A DNA stretch of 64,000 nucleotides, taken from NCBI RefSeq assembly GCF_019312595.1, contig NZ_JAHWDQ010000004.1, forward strand, positions 248,001-312,000, read 5' to 3'. Below the pieces are notes generated by a model. The model had not been told where the DNA came from. It was given only the letters and a program-made list of their open reading frames with translations, and ran no database searches. The position numbers and the translations under genes are program-made. The DNA is from Zhongshania aquimaris (GTDB lineage Bacteria > Pseudomonadota > Gammaproteobacteria > Pseudomonadales > Spongiibacteraceae). How positions within the stretch are numbered: position 1 is the stretch's first letter; each line of letters starts with the position of its first letter. This document shows, piece by piece, positions 1 through 64,000 of the stretch.

Positions 1-422
1 ACAATACTGCCACCGCCTCCGCGCCTCATATGAGGAACCACCTCTTGGGTTAAATTCAATGTACCGAAGAAATTGACGTCCATCGGCTTTCGCCAATCGT
101 TTAAATTTGCGCTATCGATTGTTGAAAATGTACCGGGGTCATATGCACTATTGATAAGTACATCGATACGTCCGAATTTTTGATAGGCGCGGTCAGCCAA
201 TGACCTGCATGACTCTCTATCCGCTATATCGGTGGCCACGCAAAGTATTCTCTCACCATCTACACCCTGAGCAACCAAGTCCGATTTCAACACATCGAGC
301 TTTTCTTGTGTTCTTGATGCGAGAACAACATTTGCGCCTTCAACTAAACTCAAGGTAACCAACTTACAGCCTAAGCCAGGACCAACCCCGGATATCACAA
401 CTGTTTTATTCTTGAGAAGCAT
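1..422 (-). CDS. SDR-family oxidoreductase, partial (C-terminus beyond window)
   Basis: An open frame runs on the minus strand from an ATG at 422 to the window edge, giving about 140 residues of N-terminal sequence. It begins MLLKNKTVVISGVGPGLG, a Rossmann glycine motif (GxxxGxG) of classical short-chain dehydrogenases/reductases. The acidic patch after the NAD(P) fold (TDIADRES) and the fourth-strand region (INSAYDPG, in place of the usual NNAG) fit the family. The catalytic Ser and YxxxK lie outside the window. The gene diverges from the CoA ligase at 738 across a 315-base promoter region, so it probably belongs to the same catabolic regulon. Substrate unknown. The SDR call is firm. Confidence 0.85.
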   Translation of the reverse strand, partial: MLLKNKTVVISGVGPGLGCKLVTLSLVEGANVVLASRTQEKLDVLKSDLVAQGVDGERILCVATDIADRESCRSLADRAYQKFGRIDVLINSAYDPGTFSTIDSANLNDWRKPMDVNFFGTLNLTQEVVPHMRRGGGGSI

Positions 423-737
423 AGCGGCATAATCCCCACATAATTATTATCGATAGCACGCCCTCTTACCGAGGCGCCCAAAAAGTATGCTCACAACCAT
501 ATCAAGCCGAAGATGTTAATAACTCATTCGATGAGATGAAGAATTGAGAAAATGATCTACCAAAAGCCCTCTTGACGAGGCGAAAAGTACATCGAGGAGC
601 AGACCAGCTGTTTATGTGCGGCGCGATCAAAGGTACAAACCGATGTAAAAATGCGCGAAGTTATTGTGTACAATGCCCCTGTAGCGCTTACCATCGCGTC
701 ATCACAGCGAATAGCGGCGAAAACCTCACCTTAATGA
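423..737. promoter_or_regulatory. Divergent intergenic region with a repeated CCTC-N5-GAGG element
   Basis: This 315-base gap separates the divergent SDR and CoA-ligase genes. It holds two near-identical 17-base elements at 460-476 and 566-582 (GCCCTCTTACCGAGGCG and GCCCTCTTGACGAGGCG). They differ at two central bases, and each is shortly followed by AAAAGTA. Each is an imperfect inverted repeat (CCTC-N5-GAGG). Two copies 106 bases apart between divergent genes suggest paired operators for an unlinked regulator. The repeats are read directly from the sequence; the operator role is inferred. No regulator gene is visible next to this cluster. Confidence 0.45.
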
Positions 738-2342
738 ATGAATCTTCTTAAAAAGCATCGAGCTAGAATCGATGAAAAGTATATAAGAAGGCTACTTCAC
801 ACAATGATTACTCAATCAAACTCTATTTATTCTTCATTTCGACGCGCAGTGTCGAAGAATAAGTCGAAGCTTGCCATTAGTTTCGAAGGGCGAGACTGGA
901 CATTCCAATCTCTGGAATTAGGAATTGGACGAATCTGCAACTACCTGTCAGACAAGGGTTTCAATAAAGGTGACCGAATAATTTCATTCGGAAAGAATTC
1001 AGATACTTACATCATGTTTTGGTTAGCATGCGTAAAAATGGGCTGCATTCACATACCGGTCAATTACTCACTAACCGAAAAAGAGTTGCGCTTCATTATA
1101 GATAATTCCGGCGCGTGCGGAATCTTCTGCGATGAAGAATACCTAGAAAAAATATCTTCCATAGCCGGGAAAGTAGCTCTTAAATACTATGGGCTATTAA
1201 ACTCACGGTCTCAGGACAGCCAAAGCTTGATCAACGTTGCTAAGGCGTATAGCAACGAGTACTTCGACGAAGTCGAGTCAAATGAAAATACCCTAGCGCA
1301 AATTATATACACATCGGGTACAACGGCAGATCCAAAAGGGGTAATGCACACACATCGATCCCTCATGTCGCAGTATATTAGCACTATCATTGAATTAGAT
1401 ATTAAGCCAAACGACAAAATGCTTGCCGCTCTGCCGCTGTATCACTGCGCGCAACTTCATAATTTTAGTATGCCGTGCCTACTCATGGGAGGCACAAATT
1501 ACATTCTGCGCACACCAGTTGTTAGCCTATGTTTTGACACTGTTGAGCAACACGGAATCACGTCGCTTTTCTTTCCGCCCTCAGTGTGGACTACTTTCCT
1601 AAAGGAATACGACCAACAGTTTAGTAGGCTTACCACACTCGTCAAGGCCTACTATGGCGCATCAATTATGCCCCAAGAGGTGCTGAGCAAAATAACTCAG
1701 CTACTGCCAAAAGTCGGCTTCTACAATTGCTATGGCCAAACAGAAATCGCCCCCTTAGCTACCGTTCTGAGACCAGAGGAGCACGAGTTAAGACCAAGCT
1801 CAGTTGGAAAACCTGTTTTTAATGTTGAAACCAAGCTAATGACGGACGACCTAAAGGACGTCGAGGTAGGCTGTGAGGGTGAAATTGTGCACCGCTCGCC
1901 ACAGTTACTCGAAGGCTATTGGAATAATGATCTTGAAACATCTAAAGCATTTGAAGGCGACTGGTTTCATTCAGGCGACATCGGTCGATTTGATAGTGAA
2001 GGATATCTTTACATTGTTGACAGGAAAAAAGATGTCATCAACACCGGTGGTGTTGTGGTATCCAGCAGGGAAGTCGAGGAAGCAATCTATCATCACGAGA
2101 ATGTTCACCAGGTAGCGGTTATTGGCTTATCTGACACTAAGTGGATAGAGAAAATATGTGCCGTTATCGTTACAAAAGACGCAAAACATATTGATGAATT
2201 AAGCTTGAACAACTTTCTTAAAGTAACGCTCGCCCCTCATAAGATTCCCAAGTCCTATAAATATCTTGATCAGCTACCTACAAATCCAGCCGGTAAAATT
2301 TTAAAGCGCGAGCTTAGGGATATGTTCGAAATCACAGACTAA
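738..2342 (+). CDS. AMP-binding acyl-CoA synthetase (CoA ligase)
   Basis: ANL-superfamily ligase of 534 residues. Such enzymes adenylate a carboxylic acid and transfer it to CoA. The P-loop-like motif YTSGTTADPKGVMHTH lies near residue 195, YGQTE near 335, the ribose-binding HSGDIGRFDSEGYLYI near 415, and the C-terminal lysine region NPAGKILKRE near the end. The composition is closest to FadD3/medium-chain or alicyclic-acid ligases, but the substrate cannot be read from sequence. The start may be the later ATG at 804 (MITQSNSIYSSF); neither site has a good ribosome binding site. It is the first gene of a plus-strand run that continues with SDRs and a flavoenzyme, so it probably primes the substrate with CoA for that pathway. 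Confidence 0.9.
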   Translation: MNLLKKHRARIDEKYIRRLLHTMITQSNSIYSSFRRAVSKNKSKLAISFEGRDWTFQSLELGIGRICNYLSDKGFNKGDRIISFGKNSDTYIMFWLACVKMGCIHIPVNYSLTEKELRFIIDNSGACGIFCDEEYLEKISSIAGKVALKYYGLLNSRSQDSQSLINVAKAYSNEYFDEVESNENTLAQIIYTSGTTADPKGVMHTHRSLMSQYISTIIELDIKPNDKMLAALPLYHCAQLHNFSMPCLLMGGTNYILRTPVVSLCFDTVEQHGITSLFFPPSVWTTFLKEYDQQFSRLTTLVKAYYGASIMPQEVLSKITQLLPKVGFYNCYGQTEIAPLATVLRPEEHELRPSSVGKPVFNVETKLMTDDLKDVEVGCEGEIVHRSPQLLEGYWNNDLETSKAFEGDWFHSGDIGRFDSEGYLYIVDRKKDVINTGGVVVSSREVEEAIYHHENVHQVAVIGLSDTKWIEKICAVIVTKDAKHIDELSLNNFLKVTLAPHKIPKSYKYLDQLPTNPAGKILKRELRDMFEITD

Positions 2343-2382
2343 AAGTAACTTCATCCTATTTAAATAAATAACTATACGGTTT

Positions 2383-3132
2383 ATGACGATGACATCTTCA
2401 ATACATAACAGCCTAGATTTCAACTTTACTGGTGCAGATATTCTTGTCACTGGCGGCACCAGCGGTATCGGTCTATCAATTGCCAGGAGATTCCAGGCCG
2501 CCGGCGCCAATGTCACGGTAACAGGAACGCGGGAATCCAAACTGGACTACACCGAATCGTTAGATGGTATGCATTACCGTCAATTAGTTTTAGAAAATCT
2601 GGATGATGTCACCGCATACGGGGAATCTCTTACAAAGCTCGACATACTTGTGAACAACGCTGGCAGAACGTGCGGGCTTGATGAATTTGAAAAAGAACTT
2701 TTGATCAATTTGACTGCCGTGCAGAAACTGACGACTGCGTGCTTTAACGCAATATCCAAAAGTCAGCTTGAAGGCGGCGGAAGCATCATCAATCTTGCAT
2801 CAATGATGTCGTACTTTGGTAGCCCGTACTTCCCTGGTTATGGCGCCGCAAAAGCCGGCATTGTGCAGATGACAAAAACCTATGGCGCAATGTGGGGCAG
2901 GAATAATGTTCGGGTAAATTCCGTCGCTGCAGGCTCCATAGCAACCCGCATGACAGAAAGCTATGTGAATGATCAAGCTGTATATGACCTCGTCGTCAAT
3001 AAAACACCCTTGTACCGCTGGGGTTCACCCGATGACATTTCATCAGCGGTTCTATTCCTATCAAGTTCTTCAGCGAGCTTTATTACCGGTCAAACCCTCG
3101 TCGTCGACGGTGGTTATTCAATAATAGATTAG
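2383..3132 (+). CDS. Short-chain dehydrogenase/reductase
   Basis: Classical SDR of 249 residues, the usual family length. Visible motifs are the cofactor loop TGGTSGIG (about residues 24-31), VNNAG (about 90), the catalytic serine in NLASMMS, the catalytic YGAAK and the C-terminal GQTLVVDGGYS. It starts 40 bases after the CoA ligase and is followed after 14 bases by a second SDR, so the two are probably co-transcribed. The likely role is NAD(P)-dependent oxidation or reduction of a hydroxyl/keto group on the CoA-activated substrate. An alternative start is the ATG two codons later (MTSS). Substrate unknown. Confidence 0.88.
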   Translation: MTMTSSIHNSLDFNFTGADILVTGGTSGIGLSIARRFQAAGANVTVTGTRESKLDYTESLDGMHYRQLVLENLDDVTAYGESLTKLDILVNNAGRTCGLDEFEKELLINLTAVQKLTTACFNAISKSQLEGGGSIINLASMMSYFGSPYFPGYGAAKAGIVQMTKTYGAMWGRNNVRVNSVAAGSIATRMTESYVNDQAVYDLVVNKTPLYRWGSPDDISSAVLFLSSSSASFITGQTLVVDGGYSIID

Positions 3133-3146
3133 AGAAGGTTTTTACT

Positions 3147-3905
3147 ATGAGTATTAAAAGATTTACTGGAAAAGTTGCTTTAGTAACAGGGGCCGCTTCT
3201 GGCATCGGAAAAGCTACCGCCTTGCGACTTGCAAGTGAAGGCGCAACGCTCATGCTTGCTGATATTGATGAAGAGAAGTTGTATCAGCTAAGAGATCAGC
3301 TACACGACAACACCGTTGATACAGCAATTTTTGACGCTACCGATAGCAAATCGTGTCGTGAAATAGTCCATAAAACCGTGAGTTCATTTGGACGAATCGA
3401 TGTCGTTTGTAACATTGCGGGAATCGCTGGCGCCTGGAAGTTGACAGAAACAACAGAAGACAAATGGCGGAAGATGTTCGCCATTAATATGGATAGCATT
3501 TTTGTCATTTGCCAAGAGGCAATCCCATTCCTTATTAAAACGAAGGGAAACATTGTCAACATGTCGTCAGTCGCATCATTACACGGGCTCCCCTATAACT
3601 CCGCATACTGTGCAGTTAAGGCTGCAGTGAATGGCTTCTCTAGATCAATTGCTGCTGAATTCGGCTCCGACGGTGTTCGCGTAAACACGGTTTCACCTGG
3701 TGGCGTAATGACATCAATCTTCGATAATTTCACTTTCCCTGAAAACGTAAACGATGAGCTTGTAAAACGCATGCTGCCACTTCCGAATGTACCATTAGCC
3801 CAACCGGAAGAAATTGCGGCGCTAGTAGCCTATGTCGCATCAGATGAAGCACGATTTATGAATGGTGAAAATGTCGTTATCGATGGCGGCCAGTCAACAC
3901 TTTAA
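3147..3905 (+). CDS. Short-chain dehydrogenase/reductase
   Basis: A second classical SDR (252 residues) in tandem with the one ending at 3132. Motifs are TGAASGIG near residue 15, CNIAG near 90 (Ile replaces the usual Asn), the catalytic serine in NMSSVAS, YCAVK for Tyr/Lys, and the C-terminal ENVVIDGGQST. A recognisable ribosome binding site (agagaagg) precedes the ATG. The two neighbouring SDRs differ clearly in sequence, so they probably act on different positions or in opposite directions rather than being recent duplicates. It lies just upstream of the flavoenzyme gene at 3922. Confidence 0.88.
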   Translation: MSIKRFTGKVALVTGAASGIGKATALRLASEGATLMLADIDEEKLYQLRDQLHDNTVDTAIFDATDSKSCREIVHKTVSSFGRIDVVCNIAGIAGAWKLTETTEDKWRKMFAINMDSIFVICQEAIPFLIKTKGNIVNMSSVASLHGLPYNSAYCAVKAAVNGFSRSIAAEFGSDGVRVNTVSPGGVMTSIFDNFTFPENVNDELVKRMLPLPNVPLAQPEEIAALVAYVASDEARFMNGENVVIDGGQSTL

Positions 3906-3921
3906 TTTTAGGAATTTAGTC

Positions 3922-6051
3922 ATGTCATCTCCACTGAGACACATAACATCCCAGGGCCAAATCGGCAAACTGGTTTTGAAGAACCGTATTATTATGACGC
4001 CAATGGGTTCAAATACGGCGGATGACGATGGCTTTTGTGGAGATAAAACTAAAAATTATTACGAAGCCCGTGCCAAAGGTGGTTGCGCGATGATTATCAT
4101 GGGGTCAGTTAGTATTGCCTGGCCCCAGGGTTCAGCGAACTGGAGGCACATAGCAATTTCTGATGATAAATATATACCTGGGCTATCGAACACAGTTAAA
4201 ACAGTTCATCAGAATGGCTGTTTAATCGCAGCGCAGCTACATCATGGCGGGTTCATGGCAATCAATGACTCGGCGAGAGGTGATGCCATTCTATGCCCTT
4301 CTGCCCCCGTAGGTAGCAGCGCAGATGAGCTGACACCGTATATGACACCAGAGGAGTTAGATTCAATTTCGGCGCCGGCGCGCGAGCCATCATTTGCAGT
4401 TCACTACCAGGAAGCAAGCAAGAGCGACATAAACTGGCTTATCAATAAGTATGCCGAAGCTGCTCAGCGCGCTAAAACCTGTGGCTTTGATGGGGTTGAG
4501 ATTCACGCCGGCCATGGCTACATCATTTCTTCATTTTTAAATCCTGCGGTAAATAGAAGAACTGATGAATACGGCGGGTCTATTGAAAATCGCTCCAGGC
4601 TACTCATTGAAGTCATTCGCGCAATCAAGGAAATTAATGGTGACGACTTTCCCGTATGGTTCCGCTTCGATTCAGTCCATTTCACCAAGGATGGCATTAC
4701 AAACGAAGATGCCGTTAGTACCGCCATACTCGCCTCCTCGGCAGGCGCCGATGCGGTTCACTGCAGCGCTGACGGAGACCACAACAAAGGGACCTGTTAC
4801 TCAGAAGGTCATTCTACCCATACTCCAGCTGGCTTTGTCCCGTTTGCACACAATGTCAAAAAGGCGGTTAAGGTTCCCGTCATTTGTCCCGGACGAATTG
4901 AGCCCGAAGTTGGTGATGCGTTAATCAAGGACGGCAAAATAGACTTCGTCACAATGGGTAGAAAGTTACTGGCTGACCCGGAACTACCGATTAAGATTGT
5001 GGAAAACAGGATGAAGGAGATTCGTCCCTGTATTTACTGCTACACCTGTATAAGCAGTATTTTTAAGTCTCAGCATATTCGCTGCGCAGTCAACGCAAGA
5101 ACTGGATACGAAGGCGAACGAAACATAATTGCCTCAGTAAGTCATAAGAACGTGCTGGTTATAGGCGGCGGGCCAGGAGGAATGGAAGCAGCCAGAGTGG
5201 CCTCCGAGAGAGGACACAAAGTCACTTTAGTTGAGAAATCATGTCGATTAGGCGGATCGGTTTTCTTTTCCGGCGTTTCTTACCCTCCTAATGGAAAGCT
5301 GGTTAAGTATCTTTCACACCAGTTAAGTAAATTAAAGGTAGACGTCAGGTTAAATACCATTGCTACGCCAGAACTCGTTAAGCACTTAAAGCCTGATGTC
5401 GTCATCGTCGCTGTAGGTGCCGCGAGAGAGACACCCAATGTTCCGGGAATCGATCTTCCTCACGTATTTGGTGGTGATGATATAAGGAACATGATAACGG
5501 GTGAAAACGCCGACGAACTATCCGGAAAGATATCCGCAACGACAAATATGATGCTGACACTTGGATCTAGCACCGGCATTACTGGCAACACCGAGCTTAT
5601 GCGCACAATGAGCAAAATTTGGATGCCCATAGGCCGGAAGATAGTCATGGTTGGCGGGGGCTTAGTTGCGGTTGAACTCGCCGAGTTCTTTGCGGAACGC
5701 AAAAGGGAGGTGACAATACTCCATGAAGGCAATGTCTTTGCCTCCGAAACACCCTTAGTTCGCCGATGGAGAAATCTCGCCGATATAAAGCAGCTAGGCG
5801 TTACTCTAATTCCGAATAGCACTCTGAAGTCCATCGCAAACTCCAGTCTTGTGTATACCAATGAAGGCGGGCAAGACCGCGAAATTTCAGCCGACAGCAT
5901 TATATTGACCTCGGGGGTTGTTCCTAATTTGTCTCTAGCTGATTCACTAGAAAGTATCGGCTTTGATGTGCGACTTGTCGGCGACTGCAAAAGCGTAGAT
6001 TACATAGAAGGTGCGATTCACAGTGGCTTCACAACTGCGATTGCATTGTAA
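3922..6051 (+). CDS. Old Yellow Enzyme/2,4-dienoyl-CoA reductase-type iron-sulfur flavoprotein
   Basis: Three-part flavoenzyme of about 709 residues. An N-terminal FMN TIM barrel carries HAGHGY and TDEYGGSIENRSRL. A 4Fe-4S cluster motif follows, with cysteines near residues 370, 373, 376 and 388 (CIYCYTC...RCAVN). C-terminal FAD/NAD(P) domains carry VIGGGPGGMEAA and a second dinucleotide motif MVGGGLVAVELAEF. This is the layout of 2,4-dienoyl-CoA reductase FadH, trimethylamine dehydrogenase and the bile-acid enzymes BaiCD/BaiH. It should reduce (or oxidise) a conjugated C=C bond. I chose the ATG at 3922, after AGGAATTTAGTC; the longer frame from 3862 would overlap the upstream SDR. The exact substrate is unknown. 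Confidence 0.9.
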   Translation: MSSPLRHITSQGQIGKLVLKNRIIMTPMGSNTADDDGFCGDKTKNYYEARAKGGCAMIIMGSVSIAWPQGSANWRHIAISDDKYIPGLSNTVKTVHQNGCLIAAQLHHGGFMAINDSARGDAILCPSAPVGSSADELTPYMTPEELDSISAPAREPSFAVHYQEASKSDINWLINKYAEAAQRAKTCGFDGVEIHAGHGYIISSFLNPAVNRRTDEYGGSIENRSRLLIEVIRAIKEINGDDFPVWFRFDSVHFTKDGITNEDAVSTAILASSAGADAVHCSADGDHNKGTCYSEGHSTHTPAGFVPFAHNVKKAVKVPVICPGRIEPEVGDALIKDGKIDFVTMGRKLLADPELPIKIVENRMKEIRPCIYCYTCISSIFKSQHIRCAVNARTGYEGERNIIASVSHKNVLVIGGGPGGMEAARVASERGHKVTLVEKSCRLGGSVFFSGVSYPPNGKLVKYLSHQLSKLKVDVRLNTIATPELVKHLKPDVVIVAVGAARETPNVPGIDLPHVFGGDDIRNMITGENADELSGKISATTNMMLTLGSSTGITGNTELMRTMSKIWMPIGRKIVMVGGGLVAVELAEFFAERKREVTILHEGNVFASETPLVRRWRNLADIKQLGVTLIPNSTLKSIANSSLVYTNEGGQDREISADSIILTSGVVPNLSLADSLESIGFDVRLVGDCKSVDYIEGAIHSGFTTAIAL

Positions 6052-6099
6052 TTTTGTCTTAAGCTGAATCAACTACCATAGTGAAAAAGGAATTATTCG

Positions 6100-6546
6100 A
6101 TGGACTACAGTGACTACAATCAAGTAAGAAATTTAATTATGCGCTATGCCTACTATATCGATCACGGCGATATCGAAGGCATGTCACAACTATTCTCCCG
6201 CGCGACTGTACATTTCGAAGACGGGAAGATCATTGATTCATCTCCGACCGAAATAGAAGAACTATTTAGGGCATTCCTAAAGATATACCCAAATGGAACA
6301 CCGCGAACAAAACACGTCATTTCGAACTTGATTATAGAGCCAATAGAGAAAAATTACTGGACAGCAAAGTCTTACGTTACCGTGTTTCAGCAAACCGATG
6401 ACTTTCCCTTGCAGCCAATAATCACCGGTGAATACCACGATAAATTTGAGAAAGCGGGAAACTCATGGCGATTTGCAGAGCGCTACATTATCAACGATCT
6501 TTTCGGCGATCTTAGCAGTCATGGCAAGTACGAATATAACGTTTAG
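6100..6546 (+). CDS. SnoaL-like (NTF2-fold) protein, BaiE-like dehydratase/isomerase candidate
   Basis: Small 148-residue protein of the SnoaL-like alpha+beta cone fold. The motif RYAYYIDHGDIEGMSQLF near residues 15-32 and TKHVISNLII near 70-79 are typical, as is the C-terminal ITGEYHDKFEKAGNSWRFAE. Tyr16, Asp21 and His72 sit where the bile acid 7-alpha-dehydratase BaiE has its Tyr30/Asp35/His83 (from memory of the family). BaiE's Asp106 seems not to be kept. In an operon with a dienoyl-reductase-type flavoenzyme and SDRs, water elimination or double-bond isomerisation on a ring is plausible. Many SnoaL-like proteins have no known role, so the activity remains inferred. Confidence 0.75.
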   Translation: MDYSDYNQVRNLIMRYAYYIDHGDIEGMSQLFSRATVHFEDGKIIDSSPTEIEELFRAFLKIYPNGTPRTKHVISNLIIEPIEKNYWTAKSYVTVFQQTDDFPLQPIITGEYHDKFEKAGNSWRFAERYIINDLFGDLSSHGKYEYNV

Positions 6547-6566
6547 CTATAGGTTTGAGTTTTTCC

Positions 6567-7556
6567 ATGAAGAATATTATTGTAACTGGTTCATCTAGTG
6601 GATTTGGTCTAAATACATCAATCGCTTTAGCCGAAAATGGGTGGAATGTATTTTCATCCGTTCGAAACTTAGCAAGTGCTGACACATTACTTAAAATAGC
6701 GAAAGAACGAGGTGTTAGTGAGAGAATAAATGTAATAACAATGGACGTCACCGATGTCTCTTCCGTTGACAATGCGATAAATGAAATAGCTGCTATTACC
6801 AACGACCAAATCGACGCAGTCGTCAATAATGCCGGCTATTCCGTCATGGGAGCGTTTGAAGATCTTAGCGATGCTCATATCCGCAAGCAAATGGAAACAA
6901 ACTTCTTTGGAACGCTAAACGTAACTAAAGCGGTGCTTCCTGGAATGCGGAAGATGAAACGCGGCAGAATTGTCATCGTATCAAGTAATGCGCTGAATAC
7001 ACCTCACCCCTTGCTTTCGATGTATGCAGCATCTAAATGGGCACTTGAAGGGTGGGCTGAGGCATTACAAATGGAGGTTTCCCCCTTTGGATTAAGTGTT
7101 GTAGTCGTTCAACCCGGCGCACATAGAACACCCTTTGCTGAAAATGTTGTTTCGCTATTTCCCGATGATAGTGAATACAAACAGTGGATAGAATCCGCGC
7201 TACCCGGCATTTCAAATCTCGACTCGTGGGGACGCGATTCCCATCATGCCACTGCACCGATTCTCAATGCGGTAGAAGACCATGACCATCCATTTCGCAG
7301 TCAAATAGGTGAAGACGCCATTATTTTTGAGAAATTAAGGGGCGCGTTTCCATTTGAGCTCAGGGCTCATTTAATGCGTCTAATCGTCGGATTGCCATCT
7401 GACAATCAGTTTATCAAAAATGATGACGATTCAGATGAAAAACACGCATCAGCTACCACCGCAGACATACTGGAGACTGTCGGTCGCTCTCTCAGCGAAA
7501 ACAAGCAAATGTCTGCCATAGAAGTAACGAAACTTTTCGGACTCCTGGCCAAGTAG
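6567..7556 (+). CDS. Short-chain dehydrogenase/reductase, extended C-terminus
   Basis: SDR with an N-terminal TGSSSGFG cofactor loop, VVNNAGYSVMG near residue 88, a catalytic serine in VIVSSNAL and YAASK for Tyr/Lys. At about 329 residues it is longer than the usual 250. The extra C-terminal 80-100 residues, with DNQFIKNDDDSDEKH, are mostly helical and charged. Enzymes annotated as SDRs of the retinol/17-beta-hydroxysteroid type often look like this. The start is the ATG at 6567; an upstream TTG at 6555 is less likely. It follows the SnoaL-like gene by 20 bases, so it is probably in the same operon. Confidence 0.85.
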   Translation: MKNIIVTGSSSGFGLNTSIALAENGWNVFSSVRNLASADTLLKIAKERGVSERINVITMDVTDVSSVDNAINEIAAITNDQIDAVVNNAGYSVMGAFEDLSDAHIRKQMETNFFGTLNVTKAVLPGMRKMKRGRIVIVSSNALNTPHPLLSMYAASKWALEGWAEALQMEVSPFGLSVVVVQPGAHRTPFAENVVSLFPDDSEYKQWIESALPGISNLDSWGRDSHHATAPILNAVEDHDHPFRSQIGEDAIIFEKLRGAFPFELRAHLMRLIVGLPSDNQFIKNDDDSDEKHASATTADILETVGRSLSENKQMSAIEVTKLFGLLAK

Positions 7557-7591
7557 TCAGTAAGAAAATCATTTTTAACGAGGTTACCACA

Positions 7592-8563
7592 TTGAAAATT
7601 GACAGCGGAATCACCAACATTCTTAACTCAATGCCAGATTTTTCAATGCAGGATATAGCTACTGCCCGAGAGAATATGTTGGCGGGCACAGAGTTAATGA
7701 TAGCAAACGGAATACTTACCTCTATTCCTAATCGAACTGAAATCGATCCACGCCTGGATGTCTACGAACTGGCCTGCCCAAGCCTTATTGATGACTATCA
7801 GATTAAAATTAGACTCTACAAGCCGAAAGAGAGTAAATCCCCCGCCCCGGGCTGCGTGCTTTTTCACGGGGGAGCGTGGGTATTTGGCGATCTTAATAGT
7901 GAGCATGTGCGCTGCATGAAACTCGCGCTTGATTCATCTGCAGTGGTCGTGAACGTTGACTACCGCCTCGCACCCGAATATCCGTTTCCTATTGGAATTG
8001 AGGACTGTTACTCCGCGCTAGTTTGGACCGCTAACAATTCATCTGAGCTTAGCATTGACCCTGAACGCATTGCGGTTACAGGCGGAAGCGCAGGTGGCAA
8101 CCTTGCCGCCGGCGTATCCCTTATGGCTAGAGATCGCGATGGCCCGAAAATTTCGTTCCAAATGCTACTGTATCCCGTCCTTGATTATCAAATGCAAACC
8201 CAATCAATGATCAATGGTAGCGAGCTGCCCATATGGGATAGTGAGAAAACAAAGCACGCATGGGATTTCTACCTGTCACATGAAGACAAAGGCGCCAATA
8301 TCTCGCCGTATGCCTCGCCATCTCATGCGCAAGATCTACGTAATCTGCCTACTACTTATATTATGGTTGCCGAACACGATCCGCTTAGAGACGAAGGCAT
8401 ACTTTACGCAATGCGTTTACTCGCAAACAATATATCAACAGAGCTTCATGTCATTCCCGAAACGGTTCATGGCTTTGATCTTATGGGCTGCGGAGAGATA
8501 TCTGAGCACGCACTTCAACTTCAAGCAAATGCATTCAACCGCGTACTAGCGAATCCGGATTAG
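7592..8563 (+). CDS. Alpha/beta hydrolase, HSL-type carboxylesterase
   Basis: Hormone-sensitive-lipase (bacterial family IV) esterase of 323 residues. The oxyanion-hole motif HGGAW is near residue 92, the nucleophile elbow GGSAGGNLAAG gives Ser166, and the acid and base are Asp263 (EHDPLRDEG) and His293 (VHGFD). The start is TTG at 7592, supported by a GAGG eight bases upstream. It probably hydrolyses an ester or lactone of the pathway substrate or product in the cytoplasm; no signal peptide is seen. Two other HSL esterases in this window (43949-44857 and 50738-51652) have GESAGG and GDSAGG elbows, so they are not close copies. Confidence 0.9.
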   Translation: MKIDSGITNILNSMPDFSMQDIATARENMLAGTELMIANGILTSIPNRTEIDPRLDVYELACPSLIDDYQIKIRLYKPKESKSPAPGCVLFHGGAWVFGDLNSEHVRCMKLALDSSAVVVNVDYRLAPEYPFPIGIEDCYSALVWTANNSSELSIDPERIAVTGGSAGGNLAAGVSLMARDRDGPKISFQMLLYPVLDYQMQTQSMINGSELPIWDSEKTKHAWDFYLSHEDKGANISPYASPSHAQDLRNLPTTYIMVAEHDPLRDEGILYAMRLLANNISTELHVIPETVHGFDLMGCGEISEHALQLQANAFNRVLANPD

Positions 8564-8821
8564 TATAAAAATCAAAAAGTGAAATGCCATCGTCAGCCCG
8601 AATACTTATTAAACAAAAGACAAGAGATGAGCCAGAGCATTTGACCTTAAATTTGATTCGATTCATTCGTTAGTATGATGTAATTGACAGCGCTAGCCTT
8701 CATTATAAACGCTACGTTACTTAGCTTAGCAGTCCACTAGAAAATACGGCGCCCAGCACTTCCCCGGACACGGGATGATAATAAATCCAGGTGAAGCCAC
8801 CTCTCAAAATTAGGTAATAAA

Positions 8822-10078
8822 ATGAAGTCAGCAACACCGGTGAATGACTCCAAAGGATCATTTCTAGGTTGGAGAATGGCAGGCATTGGCTTTTTCAGCC
8901 AAAACCTCAGTATTAGTGCGACTTTCGGAGTATACAGCCTCTTTTTTATCCCATTAATGAATGAGTTTTCAGCGTCACGATCCGTCATATCATCCGGTAT
9001 CGCCATACTGACATTAATCATGGGGCTAATGTCGCCACTCGTAGGCGGGCTTCTTGATCGATTTTCAATACGAAAGATAATGCTGATTGGCGCTACATTG
9101 CTTGGAGTCGGATTTATAACTGCGTCCCAATCCCAATCCGTTTACGTATTTTTAGCTGTATACGCCCTTTTGATAGCGCCGGGCTTAACCATGGCGGGCC
9201 CACTTTCTGTGGCGACACTAACCAGCAACTGGTTCGATCATAAGCGTGGCCTTGTTATTGGACTAGTTAATGTTCCCCTATTCAATGTTTGTATGCCAAT
9301 TCTCGTGGCGATGCTCATAATTCAATACGGATGGAGAGTTACTTTTATATGTATTGGAATGCTATTCCTTTTACTTATACCGCTTCTCACACGCATTGTC
9401 AGTCGCCCAAGTGATGTCAACCAACTACCTTACGGTGCATCGCCAGAAAACCACGACACCGCGGCAACATCAACTATCTCCACTTATTTAACAAAAAAAG
9501 ATCTGATAAGAATTCCCTCGTATTGGCTGCATATTATTGCCTTTGGACTGATAACCTCAGGCGGAATTGTGTTTATAACTCACATCATTCCATTCAGCAC
9601 AGACTACGGTATCTCTGAATCCCAGGCGTCATTATTGCTTTCTATTAACGGCATCTCCGGCATGGTCGGTGCGATCCTTTTCGGTTGGCTTGCCGATAAA
9701 TTTAAGCCGAATTACTCACTTGCGCTAGCGGCATTTATTCAGGTAATTCTCTGGGCTTCACTAACGCTACGGCCTCCATTTGAACTGTTATCGCTAATCG
9801 TACTGGGAATTGGACTCTCAGGTGGAGGTGCTCTACCCGCCTTTTACTCATTAATTGCGAGTAAATTTGGCACACCCTCTTTCGGGACAGCTATTGGATT
9901 AGCGTCAATCCTTGTACTGCCTCTTAATTTTGGATCCCCCATACTATCTGGCTTCCTTTTTGACCAAACAGGAAGCTATGACATCTCATTCAAAATACAT
10001 ATTCTATTTTTCGTCATTTCCTTCTTATATCTGGCATCCAGCAATGCAAAACCACACGAGGCAGTCACTTTAAAATGA
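8822..10078 (+). CDS. Major facilitator superfamily transporter, monocarboxylate-porter-like
   Basis: Membrane protein of 418 residues with about twelve hydrophobic segments. The loop between helices 2 and 3 reads GGLLDRFSIRKIMLIG, an MFS signature (G-x3-D-R-x-G/S-R/K), repeated in the second half as FGWLADKFKPN. The motif NWFDHKRGLVIGLVN after helix 4 is typical of the monocarboxylate/oxalate-formate porter group. It lies 258 bases downstream of the esterase on the same strand and closes the catabolic cluster, so it probably imports the substrate or exports a product across the inner membrane. The gap before it shows no clear terminator. Confidence 0.85.
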   Translation: MKSATPVNDSKGSFLGWRMAGIGFFSQNLSISATFGVYSLFFIPLMNEFSASRSVISSGIAILTLIMGLMSPLVGGLLDRFSIRKIMLIGATLLGVGFITASQSQSVYVFLAVYALLIAPGLTMAGPLSVATLTSNWFDHKRGLVIGLVNVPLFNVCMPILVAMLIIQYGWRVTFICIGMLFLLLIPLLTRIVSRPSDVNQLPYGASPENHDTAATSTISTYLTKKDLIRIPSYWLHIIAFGLITSGGIVFITHIIPFSTDYGISESQASLLLSINGISGMVGAILFGWLADKFKPNYSLALAAFIQVILWASLTLRPPFELLSLIVLGIGLSGGGALPAFYSLIASKFGTPSFGTAIGLASILVLPLNFGSPILSGFLFDQTGSYDISFKIHILFFVISFLYLASSNAKPHEAVTLK

Positions 10079-10260
10079 CACCTCGTATCTTACTCTTCGC
10101 CAAGCTGCTCTTATCTAGCTGGCGGTACACCTTGGGTTTTGCCGACGGTCCAAATGAAGTTCACCATCTATCAACAGCTCGGTTTGCAACAAAAGGCATT
10201 CAGTTGGGCCTTGGAGAAGCTGCGGTTTATCTCACTTCCCCACATAGGGGGATCGCATAA
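10075..10260 (+). pseudogene. Acyl-CoA dehydrogenase C-terminal remnant
   Basis: A 61-codon frame overlaps the MFS stop by four bases. Its middle reads TLGFADGPNEVHHLSTARF, which matches the signature at the very C-terminus of ACAD10/11-type acyl-CoA dehydrogenases (ADGPDEVHxxxIARxE). Nothing resembling the rest of that roughly 400-residue enzyme lies upstream, where the MFS gene sits. I therefore read it as a fragment left by deletion or rearrangement at the boundary between the catabolic cluster and the transhydrogenase operon. The start at 10075 is arbitrary; the supported part is about 10126-10200. Confidence 0.5.
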
Positions 10261-10349
10261 CACCGATACTAAACGAACGAATTTCACCACATTTAATGAA
10301 CATCGCCTTCAGCACTAGATATGAATTTGTTATTTAAGGAATTTTATAA

Positions 10350-11483
10350 ATGCGCATAGGAATCCCAAAAGAACTCGCGAGCGGCGAAAACCGCGTTGCG
10401 ATCATTCCGACAGATGCCAAAAAGCTAATCAGGGCCGGTGCAACGATTCAAATCGAAGCGGGCTTGGGCTTAGGCAGCGGTTTTAGCGACGAGGAATACA
10501 CCGACGCTGGCGCCACTGTTACCGCTGACCGCAATACCGTGCTGTCCAGCTCCGATATTATTTTACGTATCAGCAAGCCAACGCTCGATGAAATCGGACA
10601 AATGAAATCCGGCTGCATCCACGTCAGCTATCTGGATCCATTTAACGAACACAGCTTAATTAAAGCGTTTCGTGATCGCGGCGTTAGCGCCATCAGCATG
10701 GAAATGATTCCACGCTCTACGCGCTCACAAAAGATGGACGCACTGAGTTCGCAAGCAAGTTTGGCGGGTTACGTGATGGTATTGCTTGCCACCACAAGAT
10801 TGCCCCGCATTCTGCCTATGATGATGACACCCGCGGGTACCTTAAAGCCCTCTACCGTCTTCATCATCGGTGCTGGCGTCGCCGGTCTGCAAGCCATTGC
10901 AACCGCAAAACGCCTCGGCGCCAAAGTGGTTGCGTTTGACACCCGCTCGGTTGTTGCCGAGCAGGTCCGCTCACTGGGCGGCAAATTCCTCGATATCGAT
11001 CTAGGCGAAACCGGCCAGACCAAAGACGGCTACGCGGTTGCCCTCACCGAAGAGCAAATGAAGCTGCAGCTTGAAGGCCAAAAGAAGCAAATTGCGGAAT
11101 CTGACATTGTCATCACCACCGCCCAACTGTTTGGTCGCAAACCCCCTGTGCTTATCACCAGCGACATGATCAAGGGTATGAAGCCCGGTTCTGTGATTGT
11201 CGATATGGCAGCGGAAAGCGGCGGCAACGTTGAAGGCTCGGTAGCAGGCCAGACCGTGGTGGTTGACGGTGTGACAATTATCGGCGACGGCAACTGGTCT
11301 AACTTTGTTAGCCGCGATGCCAGCCAAATGTATTCGTCCAACCTCTTCAACCTCGTTGATGAAGGCTGGAACGGCGATGACAAGAAAATGGTTATCGACA
11401 TGGAAAACGATATTCTGCAGGGCTGTGTGATTACCCACGGCGGCGAGATCGTTAACGAAACCATTAAAAACCTGATTAACTAG
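10350..11483 (+). CDS. pntAA: NAD(P) transhydrogenase subunit alpha, part 1 (dI, NAD(H)-binding)
   Basis: Soluble NAD(H)-binding domain of the proton-translocating transhydrogenase, 377 residues, in the split-alpha form. The N-terminus MRIGIPKE is the family start, and the Rossmann motif VFIIGAGVAGLQAIATAKRLGA is near residue 175. RYLDPF-type and QM/SRDASQMYSSN segments are also present. AAGGA precedes the ATG by about ten bases. With the next two genes it forms a complete PntAA-PntAB-PntB enzyme that uses proton-motive force to make NADPH. NADPH would serve the many SDR and flavin reductases nearby. Codon use is GC-richer (by eye) than the cluster upstream. Confidence 0.95.
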   Translation: MRIGIPKELASGENRVAIIPTDAKKLIRAGATIQIEAGLGLGSGFSDEEYTDAGATVTADRNTVLSSSDIILRISKPTLDEIGQMKSGCIHVSYLDPFNEHSLIKAFRDRGVSAISMEMIPRSTRSQKMDALSSQASLAGYVMVLLATTRLPRILPMMMTPAGTLKPSTVFIIGAGVAGLQAIATAKRLGAKVVAFDTRSVVAEQVRSLGGKFLDIDLGETGQTKDGYAVALTEEQMKLQLEGQKKQIAESDIVITTAQLFGRKPPVLITSDMIKGMKPGSVIVDMAAESGGNVEGSVAGQTVVVDGVTIIGDGNWSNFVSRDASQMYSSNLFNLVDEGWNGDDKKMVIDMENDILQGCVITHGGEIVNETIKNLIN

Positions 11484-11492
11484 GAGAAGATG

Positions 11493-11780
11493 ATGGAAAT
11501 TGTATTTCTCGCTTTCATCTTAATGCTGTCTATATTTTTAGGCTTTGAGCTGATCAATAAAGTCCCTGCCACCCTGCACACACCACTGATGTCAGGTTCA
11601 AACGCGATCTCGGGTATTACCCTCGTCGGCGCACTGACCTCGGCCGGCGCTGAACACGCGGTACTGTCCACTATTCTTGGCACCATTGCGGTGACAATGG
11701 CCACCATTAACGTGATCGGCGGCTATATGGTAACTGACCGCATGCTGGCTATGTTCAAGAAAAAAGGGAGCGCTAAGTAA
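11493..11780 (+). CDS. pntAB: NAD(P) transhydrogenase subunit alpha, part 2 (membrane)
   Basis: Small membrane subunit of about 95 residues with three to four hydrophobic helices, including VPATLHTPLMSGSNAISGI, the conserved loop of the dII domain. The start is the second of two adjacent ATGs, placed six bases after GGAG. Its stop codon overlaps the ATG of pntB (TAATG), indicating translational coupling. It forms part of the proton channel together with PntB. Confidence 0.95.
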   Translation: MEIVFLAFILMLSIFLGFELINKVPATLHTPLMSGSNAISGITLVGALTSAGAEHAVLSTILGTIAVTMATINVIGGYMVTDRMLAMFKKKGSAK

Positions 11781-13153
11781 TGGGTATCGAATTACTGGTT
11801 AACCTGTCCTATGTGGCAGCGGCCGTGCTGTTTATTTTTGGTCTTAAAATGCTGGGGTCACCAGCGACTGCGCGCAAAGGCAACCTGGTCTCTGCGCTGG
11901 GTATGTTTATCGCGGTTGTTATCACTCTGCTTGATCAAAGCATTATTGACTACAAATGGATTATCGCCGGTGTTGTAGTCGGCGGTCTCATTGGCGCCCT
12001 CGTTGCGCGCCGCGTCGAAATGACCGGCATGCCGGAAATGGTGGCGCTGTTCAATGGCTTTGGTGGTGTTGCCAGCTTGTTCGTGGGCTGGGCGGCACTT
12101 TACGGCTTTGAAGCAACGACCTTTGAACTGATCACCATCGTTCTGTCGATTCTGATCGGCGGCGTGACGTTCTCGGGCAGTATGGTTGCCTGGGGCAAGC
12201 TCAGCGAGCGTATCTCTGGTAAAGCAATGGTCTTTAGTGGTCAGCGTATTTTTAACATTTTGCTGATTATCGCCATCATCGCCGCGTCTGTGATGTTTAC
12301 CATTAGCACGGGCCCCGCCACCTCCATATATCTGTATGTGGTGATTGGCCTGTCGTTGCTACTGGGTATCATGCTGGTTATCCCTATCGGCGGTGCCGAT
12401 ATGCCAGTGGTTATCTCTCTGCTAAACAGCTACTCAGGCTTAGCGGCCTGTGCGGCGGGTATCGCGATCAACAACATCATCCTGATCGTAGCCGGTGCAC
12501 TGGTTGGTGCCAGCGGTATTATCCTGACGCAAATCATGTGTAAGGCAATGAACCGCTCGCTGAGCAATGTCTTGTTCAGCGGCTTCAGCGCCGTGTCTGC
12601 AGGTGGCGCGGCAGCGAAGATCGAAGGTGAAGCCAAGGCCATGACAGCTGAAGACGCCTACTACGTGCTCGAAGCGGCTGCCAGCGTTGTTATCGTGCCC
12701 GGTTACGGTATGGCGGTTGCCCAAGCTCAGCACGTGGTCAAAGAGCTACAAGAGTTACTGGAAAAGAATGGCGCCGAAGTAGTTTACGCTATTCACCCTG
12801 TTGCTGGCCGTATGCCAGGTCACATGAACGTTCTGCTTGCAGAAGCTGACGTGTCTTATGACCTGCTACTGGAAATGGATGCAATCAACCCGCGCATGGA
12901 CACCTTCGACGTGGCGATTGTTATCGGCGCCAACGACGTGGTTAACCCTGCCGCTCGCGAGATGGAGGGCAGCCCGATTTACGGTATGCCGGTCATTAAC
13001 GTCGACATGGCGCGCAATGTGTTTGTGATGAAGCGCTCAATGGCATCAGGCTTTGCCGGTATCGACAACCCGCTGTTCTTTAAAGAGAACACGCGGATGC
13101 TGTTCGGTGATGCGAAAGAAATGCTGGGTAATATTATTAAAGCGTTTAGCTAA
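11780..13153 (+). CDS. pntB: NAD(P) transhydrogenase subunit beta (membrane dII + NADP(H)-binding dIII)
   Basis: Subunit of 457 residues. The first 260 or so are hydrophobic helices (MPEMVALFNGFGGVAS, IPIGGADMPVVISLLNSYSG). The C-terminal dIII NADP(H)-binding domain has VPGYGMAVAQAQH near residue 310, HPVAGRMPGHMNVLLAEA, VIGANDVVNPAA and the terminal KRSMASGFAGIDNPLF. All are family hallmarks and the length is normal. It is the last gene of the pnt operon and is followed by a strong intrinsic terminator. Confidence 0.96.
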   Translation: MGIELLVNLSYVAAAVLFIFGLKMLGSPATARKGNLVSALGMFIAVVITLLDQSIIDYKWIIAGVVVGGLIGALVARRVEMTGMPEMVALFNGFGGVASLFVGWAALYGFEATTFELITIVLSILIGGVTFSGSMVAWGKLSERISGKAMVFSGQRIFNILLIIAIIAASVMFTISTGPATSIYLYVVIGLSLLLGIMLVIPIGGADMPVVISLLNSYSGLAACAAGIAINNIILIVAGALVGASGIILTQIMCKAMNRSLSNVLFSGFSAVSAGGAAAKIEGEAKAMTAEDAYYVLEAAASVVIVPGYGMAVAQAQHVVKELQELLEKNGAEVVYAIHPVAGRMPGHMNVLLAEADVSYDLLLEMDAINPRMDTFDVAIVIGANDVVNPAAREMEGSPIYGMPVINVDMARNVFVMKRSMASGFAGIDNPLFFKENTRMLFGDAKEMLGNIIKAFS

Positions 13154-13178
13154 GCACTTCGCTTAAGGCTAAACGAGA

Positions 13179-13206
13179 AACGGGCTCCTAGGAGCCCGTT
13201 TTTTAT
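13179..13206 (+). terminator. Intrinsic terminator of the pnt operon
   Basis: A perfect 22-base palindrome (arms AACGGGCTCCT / AGGAGCCCGTT) begins 25 bases after the pntB stop and runs directly into a T-rich tail (TTTTTTA). It is the usual rho-independent form for the plus strand and separates pnt from the convergent operon ending at 13292. Confidence 0.93.
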
Positions 13207-13291
13207 AGCTAAGATTTGCTAATCGTCATTAACGCCAGCGCTGAGTAAAGGCAACAGTCGGCTCAGTAAATCCCGAATCTGAACTTTATAT

Positions 13292-14203
13292 CTAAGGCTT
13301 TTTTCCAGACTCCAACCAAATAGAAAAAGAAGCAAACAGTGACCCGGTTATGTTCAACCAAACGCTGAATATGGCACCAGGCAAAGCCACTGCGGGGGTG
13401 AATAGCTTCAATGCCAGGGCAGTCGCCAAACCGGAATTTTGCATCCCTACTTCGATTGCAATCGTGCGACTAACAACACGATCAAAACCAAGCAATCTAG
13501 GCCCCAAATAACCTAACGCCAGTCCGCTAACATTATGTAACAAGGTCGCCGCGCCCACCGTCAAAATAGCAATACCAAGACTGTCAGCATTTAAAGACAC
13601 GACAATAGCGATAATCACAAGAATAATAGCTGTCGCTATTGGTGCCAAGTAAGCTTGAAGCGGGCGCAAATAATGACCAGCATAATGATTTAATAAAACG
13701 CCAAAGCTTACTGGGAGCAAGATAATCTGAACCAAGCTCATAATCATATCTTTGGCGGGAACAGGCACAGTCTCACCTAAAGCAACAGACATGATAAACG
13801 GCGTCATCAACACGCTCATTACGGTCGAGATTGCCGTCATTGATACTGATAATGCCACATTGCCCTTCGCCAGATACGCCATTACATTGGAAGAGGTTCC
13901 TCCAGCAACAGACCCCACTAGCACCAGGCCAGTAGTATATTCCTGGTCTAACTTCAGTAGTGCAGCTACCAATAGCGCCACAATGGGCATGACCGTAAAC
14001 TGCAAAACAATGCCTAAAACCATCGCGCCTCGATAAGCCCGAATTTTAATAAAATCCTCGGGTTTTAACGTAATTCCCATGCAGCTCATAACCACAACTA
14101 ACAGCGGCACAATTGCGTCTTTTAAAGGAGCAATTAATTCGGGGTTTAAATAACCTATAAGCGCAGCTATTGGCGCGAGAATAGGGAATAATATTAACAG
14201 CAT
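13292..14203 (-). CDS. Bile acid:sodium symporter (BASS) family transporter
   Basis: About 303 residues with nine to ten hydrophobic segments. Family motifs are GSVAGGTSSNVMAYLAKGN near residue 100 and IAIEVGMQNSGLATALALK near 250, the two crossing regions that bind sodium and substrate in BASS proteins. The start is the ATG at 14203 after GGGGATATTT; a TTG at 14215 is less likely. It is the last gene of a minus-strand operon with an exported metallo-hydrolase and an FAD 2-hydroxyacid dehydrogenase. That suggests import of an organic anion, perhaps the hydroxy acid the hydrolase releases in the periplasm. Known BASS substrates include bile acids, pyruvate and glycolate, so the substrate is open. 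Confidence 0.88.
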   Translation of the reverse strand: MLLILFPILAPIAALIGYLNPELIAPLKDAIVPLLVVVMSCMGITLKPEDFIKIRAYRGAMVLGIVLQFTVMPIVALLVAALLKLDQEYTTGLVLVGSVAGGTSSNVMAYLAKGNVALSVSMTAISTVMSVLMTPFIMSVALGETVPVPAKDMIMSLVQIILLPVSFGVLLNHYAGHYLRPLQAYLAPIATAIILVIIAIVVSLNADSLGIAILTVGAATLLHNVSGLALGYLGPRLLGFDRVVSRTIAIEVGMQNSGLATALALKLFTPAVALPGAIFSVWLNITGSLFASFSIWLESGKKP

Positions 14204-14236
14204 AAATATCCCCAAACCGCGCCAGCAAATAGCATT

Positions 14237-15634
14237 CTATACATCAAATATTTTTCCTCTATTGAGGATGTTCAGAGGATCAAGCGCACGCTTAAGCACT
14301 TTCATCAAATCCAGCTCTTCGATACTGCGATTCTTAAGCAACCAACTTTTTTTCTCCGTCCCGATGCCATGTTCTGCAGAAATAGAACCCGCATATTTCT
14401 CCAGCGGTTTGTAAACTTGCTCGTCAGACTGCCCGTGTAAATCTTCGCCTGCCGAATTGGGTGTTATAAATAAATGGAGATTCCCGTCGCCCATATGGCC
14501 CATGATATAACACTTACTTTGCGGCCACAGCTTATCCAGGCCCTGTTTAACCGCCGCCACATAGTCCTCCATATACTTAATCGGTAAACTTACATCGTAA
14601 AGAAAAGTTGGCTGCGGCTTAACGATCGCGTCGAAATCTTCGCGAATATCCCACAACGCTCGGCGCTCTGACTCGGATTTAGGAATAATGGCATCAACAA
14701 CCAGGCCAGCTTCCATGGCAGACTCCATCGCCGCAATAAAGCGTGGACCGTCACCTTCAGCGTCTGCACCAGCAGCTTCTAACAACACGTAGAAGGCGTA
14801 ATCTCGCCCCATTGGAGCCCGATGCCAACCTGGCTCAGTCACTGCGTGAAAGTAATCTCCCCACATCACTTCGTATGCATTCAGCGCCGCACCTAGATCA
14901 CCCTGCAAGCGGCTCAGCAATTTAGTCACTGAGGCGAAATCATCAACTGCCACCAAGCACGTATTGCGGCTGCGCGTCTGCTGCTGCAGTTTCAACGACA
15001 CGCGAGTAACAATACCAAGCGTACCTTCAGTGCCGATAAATAATTGTTTTAAGTCATATCCCGCATTGTTTTTTAGCATGCGGTTCATCGATGACATGAT
15101 TGTCCCGTCGGCAAGCACTACTTCCAAGCCAAGCACCTGATCACGCATCATGCCGTATCTAATAACATTGATGCCGCCCGCATTGGTAGCAACGTTTCCA
15201 CCGATCGTGCAACTACCCCTTGCACCCAAATCTAATGGAAAATACAGACCCTGCTCACTCACAGCCTCTTGCAGATACTGCAAAGTCACGCCCGCCTCAA
15301 CTATTACTGTAGAACCAACCGCATCAATCTCTTCAATTGAGTTCATCTTTTCCAGCGAGATAATGACATCTTGATTATTTACCGTAGTTCCTTCTACACA
15401 GCCGGTGAGCCCACCATGGGTGACAACAGTTTGACCAAACTGATGACATAATTTCATCGCTGCGCTGAGCTGTTCAGTATTATGTGGTTTTAATAGGGCT
15501 ATGCCTTGCATTGGCGAACTGTCCCAGTAACTACTCGCCCTCTCCCGCAGGGCGTCACCGCTCAACACACAGTCTTTACCCAACAACAGCTCTAACTGGC
15601 TCAATAAATTTTCTGGCTGCTTTATATCAGTCAT
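14237..15634 (-). CDS. FAD-binding 2-hydroxyacid dehydrogenase (GlcD/D-lactate dehydrogenase type)
   Basis: Flavoprotein of about 465 residues in the vanillyl-alcohol oxidase/GlcD family. The FAD-binding core is TVVTHGGLTGCVEGTT followed by SLEKMN, GGNVATNAGGINVIRYG and LFIGTEGTLGIVT. The substrate-side metal/base motifs are YIMGHMGDGNLHLFI and SAEHGIGTEKK. Such enzymes oxidise D-2-hydroxy acids to 2-oxo acids with a membrane or flavoprotein acceptor. I chose the ATG at 15634, after AAGGTGAGT, over a longer frame that overlaps the upstream gene. It starts 10 bases after the metallo-hydrolase stop, so the two are co-transcribed. Confidence 0.9.
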   Translation of the reverse strand: MTDIKQPENLLSQLELLLGKDCVLSGDALRERASSYWDSSPMQGIALLKPHNTEQLSAAMKLCHQFGQTVVTHGGLTGCVEGTTVNNQDVIISLEKMNSIEEIDAVGSTVIVEAGVTLQYLQEAVSEQGLYFPLDLGARGSCTIGGNVATNAGGINVIRYGMMRDQVLGLEVVLADGTIMSSMNRMLKNNAGYDLKQLFIGTEGTLGIVTRVSLKLQQQTRSRNTCLVAVDDFASVTKLLSRLQGDLGAALNAYEVMWGDYFHAVTEPGWHRAPMGRDYAFYVLLEAAGADAEGDGPRFIAAMESAMEAGLVVDAIIPKSESERRALWDIREDFDAIVKPQPTFLYDVSLPIKYMEDYVAAVKQGLDKLWPQSKCYIMGHMGDGNLHLFITPNSAGEDLHGQSDEQVYKPLEKYAGSISAEHGIGTEKKSWLLKNRSIEELDLMKVLKRALDPLNILNRGKIFDV

Positions 15635-15644
15635 CGTACTCACC

Positions 15645-16595
15645 TTATTTTGATACTGCTTTAGACGCTGACAGGGCTCGCCATTCATCATCTAATTGTC
15701 GAAGAAATTTAAGCTCATCGTTCTGAATAAACATTGTCCATTCGTCAGGATCGACAAAGGGGTTTACCGCAGGGTTAGCCTTACGCTGCTCCAGCTTGCC
15801 AGACAAATTAAAGAAGAATGGGTGTTGCGCAAGATAGACGTCCGGAGACAAGGAGGCCAATACAGCAAAGGTCTTTTTATAGTCTTCTGCAATATTTGGG
15901 TAAAGCGGGTTATTAAGCAACTTCACACCGGCATTCACTGATGTACCGCCGAGAAAGGCCACCTTATAGTCTTTTTCTCCTTCTCGAATCGTGGTCGTCC
16001 AAGTCGTACAGCCTTTGGTGTGCCCTGGCGTATCGTAGGCATGAATAGTCACGTCACCCAGGGTAAAACTGTCACGATCTTTAATCACGCGGTCAATTGG
16101 CACTGGATCCCAATTCAAGCCCAAAAAAGACACCGCCGACGTATCTTTGCCGCTGGCAATTGATTCAGCATCAAGTCCGAGGGCAACTACTTTGGCAGCA
16201 GTTTGCTTTTGCATATTAGCCAAGCCGCCAACGTGGTCCCAATGGGCATGACTAGAAATAATGTATTTAATATCGCTGAGCTGGAAACCCAAAGATTCGA
16301 TATTATGCTTGATGGCGTCAAACATCATCGGCGTGCCGGCATCCACCAACACCAGCCCTTCTCCAGTATTAATAACGAAAGAAGAAACAGTGGTAGAACC
16401 TATATAATAAATACCACCGATAATATGCACTGGATCCATTGGCTCACTCAATGCGTGTTCGAATCGCTCCTTAGGTGTGTTCTTAATCTTTTCTTTATAC
16501 TTAGCGAGCAACACATCCGAAGGCAATTCAGCAAAACACGGTATTGCGAGAGCGAGCACTATCGCCGCGACGAATATTTGTTTGACTGTTTTCAC
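15645..16595 (-). CDS. Secreted metallo-beta-lactamase-fold hydrolase, subclass B3-like
   Basis: Protein of about 316 residues with a Sec signal peptide (VKTVKQIFVAAIVLALAIP, likely cut after CFA near residue 22). The zinc ligands are HAHWDH (His116, His118, Asp120, His121), His192 in DTPGHTKGCTTW and His258 in QHPFFFN. The TPGHTxGCTTW and AQHPFFF contexts are those of subclass B3 enzymes, not of glyoxalases or lactonases. The start is GTG at 16595 with GGAG nine bases upstream. It heads the operon with the 2-hydroxyacid dehydrogenase and BASS carrier and diverges from a FadR-type regulator. Beta-lactam hydrolysis is possible, but the context suggests a lactone or ester substrate in the periplasm. 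Confidence 0.88.
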   Translation of the reverse strand: MKTVKQIFVAAIVLALAIPCFAELPSDVLLAKYKEKIKNTPKERFEHALSEPMDPVHIIGGIYYIGSTTVSSFVINTGEGLVLVDAGTPMMFDAIKHNIESLGFQLSDIKYIISSHAHWDHVGGLANMQKQTAAKVVALGLDAESIASGKDTSAVSFLGLNWDPVPIDRVIKDRDSFTLGDVTIHAYDTPGHTKGCTTWTTTIREGEKDYKVAFLGGTSVNAGVKLLNNPLYPNIAEDYKKTFAVLASLSPDVYLAQHPFFFNLSGKLEQRKANPAVNPFVDPDEWTMFIQNDELKFLRQLDDEWRALSASKAVSK

Positions 16596-16750
16596 TAGCA
16601 ACTGCTCCTTTTTATATTCCAGCGGCAATGACCTCAAAGCCACCCGAAAACGTATCTAACTAAACTAAAGATAAACTCATGGCTTACATCCAGCTTCACA
16701 GCATTTATTATTTAGCATCTCTAAACATTGGCAATGACATAAACCGCACA

Positions 16751-16770
16751 GCTGTAATACAGGATTACAG
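16751..16770. promoter_or_regulatory. CTGTAAT-N5-ATTACAG inverted repeat
   Basis: The sequence has perfect seven-base arms CTGTAAT and ATTACAG (16752-16770). The internal CTGTAATACAG also occurs at 28326-28336 upstream of a TonB receptor. It lies between the divergent metallo-hydrolase and GntR genes, 43 bases from the stronger palindrome at 16813. Likely a binding site of the FadR-type regulator at 16912 (inference). Confidence 0.5.
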
Positions 16771-16812
16771 TTATATCAAGAATAGTCAAATTAATATACC
16801 CTTTTAAAGCAT

Positions 16813-16828
16813 AACCTGTACACAGGTT
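16813..16828. promoter_or_regulatory. AACCTGT-N2-ACAGGTT palindrome, candidate FadR/GntR operator
   Basis: Perfect seven-base inverted arms with a two-base spacer (AACCTGTACACAGGTT), 84 bases upstream of the GntR start. The same arms, with a three-base spacer, occur at 28259-28275 before the receptor gene. The TGT-N-ACA layout resembles FadR/LldR-family operators (xxTGGT-N3-ACCAxx). Recurrence of the full seven-base arms in a second promoter region of this window makes chance unlikely. Confidence 0.6.
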
Positions 16829-16911
16829 GACTTCCTGACACGCGAGGCTACCTAGCGCTTGGCAGCCTAAGATGCTATCTTCTTAAAACAAAGAATTATG
16901 ATGACCCGCAA

Positions 16912-17613
16912 ATGCCAGACTCAGATTTAAACCAAGCCACATCGCTATCCTCACAAGTAAGCCAATATCTCTGGGAGTACATTTCACGAGAAAAACTGCG
17001 CCCAGGGGATGACGTACTCAGCGAAATGCAAATCGGTCGGGATTTAGGCATTAGCCGAACCACGGTACGCGAGGCTTATCGCTCACTAGCCGCAGTAGGC
17101 ATACTTGAGATAGGTAATGGTCGGCGGCCAAGATTGATGTCGATGAACTCAAGCGTGCTGGCGCAAGTATTCGGCTATGCCTTGCAAACTACGCAAATTA
17201 GCTACCGTCAGGTAATGGAAACTCGGCGCAGTATTGAAGTTCAAACCGCACAACTAGCGGCAATCCGGGCTACCGACGAACAAAAGCTATCACTAAAGTC
17301 ACACATAGCGGCAATGCGCGACGCTATGGACGATCATCAGCGCCGGGTCTCTGCAGATCTTGCCTTGCACCAGGAGCTGGCCGAAGCGTCCCACAACCCC
17401 GTAAATCGACTATTGTTAGATGCGCTGCAAAACCCCTTGATGGAATCCTTACTAGTAGACCTTGGCAGTCAGCGCACCCTAAGCGATATTTCCCGCATCA
17501 TTGATGCCCATGAAAATATTGTGAACCACATTTGTGATGGCGATGCAGTTGCAGCGGGCAATGCTATGTATAGTCATTTCGAATTATCGGCCAGCATCGG
17601 TTCGCCGACATAA
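16912..17613 (+). CDS. FadR/GntR-family transcriptional regulator (FCD domain)
   Basis: Regulator of 233 residues. An N-terminal winged helix (residues 13-78) carries GRDLGISRTTVREAYRSLAAVGILE, the GntR recognition signature. The C-terminal helical FCD domain has likely metal/ligand residues in ADLALHQELAEASHN, DAHENIVNHI and MYSHFE. FCD regulators usually respond to small carboxylates such as lactate, glycolate, pyruvate or gluconate. It diverges from the metallo-hydrolase/hydroxyacid dehydrogenase/BASS operon and probably represses that operon, itself and the receptor at 26058, because the same palindrome lies before both. Effector unknown. Confidence 0.93.
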   Translation: MPDSDLNQATSLSSQVSQYLWEYISREKLRPGDDVLSEMQIGRDLGISRTTVREAYRSLAAVGILEIGNGRRPRLMSMNSSVLAQVFGYALQTTQISYRQVMETRRSIEVQTAQLAAIRATDEQKLSLKSHIAAMRDAMDDHQRRVSADLALHQELAEASHNPVNRLLLDALQNPLMESLLVDLGSQRTLSDISRIIDAHENIVNHICDGDAVAAGNAMYSHFELSASIGSPT

Positions 17614-17736
17614 TCCGCGGGTCAATTAAAGTCGCGCTCTTTAAGCTTCCAGACCAATTATTCGTTTAGCTTTACCTGGAAACCCTTACACTCCCACTTA
17701 GCGCCCCAACCCTCCGTAATAATAAAGAGCACCATT

Positions 17737-18669
17737 ATGACCGCAATTACGTTTTCAAAAAAAGCGACCGCCGAAGCCGTCACCGACGGCATGGATCTAA
17801 GCGGAAAGACTATTGTCATTACCGGTATTAACTCAGGGATTGGCTATGAAACGATGCGGGTGCTGGCACTGTGTGGTGCCCATATCATTGCCTGTGCTCG
17901 CAGTATTGAAAAAGCCCAACAAGCCTGCGACAGCATCGCGGGCAAGACTACGCCGGCGGTGTGTGAGCTGAGCGACATGGCATCGGTGAAACATTGCGCA
18001 GAGACTATTCAAGCGCTAAACACGCCCATCGATATCATTATCTGCAATGCAGGCATTATGGCGCTACCCAAGCTGCAGGTAAAAGATGGCCTGGAATTGC
18101 AGTTTTTAACCAATCACATGGGCCACTTCCTGCTCGTCTATTTACTGCAAGAACAGCTAAAAGCGGCCGACAAAGCTCGGGTCGTTATGCTATCGAGCGC
18201 CGGACATATGGCCGCGAGTAAACACGGCATCGACTTTGACAATCTCGACGGTAGCAAGCGCTATAATGCATGGCAATTTTATGGGCAGGCGAAGCTCGCC
18301 AATCTACTAACGGCGACTGCCTTTAATAGACGTCTTGTCGACGCTGGGGTCACAGCCAACGCAGTTCACCCTGGCGTGATTAACACCAATCTCGCCCGCG
18401 ACGTTGGTGGCTTCATAGGCATGGCAATGAAAACTGCGCCAGTTAAGAAACTGCTCGATATCTCCATTGGCAAGTCCATACCACAAGGCGCCTCAACGAG
18501 TTGCTTTGTTGCCACCCACCCGTCACTTGACGGCATTGGCGGCCGCTATTTTTCCGATAATGCCGAGGCCAAGCCAAGCAAACTTGGCTGTGATGAAATA
18601 CTGGCGGAGCAACTGTGGCGCTACTCAGTCGACTATCTCGCACCGTATATTGGCGCCCAGCAGTCCTAA
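17737..18669 (+). CDS. SDR-family oxidoreductase, retinol dehydrogenase/WWOX-like
   Basis: SDR of 310 residues with TGINSGIGYETMRVLA near residue 31, IICNAGIMALP near 105 (CNAG form), a catalytic serine in VVMLSSAGH and YGQAK for Tyr/Lys. The CNAGIMA motif, the long spacing and the length of about 310 put it with the retinol dehydrogenase/light-dependent protochlorophyllide reductase-like branch. Such bacterial enzymes are often annotated only as oxidoreductases. It sits alone downstream of the GntR gene, 123 bases away on the same strand, so co-regulation is possible but not shown. Confidence 0.85.
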   Translation: MTAITFSKKATAEAVTDGMDLSGKTIVITGINSGIGYETMRVLALCGAHIIACARSIEKAQQACDSIAGKTTPAVCELSDMASVKHCAETIQALNTPIDIIICNAGIMALPKLQVKDGLELQFLTNHMGHFLLVYLLQEQLKAADKARVVMLSSAGHMAASKHGIDFDNLDGSKRYNAWQFYGQAKLANLLTATAFNRRLVDAGVTANAVHPGVINTNLARDVGGFIGMAMKTAPVKKLLDISIGKSIPQGASTSCFVATHPSLDGIGGRYFSDNAEAKPSKLGCDEILAEQLWRYSVDYLAPYIGAQQS

Positions 18670-18739
18670 TCTGCAACTGATCGGTGCGCAGGCATGGATT
18701 CACGCCTGCAGCCAAGTTCTGAAAATATCTCGCTAAATT

Positions 18740-19174
18740 TTAGACCTTCACAAAAACCGGTTTTTGAAGGAAATAAAATGAAAGACAGGCAATAAAGCCT
18801 CCGGCGACTTGAATTGATGCAAAATTATTTGGCGAGAGACCAAGAGGGATGTATTCGATCGCCATAAAACCATAAAATGCACAGAAAGCCGTGTACAAAT
18901 GGAATGCACCCACAAAAAAGAAAAGTGCTATCCACGACCAGAACTTCTTAGTAATTAATCCCACAGAAATACCAATCATCATTAACGCCACAAGAATGAT
19001 CACTATTTTCTTATTCATAATTGAGGTTTCCACTGGCAGTGGAAAATAGTTAAAAAAACCAGGATCCGGTATCGGCGTGGTGAACAAAGCCGCCAAGCCC
19101 AAAATCAGAAATAGTATTGCGGTAGGTAATACATGTTTTTTATAAACCGAGTTATTCATATTATTAATGCTCAT
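18740..19174 (-). CDS. Hypothetical four-helix membrane protein
   Basis: I do not recognise a family. The 144-residue product has four hydrophobic segments, near residues 14-31, 54-72, 80-100 and 115-136, with short charged N- and C-termini. The pattern resembles small DoxX- or DUF-type inner-membrane proteins, but no motif confirms that. It converges with the SDR ending at 18669. A hairpin without a T-run (GCAGGC/GCCTGC at 18688-18709) lies between them. Confidence 0.65.
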   Translation of the reverse strand: MSINNMNNSVYKKHVLPTAILFLILGLAALFTTPIPDPGFFNYFPLPVETSIMNKKIVIILVALMMIGISVGLITKKFWSWIALFFFVGAFHLYTAFCAFYGFMAIEYIPLGLSPNNFASIQVAGGFIACLSFYFLQKPVFVKV

Positions 19175-19240
19175 TCGTAAACGTAATTTTTAGCAAGTCA
19201 CTTTCTAAACCTATTCTTCTCACCTTCGTCGCTAATTAAA

Positions 19241-19969
19241 CTATGGCTGTTCTCCTAATGGCGTGTTGAAACTCTTGATAAAATAACTCCGCAGTAGCTC
19301 ACCTATCTCCTCAACACCCTGATAGCGCTCGCCCATCAACTGCCTAACTGTCGTACAAGCACCAAGCTCAAATCGAGTTTGATCACCAATCAGTTCATAA
19401 AGTTGATTAATGCCACCAGTGGCCATATCCAAATCAAGATCAAGGAGTATGCAGGCGTGTGCTAGTACCGCTACATTTTCCGTCTGCTTGATAGGTTTAC
19501 GCCGCTGCGCGGTTCCAACAATCTTCTGGCCGTCTACTTGTAAATTAAATCGACCATCACAAAATGACCCCGGAACATCACCCACTTCGGCGTTAATACC
19601 CAGCTGGCTAAAAAGTCCGATTAAAAATTTACAAAGCAGATCGTAACTTCCGTCTATACCCTCAGTGACAGGTGCGGGGTAGATCATCGAAAAGTTGAGG
19701 ACACCAGGCCCTTGCGGCACGCAACTGCCACCCGTTCTACGAACATGCACTGGCCAATCTCTCGCCGCCAACTGAGCGCAGGCCGCGCTAAAATTAGTAG
19801 CACGCTGCTCTTTGGAGCTTGCAATGAGCGCTTGCTCACAACGCCACACCCGCATTACGGCTGTGGCGTTTTTCGCGCAGGCCGCAAAATATTCTTCATC
19901 ACGAGCTAGGCCGAGCTCTGCCGGTACCGGCAATATCGCGTAATCGATATCCCAACTTAAGTCGTTCAT
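19241..19969 (-). CDS. Biotin/lipoate A/B protein ligase family protein
   Basis: About 242 residues starting MNDLSWDIDYAILPV. The motif VRRTGGSCVPQGPGVLNFSM corresponds to the RRxSGGG-x-V-x-H-x-x-GxLN signature of lipoate ligases/octanoyltransferases, with Gln in place of the usual His. The lysine-containing stretch DGQKIVGTAQRRK is the second family motif. It follows the lipoamide dehydrogenase gene by 70 bases in the bkd operon. It therefore probably attaches or transfers lipoyl/octanoyl groups to the BkdB E2 protein. The upstream frame to 20176 overlaps lpd and lacks a credible start, so I use the ATG at 19969. Confidence 0.8.
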   Translation of the reverse strand: MNDLSWDIDYAILPVPAELGLARDEEYFAACAKNATAVMRVWRCEQALIASSKEQRATNFSAACAQLAARDWPVHVRRTGGSCVPQGPGVLNFSMIYPAPVTEGIDGSYDLLCKFLIGLFSQLGINAEVGDVPGSFCDGRFNLQVDGQKIVGTAQRRKPIKQTENVAVLAHACILLDLDLDMATGGINQLYELIGDQTRFELGACTTVRQLMGERYQGVEEIGELLRSYFIKSFNTPLGEQP

Positions 19970-20039
19970 ACTGCCAATACCCCACCGCCACGATATGCCC
20001 GATTTAAGCGCGCTTACATTGAAAAATACCGCCTGCCAT

Positions 20040-21449
20040 TTAGCAGTGAATACCGGCCCCAAGCGCCGCGATGGCTGCCTCAAAAGTGGCCTCGCCAAGC
20101 GTCGGATGCATGTGGATTGTGTGCGCCAGATCTTCCAAGCGAGCACCCATTTCCAGCGCCAGGACAAACTCGCCACTCAATTCCGAAATATACTTGCCAA
20201 CCGCGTGAATACCGAGAATTTCGTGAGTATCTTTTCGCGCTGTAATCCTCACAAAGCCACCGGTCTTCGCCGCCCCCATAGCATGGGCCTTACCAATGGA
20301 CTGCATAGAACATCGACTGACAATGACGTCGTAACCCAACGCCTCCGCCTCACTCGGACTTAAGCCGCAGGCAACAATTTCCGGCTCCGTGAAACACACC
20401 GCAGGAATTGCCACAGGATCAAAACTGCGCCGCTTACCCGCAATAATTTCAGCGACCATTTCACCCTGCGCGGACGCTTTGTGAGCCAACATCGGTTCAC
20501 CAATAAGATCGCCAATTGCCCATACATTCTTAACGGCAGTTCGGCACATTTTATCCACGTTGACATTGGGACCGTTCATATCAAGACACATATTCTCGAT
20601 ACCCCAACCGCTGGTATTTGGGCGACGCCCCACTGTCACTAGCACTTTATCGACGAGTAAACTTTGCTGTTCTCCTGAGCCGTTAACGTAACGTAACTCA
20701 GTACCAGTTTGACTAGTTTCAGCGCCAACTACTTTTGAGTTTAGCTTCACGCCCACACCGTGATCCACTAACCAGTTATAAACTGGCTTGGTAAGCTCCT
20801 CATCATAAAGCGCCAACAACTTTTCCTGGCCCTCGACGATGGTCACTTTGCAGCCAAGCTTAGTTAAGGCGGTACCCATTTCAAGTCCGATATAACCACC
20901 ACCGACAATAGCGATACTGTCGGGAACCGCATCCATGTTAAGCGCTTCGGCGGACGAGATAATGCTAGGACTAAATGGTAGCGCCGCTAATTCTGTGGCA
21001 ACACTACCGGTCGCTAGAATGACGTGCTCAGAAGATATCGCTATCGACTCATCCGCTGTCTTTACGACGCAATTTTTCGCGTCATTAAATGACGCCCAGC
21101 CGGTAATCACATTCACCTTTGCGCGCTTTAGTAGCCCTTTCACACCACTATTAAGCTGGCTAACCACGCCATTTTTCCACTTTACCATCTGCGGAAAATC
21201 TAGGGTCGGCGTACTGTCGATCTTAATACCCATGGAATCCAAATCGCTGTTCGGCATCATTGATGCGTACTGGGACGCCGCATAGATCAACGCCTTTGAC
21301 GGAATACAGCCGCGGTTAAGACACGTACCACCAAGATCCTGACCTTCAACCAAAATCGTTTTCAGACCAAGCTGACCGGCGCGAATTGCCGCAACATATC
21401 CACCCGGGCCACCACCGACAACAAGAACATCACACACTAGGGTTTTCAC
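20040..21449 (-). CDS. lpdV: Dihydrolipoyl dehydrogenase (E3) of branched-chain 2-oxoacid complex
   Basis: Flavoprotein disulfide reductase of about 469 residues. The FAD motif DVLVVGGGPGGYVAAIRAGQ is followed by the redox disulfide GGTCLNRGCIPSK, the NAD motif AIVGGGYIGLEMGTALTKLG, KNVWAIGDLIGEPMLAHKAS and the C-terminal active-site HMHPTLGEA. It reoxidises dihydrolipoyl groups on E2. The start is a GTG at 21449 that overlaps the E2 stop (GTGA) behind GGGAGAAGG, a sign of translational coupling. The gene order E1alpha-E1beta-E2-E3 matches the Pseudomonas bkd operon, hence the symbol. Confidence 0.94.
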   Translation of the reverse strand: MKTLVCDVLVVGGGPGGYVAAIRAGQLGLKTILVEGQDLGGTCLNRGCIPSKALIYAASQYASMMPNSDLDSMGIKIDSTPTLDFPQMVKWKNGVVSQLNSGVKGLLKRAKVNVITGWASFNDAKNCVVKTADESIAISSEHVILATGSVATELAALPFSPSIISSAEALNMDAVPDSIAIVGGGYIGLEMGTALTKLGCKVTIVEGQEKLLALYDEELTKPVYNWLVDHGVGVKLNSKVVGAETSQTGTELRYVNGSGEQQSLLVDKVLVTVGRRPNTSGWGIENMCLDMNGPNVNVDKMCRTAVKNVWAIGDLIGEPMLAHKASAQGEMVAEIIAGKRRSFDPVAIPAVCFTEPEIVACGLSPSEAEALGYDVIVSRCSMQSIGKAHAMGAAKTGGFVRITARKDTHEILGIHAVGKYISELSGEFVLALEMGARLEDLAHTIHMHPTLGEATFEAAIAALGAGIHC

Positions 21450-22723
21450 TGGCCTTCTCCCAATCCATCGATAAATAACATCGCAGGACACTCAAGTTTA
21501 TTTTTTATGCACTGAATAAATTGAGTCGCTTCCCAGCCGTCAATAATTCGATGATCAAAAGAAGACGACAAATTCATTATCTGCCGCGGAACAAATGCGC
21601 CATTTTCCCATACTGGGCGGGTAGCCATTTTATTAACGCCAATAATCGCGACTTCAGGAGAATTAATAACCGGCGTGGTGACAATACCGCCCAAGGGACC
21701 GAGGCTTGAGATCGTAATGGTCGAGCCACTTAGCTCATCCCTGGTTGCCTTTCCGCTCCTCGCCTTTTCCGAGATACTCAAGATCTGCCCCGCCAAACCC
21801 CACAGATCGAGCATCTCCGCATGACGAATGACCGGCACCAGCAAGCCGGCATCGGTTTGCGCGGCCATACCGATATGGGCACCCGCATGCTGCTCCAGCA
21901 CTTGCTCGACATCGTTGTAACGCGATGCCATTTGAGGAAATTCCTTAAGCGCCTGGACAAGCCCCTTCATAATGAATGGCAGCATAGTTAACTTGGGCTG
22001 ATCCGGCTTACGACTTTGGTTTAGTTTTGCCCGAAGCTTCTCCAGCTCGGTCACATCAATTTCTTCAACGTAACTGTAGTGTGGAATACGCTGCATCGTA
22101 TCCTGCAGAATTGAGCCAATTTTACGGCGTATTCCAGTTATTTTTTGCGTCGTTACCGTTGTATCAGGCTGCTTAACTTGCCCCCGTGAATGCGCCGCTC
22201 CTGGGCTACCAAAGTTGTCTAAGTCGGCGTGAACAACTCTTCCCTCAGGCCCAGTTCCACGCACCAGTTGAATATCGATATTCATATCTCGGGCGCGCTG
22301 CCGAACCGAGGGCGCAGCTAATATGCGTCGTTGTACGCCGCTAGATTCCACCACATCAACACGCGCAAACGGAGCTTCGGATTCTTCTATAGGCGGGGAG
22401 TCCGCTATCGGCTGAGAGGGTGTCGTTTCTAATGGTGGCTGCTCACCAGAGGCTGTACTGGCGTCGCTCTCGTCCTCAGCACCCTCGACATCGAAGGTAA
22501 CCAGGAGTGAACCAACTGCCATGATGCTGCCAGCTTCGGGACCGATCGCGACAATCGTGCCATCAAACGGCGAGGGAATTTCGACCGCCGCCTTGTCCGT
22601 CAAAACGGAGCATATAATGTCATCTTCACTAACCGTATCGCCGGGCGAAACCATCCACTCCGAAATCTCAACCTCGGCAATACCTTCGCCCACATCGGGT
22701 AAATTAAACTTGATTGTAGTCAC
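21446..22723 (-). CDS. bkdB: Branched-chain 2-oxoacid dehydrogenase E2 (dihydrolipoyl acyltransferase)
   Basis: Acyltransferase of about 425 residues. The N-terminal lipoyl domain starts FNLPDVGEGIAEVEI, with the lipoyl lysine in TDKAAVEIPSP. A linker rich in Ser/Pro/Glu follows, then a peripheral-subunit-binding domain (LAAPSVRQRARDMNID, GPEGRVVHADL) and a catalytic domain ending with the active-site SSSFDHRIIDGWEA. It carries branched acyl groups from E1 to CoA. The start is GTG at 22723, overlapping the last base of the E1beta stop with GGAG upstream. A single lipoyl domain is normal for Bkd. Confidence 0.95.
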   Translation of the reverse strand: MTTIKFNLPDVGEGIAEVEISEWMVSPGDTVSEDDIICSVLTDKAAVEIPSPFDGTIVAIGPEAGSIMAVGSLLVTFDVEGAEDESDASTASGEQPPLETTPSQPIADSPPIEESEAPFARVDVVESSGVQRRILAAPSVRQRARDMNIDIQLVRGTGPEGRVVHADLDNFGSPGAAHSRGQVKQPDTTVTTQKITGIRRKIGSILQDTMQRIPHYSYVEEIDVTELEKLRAKLNQSRKPDQPKLTMLPFIMKGLVQALKEFPQMASRYNDVEQVLEQHAGAHIGMAAQTDAGLLVPVIRHAEMLDLWGLAGQILSISEKARSGKATRDELSGSTITISSLGPLGGIVTTPVINSPEVAIIGVNKMATRPVWENGAFVPRQIMNLSSSFDHRIIDGWEATQFIQCIKNKLECPAMLFIDGLGEGQ

Positions 22724-23739
22724 TATGCGGTCTCCAAAATTTCGCGCATGGCATCGATAACCCTGGCTGGCCCAGGAAAATAATCCCACTCTTGAGCGTG
22801 AGGGTACGGCGTGTCGTAACCTGCCACGCGCAGAATTGGCGCCTCAAGATGATAAAAACAATGCTCTTGAACAATTGTCGCAAGCTCAGCACCAAAGCCG
22901 CTGGTTTGCGTGGCCTCGTGTAGCACAATGCATCGCCCAGTCTTCTTCACCGACGCCACAATGGTCTCTTCATCTAGCGGCAACAGTGTTCGAAGGTCGA
23001 TCACCTCGGCATTGATTCCACTCTCTTGCGCCGCCGCAATAGCCACGTGCACCATTGTTCCGTAGGCTAAAATAGTGAGCTCGCTACCTTCTAAGGCGAC
23101 CGCAGCTTTACCAATAGGTACTCGATACAAACCCTCCGGAACTTCGCTCGCCGGATGCTTCGACCACGGCACAACAGGTCTATCGTGATGACCATCAAAG
23201 GGCCCGTTGTAGATCCGCTTAGGCTCAAAGAAAATTACCGGGTCGTCATCCTCAATTGATGAAATTAACAACCCTTTTGCGTCATAAGGGTTTGACGGCA
23301 TTACGACCTTCAAGCCCGCCACGTGGGTAAACAAGGCTTCCGGACTTTGGCTGTGGGTTTGCCCTCCGTAGATACCGCCGCCGCAGGGCGTGCGAATAGT
23401 AATCGGGGCAAAAAATTCACCTGACGACCGATACCTGAGCCGAGCTGCCTCAGAGGCAATTTGGTCATACGCAGGAAGAATATAGTCGGCAAACTGAATC
23501 TCAGGAACCGGCCTAAGACCATAGGCTCCCATTCCCACTGCAGCGCCGATAATACCCAGCTCACTGATTGGCGCGTCGAATACACGATTTTTGCCGTACT
23601 TTTTTTGGAGCCCATCGGTTGCGCGAAATACGCCACCGAAATAACCCACGTCTTCGCCGAAGATAACCACGTTGTCGTCGTCGGCCATTTTCAGATCCAA
23701 GGCGTCACGAATCGCCTGCAACATATTCATCGTGGCCAT
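22723..23739 (-). CDS. bkdA2: Branched-chain 2-oxoacid dehydrogenase E1 subunit beta
   Basis: Transketolase-like E1beta of 338 residues, starting MATMNMLQAIRDALDLKM. Typical segments are VVIFGEDVGYFGGVFRATDG, PISELGIIGAAVGMGAYG, RTPCGGGIYGGQTHSQSPE and the C-terminal RVAGYDTPYPHAQEWDYFP. It pairs with E1alpha to bind thiamine diphosphate and decarboxylate 2-oxoisovalerate and related acids. The ATG at 23739 is one base after the E1alpha stop, behind GGGAG. Confidence 0.95.
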   Translation of the reverse strand: MATMNMLQAIRDALDLKMADDDNVVIFGEDVGYFGGVFRATDGLQKKYGKNRVFDAPISELGIIGAAVGMGAYGLRPVPEIQFADYILPAYDQIASEAARLRYRSSGEFFAPITIRTPCGGGIYGGQTHSQSPEALFTHVAGLKVVMPSNPYDAKGLLISSIEDDDPVIFFEPKRIYNGPFDGHHDRPVVPWSKHPASEVPEGLYRVPIGKAAVALEGSELTILAYGTMVHVAIAAAQESGINAEVIDLRTLLPLDEETIVASVKKTGRCIVLHEATQTSGFGAELATIVQEHCFYHLEAPILRVAGYDTPYPHAQEWDYFPGPARVIDAMREILETA

Positions 23740-23740
23740 C

Positions 23741-24982
<1,242 letters not shown>

Positions 24983-25167
24983 TTACATTTAGACCACTAG
25001 AATTAGATACATAATCTAGCATCAGCCCCGCTAGCGAGTCTCACCAAATAAATCTCCTAAAAGCTCCATATTTAGTTTTATTCACTACAATAAACGTAAT
25101 AAAATTACACAAATAACCAAGACGAATATAAATCGTAGTTTTTGGAGCCAAGAGGTAATTTCCGCCA

Positions 25168-25656
25168 ATGAACAGCCAGAACCTGGACAACATCGACCTC
25201 AGAATCCTGGAGGCGCTCCAAGAAGACGCCACCCTATCCAATATTGAGCTCGCCGAGCGCGTCTGCCTTTCGCCGACACCCTGTGCACGCCGAGTAAGAA
25301 TATTGGAAGAAGGCGGCTACTTCCGTGGACGGGTCAGCCTCTTAAATCCGGAGAAAATTAATTTGCCGGTGAGCGTTTTTATCCAGGTCAACCTAAGCCA
25401 CCAGGTGAAAAATGAACTAGAGGGGTTTGAAGGCCAAATTTCGGAATGGCCCGAAGTGATGGAGTGCTACCTCATCACAGGTGATTTTGATTACCTGCTC
25501 AGAGTCGTTGTTTCCGACCTAAACAGTTATCAACGATTTCTTGAAGACAAGCTCACCAGAGTAAAAGGAATCGACAATATTAAAAGCAGCTTTTCCTTAA
25601 AAGCAGTCCAATATCGTACCGCACTTCCCTTAGACCACTTGAAAAGTGAATCATAA
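25168..25656 (+). CDS. bkdR: Lrp/AsnC-family regulator of the bkd operon
   Basis: Regulator of 162 residues. The N-terminal helix-turn-helix reads DLRILEALQEDATLSNIELAERVCLSPTPCARRVRILEE, shown here in parts, which is the AsnC-type domain. The C-terminal RAM ligand-binding domain includes VMECYLITGDFDYLLRVVV and TRVKGIDNIKSSF. Divergent placement from bkdA1 across an AT-rich 188-base region matches BkdR, which activates bkd in response to branched-chain amino acids in Pseudomonas. The symbol is by synteny and family, not experiment. Confidence 0.9.
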   Translation: MNSQNLDNIDLRILEALQEDATLSNIELAERVCLSPTPCARRVRILEEGGYFRGRVSLLNPEKINLPVSVFIQVNLSHQVKNELEGFEGQISEWPEVMECYLITGDFDYLLRVVVSDLNSYQRFLEDKLTRVKGIDNIKSSFSLKAVQYRTALPLDHLKSES

Positions 25657-25770
25657 TTTTTTTAAAACTGAAGTTAAATTCTGAGTCAGTCTTAAGTGTA
25701 GTTCAGCAGCAATTTATTAGTCTTTAGAGCAAGCTGCAAACGCATATCCAAAAGACTGAAAATATACTAT

Positions 25771-26031
25771 CTATTGCCAGGTACCCGCTTCATTGTGAGC
25801 AAGCGCTTCTTTACCAGCAAGGTGATAATTATTTTTTCGGAAGGAAGAAAATGGGAAATAGAAATACTGATCGGGTTTAATTTTTAAATCTGCTAAAAAG
25901 GATTCAAAACTGCAGCTTGAGTTTTGAACATAGCAATTCATAAGCGAGCTTAAACGCACTCTACTTTCTTCAAACTTAAATATGGCGACCGCTGCCGTTA
26001 AACAGTTGCCTGTTAACAGCAGGGTCGTCAC
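25771..26031 (-). CDS. Hypothetical small ORF, doubtful
   Basis: An 86-residue frame with a GTG start fills most of the 401-base gap between bkdR and the receptor gene. The predicted protein has a weakly hydrophobic N-terminus (LLLTGNCLTAAVAIF) and an aromatic-rich middle (KPDQYFYFPFSSF). I recognise no family and see no clear ribosome binding site. It could be chance coding or the decayed end of a gene. Nothing else of note is visible in 25657-26057. Confidence 0.25.
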   Translation of the reverse strand: MTTLLLTGNCLTAAVAIFKFEESRVRLSSLMNCYVQNSSCSFESFLADLKIKPDQYFYFPFSSFRKNNYHLAGKEALAHNEAGTWQ

Positions 26032-26057
26032 TTAGTAATTAACTACTAGCAATATAA

Positions 26058-28199
26058 TTAGAACGAATAGCTAGCTCTCAAACCAATATTTCTCGGCGCA
26101 GCCTTAACACCAATCGCTTGTTCAAACCCTATTGCTGAAAGCACGCTCTCACCTATATAAGAACTCCAATAATCTTCGTCGGTAATATTGTTGGCAAAAA
26201 TACCCACACTTACATTGCCAATTATATAATCCGCCGACAAATTACCCACCACCGAAGCGTCGAGTTCAGGTGCGCGAGTGAAGCTTGGCGCCTCGGTTCC
26301 AGAAGCGTATTGTTTGCCGGTGTAAAATACACCGAGCATAGATTCCAAACGTCCAACCCCAATATCCTTGCTATATGCTGCGGTTAAATTTGCCGTCCAC
26401 TCTGGTTGGAAGAGAAGCGCTTCATTGTTAAACGCTGCAAAAGTCCCCGTAGGATCATCGGTAATATCGGTGCTGATATAACTCAGGCCCGCGCCCAGCT
26501 GCCAGGATGAACTTAGCAGAATATTGAACTCACCCTCGACACCCCAGTTTTCCAAAGAGCCCTGGTTACGGTTTACTACGACCAGCTGGTTATTTTCATC
26601 TGGGACCAAGTCGTTGAGAATAATATCTTCATGCTCTACAAAAAAGACCGCCATATTCAGAGTAGCGCGCCCTTCCGCAAGAGTAGATTTAAAACCCAAT
26701 TCAAAACTCTTCACTTCGTCGCCATCAAAGGTTTCGAATCCTGACGGCACTGCACCACCATTAAAGCCGCCCGCGCGAACCCCTTTGGCCACAGTAGCGT
26801 AAGTCATTAGATCGTCAGACCAATATTTTTTCAGGGATACCATTGGCGAAACAGGGCTCTCGTCCAGCTTGTAAGTGATTGCATTGCTGCGATCCAGTGT
26901 ACCTGCCGAGCTACTCAGAGTGCCTTCTTGCTCAATTTTGTCATAGCGCAAGCCACCCGATAGCTCCCAGGATTCAGCAAAACTCCAGAAAGCATTTGCA
27001 TAGACAGAGTAGGTCTTATCGTCAACATCACGGGTTGCGAAAGTGCTCATAGCTGCAGGTATCACATCAGTTCTGGCAGTGTCAGCATTGCTCTGCTCAC
27101 TATAGAAAGCCGCATACATAAGGCGGAAATCGTCAGTAAACTGAGTTTCAAAGCGGATTTCACTTTGCAGGAAATCCTCATCGATATTACCGTTACCGCG
27201 GAGAATATCCGGGTTCACAAAGTCTCTATCTTGTGATTCAGTCAGATCGCGCTTGTCGTAGCCAAGCGTTAAAGCTAAGTCGGTACGCTCTGTCATTGGC
27301 GCATTGTATGTGCCGTTGATCCGTGTAATTTTTGCAAGGGATTCAGTTTGAAACGAGTTTCTGGAATCCCCGTCAAAGTTAGAGGCGTCGGTGTCGTTAT
27401 TGGGAACTGGGGTGTATGCCACACCCGGGCCTTCATATTCACCATAGCTCGCATTAAAGCGGAGTACGCCGTCGTCACCAACAAACCATTTAAAGGCGCT
27501 TTTTATCGCGCTGGATTCGCGGGCATCCCAGCCACCACCAACGGTTAGATGCTTGAAAAAGCCATCAGATTCATCACGAGCCACCGCAACAGAACCAAGC
27601 AACTTGTCATCAATAATGGTGCCAGATACCCGAGCGCTTAGACCAACAGAGTCATCTGCCTCTGCCCATCGAGTGCTTACTTCACCACTCAGTTCCTCGG
27701 TGGGCTCTTTGCTAATAACGTTAATCGCACCGCCTAATGTGTTCTTACCAAATAGCGTGCCCTGCGGGCCACGAATAACTTCTACCTGGGCCGTGTCTAA
27801 TAAATTGTTATTCACTGCCGAGGTGTATGGCACGTAAATACCATCCATAAAGAAGCCAACGCCGGGCTGAATTGGGGTCTGCAAGGTAATACCAATACCG
27901 CGAATTTGCACAAACGCACGACTATCGCCATCTGAGTTAATCCTAAGACCGGGAACAACATTGCCAATGTCAGCTACCGTATTCAGCCCCATTCCTTTCA
28001 TCGAATCGGCATTAATCGCACTTACAGCGGAAGGAACGTCTTTAAGTGATTCTTCAGTTTTTCGAGCCGTCACAATTACTTCTTCGAGCACAACTTGAGT
28101 CGTGTTCTGCGCATGACTGACGGGTGCGGCAAAGCTCGCGCAAAGGCATCCGGCCGCGACTCCAGCCCGAAATAATTTGTTCGAAGGGTAGTAATTCAT
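26058..28199 (-). CDS. TonB-dependent outer-membrane receptor
   Basis: Receptor of 713 residues with a signal peptide (cut after SHAQ near residue 31). A plug domain begins EEVIVTARKTEESLKDVPSAVS (TonB-box-like EEVIVTA) and includes GIGITLQTPIQPGVGFFMDG and VEVIRGPQGTLFGKNTLGG. A 22-strand barrel ends in the aromatic LRASYSF. AAGGAG lies eight bases before the ATG. This branch, with TARKTEESLKDVP, is common in sphingomonads and marine gammaproteobacteria for non-siderophore substrates. Its promoter region carries the AACCTGT-N3-ACAGGTT palindrome, linking it to the FadR-type regulator at 16912. Substrate unknown. Confidence 0.93.
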   Translation of the reverse strand: MNYYPSNKLFRAGVAAGCLCASFAAPVSHAQNTTQVVLEEVIVTARKTEESLKDVPSAVSAINADSMKGMGLNTVADIGNVVPGLRINSDGDSRAFVQIRGIGITLQTPIQPGVGFFMDGIYVPYTSAVNNNLLDTAQVEVIRGPQGTLFGKNTLGGAINVISKEPTEELSGEVSTRWAEADDSVGLSARVSGTIIDDKLLGSVAVARDESDGFFKHLTVGGGWDARESSAIKSAFKWFVGDDGVLRFNASYGEYEGPGVAYTPVPNNDTDASNFDGDSRNSFQTESLAKITRINGTYNAPMTERTDLALTLGYDKRDLTESQDRDFVNPDILRGNGNIDEDFLQSEIRFETQFTDDFRLMYAAFYSEQSNADTARTDVIPAAMSTFATRDVDDKTYSVYANAFWSFAESWELSGGLRYDKIEQEGTLSSSAGTLDRSNAITYKLDESPVSPMVSLKKYWSDDLMTYATVAKGVRAGGFNGGAVPSGFETFDGDEVKSFELGFKSTLAEGRATLNMAVFFVEHEDIILNDLVPDENNQLVVVNRNQGSLENWGVEGEFNILLSSSWQLGAGLSYISTDITDDPTGTFAAFNNEALLFQPEWTANLTAAYSKDIGVGRLESMLGVFYTGKQYASGTEAPSFTRAPELDASVVGNLSADYIIGNVSVGIFANNITDEDYWSSYIGESVLSAIGFEQAIGVKAAPRNIGLRASYSF

Positions 28200-28258
28200 C
28201 TATTTAGCTCCTTACTTATCATTTTTTGATAGCGTAAATTTTAAGATCAACCTATTAA

Positions 28259-28275
28259 AACCTGTAAAACAGGTT
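28259..28275. promoter_or_regulatory. AACCTGT-N3-ACAGGTT palindrome upstream of the TonB receptor
   Basis: Perfect seven-base inverted arms around AAA, 60 bases upstream of the receptor ATG on the minus strand. The arms are identical to those at 16813-16828. Probably an operator of the FadR/GntR regulator encoded at 16912 (inference). The rest of the 270-base gap (28200-28469) shows only the related half-conserved site at 28324. Confidence 0.6.
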
Positions 28276-28323
28276 ATGTGTAAAGTAACGGAAAGTCAAC
28301 ATAATAGGTACAATTGCAGAGAC

Positions 28324-28337
28324 ACCTGTAATACAGC
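28324..28337. promoter_or_regulatory. Second CTGTAATACAG-type site
   Basis: ACCTGTAATACAGC contains CTGT-AAT-ACAG and matches CTGTAATACAG at 16752-16762 exactly over eleven bases. It lies 49 bases upstream of the palindrome at 28259. Both promoter regions thus carry one strong palindrome and one weaker site at similar spacing, which supports a shared regulator. Confidence 0.5.
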
Positions 28338-28469
28338 AATGGCACGCGGGACTACGAAGTATGAAGTTGACTGATGCGGCGTTCGCCCGCACTTAGGTCA
28401 ATAAAGCGAATGTGGGGGCTAAATTCGGCAATACCTTTATAGGCCCAGACGTGATGACTCGCTCTGAAA

Positions 28470-29636
28470 TCAACGCATTTTCATATTTAATTGGCTTATA
28501 TGGTCAGAGCGTAACTCTGCAATCGAGGAACAACCCAGTAATGCGAGGTCCCGCTCGACTTCTGATTTGAGAATCTCAATCGCGCGTGCCACACCGGCTT
28601 GACCACCGGCCGCAAGACCGTAGAGATAGGGGCGCCCTATTGAGCATGCATTCGCTCCCATGGCCAGCGCTTTAACAATATGAGTCCCTCGACGAATGCC
28701 ACCGTCCAGAATCAGCTCCAGCTTGTCACCGACCGCGTCCCGAATTGGCATCAGGGTATCGATAGGTGCCGGCACACCGTCCAGCTGGCGCCCACCATGA
28801 TTAGACAGCATCGCCGCTGTAGCGCCGACCTCCACCGCTCGCCTTGCATCAGACACGGTAGTCATGCCCTTGATAACAAACGGACCATCCCACTGTTCAG
28901 CTAGCCACGCGACATCATCCCAGGTCACACTCCGATCAAACTGACTGTTCACATACTCAATCAGGCCCATAGCCCCCTGACCGAGTGCATCAACACGATG
29001 AACCACGTTGGCCAGTTTAAAATCCGGGTTAAGCGCCATATTAAGCAGCCACTCCCAACTTTTGGCGTAGCTGAAAAAATTATTTCGATTAATTTTAGGC
29101 GGCATGGTCATGCCGTAAACGGCATCTCTTTCGCGATTCCCTGCCAGCGCAGTATCAACCGTTAAACACAAGGCCTTGTAGCCAGATGCCTTGCAACGCT
29201 GCACAAATTCTTTTGTGAGCTCACGATCTTTCAAAATGTATATCTGAAACATTTTTGGACCGTCGGACGCCGCAGCGACGTCCTCAAGACTGGTCGTCGC
29301 CATCGTTGACAAGGTATAGAGTGTGCCCGCCTCCGCCGCCGCTTTTGAAACCCCTAGCTCCTTGTGATGGTGGAACAGCCGAGACATGCCCGTCGGCGAC
29401 AGCAGAAATGGAAGCGTCAGCCCACAACCCAGAATATTCGTCGACAGATCAACATGACTAATATCGTTGAGATAGTTAGGCATCAACTGGTAGTCGTCAA
29501 AGGCCTCAGTATTGCGACGCAGCGTCCACTCGTCATCAGCACCACCATCTATGTAATGGAACATTGGGGACGGCAGTTTGCTGCGGGCACGAAGGCGAAG
29601 ATCGCCAATATTATTGCAATTCTTCAAAGGGAGCAT
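28470..29636 (-). CDS. FMN-dependent alpha-hydroxy-acid dehydrogenase/oxidase
   Basis: TIM-barrel flavoenzyme of 388 residues in the LldD/mandelate dehydrogenase/glycolate oxidase family. FMN-site segments are LLSPTGMSRLFHHHKELG and LSTMATTSLEDVA. The catalytic histidine lies in LSNHGGRQLDGVPAPIDTL, and the phosphate-binding end reads LILDGGIRRGTHIVKALAMG. It oxidises L-2-hydroxy acids to 2-oxo acids. The family-typical membrane insert of LldD is not obvious. It lies 148 bases after the double-domain esterase on the same strand, so it could act on a hydroxy acid that the esterase releases (inference). Confidence 0.9.
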   Translation of the reverse strand: MLPLKNCNNIGDLRLRARSKLPSPMFHYIDGGADDEWTLRRNTEAFDDYQLMPNYLNDISHVDLSTNILGCGLTLPFLLSPTGMSRLFHHHKELGVSKAAAEAGTLYTLSTMATTSLEDVAAASDGPKMFQIYILKDRELTKEFVQRCKASGYKALCLTVDTALAGNRERDAVYGMTMPPKINRNNFFSYAKSWEWLLNMALNPDFKLANVVHRVDALGQGAMGLIEYVNSQFDRSVTWDDVAWLAEQWDGPFVIKGMTTVSDARRAVEVGATAAMLSNHGGRQLDGVPAPIDTLMPIRDAVGDKLELILDGGIRRGTHIVKALAMGANACSIGRPYLYGLAAGGQAGVARAIEILKSEVERDLALLGCSSIAELRSDHISQLNMKMR

Positions 29637-29784
29637 TTACAGATGTTTCCTCATAATTTCGCCTTCCTTTGCAACAATCGCATTTAGCGAAAGTGGGACG
29701 ATATCCCAGCAGCTCAATAATATTGCTTTCCACGCTCAATATTGTCGCTTACACCTATATTCGCCATTAGACGCAGACATTACC

Positions 29785-31662
29785 TCAAACGTCAGTTCGC
29801 TCAAGCTCACGCGCACCTTCAGTGTAGCCATACTCAACGCCATAGGGCCTGCCGGTTGGCCAAAGCTGGGCGACAGTATTCCCAGTCATTCGCGGTAACA
29901 CACTGGTATGCGTCTCGTTTTCAAAATCGATATACCTGATTTCTATTTCACCATTGCGCTGTAAAGACTTTGCGTAGTCCGGCGTGTGCTGAATGCCGGC
30001 AACACAATTAAAATAGTTATTGTGCTCAAATTCGCCAGTAACAAGCAGCATTTTCACCCCTTTTTTCCGGCGAACCGCCTCGATATTCTTATCACTCAAC
30101 AAACAGGAATCACTGATTGCCAAGCCGGGGCTACTACAAATATACGACTGAAATGGTGAGTCTTCGGTGCCCGCTTCATAGGCGACATAGGTACCCCCGG
30201 CAGAATGTCCATGAATAGCGAGACGCCCCTCGTCGACACGAAATTCTGCTTTCAATGAGGGCAGCAATTCGTCACAAATCATGCGATGAAACTGATCTGC
30301 TTTCCCCAGGGAAAGGTGTGCCGATTTCCCACCGAGGGCGAATAGCGATTTAAATATTCGGCCCAAATCGTCGTCACCTGCGAGCACCTCATTCGGTGGT
30401 GAAAACTCTTCAAGTCGGCGCAGGCCGAAGGCAAAGTCACCCTCGCGCCTCGGCACACCCAGGCCGACAACAATTGCCTCCTCCAACTCTCCGGTAGTCG
30501 TCAAGATGGACACGGCTTCCGCAACCGTCGCAAAACTCAAGCTAGCATCAAGCGCTATTAGCACCGGATATGCTTTACTAGGTTCGTGTTGATATGACGC
30601 CGGTAGCGAAACCTGAACCGAAAAATCGCGCTCCATAATCGTCGACGCCAAGATGGAGCTGTCGGATTCATCGCTGCGACGCAGATGAAATAGTTTAAAG
30701 AATGGCCGCAGCATCGATATGCAATTGGAAACCACCGGCCTTGCGAAGGTCGGCATTTCATCGCCATAGGCTTTACCAGTATCCCAAACTGCACGTACGC
30801 CGTTCATCAAGGCCACAGACATTGCCGTTGCATGACCTGCACCGCTTATCCGACGATACTGGATGTCGAACTCTTCCGGCGCGACGGCACGAAGCGCCAT
30901 ATACAATTGCTCGGTATCGGTAATTCCGCAAAGACGATTAAATGCATTGTCGTATTCGTCTTCACCGAGGGAAAGGAATAGGGATTTCCCGGTCAGCAGC
31001 ATTAGATCGCTTCGACTCATGCCCGCGAGTTGCTTACTTAAAGCGCCACCCGAAAGCGCCAGCCCCGGACTACCGCAGATAAAATGCTGTATGCCCGGCA
31101 GATTATTCAAAAGCGCGTACAAGGCGAATGTTCCGCCTGCGGAGTGGCCAAATAATGCAACGTCGTTCTCTTTGGTACGGTAGCCCTCGTGAATCAGTGG
31201 CAGGAGCTGTGCACTGACAAAGCGAAGCAGGCTGTCTGCCATACCCATTTTTCCCGGCACATCTGGCAAGGCCACTCCGGCGCGGTCGGCAATGTTTGTA
31301 AATATCTCACCGAAGGGATCATCGCGTTCCCAGTCTGTAACCGGCGGCGAAAACTCCCACAGTCGACGCCAGCCAAGCACCAACTCGTCAACACCATCAG
31401 GCATACCCAAGCCAACCACAATGCACGGCGCTAGCTCGCCGGTCCCGGCCATGCAGCGGATACTTTCAATTGCGGTTCCGAGAATGGCACTGGCGTCCAA
31501 CACCAATAACACCGGGTATTTTTTGCGTTTCTTTTTTCCGTAACAGGACGGCACAGCTACACTGACTGTGTAGTCACGGCCCGTGTCCTTGCACCGCAAA
31601 TCCCGACTGACTACTCCCGGTAATGACTTTGCAATCTGGTAAGTATTTTCAAACTGCCGCAT
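29785..31662 (-). CDS. Tandem-domain esterase (two PF00756-type alpha/beta hydrolase domains fused)
   Basis: Protein of about 625 residues made of two homologous halves, about 1-310 and 335-625. Each half has GLGxP, an RRLxEFSPP motif (near residues 100 and 416), the nucleophile elbow GHSAGGT (Ser near 174 and 487) and a C-terminal histidine (GAGHATAMS near 277, NETHTSVL near 585). The fold is that of enterobactin-type/Esterase D hydrolases. Both halves keep Ser and His, while the acid region differs (LGEDEYDN versus TGEFEHNN). No signal peptide is seen. It starts 10 bases after the TonB receptor stop, so the receptor's cargo is probably its ester substrate. The start is the ATG at 31662 behind GAGG. 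Confidence 0.85.
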   Translation of the reverse strand: MRQFENTYQIAKSLPGVVSRDLRCKDTGRDYTVSVAVPSCYGKKKRKKYPVLLVLDASAILGTAIESIRCMAGTGELAPCIVVGLGMPDGVDELVLGWRRLWEFSPPVTDWERDDPFGEIFTNIADRAGVALPDVPGKMGMADSLLRFVSAQLLPLIHEGYRTKENDVALFGHSAGGTFALYALLNNLPGIQHFICGSPGLALSGGALSKQLAGMSRSDLMLLTGKSLFLSLGEDEYDNAFNRLCGITDTEQLYMALRAVAPEEFDIQYRRISGAGHATAMSVALMNGVRAVWDTGKAYGDEMPTFARPVVSNCISMLRPFFKLFHLRRSDESDSSILASTIMERDFSVQVSLPASYQHEPSKAYPVLIALDASLSFATVAEAVSILTTTGELEEAIVVGLGVPRREGDFAFGLRRLEEFSPPNEVLAGDDDLGRIFKSLFALGGKSAHLSLGKADQFHRMICDELLPSLKAEFRVDEGRLAIHGHSAGGTYVAYEAGTEDSPFQSYICSSPGLAISDSCLLSDKNIEAVRRKKGVKMLLVTGEFEHNNYFNCVAGIQHTPDYAKSLQRNGEIEIRYIDFENETHTSVLPRMTGNTVAQLWPTGRPYGVEYGYTEGARELERTDV

Positions 31663-31672
31663 CAAAGATACC

Positions 31673-34003
31673 TCAGTAGTCGTAGCTGAAGCGCATTCCC
31701 AAAGTACGGGGACGCATCATCGCGGATTGAGGAAATGGTAGTGAACGTGCAACGACAATTCTGTCATCGAAAAGATTCTGAGCAAATAATTGCGCGCGCC
31801 AGTTCATGCCTTCGATACCAATAGCTGCCTTGGTGATTTCATAGCTATCAAGGGGAATGCCTGTCGGCACGTCTTCGGTCTGGAACACTGTGAGCTGCGA
31901 ATCTACGAAGGTGTAACCGAGACTGACTTCAGCCAATAGGTCGCTCCACAATGGGCGGGTGTAGTTAATACCAAGGTTCCAAGTAAGTTCTGGCTTATTA
32001 GGCAGCTCGGACCCCTTCTTGGCGTTGTTTGCCGGCTCAGGTTTTACCACCTCACCGGAGTTGTATCCCACCCCTAAGGTCAGCGTGAGGCTATCAACGG
32101 GCTTGTACATCACTGATAACTCAGCCCCTCTAACCACTGCATCGCCGCCGGTACCAAGGTAGCCAAAAGGCACACCGCCTACCGCACCCAAACGAGCTTC
32201 GCCAATGACCAAGCCTTGGAAATCATCCCAGTCGATTTGATAAATCCCGAAGTTTGCAATTAAGCGATTATCAAGCCAGGCCGTTTTTGCACCAATCTCC
32301 TGATTAAGGACGAAGTCAGGGCGAACATTCGGTGGACCCGCATCTAAAACCGCGAACAAGTTTGGGGTTCCAGAGCGGAAGCCTTTGCTGACGGTCGCGT
32401 ACACCATGGCATCATCATTGACGTACCACGCCAGAGAAAGTTTTGGCAGCCAGTCTCGGGTTGTTAACTCGCCAGCGAAAAAGATATTTACTTCACCGGT
32501 TTCAGGATCAACATTCTCCGGATCGGTAGCAAAGAGTATCGCCTCTACACCATAGACATAGGTGTCCTGAAAAAACGCGACGCTGTCTTCAAACCAACGC
32601 AAGCCCGCCGTCAGTTCTAATTTCGCCTCAATGATCTCCCAGGAAACTTCACCATATACCGCGGTTTGTTTGAAGGGTTCTTCACCGTAACCATCTTCTT
32701 GCAAACCTGACAGTGCGAGGAAATCAGGACCCAAAAGTAATTCGAGAAGTCCCAGTGGGTCATCCGGCGCAAATTCTTCATACTTCTCCTGATCGAATTT
32801 TTGAACGCGATCGCGATAAAATGCGCCCACCACCCAATCAATACGCTCATCGCCTTTCGACACCAGACGGAACTCTTGTGAGAATGACTCAAGCTCAGTT
32901 AATACATGGGTATAACCATTGGGAAATACACTTGGGCCGGTCGCAACCGCACCGCCACTATTATCGGACACCGTGACATCCACGATACCCTGCAAAATGG
33001 GAATGCGACGCTGTGAATCCCGATTTGTATTAAACCAGGAGCTCACCGAAGTAAGACCCGCGAAGCCCAGATCCATTCGCGCCGTCAAAGAATGGACATC
33101 AAATTCTGTCTCGGCAAACTGATTCTCAATGCGGGAATTAACCAGGTCATCTTCACTACCTTCATCGACAACTGGAAGCTGGTCACGATTGCTGTAATCG
33201 AGCAAATACATGTATTCCAATTCCAGCCAATCCAGTGGCTTGAACAAAACAATAGCCCGCAAGGAGTGCCGATTTTCGTCGTCAGGATCTTCTAGGCCTA
33301 ACTCGCTGTAGGTCACAAAACCCGAATCGAAACCGCTACTGGCGACAATTCTTGCGGCGAGCTTATCCTGGATAATTGGAATATTGATCGCACCACGCAC
33401 ATCCCAGTTCAGGTCGCTAGCTTCGGCAGTTTCTGACACCGTCGTCGCCACCTTAAACTCCAGCTCCTGCATATTGGGCGGCATCATGATCATCTTGATC
33501 GCGCCCCCCATCGAACCCTCGCCATACAGCGTACCCTGCGGGCCTTTTAAAACTTCTACGCGCTGCAGATCAAAAATATTCAGATCAGGAAACACGCCAG
33601 AACCTTGAATCGCGACATCATTGAAATACACGCCGGCAATAGGAGAACCATCGGCATAGCCAATATCCAGGGTATTCATGTTCGATATTCCGCGAATGGC
33701 GATATTGGCCTTGCCAACCCCGGACTTTTGCAGCGACACACTCGGTACATCACGGAGATAATCTTCCATGCTGGACACGCCATTCTTATCAAGCTGTTCG
33801 CCGCCGAACACCTGAATACCGCCCACCACATCCTGAACATCTTGCTCTCGAAAGGAAGCCGTAACGAGAATCTCCTCCATCTTACTGCCAGACTTCTTTT
33901 TGTCAGCTTCTGCCATCGATGCGGTCAATGCCACTAAGGCAAGCAACACCAGGGACCGACTACGGGGGTTAAAGCAGGCCGCCAGCCTAGAAAAATTACT
34001 CAT
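31673..34003 (-). CDS. TonB-dependent outer-membrane receptor
   Basis: Receptor of about 776 residues. An N-terminal signal peptide with SLVLLALVALTASMAEA is followed by KMEEILVTASFREQDVQDV (TonB-box-like) and the plug segments DVPSVSLQKSGVGKANIAIRG and VEVLKGPQGTLYGEGSMGG. The C-terminal barrel strand ends GMRFSYDY. The start is the ATG at 34003 after AAGGTGAATTC. It is the first gene of an operon with the tandem esterase and diverges from a TetR regulator at 34122. The pairing suggests uptake of an ester followed by hydrolysis; the cargo is unknown. Confidence 0.93.
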   Translation of the reverse strand: MSNFSRLAACFNPRSRSLVLLALVALTASMAEADKKKSGSKMEEILVTASFREQDVQDVVGGIQVFGGEQLDKNGVSSMEDYLRDVPSVSLQKSGVGKANIAIRGISNMNTLDIGYADGSPIAGVYFNDVAIQGSGVFPDLNIFDLQRVEVLKGPQGTLYGEGSMGGAIKMIMMPPNMQELEFKVATTVSETAEASDLNWDVRGAINIPIIQDKLAARIVASSGFDSGFVTYSELGLEDPDDENRHSLRAIVLFKPLDWLELEYMYLLDYSNRDQLPVVDEGSEDDLVNSRIENQFAETEFDVHSLTARMDLGFAGLTSVSSWFNTNRDSQRRIPILQGIVDVTVSDNSGGAVATGPSVFPNGYTHVLTELESFSQEFRLVSKGDERIDWVVGAFYRDRVQKFDQEKYEEFAPDDPLGLLELLLGPDFLALSGLQEDGYGEEPFKQTAVYGEVSWEIIEAKLELTAGLRWFEDSVAFFQDTYVYGVEAILFATDPENVDPETGEVNIFFAGELTTRDWLPKLSLAWYVNDDAMVYATVSKGFRSGTPNLFAVLDAGPPNVRPDFVLNQEIGAKTAWLDNRLIANFGIYQIDWDDFQGLVIGEARLGAVGGVPFGYLGTGGDAVVRGAELSVMYKPVDSLTLTLGVGYNSGEVVKPEPANNAKKGSELPNKPELTWNLGINYTRPLWSDLLAEVSLGYTFVDSQLTVFQTEDVPTGIPLDSYEITKAAIGIEGMNWRAQLFAQNLFDDRIVVARSLPFPQSAMMRPRTLGMRFSYDY

Positions 34004-34053
34004 GAATTCACCTTCTTTGGGATACTTCGGCAATACTATTATTTTTGTTTAGA

Positions 34054-34068
34054 AATACATTTTGTATT
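34054..34068. promoter_or_regulatory. AATACA-N3-TGTATT inverted repeat, candidate TetR operator
   Basis: A perfect inverted repeat (AATACATTTTGTATT) lies in the 118-base region between the divergent receptor (start 34003) and TetR gene (start 34122). Position and size fit a TetR-type operator controlling both promoters. It is AT-rich, so a chance palindrome is possible. Confidence 0.4.
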
Positions 34069-34121
34069 ATTATATATCTCGTATTACCATGGTGGTCAAG
34101 CCCATTTTGGATAGCAGATCA

Positions 34122-34739
34122 ATGAACAAGCCGGAACGCCGCCCGCGAATATCCCGAGAACAGCAAAAAGCCTTAAGATTTGAAGAGCTTACCAATGCTG
34201 CGTGGACACTTTTTTGCGAGAAGGGCTATGAATCACTGACCATCGACGAAGTCGCGGAATACGCCGGCTATTCCCGAATGCCCATTTATTCGCTGTTTGG
34301 AGACAAGCAGAACCTGTTTTTCCATGTATGGAAAAAGATCTCTCTTGAACTAATGGGCATCCTGCTGAAGGGCTGTAAAGAAGGAGCGACACTAAACGAA
34401 AACCTGCGCCAGCTCGCAGAGAACCTATTGCAAGACCAGGCAAATAAGGACTCTCACGGTGCGTCGATTTTCTATGTCGTCCAGTCGATAGGTATTTCGC
34501 GCCCCGATATTCAGGAAAAGCTGCGAGACTTGGCAGAGATTCACCTGCAGGGCATAAAGACAATGATTTCTTATTCGGCTCTCGAGCCCGGCCAAACCCT
34601 GCGCTCCGACCCCGAGATTATCGCGCTAAACCTGATTGCGATGATTAATGGTTCTTCGACGGTTGAATTCCAAACTCGACGGCACTTTCAGGACGCGGAC
34701 TACCTCCACACCCTTTACAAGGCTATGGCGCTTAATTAA
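34122..34739 (+). CDS. TetR-family transcriptional regulator
   Basis: Regulator of about 205 residues. The N-terminal helix-turn-helix reads AAWTLFCEKGYESLTIDEVAEYAGYSRMPIYSLFGDK (in parts), typical of TetR proteins. The C-terminal helical domain contains the probable ligand pocket and dimer face, with no recognisable subfamily motif. The start is the ATG at 34122; upstream in-frame options are an ATG at 34089 and a TTG at 34062, which would overlap the putative operator. Placement opposite the receptor/esterase operon suggests it represses that operon and responds to the imported compound or its CoA ester. Confidence 0.9.
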   Translation: MNKPERRPRISREQQKALRFEELTNAAWTLFCEKGYESLTIDEVAEYAGYSRMPIYSLFGDKQNLFFHVWKKISLELMGILLKGCKEGATLNENLRQLAENLLQDQANKDSHGASIFYVVQSIGISRPDIQEKLRDLAEIHLQGIKTMISYSALEPGQTLRSDPEIIALNLIAMINGSSTVEFQTRRHFQDADYLHTLYKAMALN

Positions 34740-34767
34740 CTCATCACCAAATGCCAGGATTAAATAA

Positions 34768-35292
34768 TTATCCATTAAAAGCCGAGTATCCATATTTCGC
34801 TATTAAAATATGGATGGTTGTAATCGGTGAAATAATGATTAAGGATGCTACGAAATACTGCCGAGAGCTGATTTTCGATACGCCGATCAAAACATCCGTC
34901 AATATATTAATCCACAAGAGAAGTCGCAAAACAGAAAGCGTCTTAGTAGGATTTTTCTCTAGCTTCGCTTCATAACGCCTTATCCGTTCAGGCAAACGAT
35001 TAGTTGCTCACCGCTGACTGAAACGTCGAGTGATCCAAAATACAATCATCCCTGACAACAGACCGGCTAGATTGGCATAGAGAATGGCCAAAGGTAAGGG
35101 CCAAATAAAGCCGCTAATCCATACCAGGCCTGGATGAAATCCAATTAAATAAGCAGTGAAAAAGGCAATAAAATAAAGAAGCGGACCGAACGCCCCGAGC
35201 TCCTCAATATCTGCGCGCAGCTGGCTGATGTCAGCGAAGTAGCTAAATGCTCCATGCCACCAAAAAGTAAATATCAAAACTAGCAGTAACAT
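34768..35292 (-). pseudogene. TVP38/TMEM64 (VTT-domain) membrane protein gene interrupted by an in-frame TGA
   Basis: Two minus-strand segments in the same frame make one VTT-family protein of about 174 codons. The first (35292-35011) has hydrophobic helices with AYLIGFHPGLVWISGFIW and GMIVFWITRRFSQR, then TGA at 35010-35008. Reading on in frame gives ATNRLPERIRRYEAKLEKNP, RLLLWINILTDVLIGVS and YFVASLIIISPITTIHI, the normal second half of TVP38 proteins. A single TGG- or CGA-to-TGA change explains the break. The second half has a possible TTG start at 34995, so it may be a true pseudogene, two peptides or a sequencing error. Confidence 0.7.
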
Positions 35293-35627
35293 AACTATCA
35301 GAATTTTCGCATAGACACCGTTCCAATTTTTTAATTATTAGAGTGGATCACTATGGTCGGCCTTAAGGCGCGAAGCCTCGTGGTCCGTCGTATAAATATG
35401 CTGAGCTGAGCATTACCAGAGTTAAGGAATCCGTGATGAATTACACAAAGCTTTTCTCGTAAATGTCGAAATCTCAACATTCGCTTCAATAAATAATTAA
35501 ACCTATAATCAAAAGATAAGTAGCGAGATAAACAGCGCTCTTTTAAGCCTACATTCTCCGAAGCTAAACTTCTGCCAGCACTTCGAACTATTCTCGAAAA
35601 GCTTCTATTTTGAGAATGACTGGCCAG
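35293..35627. other. Intergenic region, 335 bases
   Basis: I see no credible gene here. There is an imperfect hairpin with arms ATTCTC and GAGAAT at 35590-35617, just past the glk stop on the minus strand. It lacks a T-run and is at best a weak terminator. A short inverted element ATGCT..AGCAT lies at 35398-35413. Otherwise nothing is recognisable. Confidence 0.4.
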
Positions 35628-36593
35628 CTACAAACTCGCAGCTGCACCATATAGCCCTAGGTTTTCTTTCACTACCAAGCGCACAGGAATGGTATTTAGA
35701 TATTCCCTAAAGCGGCCTTTGGCTTCAAAGCGGTAGTTGAATTCACTTGCCACCAGCAGATCAGCAAAACGCGGAACGATACCGCCAGCAATGTAGATTC
35801 CGCCTTTCGCACCCAAGGTCAGAGCTAGGTCTCCCGCTACCGAACCCAGAAGCCGGAAGAACACCTGCATAGTTCGCACCGCCAAGGTATCGGTGCCCAC
35901 TCGCGCAGCCTGTGTAATCTCTTCGGGTGTTTTCCAATGTCCTTCGCGATGAGCCAGTTCGGCAAGACAGCGATAGATATTAACGATGCCGCTACCCGAC
36001 AATAAGCGTTCCACCGATACGCGCCCAAATTGTGCGGTAAGCTTTTCAAGAATCGCAATTTCATGCGGATCTACCGGCGCAAAATCGACGTGACCACCTT
36101 CACCTTCAATCACCTTATAGTCCTCACCAAGAGGAATTAAGGTGCTCACACCAAGCCCAGTACCGGGACCAAGTATGGCTATCGGTTTATCTCTAAATGC
36201 TTCTCCAGGGTGTATTTCAAGCCAATCTTCAAGCTTGAGATTGGAAACCGCATAGCCTACCGCTGTGAAATCATTGATTAATTTAGTTGGCGCATTGCCA
36301 AGAAATTTTGACACCAACAAACGATCAACCTGCCAGGGACTGTTAGTAAAACTCAATAGATCGCCATCTATAGGACACGCCACTGCGAGACAGACATGCA
36401 TTGGATAAGGGTGCCATAACCCAAGACCAATCACATCATCAACAAAATGTGATAAGGCCTCTTCGAACCTCTGATGTTCGACTACTCTATATGATTTTAC
36501 AAAGGCAAGCTCTTCCTCAGCTTGATCGTAAACGCCAAATCGGGCATTTGTGCCGCCGATGTCAGCAACCAGCATCCAAGGTTTAGTTTCCAT
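35628..36593 (-). CDS. glk: Glucokinase
   Basis: Bacterial-type glucokinase of 321 residues, the usual size. The ATP phosphate-binding motif is LVADIGGTNARFGVYD at residues 8-23. The glucose-binding and catalytic region is LINDFTAVGYAV, followed by AILGPGTGLGVSTLIP and GEGGHVDFAP, and the C-terminal adenosine site is GAKGGIYIAGGIVPR. It phosphorylates cytoplasmic glucose to glucose-6-phosphate. It is the last gene of the edd-eda-zwf-pgl-glk operon, 52 bases after pgl. A glucose source inside the cell is implied; the trehalase at 48948 is one candidate. Confidence 0.96.
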   Translation of the reverse strand: METKPWMLVADIGGTNARFGVYDQAEEELAFVKSYRVVEHQRFEEALSHFVDDVIGLGLWHPYPMHVCLAVACPIDGDLLSFTNSPWQVDRLLVSKFLGNAPTKLINDFTAVGYAVSNLKLEDWLEIHPGEAFRDKPIAILGPGTGLGVSTLIPLGEDYKVIEGEGGHVDFAPVDPHEIAILEKLTAQFGRVSVERLLSGSGIVNIYRCLAELAHREGHWKTPEEITQAARVGTDTLAVRTMQVFFRLLGSVAGDLALTLGAKGGIYIAGGIVPRFADLLVASEFNYRFEAKGRFREYLNTIPVRLVVKENLGLYGAAASL

Positions 36594-36645
36594 TGTGATA
36601 CGCCATGTTTAAAAATAAATTATTTATCACACTCGATGCTCGTAA

Positions 36646-37344
36646 TTATTCAGCCCAGTACAAAGCTATTGGATTTATCGCTTCGTAAATTAGTGCACTA
36701 ATGGGCATTTTTCGCGGGGAGAATCCATCGCAAGCCGTTTCAAAGACAGCTCGTTTTTCCACACCAGTAATGTGAACAATGACTTTACGACTATTTAACA
36801 ACCTAGCGAGAGTCATGCTAATTCTTTGGTGTGGTGCAACTAAAGGCATCACCCCAATAAAAGACTGCCTAGATTTTATATTTAATCCCTCTTGTAACGA
36901 CGGAGTATTTGGGAATAATGAAGCCGTATGACCGTCAGCTCCCATACCCAAAATCAGAACATCAATCTCACCGATTTCAGCAAAGCTATTTTGCAGGCCT
37001 TCGATGGCATCGTCTGGATCTAGATCCTCTGTTTTCAATGACAGAAAACTGGCGTGAGCTGCCTGATTGACCAAAAGGTGTTCTTTAACAAGTCTTGCGT
37101 TGCTATCTTGATGATGCTCACTAAGCCAACGATCATCAGCTAAAGTTACTAGAACTCGTTTCCAATCCAAATGCTGCTTAGAGAGCAATCCAAAAAAACC
37201 TAAGGGCGTAGTCCCTCCCGAAACAACCAGTGTCGCGTTACCCCGAATCGCAATAGCTTCTATTAATAGTTCTGAAACATGTTGAGCTAAAGCCTGATCA
37301 AGCTGTTCACGGGTCTGAAATTCCTGCTTACTTAATTTAGACAT
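36646..37344 (-). CDS. pgl: 6-phosphogluconolactonase
   Basis: Pgl/DevB-type enzyme of 232 residues with the N-terminal VVSGGTTPLGFFGLL and the signature VLILGMGADGHTASLFPNTPS. It hydrolyses 6-phosphogluconolactone between Zwf and Edd. Its ATG overlaps the end of zwf by eight bases (ATGTCTAA), indicating translational coupling. Length and motifs are normal. Confidence 0.95.
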   Translation of the reverse strand: MSKLSKQEFQTREQLDQALAQHVSELLIEAIAIRGNATLVVSGGTTPLGFFGLLSKQHLDWKRVLVTLADDRWLSEHHQDSNARLVKEHLLVNQAAHASFLSLKTEDLDPDDAIEGLQNSFAEIGEIDVLILGMGADGHTASLFPNTPSLQEGLNIKSRQSFIGVMPLVAPHQRISMTLARLLNSRKVIVHITGVEKRAVFETACDGFSPRKMPISALIYEAINPIALYWAE

Positions 37345-38794
37345 TCCAGGCCCTGCCGTCTTTCTCTATAATTAATTCTGCTTTGGCCGGGCCCCAGGAG
37401 CCTGCGTGATAGGGTTTTATTTTTACATTTTGCCTGCCACAAGCTTGGGTGATGACATCACACCAGACCCAGGATTCTTCGATTTCCTCACGCCCCACAA
37501 AAAGTGACTGGTCACCCTGAATGACGTCGATGAACAGTCGCTCATATGCGTCGGGAATGCGATCTAAATCAGACGACCCCAAAAAGTCTAAATTTAAGGT
37601 TTGGCGAACCAGGGCCATTTTGCTCTTCAAGGTATTTTGTTTGGACACCATTTGCATTTCGATGCCCTCGTTGGGCTGAAGGCGAATCACCAAACGGTTC
37701 TGTGTGTCTTCGCTGCCTGAGAAAATATTATGGGGCAGACTTTTATAAGTGATCACAATTTCCGTCAGCTTCTCAGGCATCCGCTTACCAGTACGCAGGT
37801 AAAAGGGCACCCCCGCCCAGCGCCAATTGTCGATATGGGCTTTGATGGCCACAAAGGTTTCGGTATCACTTTCCTTTAACTCGCAACCTTCTTCCTGCAG
37901 GTAACCCGGCACCGCATTACCCTGATGCCAACCTGCCGAGTACTGTCCCCGCACAACACTTTGGGCAACATTGCTATCGTCGATCCGGCGCAGTGCGCGC
38001 AGGATTTTAACCTTCTCTTCTCGAATCGCCTCTGCGGTCATCGCATTCGGCGGCTCCATGGCCACCAGACACAAGAGCTGCATCAGGTGGTTCTGCACCA
38101 TATCGCGCAGTTGGCCGTAGCGGTCATAGTAGGACCAGCGCCCTTCAATCCCCACGGTTTCCGCGACGGTAATCTGAACGTGATCAATACAGCCTTGATC
38201 CCACTGGGTATTGATGAAGCGATTGGCAAAGCGCAGCACCAGCAGGTTTTGCACCGTCTCCTTGCCGAGGTAGTGATCGATTCGGTAGGTGTTTTCTTCA
38301 GTGAAGTACTGAGCCACGATTTCATTAACCTGCTTACAGCTTGCAAGGTCGTGACCAATCGGTTTTTCCAGAACAATACGGCTGCTGGGGAAAAGACACT
38401 GGCTGCTATCAAGGTGGGTACAGATCTGATCAAACAATCCCGGCGGTGTCGCGAGATAGTAAATGGCCGTGCGATCTTTGCTAACCCAATCCGCCAAGGC
38501 TTGGTAATACCTGCGCTCTGCAAAATCCAAAACTAAATAATCACAGCGCGCTGAGAACGACATCCAGGTGTCTTCCGACCAGCGGTCAGCACCTATCGCG
38601 GGCTGCACTCGCGCTTTAAGATGAAGTAAAAAGTCATCGAGACCCTGCTCCGGTCGCGCCACCCCAAGGATGCGCGTACCTTCCGGCAGAAGGTCGCAGT
38701 GGTGCAAATGGTATAGCGCGGGAAAAAGTTTGCGTGCAGACAAGTCGCCCATGGCACCAAAAATAATCAGGTCGGAACCGGCTTCTATACTCAT
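37337..38794 (-). CDS. zwf: Glucose-6-phosphate 1-dehydrogenase
   Basis: Zwf of 485 residues. The NADP motif FGAMGDLSARKLFPALYHL is near residue 12, and the active-site signature RIDHYLGKETVQNLLVLRFAN near 170 appears in full. It oxidises glucose-6-phosphate and makes NAD(P)H. The ATG at 38794 overlaps the eda stop by four bases (ATGA). It is the third gene of the Entner-Doudoroff operon. Confidence 0.96.
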   Translation of the reverse strand: MSIEAGSDLIIFGAMGDLSARKLFPALYHLHHCDLLPEGTRILGVARPEQGLDDFLLHLKARVQPAIGADRWSEDTWMSFSARCDYLVLDFAERRYYQALADWVSKDRTAIYYLATPPGLFDQICTHLDSSQCLFPSSRIVLEKPIGHDLASCKQVNEIVAQYFTEENTYRIDHYLGKETVQNLLVLRFANRFINTQWDQGCIDHVQITVAETVGIEGRWSYYDRYGQLRDMVQNHLMQLLCLVAMEPPNAMTAEAIREEKVKILRALRRIDDSNVAQSVVRGQYSAGWHQGNAVPGYLQEEGCELKESDTETFVAIKAHIDNWRWAGVPFYLRTGKRMPEKLTEIVITYKSLPHNIFSGSEDTQNRLVIRLQPNEGIEMQMVSKQNTLKSKMALVRQTLNLDFLGSSDLDRIPDAYERLFIDVIQGDQSLFVGREEIEESWVWCDVITQACGRQNVKIKPYHAGSWGPAKAELIIEKDGRAWNV

Positions 38795-39453
38795 TTATTA
38801 TGTCCTTCCCTAATCGCCGCAACTCGCAGGCAAGCTTCCCGCGCCAGCGCCGTGATGGCTGTCCAATTTCCCTCTCTGACCATGTCATCGGGGGTTAGCC
38901 AGGAACCGCCAACACTCAATACCGAGGGCACTGCAAGATAGTCTGCAATATTGTGTAAGCCGATACCGCCTGTCGGGCAAAAAGATATATCCGGGAACGG
39001 ACCACCGAAGGCCTTTAATGACTTTGCACCGCCCGACGATTCCGCCGGAAAAAATTTAAGAACCTTGAGCCCCGCTTCAGCGCAGACCATCAGTTCCGAC
39101 GCGCTTGAAATTCCCGGCAGGAAAGGCACCGGGGACTGGCAGCCTTCACTGAGTAAGCGGGGCGTTGTACCTGGCGTAATGATGAACTCACTGCCCGCCT
39201 TTATCGCCTCATCAAGACCACGCAGATTGGTTACAGTGCCAGCGCCAACAATCACACCCTCAAGCTCATCCTTAATCCGACGGATTGCCGGTAGGCCATG
39301 AGGCGTGCGCAGGGTGATTTCCAGCACCGGTAGACCACCATCGCGCAAAGCCATCGCTAAAGGGATGGCCGAATCAAGATTATGGATAGCAATGACGGGA
39401 ACGACCGGCGCCTGACGTAAAAGGTGTTTTATCACACTAGTGTGATCTGGCAT
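38791..39453 (-). CDS. eda: 2-keto-3-deoxy-6-phosphogluconate aldolase
   Basis: KDPG aldolase of 220 residues. The catalytic glutamate region is PVLEITLRTPHGLPAI, and VGAGTVTNLRGLDEAI follows. The Schiff-base lysine lies in LKVLKFFPAESSGG, and the phosphate site is FCPTGGIGLHNI. It splits KDPG into pyruvate and glyceraldehyde-3-phosphate. It starts three bases after the edd stop behind AGGGG. Confidence 0.96.
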   Translation of the reverse strand: MPDHTSVIKHLLRQAPVVPVIAIHNLDSAIPLAMALRDGGLPVLEITLRTPHGLPAIRRIKDELEGVIVGAGTVTNLRGLDEAIKAGSEFIITPGTTPRLLSEGCQSPVPFLPGISSASELMVCAEAGLKVLKFFPAESSGGAKSLKAFGGPFPDISFCPTGGIGLHNIADYLAVPSVLSVGGSWLTPDDMVREGNWTAITALAREACLRVAAIREGHNK

Positions 39454-39456
39454 GGA

Positions 39457-41283
39457 TTAAGCCCCTGTGAGTGAAAAGATTGACGCGCCTTGTTCCGGCG
39501 TCGATACCGTTGTTCTGAAGTTCTGGAATAATTCTCGGCCGATGCCCCTGCCTGAGACTTCCTCCGCACGCGCTGGTGTTCTTTTACTCAGCACGTCGGG
39601 ATCAACCAGGCATTCCAGTGTGCCCGTTGTCGCGTCAAGACGAATAATGTCTCCGTCTTGCACATAGGCCAGCATGCCGCCCGTAGACGCTTCCGGTGAG
39701 ATATGAATCGCCGCCGGCACTTTGCCAGACGCGCCCGACATACGCCCATCAGTAACCAGGGCAACGCGATACCCTTTATCCTGCAACGCCCCAAGAATGG
39801 GAGTCAGCTTGTGCAGTTCCGGCATGCCGTTGGCCGCCGGCCCCTGGAAGCGAACCACTACCACGCAATCCCGATTGAGATCGCCCGCGTCGAAGCGAGC
39901 CTGAAGAGTGTGCTGGCTCGCAACAACCACCGCAGGCGCTTCAACGATGCGATGAGCGGCATCGACGGCAGATACTTTAATCACGCCGCGGCCGAGATTG
40001 CCTTTAAGCAAACGCAAGCCACCTTCATTGTCGAAGGGAGTTTGAATACTCGCCAATACTTGCGTATCCAGGCTTTCCTCAACGCAAGGCTGCCACTCGA
40101 GTTGATCGTCGATTAGCTTTGGCTCAAGGGTAAAATCAGCAAACGATTTGCCCCACATAACTTCAGCATCACCATGCATCAATCCGGCTTTTAGCAGTGT
40201 AGAAAACAAATAACCCGTGCCACCCGCCGCATGAAAGTGATTAATGTCTGCCTGACCATTGGGATAGATGCGGGCTAACAATGGCACTACCGCGGAAAGA
40301 TCATCAAAGTCATCCCAGTTGATCAGAATGCCGGCGGCCTGCGCGATGGCGATCAAATGGATGCTGTGATTGGTCGAACCGCCGGAGGAGAGCAGCGCGA
40401 CTATCGCATTGACGATGGCGCGCTCATCAACGACCTCGCCTAAGGACCTGGGACTCGGAGTCTGCTGGGTAATACGTGTGATGTGTTGTGCGGCTTCGCG
40501 GGTCAACGCGTCTCGCAACGAGGTATTCGGGTTCACAAAGGAACTGCCGGGAAGCTGCAGGCCCATCGCTTCCATCATCACTTGATTGCTATTGGCAGTG
40601 CCATAAAATGTGCAGGTACCAGCAGAGTGGTACGACGCGGACTCGGCTTCCAGCAATTCTGCGCGACTGGCTTTGCCTTCGGCAAACAACTGCCTCACCC
40701 GCGCCTTTTCTTTATTGGGAATGCCCGACGGCATAGGTCCCGCAGGCACAAACATCATCGGCAGATGACCAAAACGCAAGGCGCCAATAAGAAGCCCCGG
40801 CACAATCTTGTCGCAAATCCCAAGGCAGAGCACACCGTCAAACATATGATGGGACAAGGCAACAGCCGTACTCAGCGCAATCACGTCGCGACTAAAAAGG
40901 CTGAGCTCCATCCCCGCCTGCCCCTGAGTCACCCCATCGCACATGGCGGGCACACCACCGGCAACCTGAGCCGTGGAACCCACTTCACGGATCGCGGCTT
41001 TAAGTCGTTCAGGGTAATCTGCATAGGGCTGATGGGCAGACAGCATGTCATTGTAGGACGTGACGATACCGATATTAGACGCCTCCATAAGGCGAATTCG
41101 GTCCTTGTCGGTGGGCTCGCAGGCGGCAAAGCCATGGGCCAAATTGCCGCAGCTTAAATGCTGACGTGTGGGCCGTGTACCGCAGTTATCGTCCAGCTGC
41201 GCCAGGTAGTCGCGCCGCGACGACGCGCTGCGCTGAATAATTCTTTGCGTAACGCCTGCGATTTCACTAGTGACGCTATGCAT
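39457..41283 (-). CDS. edd: Phosphogluconate dehydratase
   Basis: Edd of about 608 residues, an IlvD/Edd-family iron-sulfur dehydratase. Signature segments are the ligand-cysteine region [55 protein letters not shown] and the C-terminal [18 protein letters not shown]. It converts 6-phosphogluconate to KDPG. The start is the ATG at 41283, nine bases after AAGGA; a TTG three codons earlier is unlikely. It heads the ED operon. No HexR gene or HexR-like operator is visible in the 88-base upstream gap. Confidence 0.96.
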
Positions 41284-41371
41284 ACAATGCAATCCTTAAA
41301 TATGTTCAATTAACGCAAAAATGAATAATTCCAATAGGAACGTATCCACTCGGTGGCGTAGTACCCGCTAA

Positions 41372-42286
41372 CTATAGCGAAGGTTCAATACCTAGATTAT
41401 TGAAGACAGGCAACAAAGTGTCTTGGATCGTCTGGGGGTACTCGGAGTCCGTGAAATCAATGATATCGGCCCAAGCTGCGACTACAGCCTCTGCACCTAA
41501 CGGTGCTTGTGGATCAAATTTGACGCCACGACTTCGTTCCCAACGCAATTTAGCAATCCAGCCGGCACCGACCTCAAATAACTCTCCTGTTTCCGCCTGT
41601 TGCTCAGAGGCCAATTTGACTACGAGCGGCGTTACAAGCTCCGGCTTCAAGCCTGCAATCACCTCGGCCGGAAGTATAGCTTCGGTAAGGCGAGAAGCTG
41701 CAACCGGAGCAATACAATTGACCTTAATATTCTTTGGCGCTCCCTCAATGGCCAAGGTTCTAGTGAAGCCATACAGTCCGAGCTTAGCACTACTATAATT
41801 TGCTTGACCGAAATTGCCGTAAATACCTGCCCCAGACGCGGTATTTATAATTCGTCCATAGCCCTGTTCGCGCATATACGGCCATGCTGCGTGGGTAACT
41901 TTGTAACTACCGAAGGTATGAACTCGATGGATGAGTTCCCAGTCCTGATCAGTCATTTTTTGAAAACTGGTATCCCTCAAAATTCCAGCATTATTGATAA
42001 CCACGTCCACCCGGCCAAAGTGTTCAACGGCGGTTTGAACAATGGCTTCGCCTTGTTCTACAGAGTCACAGTTGGCAACAGCAATACCACCTAGTGCGAT
42101 AATCTCATCAACCACTTGCTCGGCCGCTTTTACGCAATTGCCTTCACCGTGACCACTACCACCCAAATCATTGACCACAACCTTTGCGCCACGACGTGCA
42201 AATTCGAGGGCATGGGAGCGGCCCAAGCCCGCTCCAGCGCCGGTAACTATGACAACACGATTATCAAACCGGATTTGCTCTGACAT
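41372..42286 (-). CDS. SDR of the MFE-2/17-beta-HSD4 type ((3R)-hydroxyacyl-CoA dehydrogenase-like)
   Basis: SDR of about 304 residues. The cofactor region VVIVTGAGAGLGRSHALEF followed by VVVNDLGGSGHGEG is the hallmark of the dehydrogenase part of peroxisomal multifunctional enzyme 2 and bacterial homologues. INNAGILRD, a serine in NTASGAG, YSSAK for Tyr/Lys and VNCIAPVAASR complete the motifs. Such proteins oxidise 3-hydroxyacyl-CoA or side chains in steroid degradation. Start at the ATG 42286; a GTG four codons upstream is possible. It is the last gene of the operon with two CoA ligases, fitting a beta-oxidation step. Confidence 0.88.
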   Translation of the reverse strand: MSEQIRFDNRVVIVTGAGAGLGRSHALEFARRGAKVVVNDLGGSGHGEGNCVKAAEQVVDEIIALGGIAVANCDSVEQGEAIVQTAVEHFGRVDVVINNAGILRDTSFQKMTDQDWELIHRVHTFGSYKVTHAAWPYMREQGYGRIINTASGAGIYGNFGQANYSSAKLGLYGFTRTLAIEGAPKNIKVNCIAPVAASRLTEAILPAEVIAGLKPELVTPLVVKLASEQQAETGELFEVGAGWIAKLRWERSRGVKFDPQAPLGAEAVVAAWADIIDFTDSEYPQTIQDTLLPVFNNLGIEPSL

Positions 42287-42420
42287 ATTAGAAATCACTT
42301 ACTTGAGTTTAATTTTGAAAAAAACACTTCAATTCATACAAATAGTCATTCACTTTCTGAAAATTCGACGACACTACAGCTATGAAAAACTACGTATTGC
42401 CGAGTCCACAAAGCAATCAA

Positions 42421-43899
42421 CTATCCTCCGCGCTCATCGCGAAGTTTGCTTCTGCGAATTTTCCCCGCCTCATCCCGAGGTAAAGCTTCCAATATTTCGT
42501 AACTTTTCGGCGCTTTATAAAGCGACAAATTAGCCTTCACATAGACACTTAGCTCTTCAAAACTAGGTGCATCCTCACCCGCAATTGTCTGAATTACCGC
42601 GTGTACACGGCGCCCGAGATCATCATCCTTTAAACCAATAACAACGACATCAGCAACTCCCGGCATTTGCAAAATAACTGATTCAACTTCTGCAGGATAA
42701 ATATTTGCACCTCCCGAAATAATGAGGTCTGTCCTGCGGTCTGTGAGAAATAGATAGCCCTCATCATCAACGTAACCCAAGTCACCAACACTGGCGAAGT
42801 CGTCCTCAAGAGTTTCCAAAGGCTTAGCGCCGAGATAGCAGTATTGCGCGCCACCTTTTGCAAAGCGGGTAAATATCTCACCAACCTCATTGCAAGGCAG
42901 CTGACGACGTTTCTCATCCAAAATTCTGATTTCAGTATTAAATCCCCGGCCCACACTACCTTTGCGCTCCAACCATTCGGAACCCGTAATCACCGCGATG
43001 CCGGTGTTCTCCGTCGCCGCCCAAAGTTCATAAAGTTTTTCAGCACCGATCTTTTCGAGCCAAATCTGCTTAACCCATTCCGGACAAGGAGCCGCCATAT
43101 GCCAAACACGCTTGATACTGGCAAAGTTACACTTCTGAAAAAATTCAGATCGAGCCATTCTCAGCATCATCGTAGGTACCACGCTGACAATAGTCGGCGC
43201 CAACTCATGAATGGCATTCAAACAGCGATCAGCATCAAACTTTTCATTGATGATTGCAGTTGCTCCTGCAAACAAAGCAATTTGCGTAAATAAAAAAGCT
43301 TGATTGTGATATAACGGCCCCGGAGAATAGAAGACGTCCTCACTAGCAATACCCATTAATAAAGCAAACGGATGGCTTTCTGGCGGAAAATAGAACGCCA
43401 GAGGAGAGACAATCAATTTAGGCGTTCCCGTGGAACCGCCGGACGCAATCGCCTTAAATGGCTGTGGAATCGCATCTGGCAGTGATGAATCTAGATAGCG
43501 ATCAGAATTCTGAATTTGGCGCATTTCATCGCGACTTATACCCGAAAGTGCCTCGACATCACTGAAAATAGCCACTGGGCTAGCCAGCTGAATCATTGCA
43601 TCTCTCTCAGAATCCGGAAGACGATAGGCCAGTGGCATTGGACAAGCACCCAATTTGTAGATCGCCAACGTCGCGACAACATGCTCTAGGCAATTCGGGA
43701 AATGAATAGCAACAAACTTGCCTGGCACAACATCATATTCCGACAACCGGCGCGCTACCCTATTAGCCCAACGCTCCAACTGGCCAGTCGTAAGTAAGTC
43801 ATGACTGCCATCCTGCTTAATAAAGATCAGGGCGGTTTTGTCGGGATGCAGGCTAGCAAGTTGAGTAAGCCTTGCCCCAGGGGTAAGTTCTTGGGTCAC
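42421..43899 (-). CDS. AMP-binding acyl-CoA ligase, bile-acid-CoA-ligase-like
   Basis: ANL-family ligase of about 492 residues. The nucleotide motif is IASGGSTGTPKLIVSP, the GGSTGxPKLI variant seen in bile-acid/steroid-side-chain CoA ligases rather than the usual SGTTGxPKG. Later motifs are LWAATENTG, SVGDLGYVDDEGYLFLTDR, IISGGANIYPAEVES and the terminal DEAGKIRRSKL. The start is GTG at 43899, after GGAGAAAACTTA. It lies between an esterase and the MFE-2-type SDR in the same operon. Substrate unknown; a long or ring-bearing acid is likely. Confidence 0.88.
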   Translation of the reverse strand: MTQELTPGARLTQLASLHPDKTALIFIKQDGSHDLLTTGQLERWANRVARRLSEYDVVPGKFVAIHFPNCLEHVVATLAIYKLGACPMPLAYRLPDSERDAMIQLASPVAIFSDVEALSGISRDEMRQIQNSDRYLDSSLPDAIPQPFKAIASGGSTGTPKLIVSPLAFYFPPESHPFALLMGIASEDVFYSPGPLYHNQAFLFTQIALFAGATAIINEKFDADRCLNAIHELAPTIVSVVPTMMLRMARSEFFQKCNFASIKRVWHMAAPCPEWVKQIWLEKIGAEKLYELWAATENTGIAVITGSEWLERKGSVGRGFNTEIRILDEKRRQLPCNEVGEIFTRFAKGGAQYCYLGAKPLETLEDDFASVGDLGYVDDEGYLFLTDRRTDLIISGGANIYPAEVESVILQMPGVADVVVIGLKDDDLGRRVHAVIQTIAGEDAPSFEELSVYVKANLSLYKAPKSYEILEALPRDEAGKIRRSKLRDERGG

Positions 43900-43948
43900 T
43901 AAGTTTTCTCCAGTTGGCACTATATCAAACGGCAGTTATTAGAAATTT

Positions 43949-44857
43949 TTATCTATTTTTCGCAACATCGCGCTCAAGCATGCGCCCAATGTCATCGTAT
44001 ATATTTTTTATTTTACGCAGACTGTATGGCAACACGAGAAACCCGTGAGGCATACCCAAGTAACGCTTCAGTGTTACAGGAACACCAGCTTCGACAAGCC
44101 GCATTCCATAGGCTTCACCGTCGTCGCAAACAGGATCTATTTCAGCGGTCATCACAAATGCAGGCGGACAATCGCTTAAATCAACTCGCAGGTATGGAGA
44201 AGCATCGGGGTTAAGCTGATCCAGCTCGGGATTGGCCAAGTATTGCTCTTTGCACCACTGTGCCGATTCGGTAGTAAGCCCCAAGGCCTTCGCATGACGC
44301 TGGTACGATGGAAACGGCATAGAAAAATCTGTCACTGGGAATACCAGTACTTGGTAACGCAATCTAGCGCGGAGCCTTTGAGCAATAACAGCCGCCAAAT
44401 TTCCTCCCGCGCTCTCACCCATAATCAACACTCGAGAGGGATCGCATCCCAAACTTGCCGCATTGTCCAGTATCCAAATAGTTGCGGCTTCTGCGTCCTG
44501 CAATCCGGCAGGAAATTTGTGCTCCGGAGCTAATCTGTAGTCAACAGCACTGACCGCAAACCCGGTGACATGAGAAAGTTGACGGCAAACCGCATCGTGC
44601 GTATCTAGATTGCCCATACACCAGCCTCCGCCATGCAAGAATACAATCATTCCCAAAGATTCAACATCGGATGGGTAATAGACTCTAATGGGAATCGGCC
44701 CAGCTAAACCTTCGACCGACATATCTTCCACTCGGCTCAGCTCAAGTTTAGGCTGCGATTGCGCGTACTCAATGCTAAAGCTTCGAAGCGCGTCTACGCT
44801 AACAGTGTCAATATCGACATTCGGTGGAATGTACGGGGCTATTTCGGGATCAATCAC
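43949..44857 (-). CDS. Alpha/beta hydrolase, HSL-type carboxylesterase
   Basis: HSL/family IV esterase of 302 residues with HGGGWCMG near residue 76, the nucleophile in GESAGGNLAA (Ser149), Asp241 in EIDPVCDDGEAYG and His271 in MPHGFLVL. The start is GTG at 44857, eight bases after GGAG. No signal peptide is visible, so it acts in the cytoplasm. It lies between two CoA ligase genes, suggesting that it frees acids for CoA activation. Confidence 0.9.
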   Translation of the reverse strand: MIDPEIAPYIPPNVDIDTVSVDALRSFSIEYAQSQPKLELSRVEDMSVEGLAGPIPIRVYYPSDVESLGMIVFLHGGGWCMGNLDTHDAVCRQLSHVTGFAVSAVDYRLAPEHKFPAGLQDAEAATIWILDNAASLGCDPSRVLIMGESAGGNLAAVIAQRLRARLRYQVLVFPVTDFSMPFPSYQRHAKALGLTTESAQWCKEQYLANPELDQLNPDASPYLRVDLSDCPPAFVMTAEIDPVCDDGEAYGMRLVEAGVPVTLKRYLGMPHGFLVLPYSLRKIKNIYDDIGRMLERDVAKNR

Positions 44858-44935
44858 TGTAAATCTCCGTATATTATTTTAATCCAATCGCGGTGTTAAA
44901 TAGATATTCGTCAAAGGTTTTCACGAGTCGTGATA

Positions 44936-46624
44936 TCAAACTTCAAGTCTTTGCTCATCGAGCATTTCAGACATGGCTTCGCGCATTTTAAATTTCTGCA
45001 TCTTTCCCGTAACCGTCATAGGATAGTCGTCGACGAACTGAACATAGCGAGGCACCTTAAAGTGGGCGATCTTCCCCTTACACCAGGCCCGCAACTCTTC
45101 GCTATCCATGCCCTCTCCATTTTTCAATTTAACCCAAACACACACTTCCTCTCCCATTCGCTCATCAGGAATACCAAACACTTGAGCCTCCTGAATTTTC
45201 GGATGGGTATAAAGAAACTCTTCGATCTCACGCGGGTAAATATTTTCGCCGCCCCGAATCACCATGTCCTTGGTTCGTCCGACAATACGTACATAGCCAT
45301 CTTCGTCCATAACACCGATATCACCAGAGTGCAGCCAACCGCCAGTATCGATGGTTTCGCGAGTTTTCTCTTCATCATTCCAATAGCCACGCATCACCGA
45401 ATAACCACGGGTACATACCTCGCCCTTTTCCCCAACCTCTACTACCCTACCGTCGTCATCAGCTATTTTTACTTCAATTCGTGGAACGGCCCGCCCAACA
45501 GTCTCGATTCGGTTGCGCAATGAATCCTCGGGCTTGGTGATCAGATTGATTGGACTGAGTTCGGTCTGCCCATAAGCAATTAAGATATTTTCCATATTCA
45601 TATCTGATATCACCCGCCGCATGACTTGTTCTGGACATGTCGCACCAGCCATCACACCGGTACGCAGACTTGAGAGGTTAAAGCTGGAAAAGCTAGGATG
45701 ATCTAGCTCGGCAATAAACATGGTAGGGACGCCGTGCAATACCGTGCACTTCTCTTCCTGCACCGCTTCTAATGTGGATACCGGATCGAAAGCTAACTCT
45801 GGAAAAACCGCCGCGGCTCCACTGGTGACGCAGGTGAGATTGCCCAGCACCATACCAAAACAGTGATAGAGCGGAACAGGAATACACAAGCGATCATGCT
45901 CGTTCAGAGACATGGCACGTCCGACCAGGTTGCCGTTGTTAAGAATATTGCAATGGGTCAGCGTGGCTCCCTTTGGCCGCCCAGTAGTGCCACTCGTAAA
46001 CTGAATATTAATTGGATCATCTGGGCGCAAATCTTGCGCCAGCGTCAACAAACGATGAGACTCAACCTCACCACCCATCCCACATACAGCGGGGAAGTTA
46101 AGCATACCGTCCGTAAGCTCTGTCCCCATACGAATTATCATGTCGAGATGCGGCAATTTTTCGATCTTTAGCGCACAGGCATCACCTGATTTAATTTCGG
46201 GGCCGAGCTCATTGAGCATATCCAGATAGTTACTGGATTTAAAGCTCTCGGCGGTGACAAGCACACGACACTCTACTTTATTCAGGGCGTACTCAAGTTC
46301 GAAAAGCCTATAAGCAGGGTTAACGCACACCATGATGGCGCCGATTTTAGCCGTCGCGAATTGGGTAACACACCATTCAAAACTATTAGGCCCCCAAATA
46401 CCCACTCGATCGCCGGGTTGAATACCAAGAGCTAATAGACCTTTCGCAAGGCGATCAACTTCATATCGGTACTCTCGATAACTCCAGCGGACGTTCTGGT
46501 GCCGCACTATCAACGCATCTTCATCCGGAAACCGATCTGCTACTTGATTGAAATAATTCCCAATTGTGTCGTAAATTAACGGTTGGTCTGCATCCCCACA
46601 ACTGTAGCTTTTACTTAACTTCAT
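44936..46624 (-). CDS. Fatty-acyl-CoA synthetase, ACSF2-like
   Basis: AMP-binding enzyme of 562 residues. Motifs are IQFTSGTTGRPKGATLTHCN near residue 200, PLYHCFGMVLGNL, YGQTELSPIN, GWLHSGDIGVMDEDGYVRI and MVIRGGENIYPREIEEFL, with MTVTGKMQKFKMRE at the C-terminus. Length and motif wording match the ACSF2 group, which activates medium-chain acids. It directly follows the TonB receptor gene (27 bases). Downstream a 13-base inverted repeat (TCACGA-G-TCGTGA, 44921-44933) has no T-run. Confidence 0.9.
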   Translation of the reverse strand: MKLSKSYSCGDADQPLIYDTIGNYFNQVADRFPDEDALIVRHQNVRWSYREYRYEVDRLAKGLLALGIQPGDRVGIWGPNSFEWCVTQFATAKIGAIMVCVNPAYRLFELEYALNKVECRVLVTAESFKSSNYLDMLNELGPEIKSGDACALKIEKLPHLDMIIRMGTELTDGMLNFPAVCGMGGEVESHRLLTLAQDLRPDDPINIQFTSGTTGRPKGATLTHCNILNNGNLVGRAMSLNEHDRLCIPVPLYHCFGMVLGNLTCVTSGAAAVFPELAFDPVSTLEAVQEEKCTVLHGVPTMFIAELDHPSFSSFNLSSLRTGVMAGATCPEQVMRRVISDMNMENILIAYGQTELSPINLITKPEDSLRNRIETVGRAVPRIEVKIADDDGRVVEVGEKGEVCTRGYSVMRGYWNDEEKTRETIDTGGWLHSGDIGVMDEDGYVRIVGRTKDMVIRGGENIYPREIEEFLYTHPKIQEAQVFGIPDERMGEEVCVWVKLKNGEGMDSEELRAWCKGKIAHFKVPRYVQFVDDYPMTVTGKMQKFKMREAMSEMLDEQRLEV

Positions 46625-46651
46625 ATTATTGACCTCTAACTTCTATCGCTA

Positions 46652-48919
46652 TTAGAAACTGCCAGATAGGCGCACGCTAAATGACATGGGAGTAATATAA
46701 TAAAACTCATTGGCCGCAGCCTCAGGCACTGGAAGCCCAGAGGTAAATGCGTTGGTAATCCCACGTTCATCAGTAACGTTATTTGCTATAAGCGAAATTT
46801 TTGGGAGCCATTTGTAGCTTTCATTCGACAGGCTTAACTGCAAGTCGACTTGATGATAGCCATAAATTTCCATGCCATTAAAGAAGGGCTGAGTTGATCC
46901 AATAGCGGTGTAGCTTGCAAACCCTCCAACGGTCCAGTTACCGAAGATCTGTTGAAACGATAGTGTGGTGGCTGACTGTGTCTTGGGTGCAAGAGGCCAC
47001 CGAGACCCCGAAGGTATTGCAGTACCATCAGAGGTAGAAAACTCTGCGGTAGTGACTGTATCGGCATAGGATAGAGAAGATGTCAGCATCAGACCGGCCC
47101 AAGGAAAAAGATACTGTACTGCCACGTCAAGACCTTTACTTTCCACACCGCCGACGTTGTCGATATAGACTGCTAAGCCAGAGGCATCCGGCTGTAAACT
47201 TTGGGGCTTATCCCAATCGACCTGGTACGCAGTCAGATCTAATCTCAATGTGTTGTCAAACCACTCTGTTCTAATACCTAGCTCGTAATTCCACAACGTA
47301 TCAGACTCAAACGTTTCTGGTGCCGAATTTTGAGACAGTGGCGTAGTCACTCCAAACTGAACGCCGCCAACTCGGAAGCCTTTAGACGCTAAAGCATAAG
47401 TAAGGATCTCGTCAGTGACGTTCCATGTGACAGAAAGCTTGGGATTAAATCCGTCCTCCTCAACACGGCCTGACAAGGTAAAATTGGGAGAACCTTGTTG
47501 GGTCAAAACAAATAGACCATTTTGTCTATTGTCACCACCCGACGTGGTTTTGTACTTCCGGCCACCCACCGCTACCTCAATATCCTTGGTTAATCGGTAG
47601 CTAATCTCGCCAAAAATAGCCTGCTCTTCAACCACTACATCTGCAACCGATCCAAGAACAATAGGGTTACCTTGCGCGGTAAAAAGGTCACTGCTCTGCA
47701 ATTGCAGTGGAGAAAGAAAATCCAAAATAGGTAAAACAAAAGGAGCGTCAACAGCAACTGGTACGGTCAGTGTAGTCTGAATATCCTGTTTCCAATCGAA
47801 GTAGCCAATCGTCCACTTGAAATCCTGGTTGAATTCATCGTTGGACACAATGCGAAACTCGTGACCTGTTGTTTCGGATTCACCAGTATAAGCTTGTGCT
47901 TGCAATGCCAAGTCTCCGCTGCCTGAAACCCGCGAGGAGGCATCAAAAAACCTGTCGCCCGTCTTTTCGACATAAGAACCGTCGTAGACGAAGTCTGCCC
48001 AATGCCAAGTATAGCTCAATGAAAGATTTGCTAATTTGTAGTCGGTATCATCTGGGCTGCTGCGCGGCCGATTTCTGGTCACCAATGCACCATTGTCTGA
48101 GTCCACAATTCCCACGTCTTTCTTCAAGGTATCTTGCCACGCAGCAGTGAACAACGTATCCCACTTGGCAGTGGGCTGAAAAGCAAGCAACACACGTCCG
48201 CCTTCCTGCTCGATTTCATTCACATCTTTCTGGCCTAGCTGTAGATTATCGACATATCCCGGCGCAGTGCGTTTAAACGCCATCGCACGCAGTGCCAGCT
48301 TGTCCGATACAATAGGCGCATTCAGCGCAGCGCCGTAAGTCGGCTCCTTAGCACCACCTTTAATCGAAGTCTGCTGCGCAAACCATTTCAACTCATTCCC
48401 TTCAAAGCTTGGTCTTTCCGGAACGTAGCGGACAGCGCCGTTAAGGGCAGAAGCACCATAGAGTGTTCCCTGAGGCCCTTTCAACACCTCAACTGACTGC
48501 ATATCAAACGGATTAGGATCCAACGATACAAAGGGCACATAAGTATCAGAGAACGACACATTGCCAAAGAGAATCCCCGTCGTGGAACTCGTTCCGATAT
48601 CTGACGAGATTCCTCGGATGGTGACTCGCGCTGGACTGTCCCCCGTCGAAGTCATATTAGCCCCTGGAACAAGCTTAATGATGTCCGCGGCATCTTGCGC
48701 CCCTCGCGCCTCGAGATCCTCACCTGAAAATGCGGAAATGCTGGCCGCAATTTCTCTGAGATTTTCGCTTCGTTTTGTCGCAGTAACTATAATTTCTTCT
48801 ATAGTACGAGTACTACTTGCTTGTGACTTCCCATCTGACACCTTCTTTTGAGCGTAGACGGATGGCACGCAAATAAAAAATGCAATCAAGACACCGAACT
48901 GTTTCATCTGGAATTTCAT
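46652..48919 (-). CDS. TonB-dependent outer-membrane receptor
   Basis: Receptor of about 755 residues. The signal peptide is MKFQMKQFGVLIAFFICVP, cut after VYAQ. The plug contains IEEIIVTATKRSENLREIAAS (TonB-box-like), MTSTGDSPARVTIRGISSD and VEVLKGPQGTLYGASALNG. The barrel ends SVRLSGSF. The start is the ATG at 48919 behind GGGAG; the longer frame to 49006 overlaps the trehalase. It is embedded between a trehalase and an acyl-CoA synthetase, so the cargo may be an acylated sugar (inference). Confidence 0.92.
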   Translation of the reverse strand: MKFQMKQFGVLIAFFICVPSVYAQKKVSDGKSQASSTRTIEEIIVTATKRSENLREIAASISAFSGEDLEARGAQDAADIIKLVPGANMTSTGDSPARVTIRGISSDIGTSSTTGILFGNVSFSDTYVPFVSLDPNPFDMQSVEVLKGPQGTLYGASALNGAVRYVPERPSFEGNELKWFAQQTSIKGGAKEPTYGAALNAPIVSDKLALRAMAFKRTAPGYVDNLQLGQKDVNEIEQEGGRVLLAFQPTAKWDTLFTAAWQDTLKKDVGIVDSDNGALVTRNRPRSSPDDTDYKLANLSLSYTWHWADFVYDGSYVEKTGDRFFDASSRVSGSGDLALQAQAYTGESETTGHEFRIVSNDEFNQDFKWTIGYFDWKQDIQTTLTVPVAVDAPFVLPILDFLSPLQLQSSDLFTAQGNPIVLGSVADVVVEEQAIFGEISYRLTKDIEVAVGGRKYKTTSGGDNRQNGLFVLTQQGSPNFTLSGRVEEDGFNPKLSVTWNVTDEILTYALASKGFRVGGVQFGVTTPLSQNSAPETFESDTLWNYELGIRTEWFDNTLRLDLTAYQVDWDKPQSLQPDASGLAVYIDNVGGVESKGLDVAVQYLFPWAGLMLTSSLSYADTVTTAEFSTSDGTAIPSGSRWPLAPKTQSATTLSFQQIFGNWTVGGFASYTAIGSTQPFFNGMEIYGYHQVDLQLSLSNESYKWLPKISLIANNVTDERGITNAFTSGLPVPEAAANEFYYITPMSFSVRLSGSF

Positions 48920-48947
48920 CACTTTTAACTCCCAATTATTATTTTCA

Positions 48948-50738
48948 TCAATCAAATCCGACCACCGCGGCGATCTCGTCACTAGCGTGGATAAGTTCAA
49001 AGCCAAGCACTTTATTCAGCATCCAGACAAAGCTGGCGTTGGTCCACAAGAAGCCTTCCTGCACAGGATACTGATGGCGATTACTTTCAGGCAGATCGCA
49101 ATGCTCCACATCGATGCGCTCGTAAAAGCCACCGTGCCTATGGAAAATTTCAGCCAATGTTCTGGTCCATCGATTAGCAATATCTTTTGCTTGCTCGGTG
49201 TAGCCATAATTCAAAAAGCCAGCAACAGCCATCATTTGAGCTGGCGCCCAACCATTGCCACCATCCCATTGATGAACTGTGGGGCGTACAGTGTTGCTTG
49301 CAAGCCCTCCATGTCGTAATAACTCACTGGATGACATGGCAACTAAACGCGCCTGTCTTTTTGACGCGACCCCAACGTACAGCGGAGCAAACGTTGTAAA
49401 ATCCACTCCCGGACTAAACTGCTTATTGGACAGATTCAGACTGCGATAATAGCCTGCCTTTTCATCCCATAAATGCCTATCAATAGACGACCTACGCGCC
49501 GATGCAATCGCCGTGAACCGCTCATATTCATATGCCAGACCACAGAATCTGCTCAGCCAAGCAACATCTGAGGCAAACCCTGCCAGAAGCGCATTCAGAA
49601 GTACTGGCGCAAAATTAGTAATTTCGTTGCGAGCGGAATCGCCGTTAAATATCTCAGTGAAATCGAGCCCCGATTCCGCCATAGCTCTAACATCTCGCAA
49701 ACTCTTCCCTAACAGCGCCTCGTCATCTTTCCCATACCGCTCTGGACGCTCAACATCAAGCTCATCCCAGTGGCGGTGAAGCCCGTAAGAGCGATCAAAT
49801 CGTCGGTTTTCATCAGACCAAAAATTATCGAACTCACCGGCAAGCAAAGGGACAGCCCGATCTGAAACCCAATGCCTTAGTTTTTCAGAAAGTAACTTAT
49901 CATTACTCTCCTTTGCCTTTCGTTGGGTAGCCTCAACCACTGAACGAACCAGTCGGCTGGACAACGGCGGCTGAGATCGGGTTAGGTAGTAATCGCGATT
50001 TCCGTTGGGCACAAATCCAAAATGCCTTATCTGTTCAAGCAGATTTTCCGCTTGCATTTGCGCTAACTCCAACCTACCGGTGAGGATCAACCCATCGATG
50101 CTGAATCCTGTATCCCAATAGTATGACTCTAGGAATCGTCCTGCAGGAATTAGAAAAGGGTAAGGCGTGGGAATCAGGGAGCCCGAAGCGACGCCAGACG
50201 ATAGCTTGCAAAGTTTGGACCAGTGCGCTTCAACATAATCAAACGCATTTACAATTAATATGTCACTGTGTTGCAACGTAACTCGCTGCTTAAACAGACC
50301 GTTGGGGGCGATGGATAACGGCTCTTCGGGTCCATACGCACTGTCAATATAGGCCTTTAACACATCTCGCCGCCTTTCGGCGCCACGTGAGTCCACTAGT
50401 GCGAATTTCCGCGCCCAATGTTTGGTAAAGTTTTCATCCACAGACCGCATGGTAAAATCTGAAATAGGCTTATAGTCGTCATACAGCCCTATAATCCGAG
50501 CCTCTTCTACCAATGGGCTTGACAAGCCGGGAGAAGCTAGACTGGGAATAACCGTCTTCGCTGGCGCTGAATCGGGTAAATGCAGTTCATTAACAGACGG
50601 AATTTCCGGATAACGCTGAGATTTTCGCAACCGGGTGGCATGTGCCACCCTCGCTTCGATGGCGGTGATACCAGACACGCCCAGCGTCGCCTTATCAGCA
50701 ACGCGCCATTCAAATTCCAGTAATTGCGATAGAGTCAT
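48948..50738 (-). CDS. Alpha,alpha-trehalase, glycoside hydrolase family 37
   Basis: GH37 enzyme of 596 residues. Signature 1 appears as PAGRFLESYYWDTGF (residues 198-212) and signature 2 as QWDGGNGWAPAQ (490-501). NGNRDYYLTRSQPP (245-258) matches the substrate-binding loop. The likely catalytic acid is Asp359 in ESGLDF and the base Glu540 in FYERIDVE, followed by YPVQEGFLWTN. It hydrolyses trehalose to two glucose molecules. No signal peptide is seen, so it is cytoplasmic. The N-terminal 150 residues are divergent from E. coli TreA/TreF. Its ATG overlaps the upstream esterase stop (TAATG). Location among esterases and CoA ligases is unusual for a trehalase. Confidence 0.88.
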   Translation of the reverse strand: MTLSQLLEFEWRVADKATLGVSGITAIEARVAHATRLRKSQRYPEIPSVNELHLPDSAPAKTVIPSLASPGLSSPLVEEARIIGLYDDYKPISDFTMRSVDENFTKHWARKFALVDSRGAERRRDVLKAYIDSAYGPEEPLSIAPNGLFKQRVTLQHSDILIVNAFDYVEAHWSKLCKLSSGVASGSLIPTPYPFLIPAGRFLESYYWDTGFSIDGLILTGRLELAQMQAENLLEQIRHFGFVPNGNRDYYLTRSQPPLSSRLVRSVVEATQRKAKESNDKLLSEKLRHWVSDRAVPLLAGEFDNFWSDENRRFDRSYGLHRHWDELDVERPERYGKDDEALLGKSLRDVRAMAESGLDFTEIFNGDSARNEITNFAPVLLNALLAGFASDVAWLSRFCGLAYEYERFTAIASARRSSIDRHLWDEKAGYYRSLNLSNKQFSPGVDFTTFAPLYVGVASKRQARLVAMSSSELLRHGGLASNTVRPTVHQWDGGNGWAPAQMMAVAGFLNYGYTEQAKDIANRWTRTLAEIFHRHGGFYERIDVEHCDLPESNRHQYPVQEGFLWTNASFVWMLNKVLGFELIHASDEIAAVVGFD

Positions 50739-51652
50739 TAACGCAACTCTCCAACGATCAAATCAATCGCCTCAGGCGCGACTGAACATATGCTGGCTAA
50801 CGACAAGAAGCCATGCGGCATCCGCAGATAGTTTTCGTATCGCACAGGCACACCCGCTTCACGAAGACAATCCGCATACCTAGATCCATCATCTCTTAAA
50901 GGATCGCAATCAGCGGTTATGATCAACGCTGGAGGAAGTGCCGAAAGGTCAGTCGAACAGATCGGTGATATATAGGGGTTGCTCGCCTTCGCATTACCCT
51001 TATACACATTGACCATATCAACCATATCTTCACGCCGCAAACCAAGACGCGGAGGGTCTATCGACGCCGATTGCAAGGTGCCATCAAGGAAGGGATATAT
51101 AAGAACCTGTCGCTCAATTTTGACCTCCCCTCTTGCCTTGAGACACAGCGCGGCAGCAAGATTGCCGCCTGCGCTGTCGCCAACAACAATTACCGAACGC
51201 CCATCGACGGCAATAGTTTTCAACACATCCTCACAATCATTCAATCCGGCGGGAAAAGGAAAATCGGGAGCTAGGCGATATCCAACAGAGGTCACGTCTA
51301 GACCCAGCCGGTCGCACAAATTAGTGCACAGATAATCCAGCGAATCTTCGTTTCCGGCAAACCAGCCTCCACCGTGAATAAACAGTATTTGGCAAGCTCG
51401 ATCACTACTCACCTTGGGCAGGAATTTTTTCACCGGAATTACGCACTCCCGACCGTTCACGCTTCCTCGCTCTACGGTCACTTCGGGGATCGGAAGGAGC
51501 ATCCAAGGAGAAGGCCCCATAGCCGCACGCTTTTCCAAAGGCATTTGCATCACTTTTGCCCCGCCAGGAAAAAGTCGAAGCGCGACCAGTATCTCGGAAA
51601 CCGCCATAAAACCCCGTAAACGCCAGCCTTTAAGTGAAAGAATCGAACGCAC
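50738..51652 (-). CDS. Alpha/beta hydrolase, HSL-type carboxylesterase
   Basis: HSL esterase of about 304 residues with HGGGWFAGNEDS near residue 93, the nucleophile in VVGDSAGGNLAAA (Ser near 160), the acid in ADCDPLRDDGS and the base in RMPHGFLSL. The start is GTG at 51652, seven bases after GGAG. A TTG at 51664 or an ATG farther in (MAVSEILVAL) are alternatives. It heads the trehalase operon and is translationally coupled to it. Deacylation of an acylated trehalose before cleavage is a reasonable but unproven reading. Confidence 0.9.
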   Translation of the reverse strand: MRSILSLKGWRLRGFMAVSEILVALRLFPGGAKVMQMPLEKRAAMGPSPWMLLPIPEVTVERGSVNGRECVIPVKKFLPKVSSDRACQILFIHGGGWFAGNEDSLDYLCTNLCDRLGLDVTSVGYRLAPDFPFPAGLNDCEDVLKTIAVDGRSVIVVGDSAGGNLAAALCLKARGEVKIERQVLIYPFLDGTLQSASIDPPRLGLRREDMVDMVNVYKGNAKASNPYISPICSTDLSALPPALIITADCDPLRDDGSRYADCLREAGVPVRYENYLRMPHGFLSLASICSVAPEAIDLIVGELR

Positions 51653-52179
51653 AATGAACTCCAATCTTTTAAATTATAGTTATTCGACACACAGATGACG
51701 TAAGAAGCGCACCCACCTACACACACCACACATGATCGACAGCCATATAACAGTGAGCACAATCTAACAATTAATGCACACGATTGCAATAAGGCGGAAT
51801 TACGTAATAACCCGTACACTACAAGCCTCAATATTATAATTAACTAACTGTTTTACATATATTTTATTAAAAAAAACAGATTTAACGCCGCCATACAATT
51901 AAACCATTCCCCATAAAAAAACCCCTAAATTGCAAACCTGTGCATTTGAGCATACAATTCCCGTTCGCAGATGCATTTGATCGATACCGCTCGGAGATAC
52001 AGGGAAGCACCCCAGCTATCAGCAACTACCAAGCTAATCGGAACCGCAGCATTACAAATAGCAACCACCAGACAACCTTTCTTGAAACTGATAGCGTATA
52101 AGTACTGGGCAAGCACAATAGAAATATCGCGTATCCATCGCAAATCTGCTTAACAAACACTGGGAAATGAAATAACTCC
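51653..52179. promoter_or_regulatory. Divergent promoter region with two TGCA-N6-TGCA elements
   Basis: This AT-rich gap of 527 bases separates the esterase/trehalase operon from the LacI-family gene. Two TGCA-N6-TGCA inverted elements lie at 51775-51788 and 51931-51944, and a perfect ATTACGTAAT palindrome at 51799-51808. They are candidate LacI-family operators; no strong longer palindrome is seen. I find no credible gene in the gap, only short frames. Confidence 0.35.
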
Positions 52180-53178
52180 ATGACACACAAAAAGCGTCCT
52201 ATAGGCATGGTAGACATTGCGCGGCTAGCAGGAGTCTCCCGCCCCACCGTTTCGCGAGCGTTACAAGGCAGCCCATTAGTCAACGAAGAAACGAAAGAGC
52301 GAATCAGAGAGATTGCCTTACGCCATGGCTATATTGTCAATCGAAGCGCACAGAATCTCCGGCGCAAAAGAAACAATGTAATCGCTGTCGTTATTGACTT
52401 TCCGCACCTTCCAGAGAGTCGAATTTCCGATCCATTCCATTTTGAACTACTGGGAAATATCTCCAATGAACTAGCTAACCAAGGTCAAGACGTGCTGCTT
52501 TGCTCCACTCAGTCAGTCCACTCCGAACCTCTCGAACAAATGCTTTCTAGCAAAGGAGTAGACGGTATAATTTTCCTCGGCCAAAGTGGCGAGGAAGGTG
52601 AGCTCACCTCTCTGGCGAACAATGGCGTTCCGTTTGTTGTTTGGGGAGCAGAGCCGCAAAAGAAAGAATATTGCGTAGTTGGGAGCAACAATAAGCGAGG
52701 CGGAAAATTAGTCGCCAAAAGATTTACGGAGCTAGGCAGGACATCTGCCATGTTTGTTGGGCCAGACGATCACGACGAGATGAAACTCCGATTTTCAGGT
52801 TTCTCTTCTGAATGGAAAGGTGCTTTGGAAGAGCTGGCAGTTAAAGACATTTCCTTTCAATCCAGTCGTGATGCCGTTCTACATTGGCTAGATTCACATG
52901 ACTGGCATCCCGATGCAATCTTCGCGGGCAGCGATACCATGGCGATAGGAGTGCTTTCGGCACTAAAGGCAAAGGGCCTAAGCATCCCCTCTGACTGCAC
53001 CGTGTGCGGATATGACGACAGCCCTATTTCAATTTATCACAGCCCGTCACTGACCACTGTTAAGCAAGACACTTCCGCTGCGGGCATTCTTCTTGTCGCA
53101 AAGCTGATGAAAATAATTGAAGGTGAAATTCAAGAAAGTGAGATGCTTCGAACAGAATTAATAGAACGCGAAACGTAG
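52180..53178 (+). CDS. LacI-family transcriptional regulator
   Basis: Regulator of 332 residues. The N-terminal LacI helix-turn-helix is GMVDIARLAGVSRPTVSRAL, with the hinge helix NRSAQNLRRKR. The periplasmic-binding-protein-like core includes DGIIFLGQSG, VGSNNKRGGKLVAKRF, DAIFAGSDTMAIGVLSALK and VCGYDDSPIS. LacI proteins usually sense sugars. It diverges from the esterase/trehalase/receptor operon and is therefore the likely controller, perhaps answering to trehalose, glucose or a phosphorylated derivative. The ligand is not readable. Confidence 0.93.
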   Translation: MTHKKRPIGMVDIARLAGVSRPTVSRALQGSPLVNEETKERIREIALRHGYIVNRSAQNLRRKRNNVIAVVIDFPHLPESRISDPFHFELLGNISNELANQGQDVLLCSTQSVHSEPLEQMLSSKGVDGIIFLGQSGEEGELTSLANNGVPFVVWGAEPQKKEYCVVGSNNKRGGKLVAKRFTELGRTSAMFVGPDDHDEMKLRFSGFSSEWKGALEELAVKDISFQSSRDAVLHWLDSHDWHPDAIFAGSDTMAIGVLSALKAKGLSIPSDCTVCGYDDSPISIYHSPSLTTVKQDTSAAGILLVAKLMKIIEGEIQESEMLRTELIERET

Positions 53179-53367
53179 GCCAATCAGTTTTTAATCGACA
53201 ATAATAGCGATTATTTGCCCAAGAATGCGCCGAACTCTTGCAGCAGCAGAGCCTTGCACCTCCTAGCAAAGATACGGGCCCTAAAAGGAATACCTTGATA
53301 CACTCCTCCGCTAAGCCAAGCAGATTCTAGCTACAATTTTTTGTTTAGCCTGCCTAAGCAGAAATAA

Positions 53368-54272
53368 TCAAGGCACTGGAGCGCCATTACTAGCCTCCCA
53401 GATACGATACCACTGCTCGCGGCTGAGCTTGAAATTTTCGCTTCCTGCAGCCATTTTAACTCGTTCAATTTTGCCAGTTCCCAGCAGCGGAAAGGGTTTA
53501 CAAGGTAATGCGAGCGTCCAAGCATATATCACCTGCTCCGCCGTTTCTGCTCCCACCTCATCCTGAACCTCCTGCACCGCAGACATAACACGCCACCCCT
53601 TGTCATCGAACGGTGTCATGAGCGCCCCCCTGCCAGACAAGACCAAAGCATAGGGCTGATACCACCAGTCTGACATTGCTCAAACAAGCCACTGTCCAAC
53701 GCGGCAGTGTTGTACGGAGAAAACTCGACTTGGTTTGTCACTAAGCGTTGGTCACAAGCCTGCTGCAACAAAGCGAACTGCTGCACGCTAAAATTGGAAA
53801 CACCCACAGCGCGTACCTTACCCGACGAAAGCAATGTATCAAACGCCGAGGCGATTTCCTCAGCATGCATCAGGTAGTCTGGGCGGTGTATCAATAAAAG
53901 GTCGATATAGTCGGTGCGCAACTCGCGCAAAGAATTTTCTGTACTGGTAATAATTGATTGCGAACTGGAGTCATAGTGGTTAACTGCAGTGCCACCGAGC
54001 GGGCCAAAGCCCACCGGCCGGATTCCGCATTTAGTGACAATCTCCACCTGCCGCCGGAGTTCTGACTTTATAGCAAGAGCATCGCCAAAAGGCTTTTCAC
54101 TACTATAAACAAAAGCGTGATCCATAGTGGTCACACCGAGCTCTACGCACTGCTCAACAAAAGCAAGCAGCTGTCGAGGCGACATACCCCAGTGATTAAG
54201 TCGCCAAAAGCCAGCAATAAAACGCGAAAATTCTGGGCAGCCCCGCGTAAGCGGTGCGCGTGATAGGGTCAT
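53368..54272 (-). pseudogene. YdhF-like aldo/keto reductase, frameshifted at a G6 tract
   Basis: The first part (54272 down to about 53631) encodes an aldo/keto reductase with MDHAFVYSSEKPFG (Asp/Tyr), DYIDLLLIHRPDYLM (His) and VRAVGVSNFSVQQ, running into SPMLWSCLAGG and a premature stop at 53616. The missing C-terminus continues in another frame: ALMTPFDDKGWR, ETAEQVIYAWTLALP, FPLLGTGKIERVK and REQWYRIWEASNG, ending at 53368. The frames meet at six consecutive G (53625-53630 as C on the plus strand); a seventh G would restore one protein of about 301 residues. It may be a recent mutation, phase variation or a sequencing error. It stands alone between operons. Confidence 0.75.
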
Positions 54273-54295
54273 ATTATTTCATCCAAAAAAAATAT

Positions 54296-54310
54296 ACTTC
54301 GTCACGAAGT
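54296..54310. promoter_or_regulatory. ACTTCGT-C-ACGAAGT inverted repeat
   Basis: A perfect 15-base inverted repeat, 24 bases upstream of the aldo/keto reductase start on the minus strand. The position suits an operator for a redox- or electrophile-sensing regulator. A short mRNA hairpin is the other reading. No dedicated regulator gene is adjacent. Confidence 0.35.
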
Positions 54311-54703
54311 TTCATCGCAGCCGATGTAATGCATTTCGCTTAGATGATGACATAACACAAAGATTTTAGCTTGAACCTAACGATGCATCCCGTCAACAAC
54401 AGCCCAACAAGGCAAAATTATTAGCGACCAAGATACTGCCAATATTCTCACTACACACTGCGGCGCTACTAGACTAACAACTCAACAAGCAAGGCTTACG
54501 GATAAAATAATGACTCTCCAGCCTTTTAGCTATCTTAATCTGATAGACCACACTCGACAAATAGAGGAGTTATTCCTGATCTACATTCTGAGCGACAAGT
54601 CAGACGTGTGTGAACATTCACTAGCCACCTGGTCAGTATTAGAGATGATCATATAACCTGCAATAAGAAAATTATTTGCTTGCGATACTACAATTTCTAA
54701 CCC
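54311..54703. other. Intergenic region, no supported gene
   Basis: About 390 bases between the broken aldo/keto reductase and the end of the crotonase gene. The only frame of note is a 48-codon plus-strand ORF at 54510-54656 (begins MTLQPFSYLNL) with a weak GGA eight bases upstream. I recognise no family and do not call it a gene. No clear terminator for the minus-strand operon is seen near 54700. Confidence 0.4.
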
Positions 54704-55585
54704 TCAAGTAATATCCCCACGTCCCTTGTCTTCTATTCCATATAAACTTCGATCATCCACCATCATGTCATGTGTTGGCGCCCGCTTTTCGCGTCTTGCA
54801 TCAAAGCACTCGTTAATATCGTCGCCGGGGAATGCACCGGACTGCCATGCCGCCGTATATCTGAGACTGGCTTCAACGCCGTAGGCCTTGGTAAATTTCA
54901 TTATTTCTTTTGCACCGCGAACCGCAATGGGTGAACGTCGCGCTATTCGCTCGGCCAAATTCTTCGCTAGCTCCGTCAGCTCTTGCGGAGATTGAGCGAT
55001 GCGGGAGGCGAAACCAATACTATTCGCGTCACTGCCAGTTAAGGATCGACAATCCATTAGCCAATCAGCGACTACACCATAAGGCAAGGTCGAGGTCAGA
55101 CGCTGAACCGTCCCTAAATCGGGAACAAAGCCAAGATCCATTTCCAGCGGTGTCAATGTCGTACCAATTTCTACAAGACGAATGTCGGCAGCACAGACCA
55201 AATCCAGGGCGCCACCAATACAGGCGCCCTGAATCGCCGCGACGACAGGGATGGGAGTCTGTTCAAGGCAGGAGATAGAGTTCTGCACCGACAAAATCGT
55301 GCGGCGGAGATAATCAGCACGTCGCGACACGTCTAGCTCACTTCCCAACACCTTTAGAGAATCTAGTAACGCCAGATCAATACCCGCGCTAAACATCGCG
55401 CCGTCGGCCCGAATTAAAATACATCGAATATCACCCCGAGATTCGGCGTATTTAACCGCCAATGGCAGTTCACGCCAGAAGTCACGTGTTAAGCAGTTCC
55501 TCTTTTCCGGGCTACTTAATACAATGTGAGCAACCATGTTTTCTACATTAAATTTAAAACTTTTGAATTCTGCTTCGTTGTTCAT
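54704..55585 (-). CDS. Crotonase-family protein, probable delta(3,5)-delta(2,4)-dienoyl-CoA isomerase (ECH1-like)
   Basis: Crotonase of 293 residues. The oxyanion-hole segments are MFSAGIDLALL near residue 64 and IQGACIGGALDLVCAADIR near 119. EMDLGFVPDLGTVQRL near 148 mirrors the mammalian ECH1 sequence. Asp128, Glu148 and Asp156 have the same spacing (20 and 8) as the ECH1 residues Asp176/Glu196/Asp204 recalled from the literature. It would shift double bonds in dienoyl-CoA from unsaturated acids. It is the last gene of the operon, 119 bases after the acyl-CoA dehydrogenase. Ordinary enoyl-CoA hydratase activity is less likely. Confidence 0.85.
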   Translation of the reverse strand: MNNEAEFKSFKFNVENMVAHIVLSSPEKRNCLTRDFWRELPLAVKYAESRGDIRCILIRADGAMFSAGIDLALLDSLKVLGSELDVSRRADYLRRTILSVQNSISCLEQTPIPVVAAIQGACIGGALDLVCAADIRLVEIGTTLTPLEMDLGFVPDLGTVQRLTSTLPYGVVADWLMDCRSLTGSDANSIGFASRIAQSPQELTELAKNLAERIARRSPIAVRGAKEIMKFTKAYGVEASLRYTAAWQSGAFPGDDINECFDARREKRAPTHDMMVDDRSLYGIEDKGRGDIT

Positions 55586-55704
55586 TTTTAAAATATCTTC
55601 CCTAAAAATATCCTAACTCGTGTTTAGCTAATTTGATCACCCAGGAAGTTTCCCGCCTGCATTACCCGGCAAAGGGCTAACTAGCAATTGTAAAAACCAG
55701 GTAA

Positions 55705-57462
55705 TTAAAACTGCGCGATAGACAAGGCCATAACATCTTCTGAGCCAGCGCGAATAGCAATCCAATGAGCGTGAACCCGTGGCAATATTTTATTGATATA
55801 AAAGCCGGCTATCGAAATATTGGCCGAAAGATAATCCACGTCGCTGCTATCAGATGGCATTGCACTTGATAGCATCGCCTTATCACAAACCAGGGACCCG
55901 GCGCAGACATAGCCGGTAAGCATCAAGTAATCAAACGCGACGCTTTCAATGAAGTCATCATCGCCCTTGTTTGCCAAGATCCAATCAGTAGCGGTCTGGA
56001 GCACCATGACGGCCTCCATTAAATTCATGCCCATATCAGAAATATCGCTTTCGCAGCGCTGAAATTTGTATGCATCTGTCCGCATCATATGAATCATTCG
56101 TTTTACTTCACTGCCGCCGTCGCGTATTACTTTCCGTTTTGTGAAGTCGAGCGCCTGTATGCCATTGGTACCCTCATATATTGCCAAGATACGGGCGTCA
56201 CGATATAGCTGCGCTGCACCGAACTCTTCAATAAAGCCCGCGCCGCCATACACTTGAATGCCCAAGGAGGTGACTTCGTTTACGATCTCAGTAGACCAGG
56301 CCTTCACCAAGGGCGTTATCAGCGCAATGCGAGCTGCCGCAAAGCCGTCATCACTATCAGCATCGGCAATATCTTGTTGTGCATACGCGTAGTAAGCCAT
56401 CACACGAGCGGCTTCGGTTAAGGCACGCATTTGCATAAGCATCCTGCGCACATCGGGATAATGAATAATTTCACGTCCGCCCTGGACTCGCTCTTTTGCG
56501 TAGGCCAATGCGCCTTGATAAGCCCGCTCCGACACACCGACACCCTGGAGCCCCACACCAATTCGGGCGTGATTCATCATCGTAAACATATAGCTAAGAC
56601 CGCGCCCTTCCTCCCCTACCAGAAATCCAGTCGCACCACTATTTCCGCCGAAATCCAGAACACAGGTAGGACTACCATGAATACCTAATTTATCTTCAAC
56701 TGATATGGGGAATACGTCGTTTCGATGCTCCGGCTCACCGGCACTATTTAATAAATACTTTGGCACAATGAAAAGTGACAAACCTGATACACCATCAGAT
56801 GCGCCTTTAACTCGGGCCAGCACTAAATGAACGATATTCTCTGCAATACCATGATCGCCCCAACTAATAAAAATCTTCTGACCTTTAATTAAATAGTGAT
56901 CACCGCAAGGTAAGGCCTCAGCCCGAACGGTACTGAGATCAGACCCCGACTGCGCCTCAGTCAAATTCATCGTCCCAGTCCATTGTCCAGATACAAGTTT
57001 CGACAAATACTGGGCTTTCAGCGACTCATTGCCGTGCTTTTTGATCGCCGATATCGCGCCCTGAGACAATAGCGATACGAGAGAGAAACTCAGACTAGCC
57101 GCCATAAAAATTTCATTCACCGCACAGGAAACCAAACCTGGCAAACCATGTCCGCCATGACTTTGCTCACATGAAACAGCCGGCCAACCGGCCTTAATAT
57201 AATCCTGATAGAGATTGTTGAAACACGCCGGCACCACAACTTCATTGTTATTTATATAGCACCCATCCCTATCTGCGTCCCTATTGATAGGCGCCACAAA
57301 TTTTTCAGCAAAAGCCGCCGCACCTGAGATGACCTCAGTAATTAGAGACTCATCAACATCTTGATAGATAGGCAAACTGCCAAGCTGACAACTCCTAATT
57401 AAAGAGCGAATCGTGTGAACAGTATCATCAGTCCTTGCCTTGTAATAATTCATTGCATCCAT
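55705..57462 (-). CDS. Acyl-CoA dehydrogenase, long (DmdC/FadE-type) form
   Basis: Flavoprotein of 585 residues, longer than the 380-residue short-chain type. The N-terminus MNYYKARTDDTVHTIRSL and the C-terminal extension are typical of the DmdC-like group. FAD/substrate segments are GTMNLTEAQSGSDLSTVRAEA and FISWGDHGIAENIVHLVLARVKG (in parts). The catalytic glutamate lies in AIYEGTNGIQALDF. It makes 2-enoyl-CoA. The ATG at 57462 or the one three codons later may be used. It follows the second DUF1329 gene by 32 bases and precedes the dienoyl-CoA isomerase. Confidence 0.92.
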   Translation of the reverse strand: MDAMNYYKARTDDTVHTIRSLIRSCQLGSLPIYQDVDESLITEVISGAAAFAEKFVAPINRDADRDGCYINNNEVVVPACFNNLYQDYIKAGWPAVSCEQSHGGHGLPGLVSCAVNEIFMAASLSFSLVSLLSQGAISAIKKHGNESLKAQYLSKLVSGQWTGTMNLTEAQSGSDLSTVRAEALPCGDHYLIKGQKIFISWGDHGIAENIVHLVLARVKGASDGVSGLSLFIVPKYLLNSAGEPEHRNDVFPISVEDKLGIHGSPTCVLDFGGNSGATGFLVGEEGRGLSYMFTMMNHARIGVGLQGVGVSERAYQGALAYAKERVQGGREIIHYPDVRRMLMQMRALTEAARVMAYYAYAQQDIADADSDDGFAAARIALITPLVKAWSTEIVNEVTSLGIQVYGGAGFIEEFGAAQLYRDARILAIYEGTNGIQALDFTKRKVIRDGGSEVKRMIHMMRTDAYKFQRCESDISDMGMNLMEAVMVLQTATDWILANKGDDDFIESVAFDYLMLTGYVCAGSLVCDKAMLSSAMPSDSSDVDYLSANISIAGFYINKILPRVHAHWIAIRAGSEDVMALSIAQF

Positions 57463-57494
57463 CTCAATTCTGTAATTTTAGAAACATCGCCACG

Positions 57495-58871
57495 CTAGAC
57501 ACGACCGAGCCTAGACAGGGCGGAATGCGTTAAGTAGCGCTGAAAAATATCTGCGTCATTAACCGAGCTTTTATGTCCGCCCTTTAATTCCTTTACGTGT
57601 TCAACCCTAGTAATCCGCCCGCTCTGAAACTCATAGGCGTGAAAGTAGGCCCATGACCAATAAGGGTGCTTGCCATTCATTACGCTTTTCTTACCGTTTA
57701 TAAATTGACAGTAGCAACCATCAAATGAGCGAAATGGAAGCCCGGCTCGGTCAAAGGTCACCATCGCTAGCGGCATTTGATTTCTGGCATCAAACCACAC
57801 CCGCTTTTTACTAATAGGCGCACGGGGAAACCCTATCGGCTCCGCTTCGCAGACAATTGCCTCTGGGACCATCTCTACAACACTATCAAAAAAGCTATCG
57901 CCCTTAGGACCGCCGTGGACACCATGTTCCCAGTTATCATGCTCGGCATTCCAGCCACCAGACACACCGGCCAACATCGGCTGACGACCAATGACTTTGT
58001 AGTTCCCCCATGTGTGCAAGGGATCGCCTGCCGCCCATGCGTCAGACAGATACAGCGCCGACCCAGGTACCAGTGGCTCAAACCTTTGGTTAGTGGGGAA
58101 CTGACGAATTCGTCTAAAGTAAGGAACATAGCCGTATAAATCGGGAAATTTATTCTGATCATATGGCCACACATTAAGGTAAGAGGCTCCGCGCTCACTT
58201 TCTGGCGAAGTGTAAACAACGGTATTGAATCGCAACTTACTTTGATGTTCTGGCCAATAGGGTTTCGGTTCCAATACCAATCTGCCGACTGGAGATAGCT
58301 CAGCCCACACCAAATCATACTTATAATCTATTTCACCCAAAGGATTTATATCAACTTCCTTCATCGCAAAGAGATTTGCATCGTGCCGACCCCACGACAA
58401 GGTCAATCCAGCGAAAAGTTCCAGTGCCGAACTGCTTGCAGGAAATGGATGCCCTCCAATCCAGGGGCTACCATCGGCAATGGTGACATTGCCGCTTTTA
58501 TCAAACTTGGCTAAACCCTGGTTTGATAGGGTCGCGTTCTGATACTCCCAAGGTCCCATATTCATCCATTCAGTTGTTGTTGCAACAACCTTTAACCTGC
58601 GGCCCATTTCTGAAACATGCTTAAACTTTGCGGGATCTAGTAGATCTTTTACATATTCAACATTCTCAGCGGTAATATAATCACCAACCTTGATTTTGCC
58701 TTTTGTGTACACCTCAATGGAAAGTAGCTCATCAGGATAGGCCTTACTGACATCTCCGGCAGACGCAATAGTCGGCCATAGCGGCGCCAACACGCCTGCA
58801 CCGGCAAACGCAGAGCCGTAGCGCAGGAATTCCCGGCGATTTAATCTCGATGACCACTTTAATAAATGCAT
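57495..58871 (-). CDS. DUF1329 protein, Tat-exported (paralogue 2)
   Basis: About 458 residues. A twin-arginine signal (LNRREFLRYG, Arg12-Arg13, then AFAGAGVLAPLWP) predicts folded export. The mature part begins KAYPDELLSIEVYTKGKI and includes TTEWMNMGPWEYQNAT, FPTNQRFEPLVPGSALYLSD and the terminal KELKGGHKSSVNDA. It is a paralogue of the protein at 62146-63534, sharing SDxWAAGDPxxTWGxYKVI and QFPTNQRFEPL. DUF1329 proteins are thought to have a LolA/LolB-like lipid-binding fold (family knowledge, not certain). The start is the ATG at 58871 after TAAGGA; a terminator lies just upstream. Confidence 0.88.
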   Translation of the reverse strand: MHLLKWSSRLNRREFLRYGSAFAGAGVLAPLWPTIASAGDVSKAYPDELLSIEVYTKGKIKVGDYITAENVEYVKDLLDPAKFKHVSEMGRRLKVVATTTEWMNMGPWEYQNATLSNQGLAKFDKSGNVTIADGSPWIGGHPFPASSSALELFAGLTLSWGRHDANLFAMKEVDINPLGEIDYKYDLVWAELSPVGRLVLEPKPYWPEHQSKLRFNTVVYTSPESERGASYLNVWPYDQNKFPDLYGYVPYFRRIRQFPTNQRFEPLVPGSALYLSDAWAAGDPLHTWGNYKVIGRQPMLAGVSGGWNAEHDNWEHGVHGGPKGDSFFDSVVEMVPEAIVCEAEPIGFPRAPISKKRVWFDARNQMPLAMVTFDRAGLPFRSFDGCYCQFINGKKSVMNGKHPYWSWAYFHAYEFQSGRITRVEHVKELKGGHKSSVNDADIFQRYLTHSALSRLGRV

Positions 58872-58884
58872 TCTCAATCCTTAC

Positions 58885-58916
58885 AAAAAAAGGGTCGGAA
58901 GCAATTGCTTCCGACC
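58885..58916 (-). terminator. Intrinsic terminator inside the operon, before DUF1329 paralogue 2
   Basis: A perfect 24-base palindrome (arms GGTCGGAAGCAA / TTGCTTCCGACC) at 58893-58916 is followed on the minus strand by CTTTTTTTG. It sits after the DUF1302 stop (58963) and only about five bases before the ribosome binding site of the next gene. It should stop or reduce transcription into the downstream DUF1329/ACAD/crotonase genes unless there is read-through or an internal promoter. Confidence 0.88.
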
Positions 58917-58962
58917 AAAGAAAGGCCAAAGCCTCCCATGAAATTGTAAATATCGAGCCAGA

Positions 58963-61041
58963 TTAAAACTGCATGGTTACCCGCAAGGAGAGTTCATCTG
59001 CAAAATCAAGAGATGAAATCATATTGGTATTTGGGTTGTCGCCCCACACATTGCCATCGATGTGGTTATAAAAAGCTTCAACAGTTAAGCCTCTACCAGG
59101 ATTCCATCGCACGCCCGGTTGAAACAGTATGCCGCCATCAAGATCAATCAATGTCGCCAACTCAATTTCAAATATCTTATTGGCAGTCGGCTGCAGGAAG
59201 CCAAACACGATGTAGCTTGCATTACCGGTCTTGGCATCTTTTAGCGTTGTTGTATCACCGGGAGACAAACTGTCGAGACCAACACGGCCGTAGCCACTTA
59301 GGTGACGCCCCACCAGATCACTTCGATTTTTTGTCAAGGCTTGAAAAACGATATACGTACCGGGAAGACTCTCGGAAAAGCGATGCCATTTATCTACCAC
59401 GATCGCCACTGTGTATTCATCCTCTTTAATTGCTTGTCGCGATAGTGTCGGGTTTGTAAATGTGCGCTCCGGGGTATATTGAATTTCTAGGTTAAAAATT
59501 AACTGGTTCAGGAAGTTGTTATCACTTTCGTTTACATAACTGGCACCTAAGGCGAAATCGTTCTCGCGATGATAGGTGCGCTCTATATGCCCGCGCAAAC
59601 TGCCACCGGCGGCAATGAAGAAGGTGTTGAGCTCAGCAACTGACTCACTGACATTTCCTGCAACAGAAGCATATATATCGCGAGCACCGTCAAACTCGTT
59701 AACTGCGGCATTCAAACCTCCGATTGCATCCAGCCTTGCCAGTGCTGCATATTGGAACCACTCGTCAGCCGAATACACGCCGCCAGGATTGACCGAAAAC
59801 GATGAGTTAGCCATCGCCTCACCGGAATCGCCATAAAGTCTGCAGGTAGCTGAGTTATAGATTGGGCAAGCGACGGAGTTGGCAGGTAATTTAGCGTTGT
59901 ACGCGGTGTTGATTACACTTCCAACTAATCCGCTCAGCGGTTTATTTACGCCGGACTTGGTCCAGGCAAATGTTCCCTCCGTAGCATATCGGCTTACAAA
60001 AGATGCTTGCCAACCAAACTGACCGTAATCACCTTTAAGACGGAATCCGCCAGAGATCTTGTCGTCGTAGCCACCTGATTCATAGGTGTCGTGAACCGTG
60101 AATTGAGACGGGATTATATTGTATGGCGTATTCGGGTTGCCGAATACCGAAGGCTGAAAGCGACCAACATAGGCGTCCAGTAAGATATCGCTGTTCAGCT
60201 GATAGGTCGCACGCAGAGACAACATGGGAACACGCTTGTCTGAAAATTCCTCCAGCCCTCTATCTAACAGGGAATGGCGCCGTAAATCTAAACCATTGGG
60301 CGTATCAAAGACTCGAAAGAAGATGGCTTGTCCCCAGGCAATTTGCTGATTACCTAAACGCAAACTTAAATCGCCCGAGGCGTATTCAAGCAAGAACGTA
60401 GGAAAATAGACTTGATAGTTGCTTCCGGTCCACTCCAGTGGATTTGGATTACCACCCTGGTCGGCAAGGTAATCAAAGTAGCTGGGAGTACCTTCATACA
60501 GCGCTGAGTTTGCATGCGGGCCAGATTCTAACCCACCTTGAAATCCCGCCACATCATTCGCATCGAATGCGTCATACACTTCCGGATCAAACATTGCTCT
60601 TACCCTGGCAATGAATCTCCACTCATAATTGAACTGCATATTCATTTCAATTTCTGTACGAACTACAGCATAGTTAAAATCGTTCGACGTCGACTTTACA
60701 AAATCACCGCGCCTTACCGTATCCGCGAAGGGCAGCGGTGTAGTTCCCCATGCCCCCACGCCACCCAGGCCCAGCAAACTGCCAACGCCACTAAGAGGAT
60801 TAAGCGCAGGTGGCAGAAATGATTGACGTGAAGCATTCTGATTATTCTGAAGGTTTCCGCCTTGATTGTTCGGATTTTCCTCGCCGCTGGTACTCCCCGC
60901 GATCTCCGCACGAACAAAGCCGTTAAAAGACACATCAAAATCTTCAAACCAGCCATCATCCGCTATTACTGGGCCGCTCAGCACGACACACAAGGCAAGG
61001 GGTAAAACCAATGGGCGACCAACTACTCGAAATAACGTCAT
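58963..61041 (-). CDS. DUF1302 outer-membrane-type protein
   Basis: Protein of 692 residues with a Sec signal peptide (RPLVLPLALCVVLSGPVIA). The mature start WFEDFDVSFNGFVRAEIAG is followed by many alternating-residue strands, such as LLEYASGDLSLRLGNQQIAWG, and ends with an aromatic terminal strand SLRVTMQF. This is the DUF1302 pattern, a predicted large outer-membrane beta barrel. AGGAG precedes the ATG by nine bases. In this operon it probably provides the outer-membrane channel or acceptor for the RND/DUF1329 system (inference from co-occurrence). Cargo unknown. Confidence 0.88.
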   Translation of the reverse strand: MTLFRVVGRPLVLPLALCVVLSGPVIADDGWFEDFDVSFNGFVRAEIAGSTSGEENPNNQGGNLQNNQNASRQSFLPPALNPLSGVGSLLGLGGVGAWGTTPLPFADTVRRGDFVKSTSNDFNYAVVRTEIEMNMQFNYEWRFIARVRAMFDPEVYDAFDANDVAGFQGGLESGPHANSALYEGTPSYFDYLADQGGNPNPLEWTGSNYQVYFPTFLLEYASGDLSLRLGNQQIAWGQAIFFRVFDTPNGLDLRRHSLLDRGLEEFSDKRVPMLSLRATYQLNSDILLDAYVGRFQPSVFGNPNTPYNIIPSQFTVHDTYESGGYDDKISGGFRLKGDYGQFGWQASFVSRYATEGTFAWTKSGVNKPLSGLVGSVINTAYNAKLPANSVACPIYNSATCRLYGDSGEAMANSSFSVNPGGVYSADEWFQYAALARLDAIGGLNAAVNEFDGARDIYASVAGNVSESVAELNTFFIAAGGSLRGHIERTYHRENDFALGASYVNESDNNFLNQLIFNLEIQYTPERTFTNPTLSRQAIKEDEYTVAIVVDKWHRFSESLPGTYIVFQALTKNRSDLVGRHLSGYGRVGLDSLSPGDTTTLKDAKTGNASYIVFGFLQPTANKIFEIELATLIDLDGGILFQPGVRWNPGRGLTVEAFYNHIDGNVWGDNPNTNMISSLDFADELSLRVTMQF

Positions 61042-61092
61042 ATGAGATATCTCCTGAATGGTATTATTTTTTTGTGTAAGACGTTTTTAAAA

Positions 61093-62097
61093 CTATCTTC
61101 TATAATTTATTTTTATAATGTTTGAGTTATTACCGACCACAATCACATCCTCGGTGTCAGCCGATATGGCAACCGCCCCGTACCAACCTGTATTGACATC
61201 CAGGCCCTTTACGGATGTCCAACTCTCGCCATCGTCATAACTTAGCAATATTTCTCTCATTCCCGGCGCAACAACCAAGCCGGAATGAAGGGATGAAACC
61301 CCTAAAAGATTTTGGTGCGTGGCGGGTTTTACGACATCCCATGTGTCGCCGTCATTAAGACTTTTGAGAACGTAGCCCTCTTGGCCAACCGCGAACGCTG
61401 TGCCGTCATCGCGAATCGTAATGGCGGACAAAGTGGAGGAAACGCCGTTCTCCGAGCTACCGCCGGCGTGCTTAACAACCCAGTTCTCACCAGCATCCTC
61501 GGACACCATTACCAGGGACAGCTCCCCGGCGACCCAGGATTTCCCTTCTTCATTTATCTGAACACCGTATATATTTGGCTCAAATAGTCCGCCAAGACGC
61601 ATATCCGGGTCATAAAATTTGTCACTCCAATCCGGCGATACGTCTTTCCAGGTCTCACCGCGGTCAGAGGAATTAAGGATCAGTCCAAATGCACCGACGG
61701 CCACGACCTGTCCCTTACGATTCATATCGACATTAAAAATTCGTTCCTGTGTGCCACTTTCAACCTTGTGCCAGTGACCTTCGCTGTTGCGGACTAGAAT
61801 GACGCCGAACTGACCGACGGCAACCGCATTGGCACCACTAAAGCTCACTCCCAATAGCGAAAGCGCACTATCATTAAGCTCCAGAAGCCAGGTTTTGCCG
61901 CCGTCATCGGTTCGAAAAATTTGGCCACCGGCACCAACGGCAAAACCATCTCGACCGTTTAACGTGACATCAAACAGCGCCTGATGCGGTGTTCCGCCAA
62001 CAATCAAGCTCGCGGTAATATTCTCGGCGACGACAACACTGGAGGCCGCAATCACAACCATTAACAGTACCCAGCACTTCTTCAATTTACTTATCAT
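61093..62097 (-). CDS. YCF48-related BNR-repeat beta-propeller, exported
   Basis: Protein of 334 residues with a signal peptide (CWVLLMVVIAASSVVVA). Repeated BNR/Asp-box-like units follow: RTDDGGKTWLLEL, NSSDRGETWKDVS, SEDAGENWVVKH, KSLNDGDTWDVVK and SYDDGESWTSVK. They occur about every 45-50 residues and build a seven-bladed propeller like YCF48/HCF136. In chloroplasts YCF48 helps assemble photosystem II. In heterotrophs such genes sit beside DUF1302/DUF1329/RND genes, so an assembly or scaffolding role in the periplasm is likely. AAGGTG precedes the ATG. Confidence 0.88.
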   Translation of the reverse strand: MISKLKKCWVLLMVVIAASSVVVAENITASLIVGGTPHQALFDVTLNGRDGFAVGAGGQIFRTDDGGKTWLLELNDSALSLLGVSFSGANAVAVGQFGVILVRNSEGHWHKVESGTQERIFNVDMNRKGQVVAVGAFGLILNSSDRGETWKDVSPDWSDKFYDPDMRLGGLFEPNIYGVQINEEGKSWVAGELSLVMVSEDAGENWVVKHAGGSSENGVSSTLSAITIRDDGTAFAVGQEGYVLKSLNDGDTWDVVKPATHQNLLGVSSLHSGLVVAPGMREILLSYDDGESWTSVKGLDVNTGWYGAVAISADTEDVIVVGNNSNIIKINYRR

Positions 62098-62111
62098 TTC
62101 TATAGCACCTT

Positions 62112-62138
62112 AAAAAACGCCGCAGCGCTAACTGCGGC
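62112..62138 (-). terminator. Intrinsic terminator between DUF1329 paralogue 1 and YCF48 genes
   Basis: Perfect seven-base stem GCCGCAG / CTGCGGC (62119-62138, six-base loop), followed on the minus strand by GTTTTTTA. It starts eight bases after the DUF1329 stop and ends just before the YCF48 ribosome binding site. Like the one at 58885 it lies inside the apparent operon and probably sets relative expression. Confidence 0.85.
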
Positions 62139-62145
62139 CAAACAA

Positions 62146-63534
62146 TTACACCTGACCTAGGCGCTGCAGTGCTTGCTGGGTAAAGAAGCGGCTATATGCC
62201 TTATCATGGTCGAAGCTGAACTCCGATTTATGGCCGCCTTTATTTTCCTTCTGGTGTGCCGCGCGACTCATACGACGAGTTTGCGCATCAAAGGAGTGAA
62301 TGTTTATCCACGACCACGCCGGGGATTTTCCATCTGGTCCCAATACAACCTTGTCGCCGAGTTTGTATTGCCCAAAGTTAGTTTCAAAGTTAACCCACGG
62401 CTTGTCTTGACGATCAAATCGTATGTTTCCGCAGTACATATTATTGCGCATATCGATGTATGCCAGACGTCGCCCTACTGGCGCACGTGGGTAACCCACT
62501 GGCTTAGATTCGAGAATTGCGACCTCGGGTGACAGTTCATAATCGGTGTCCCAAAAGGTATCTCCGTTCGGCCCACCATGCGTTCCCGCACGCCAGTTCT
62601 CGTCATCGCCATTCCACTTGGCATTGAAACCACCAAGCATCGGTTTGCGCTCTATGACTTTGTAATCACCCCATGTCAGCATCGGGTCACCTGCCGCCCA
62701 CGGATCAGACAAGAACCAGGTGACACCTGGAATAAGCGGCTCAAAACGCTGATTGGTTGGGAACTGTCTAACTCTGCGGAACTGTGGCAAGTAGCCGTAC
62801 AGTTCCGGGAATTTAGCTTGATCGTAATACCACGTTGAAAGGAATGAACTGCCGGCAACATCCTGAGTAGACGTAAAATAAACAGTCTGGAAACGCAGCA
62901 GGTCTTTCATGTTTCTGAATACGGTACCATCTAACCTCGCCTGCACTTGAAGTTCAGCCCAGATAAATTCGTAATCGTAGGCCTTGGTGCCGTCGGGATT
63001 GAAAACCGTATCGTTGATAGCGTATTGATTGTAATCGGCACGCCCCCAGCTCATCGCAAGATTCGCCTGAATTTCCGCGCCGGTTTTTGGACTTGGGAAG
63101 GGCAATCCACCGGTCCAGTTTTTACCGTCTTTGGTGATTACATTACCCTGCTTGTCAAAAATTGCCGTAACACCATTGTTCATATTCTCAATGGTTTTTG
63201 CATGAAACTCCGCCGGAAACATGACACTGAAATCCGTGGTCGTAGGTCTAATCTTTATTCTACGCCCCATGGTTTTAATTTGGTCAAACACAATGGGATC
63301 TAGCAACTCCTTAACAATGTCTACGTTATCTGCTGTTAAGTAATCTCCAGTGTTAATTTTTCCCTTGGTATACATGTCTATTGACATTATTTCGTCAGGA
63401 TAGGCCTTAGCGAGGTCCGCACCTGCGGCGAAAAGCTTATCCAATGGCATAAGCACACCAGCGGCCGCACCAACCGCCATGTTCTTAAGAAGTTGACGAC
63501 GGCCATAATTGTGGTCATATTTTTTAATTATCAT
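62146..63534 (-). CDS. DUF1329 protein, Tat-exported (paralogue 1)
   Basis: Protein of 462 residues with a twin-arginine signal (YGRRQLLKN, Arg12-Arg13, then GAAAGVLMPLDKLFA). The mature part begins KAYPDEIMSIDMYTKGKI and shares long stretches with the paralogue at 57495, including FPTNQRFEPLIPG and ENKGGHKSEF. The mid-region SSFLSTWYYDQAKFPELYG is also common to both. It lies 44 bases after the RND exporter gene. It may shuttle a lipid or hydrophobic molecule between the RND pump and the DUF1302 barrel (inference). The ribosome binding site GAGAGGA lies eight bases upstream of the ATG. Confidence 0.88.
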   Translation of the reverse strand: MIIKKYDHNYGRRQLLKNMAVGAAAGVLMPLDKLFAAGADLAKAYPDEIMSIDMYTKGKINTGDYLTADNVDIVKELLDPIVFDQIKTMGRRIKIRPTTTDFSVMFPAEFHAKTIENMNNGVTAIFDKQGNVITKDGKNWTGGLPFPSPKTGAEIQANLAMSWGRADYNQYAINDTVFNPDGTKAYDYEFIWAELQVQARLDGTVFRNMKDLLRFQTVYFTSTQDVAGSSFLSTWYYDQAKFPELYGYLPQFRRVRQFPTNQRFEPLIPGVTWFLSDPWAAGDPMLTWGDYKVIERKPMLGGFNAKWNGDDENWRAGTHGGPNGDTFWDTDYELSPEVAILESKPVGYPRAPVGRRLAYIDMRNNMYCGNIRFDRQDKPWVNFETNFGQYKLGDKVVLGPDGKSPAWSWINIHSFDAQTRRMSRAAHQKENKGGHKSEFSFDHDKAYSRFFTQQALQRLGQV

Positions 63535-63578
63535 TAATCAAATCCTCTCACTTATTATAGAAATAATTATCTTCGCAA

Positions 63579-64000
63579 CTAATTAATTACTAGATCGACA
63601 TTACCTTTTGATGGATAAACCTTATTCTTAACTTCGCTTACTTCTTCTAATTGCCTGGTGAAAATACTTAGATCTATACTTTCGCCAACCATAAGATCAT
63701 CTCGTGTCGCAAACCTAGGCTTAATAAGCCAAATCAATAGCGGCAGCACGACTAGCGACAGAATCATGTTAATCAACATTATCGCCACCAGAAGCAAGCC
63801 CATATCTGCCATAAACTTAAGATCCGAAAGCAGATACCAAGGCATTATTCCTAGCAGCATGATTGATGCTGTAAACATAATTGCTTTACCCGTAGTAGTA
63901 ATGGACGTTGTAATTGCGCTCGCCCAACCCACGTCCTCTGAGTATTCCTCACATATTCTCGACATAAGATAAATTCCGTAATCTATCCCCACTCCGACAC
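63579..64000 (-). CDS. RND/MMPL-family transporter, partial (C-terminal end)
   Basis: The frame is open to the window edge, so only the last 140 residues are visible. They read VGVGIDYGIYLMSRICEEY, the RND transmembrane-helix-4/10 motif (GxxxDYxxxL). Several hydrophobic helices follow (IMFTASIMLLGIMPWYLLSD, LLVAIMLINMILSLVVLPLL), and a cytoplasmic tail ends KGNVDLVIN. MMPL/HpnN-type members export lipids such as hopanoids or mycolates. It is upstream of, and co-directional with, the DUF1329/YCF48/DUF1302 genes, and probably energises that system. Confidence 0.88.
   Translation of the reverse strand, partial: VGVGIDYGIYLMSRICEEYSEDVGWASAITTSITTTGKAIMFTASIMLLGIMPWYLLSDLKFMADMGLLLVAIMLINMILSLVVLPLLIWLIKPRFATRDDLMVGESIDLSIFTRQLEEVSEVKNKVYPSKGNVDLVIN

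Follow-up and report, generated by a model that had tools for sequence, protein, structure and literature searches.

To our knowledge, all characterised GH37 enzymes are trehalases, and the microbial synthesis of sugar-based biosurfactants has been much studied. Glucose lipids that carry 3-hydroxy acids are known from bacteria (PMC10684412, PMC12299268). In the portions of the literature on sugar-biosurfactant catabolism covered by our search, no gene set joining a TonB receptor, esterases, a glycosidase and CoA activation came up. Here we describe a gene island, known from one genome (Zhongshania aquimaris), in which such genes stand together. Positions refer to the 64-kb window, i.e. the whole stretch of DNA that was analysed, and the features are as follows.

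52180-53178, plus strand: LacI-family regulator, divergent (Pfam-level match; all NCBIfam matches under cut-off)
51929-51946, plus strand: operator-like 18-mer, copy 2, in the est1-LacI gap, equal to copy 1 at 16/18 positions
51773-51790, minus strand: operator-like 18-mer, copy 1, in the est1-LacI gap
50738-51664, minus strand: est1, HSL-type (Abhydrolase_3) esterase with HGGG and GDSAG motifs, the operon's first gene
48948-50738, minus strand: divergent GH37 (trehalase-family) glycosidase (Pfam Trehalase PF01204, 292.6 bits, cut-off 21)
46652-48919, minus strand: TonB-dependent outer-membrane receptor (likely start 48919, end 46652)
44936-46624, minus strand: acyl-CoA synthetase (first ligase), PRK12583 subfamily (NCBIfam PRK12583, 875 bits, cut-off 832)
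43949-44857, minus strand: est2, second HSL-type esterase, with HGGG and GESAG motifs
42421-43920, minus strand: second CoA ligase (highest-ranking NCBIfam model BaiB, with 378.5 bits short of its cut-off of 650)
41372-42298, minus strand: SDR, closest to the (3R)-hydroxyacyl-CoA dehydrogenase parts of MFE-2 (2et6, 1zbq, 1gz6)
39457-41292, minus strand: edd, second copy in the genome
38791-39453, minus strand: eda, second copy in the genome
37337-38794, minus strand: zwf, second copy in the genome
36646-37344, minus strand: pgl, second copy in the genome
35628-36593, minus strand: glk, glucokinase (TIGR00749, 317 bits, cut-off 225)

The island has seven genes on the minus strand and, diverging from them, a LacI gene; all are open frames with strong family matches. 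An earlier note on this DNA had described the seven genes as tightly packed with LacI diverging, the trehalase-family gene and the esterase as coupled by TAATG, and glk, zwf, pgl, edd and eda as directly downstream; open reading frames and profile matches agree with it, the est1 stop codon overlaps the GH37 start, and the downstream genes lie on the same strand. The receptor frame as listed extends to 49006 from a TTG, but a signal peptide begins with the ATG at 48919; measured from this ATG, the gap between the GH37 and receptor genes is 28 bp. The N-terminus of est1 is fairly hydrophobic, and crude hydropathy gave no signal peptide on the GH37 protein. None of the operon genes encodes an inner-membrane transporter, and passage of the inner membrane is presumed. 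The two operator-like copies, whose starts are 156 bp apart, have no third exact match genome-wide and count in favour of a LacI-controlled island.

The Entner-Doudoroff (ED) set next to the operon is a second, divergent copy within this genome. A gap of 79 bp separates the SDR gene from edd, with no terminator-like site on that strand in the scan, and the two may be co-transcribed; promoter and terminator scans performed at chance level and were used solely for this absence. GC content in 2-kb steps ranged from 0.435 to 0.549 with its maximum at 38001-40000, inside the ED set, from which nothing firm was drawn.

Like the trehalases of E. coli (TreA, 2jf4) and Enterobacter (5z66), the operon glycosidase matches the GH37 family profile above its cut-off, although its scores with the NCBIfam TreA and TreF models are below theirs. 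It retains the catalytic pair Asp359/Glu540, which aligns with E. coli Asp312/Glu496 and is the same in 16/16 other homologues of the order set, as well as the residues at the glucose-contact positions of TreA. It differs from these two trehalases in motif 2, in the lid loop and at the beginning of motif 5, and its gene has lipid-type neighbours. The motif EK[YF] after the catalytic Glu is found in 34/34 other homologues and is replaced here by ERI; the full motif 5, EK[YF]D, is found in 15/34 and reads ERID in this protein. Two looser patterns were defined in this analysis: QWDxPx[GA]WxP for motif 2, present in 34/34 other homologues, and a GG-E-Y lid loop, present in 31/34, and both are absent here. 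Among the published motifs (PMC10969515), motif 3 is present in its published form and motifs 1, 2 and 4 are unmatched, these being strict strings that 25/34, 2/34 and 23/34 of the other homologues match, respectively. The same source holds lid-loop sections of motif 5 to be possibly crucial to substrate identification. L108 enters the counts over 34 homologues, whereas L004 and L005, whose GH37 matches are partial and weak, do not; from the phylum search, just the nine GH37 places with new loci were used.

Identity to the homologues found is 31-38% over part of the protein, with none above 38%, and no close GH37 relative turned up in viral contigs, plasmids or the GTDB contig scan, in which short exact patterns limit the reach to close relatives. 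Of 25 branches in the tree, its own is the longest (6.28; median 0.4). A description of this branch as standing alone proved too strong, since that of L111 is nearly as long (5.63). Positions W311, E511 and D516 in TreA numbering were also tried as invariant residues. Within the 16 proteins of the order set they are invariant, but not more widely: L003 differs at E511 and D516, L111 differs at all three, and solved insect and yeast enzymes have Cys and His at the W311 position. The argument about GH37 therefore rests on EK[YF], motif 2 and the lid. Because the protein is without two elements found in 34/34 homologues and without the usual lid, and nothing more than 38% identical was found, trehalose, which the earlier note had taken as the sugar, becomes doubtful.

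The receptor belongs with a group of ester-linked TonB receptors, near which an esterase is commoner than near other receptors. An esterase lies within 3 kb of the receptor homologue at 12/13 loci outside the window, and at 9/10 loci after removal of likely orthologous pairs and same-locus references, compared with 0/40 other receptors of this genome, or 2/43 when three additional receptors are counted. For 9/10 versus 2/43 the Fisher p is about 1e-7, with loci that are not fully independent. Reference esterases were drawn from the same loci and the window; homologues come from nine genomes and controls from one, where they make up 43 of the 62 other PF00593 places; of the 19 places outside this count, the one in L126 was viewed separately. 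The TonB receptor-esterase pairs in the same bacterial family resemble the island in their homologous receptor (about 29-34%) and nearby esterase, but the esterases are mainly COesterases (PF00135) rather than HSL esterases, and the genomes, this one excepted, are without GH37. CoA ligases are not enriched near receptor homologues (3/13 loci within 6 kb versus 6/40 controls). The receptor search scored two candidates per genome order-wide and at most 49 candidates family-wide, so weak receptor relatives were possibly missed; plasmids gave no receptor match at 1e-80.

The nearest receptor relative, at 40-41% identity, lies in a congener (locus L042). One strand of this locus carries the receptor and a PF00756 esterase, and the other carries TetR, an HSL esterase (41% identical to est2), a polyol-dehydrogenase-family (mannitol-dehydrogenase-family) gene and an acyl-CoA ligase, with an integrase nearby. 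The locus thus shares with the island the receptor, HSL esterase, CoA ligase and a carbohydrate-type enzyme, but has TetR where the island has LacI, a dehydrogenase (possibly for uronate) where it has GH37, and no ED genes in 20 kb. Together with the esterase linkage of the receptor homologues, this gene set lends support to uptake of an acylated carbohydrate through the receptor and its cleavage by esterases. Of the earlier interpretation, acylated-carbohydrate breakdown gains, and with it activation of the acids to CoA and delivery of glucose to a dedicated ED set; the L042 ligase, the first ligase's score above its subfamily cut-off and the second ED copy beside the operon speak for these steps. 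The ordinary frequency of ligases near receptor homologues speaks against the model proposed below.

By its closest solved relatives, the SDR appears to be an MFE-2-type (3R)-hydroxyacyl-CoA dehydrogenase, as had been proposed: the best match is 2et6 (E 6.8e-171), followed by 1zbq, 1gz6 and 3oml, and residues 4-295, nearly the whole SDR, align with 1zbq. Unlike the MFE-2 dehydrogenase, it is a stand-alone SDR of 308 aa. ACSF2, a name given to the first ligase, is the earlier reader's label. The second ligase has a bile acid-CoA ligase (4lgc) as its closest solved structure, and relatives in other contexts without island genes.

Searches for the operon as an intact block elsewhere yielded no second copy. 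They covered 12 edd loci from 11 genomes of the family, among them the C6 copy of this genome, the surroundings of second-ligase matches (7 of the 10 matches outside this genome) and those of GH37 genes (in 5 of the 13 other genomes of the order that have a match). In these five genomes, neither esterase, ligase nor receptor queries matched beside GH37 at 1e-15, and the SDR query gave weak matches (32%) in two. edd is present in 20/21 family genomes and a GH37 match in one, this one. As no second copy was found, co-function rests on one genome.

With confidence just short of even, we propose that the island is TonB-fed and LacI-controlled and serves the catabolism of a sugar-hydroxy-acid ester, its divergent GH37 possibly acting on a substrate other than trehalose. 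In this model, the substrate would be an amphiphile in which glucose (or an alpha-glucoside) is bound to at least one acid, the likeliest kind being (R)-3-hydroxy fatty acids. Transport of the ester across the outer membrane would fall to the receptor, and the two HSL esterases would cleave its ester bonds. GH37 would hydrolyse an alpha-glucosidic bond and release glucose, the partner in that bond probably being something other than free glucose. Both ligases would form acyl-CoA, the SDR would convert (3R)-hydroxyacyl-CoA to 3-ketoacyl-CoA, and glucose would enter through glk and the second ED set. The narrower claim, that GH37 works in a dedicated receptor-to-ED pathway as a glycolipid glucosidase (acting on an alpha-glucoside with a hydroxy-acid or other non-glucose partner) and is not a trehalase, is more tentative, and we regard it as possible but somewhat doubtful. 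In the available parts of PMC10684412 and PMC12299268, no anomer is given for the Alcanivorax glucose lipids, and acylated glucose in both anomers is described for Rouxiella; lipids of the latter type would need no glycosidase. Both points count against the proposed model, as do the lack of an inner-membrane porter in the operon, the prevalence of COesterases over HSL esterases near receptor homologues and the relatives of the second ligase in other contexts.

The intact catalytic pair and profile membership of GH37, in the same tight cluster as esterases and ligases, would also suit uptake and deacylation of an acylated trehalose, trehalose cleavage by GH37 and CoA activation of the acids, and trehalose lipids with hydroxylated acids exist; with EK[YF] changed to ERI, the GG-E-Y lid lost and the longest branch of the tree, we consider this course unlikely. 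Turnover of the cell's own trehalose as compatible solute, with incidental neighbours, finds an OtsA-family synthase in the genome, but the synthase occurs in 15/21 family genomes and GH37 only here, altered and linked to esterases, which makes it very improbable.

The island may instead be two unrelated modules: est1 and GH37, under LacI, would handle a glucoside, and receptor, ligases, esterase and SDR would handle a bulky ester, such as one of a terpenoid or steroid. This agrees with the bile acid-CoA ligase likeness of the second ligase, with an enoyl-CoA hydratase and an acyl-CoA dehydrogenase-like gene (models below cut-off) just upstream, with what are presumably DUF1302/DUF1329-like genes there, and with the lack of block conservation in the neighbourhoods examined. 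Against it, the GH37 gene is placed within the run, overlaps est1 at TAATG and has the receptor gene close by, and the set is flanked by LacI on one side and by glk with the second ED set on the other; hence we judge this division rather improbable.

If the sugar-hydroxy-acid ester model is true, the island would offer a testable pathway and a means to mark ester-type receptors in genomes, and the altered lid of its GH37 could reveal how a trehalase fold accepts other substrates.

The gene anatomy of the island is real: open frames and family matches bear out the earlier note on all seven genes, on how they are ordered and oriented, and on the lacI gene that diverges from them. In operon order the genes encode an esterase (est1), a GH37 protein, a TonB receptor, an acyl-CoA synthetase, a further esterase (est2), a second CoA ligase and a short-chain dehydrogenase (SDR), of which four are located as follows:

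50738-51664, minus strand, HSL-type esterase est1
48948-50738, minus strand, GH37 protein
46652-48919, minus strand, TonB receptor
43949-44857, minus strand, HSL-type esterase est2

The claimed coupling of est1 and the GH37 gene was likewise confirmed as an overlap at TAATG, and 28 bp separate the GH37 stop from the receptor ATG if the signal peptide marks the receptor start. Since no terminator-like site is listed on that strand in the 79-bp gap between SDR and edd, transcription may read through from SDR into the Entner-Doudoroff (ED) genes edd, eda, zwf, pgl and glk. Two mutually inverted 18-mers between est1 and lacI, with starts 156 bp apart, are putative operators; their pattern has no further exact match genome-wide, and with up to three mismatches it gave 15 genome matches vs 3 for the reversed control, counts that are no independent test because the pattern was built from the two sites themselves. 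At 41279-41291, overlapping the listed edd start, 13 bases with inverted arms of 5 bases (TGCAT/ATGCA) may be a site through which the second ED set is regulated, or may have arisen by chance.

This ED set is an additional one. Among the 21 family genomes edd is present in 20, with two matches each in this genome and in G004, where the second edd (L051) matches the first (L050) at a listed identity of 100% and has no other ED genes in its stretch. The copy on contig C6 is likely the core copy, because its flanks, flagellar-looking by eye, resemble those of G017. Window edd and zwf share 66-70% identity with the sets of G010, G011 and G020, and 61% and 46%, respectively, with the C6 copy. Thus, the genome carries an extra ED set adjoining the LacI-flanked operon. 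Queries with the operon esterase, ligase, receptor and GH37 protein found no match at 1e-20 at 12 ED loci outside the window; other receptors stand alongside ED loci L047, L049 and L050, a LacI match at L055 is weak (28%), and ∼7 kb from the C6 set is an HSL-like frame with 27% identity to est1.

Evidence for an ester substrate comes from the receptor, which the family search matched at 1e-60 to 13 places in nine genomes outside the window. Of these, 12 have an esterase within 3 kb, the other (L121) having a DUF885 gene in its place. After removal of the likely orthologous partners L114, L118 and L123, and with a locus's own esterase never serving as its reference, the count was 9/10. None of 40 control receptors (from 62 other PF00593 places in this genome) had an esterase; three controls first set aside and later counted added two of three: TonB26 and TonB31 share a single PF00756 esterase in the window as their neighbour. 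The comparison is therefore 9/10 vs 2/43 (Fisher p ∼1e-7), somewhat biased toward the homologues since reference esterases were taken from their loci and the window; control-locus esterases of other families would escape detection. Two more receptor-like frames on the contig (L124b and L126) have no nearby esterase. CoA ligases within 6 kb were not commoner beside homologues (3/13) than beside controls (6/40), so the homologues argue for esters and not for the whole proposed pathway.

The nearest relative of the receptor, at L042 in congener G008, has a PF00756 esterase alongside. The opposite strand carries genes for a TetR regulator, 45% identical to the window TetR (34062-34739), and for an HSL esterase, a mannitol-dehydrogenase-family protein and an acyl-CoA ligase. 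Below the NCBIfam cut-off, this dehydrogenase has fructuronate reductase as its top match and D-arabinitol dehydrogenase as the next, so a polyol would be one option for its substrate and a uronate another. We infer that L042 may follow the window's plan with a different carbohydrate enzyme. A phage-type integrase at L042:6159-7436 hints that such cassettes may move. Polyol lipids of mannitol or arabitol with 3,5-dihydroxydecanoic acid are described in PMC10953688. Within the window, 26058-34739 appears to be another ester-type set beside glk, where the TetR gene diverges from a TonB receptor, accompanied by a second receptor, a PF00756 esterase matched over several stretches and an FMN enzyme that resembles L-lactate dehydrogenase but scores below the NCBIfam cut-offs.

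The GH37 protein retains Asp359 and Glu540, the aligned counterparts of the catalytic pair Asp312 and Glu496 in E. coli trehalase, and the residues at the glucose-contact positions. Missing from it are EK[YF] and a loose second motif, both found in 34/34 homologues, and the GG-E-Y lid (31/34); these homologues were chosen from their loci partly via QWD or RSQ strings, with no locus lost. Of 52 columns that do not vary among 24 other homologues, it deviates at 7; for those homologues, leave-one-out deviations were 0 in 19, 1 in two, 3 in one, 9 in L003 and 12 in L111. In the tree of 25 branches its own is longest (6.28 vs median 0.4), those of L111 (5.63) and L003 (3.06) being long as well. Together these features mark it as an active-looking but strongly altered enzyme, of a sort that exists elsewhere. 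The changes would fit an altered partner sugar or aglycone; relaxed constraint may explain them instead.

Plain turnover of the cell's own trehalose would be another reason for the gene, and trehalose may be made here, given an OtsA-family synthase in this genome. However, the synthase occurs in 15/21 family genomes and the GH37 protein is the sole GH37 match in this genome, the other 20 giving none at 1e-10 (three are <90% complete), a restriction that argues against such turnover. Matches were found in 14/390 order, 11/369 class and 32/388 phylum genomes, overlapping counts that include this genome, with a highest identity of 38% among the matches listed.

For the acids, the closest solved structures to the SDR are those parts of MFE-2 that act as (3R)-hydroxyacyl-CoA dehydrogenase, and the enzyme would serve where (R)-3-hydroxy acids are freed and activated. 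An enoyl-CoA hydratase and then an acyl-CoA dehydrogenase-like gene lie in one row at 54704-63534 with what we take, by sequence look, to be two DUF1329-like, one DUF1302-like and one YCF48-like gene. At ∼53368-54272, an aldo/keto reductase frame ends at 53616 near a G run and its C-terminal part seems, by eye, continued in another frame; a frameshifted gene or a sequence error seems to be the cause. Roughly 12-18 kb beyond the right-hand end of the window on contig C7 (L125:11886-17990, ∼25-31 kb from the GH37 gene) are a second LacI-like gene (30%), an MFS porter that could supply the inner-membrane step, a xylose-isomerase-like protein, a GFO/IDH/MocA oxidoreductase, ThuA (‘trehalose utilisation’, PF06283) and the C-terminal part of a GMC oxidoreductase, a set that presumably resembles a 3-keto-glycoside pathway. 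Among known lipids, the Alcanivorax glycine-glucolipid carries four 3-hydroxy fatty acids with glucose, and the GH37 protein may fit it, the passages of PMC10684412 consulted giving no anomer. Rouxiella glucoselipids, glucose acylated by 3-hydroxydecanoic and other acids, are present as both alpha and beta anomers (PMC12299268) and so would require no glycosidase.

Of the proposed breakdown of acylated trehalose, then, the acylated-carbohydrate part is strengthened by the esterases of receptor homologues and the trehalose part is weakened by the altered GH37 protein. Because the GH37 branch is not unique in its length and CoA ligases are not enriched near the receptor homologues, two unrelated modules side by side (est1-GH37 and receptor-ligase-esterase-SDR) gain slightly, though we consider them unlikely, and two readings given below, the glycolipid glucosidase and the LacI-controlled island, each lose slightly. 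That the GH37 protein is a glycolipid glucosidase and not a trehalase is a tentative suggestion, on the doubtful side. No description of such an operon was found in the literature searched. A LacI-controlled island by which this organism would use glucose or an alpha-glucoside esterified with one or more acids, probably (R)-3-hydroxy fatty acids, has in our judgement close to an even chance of being right.
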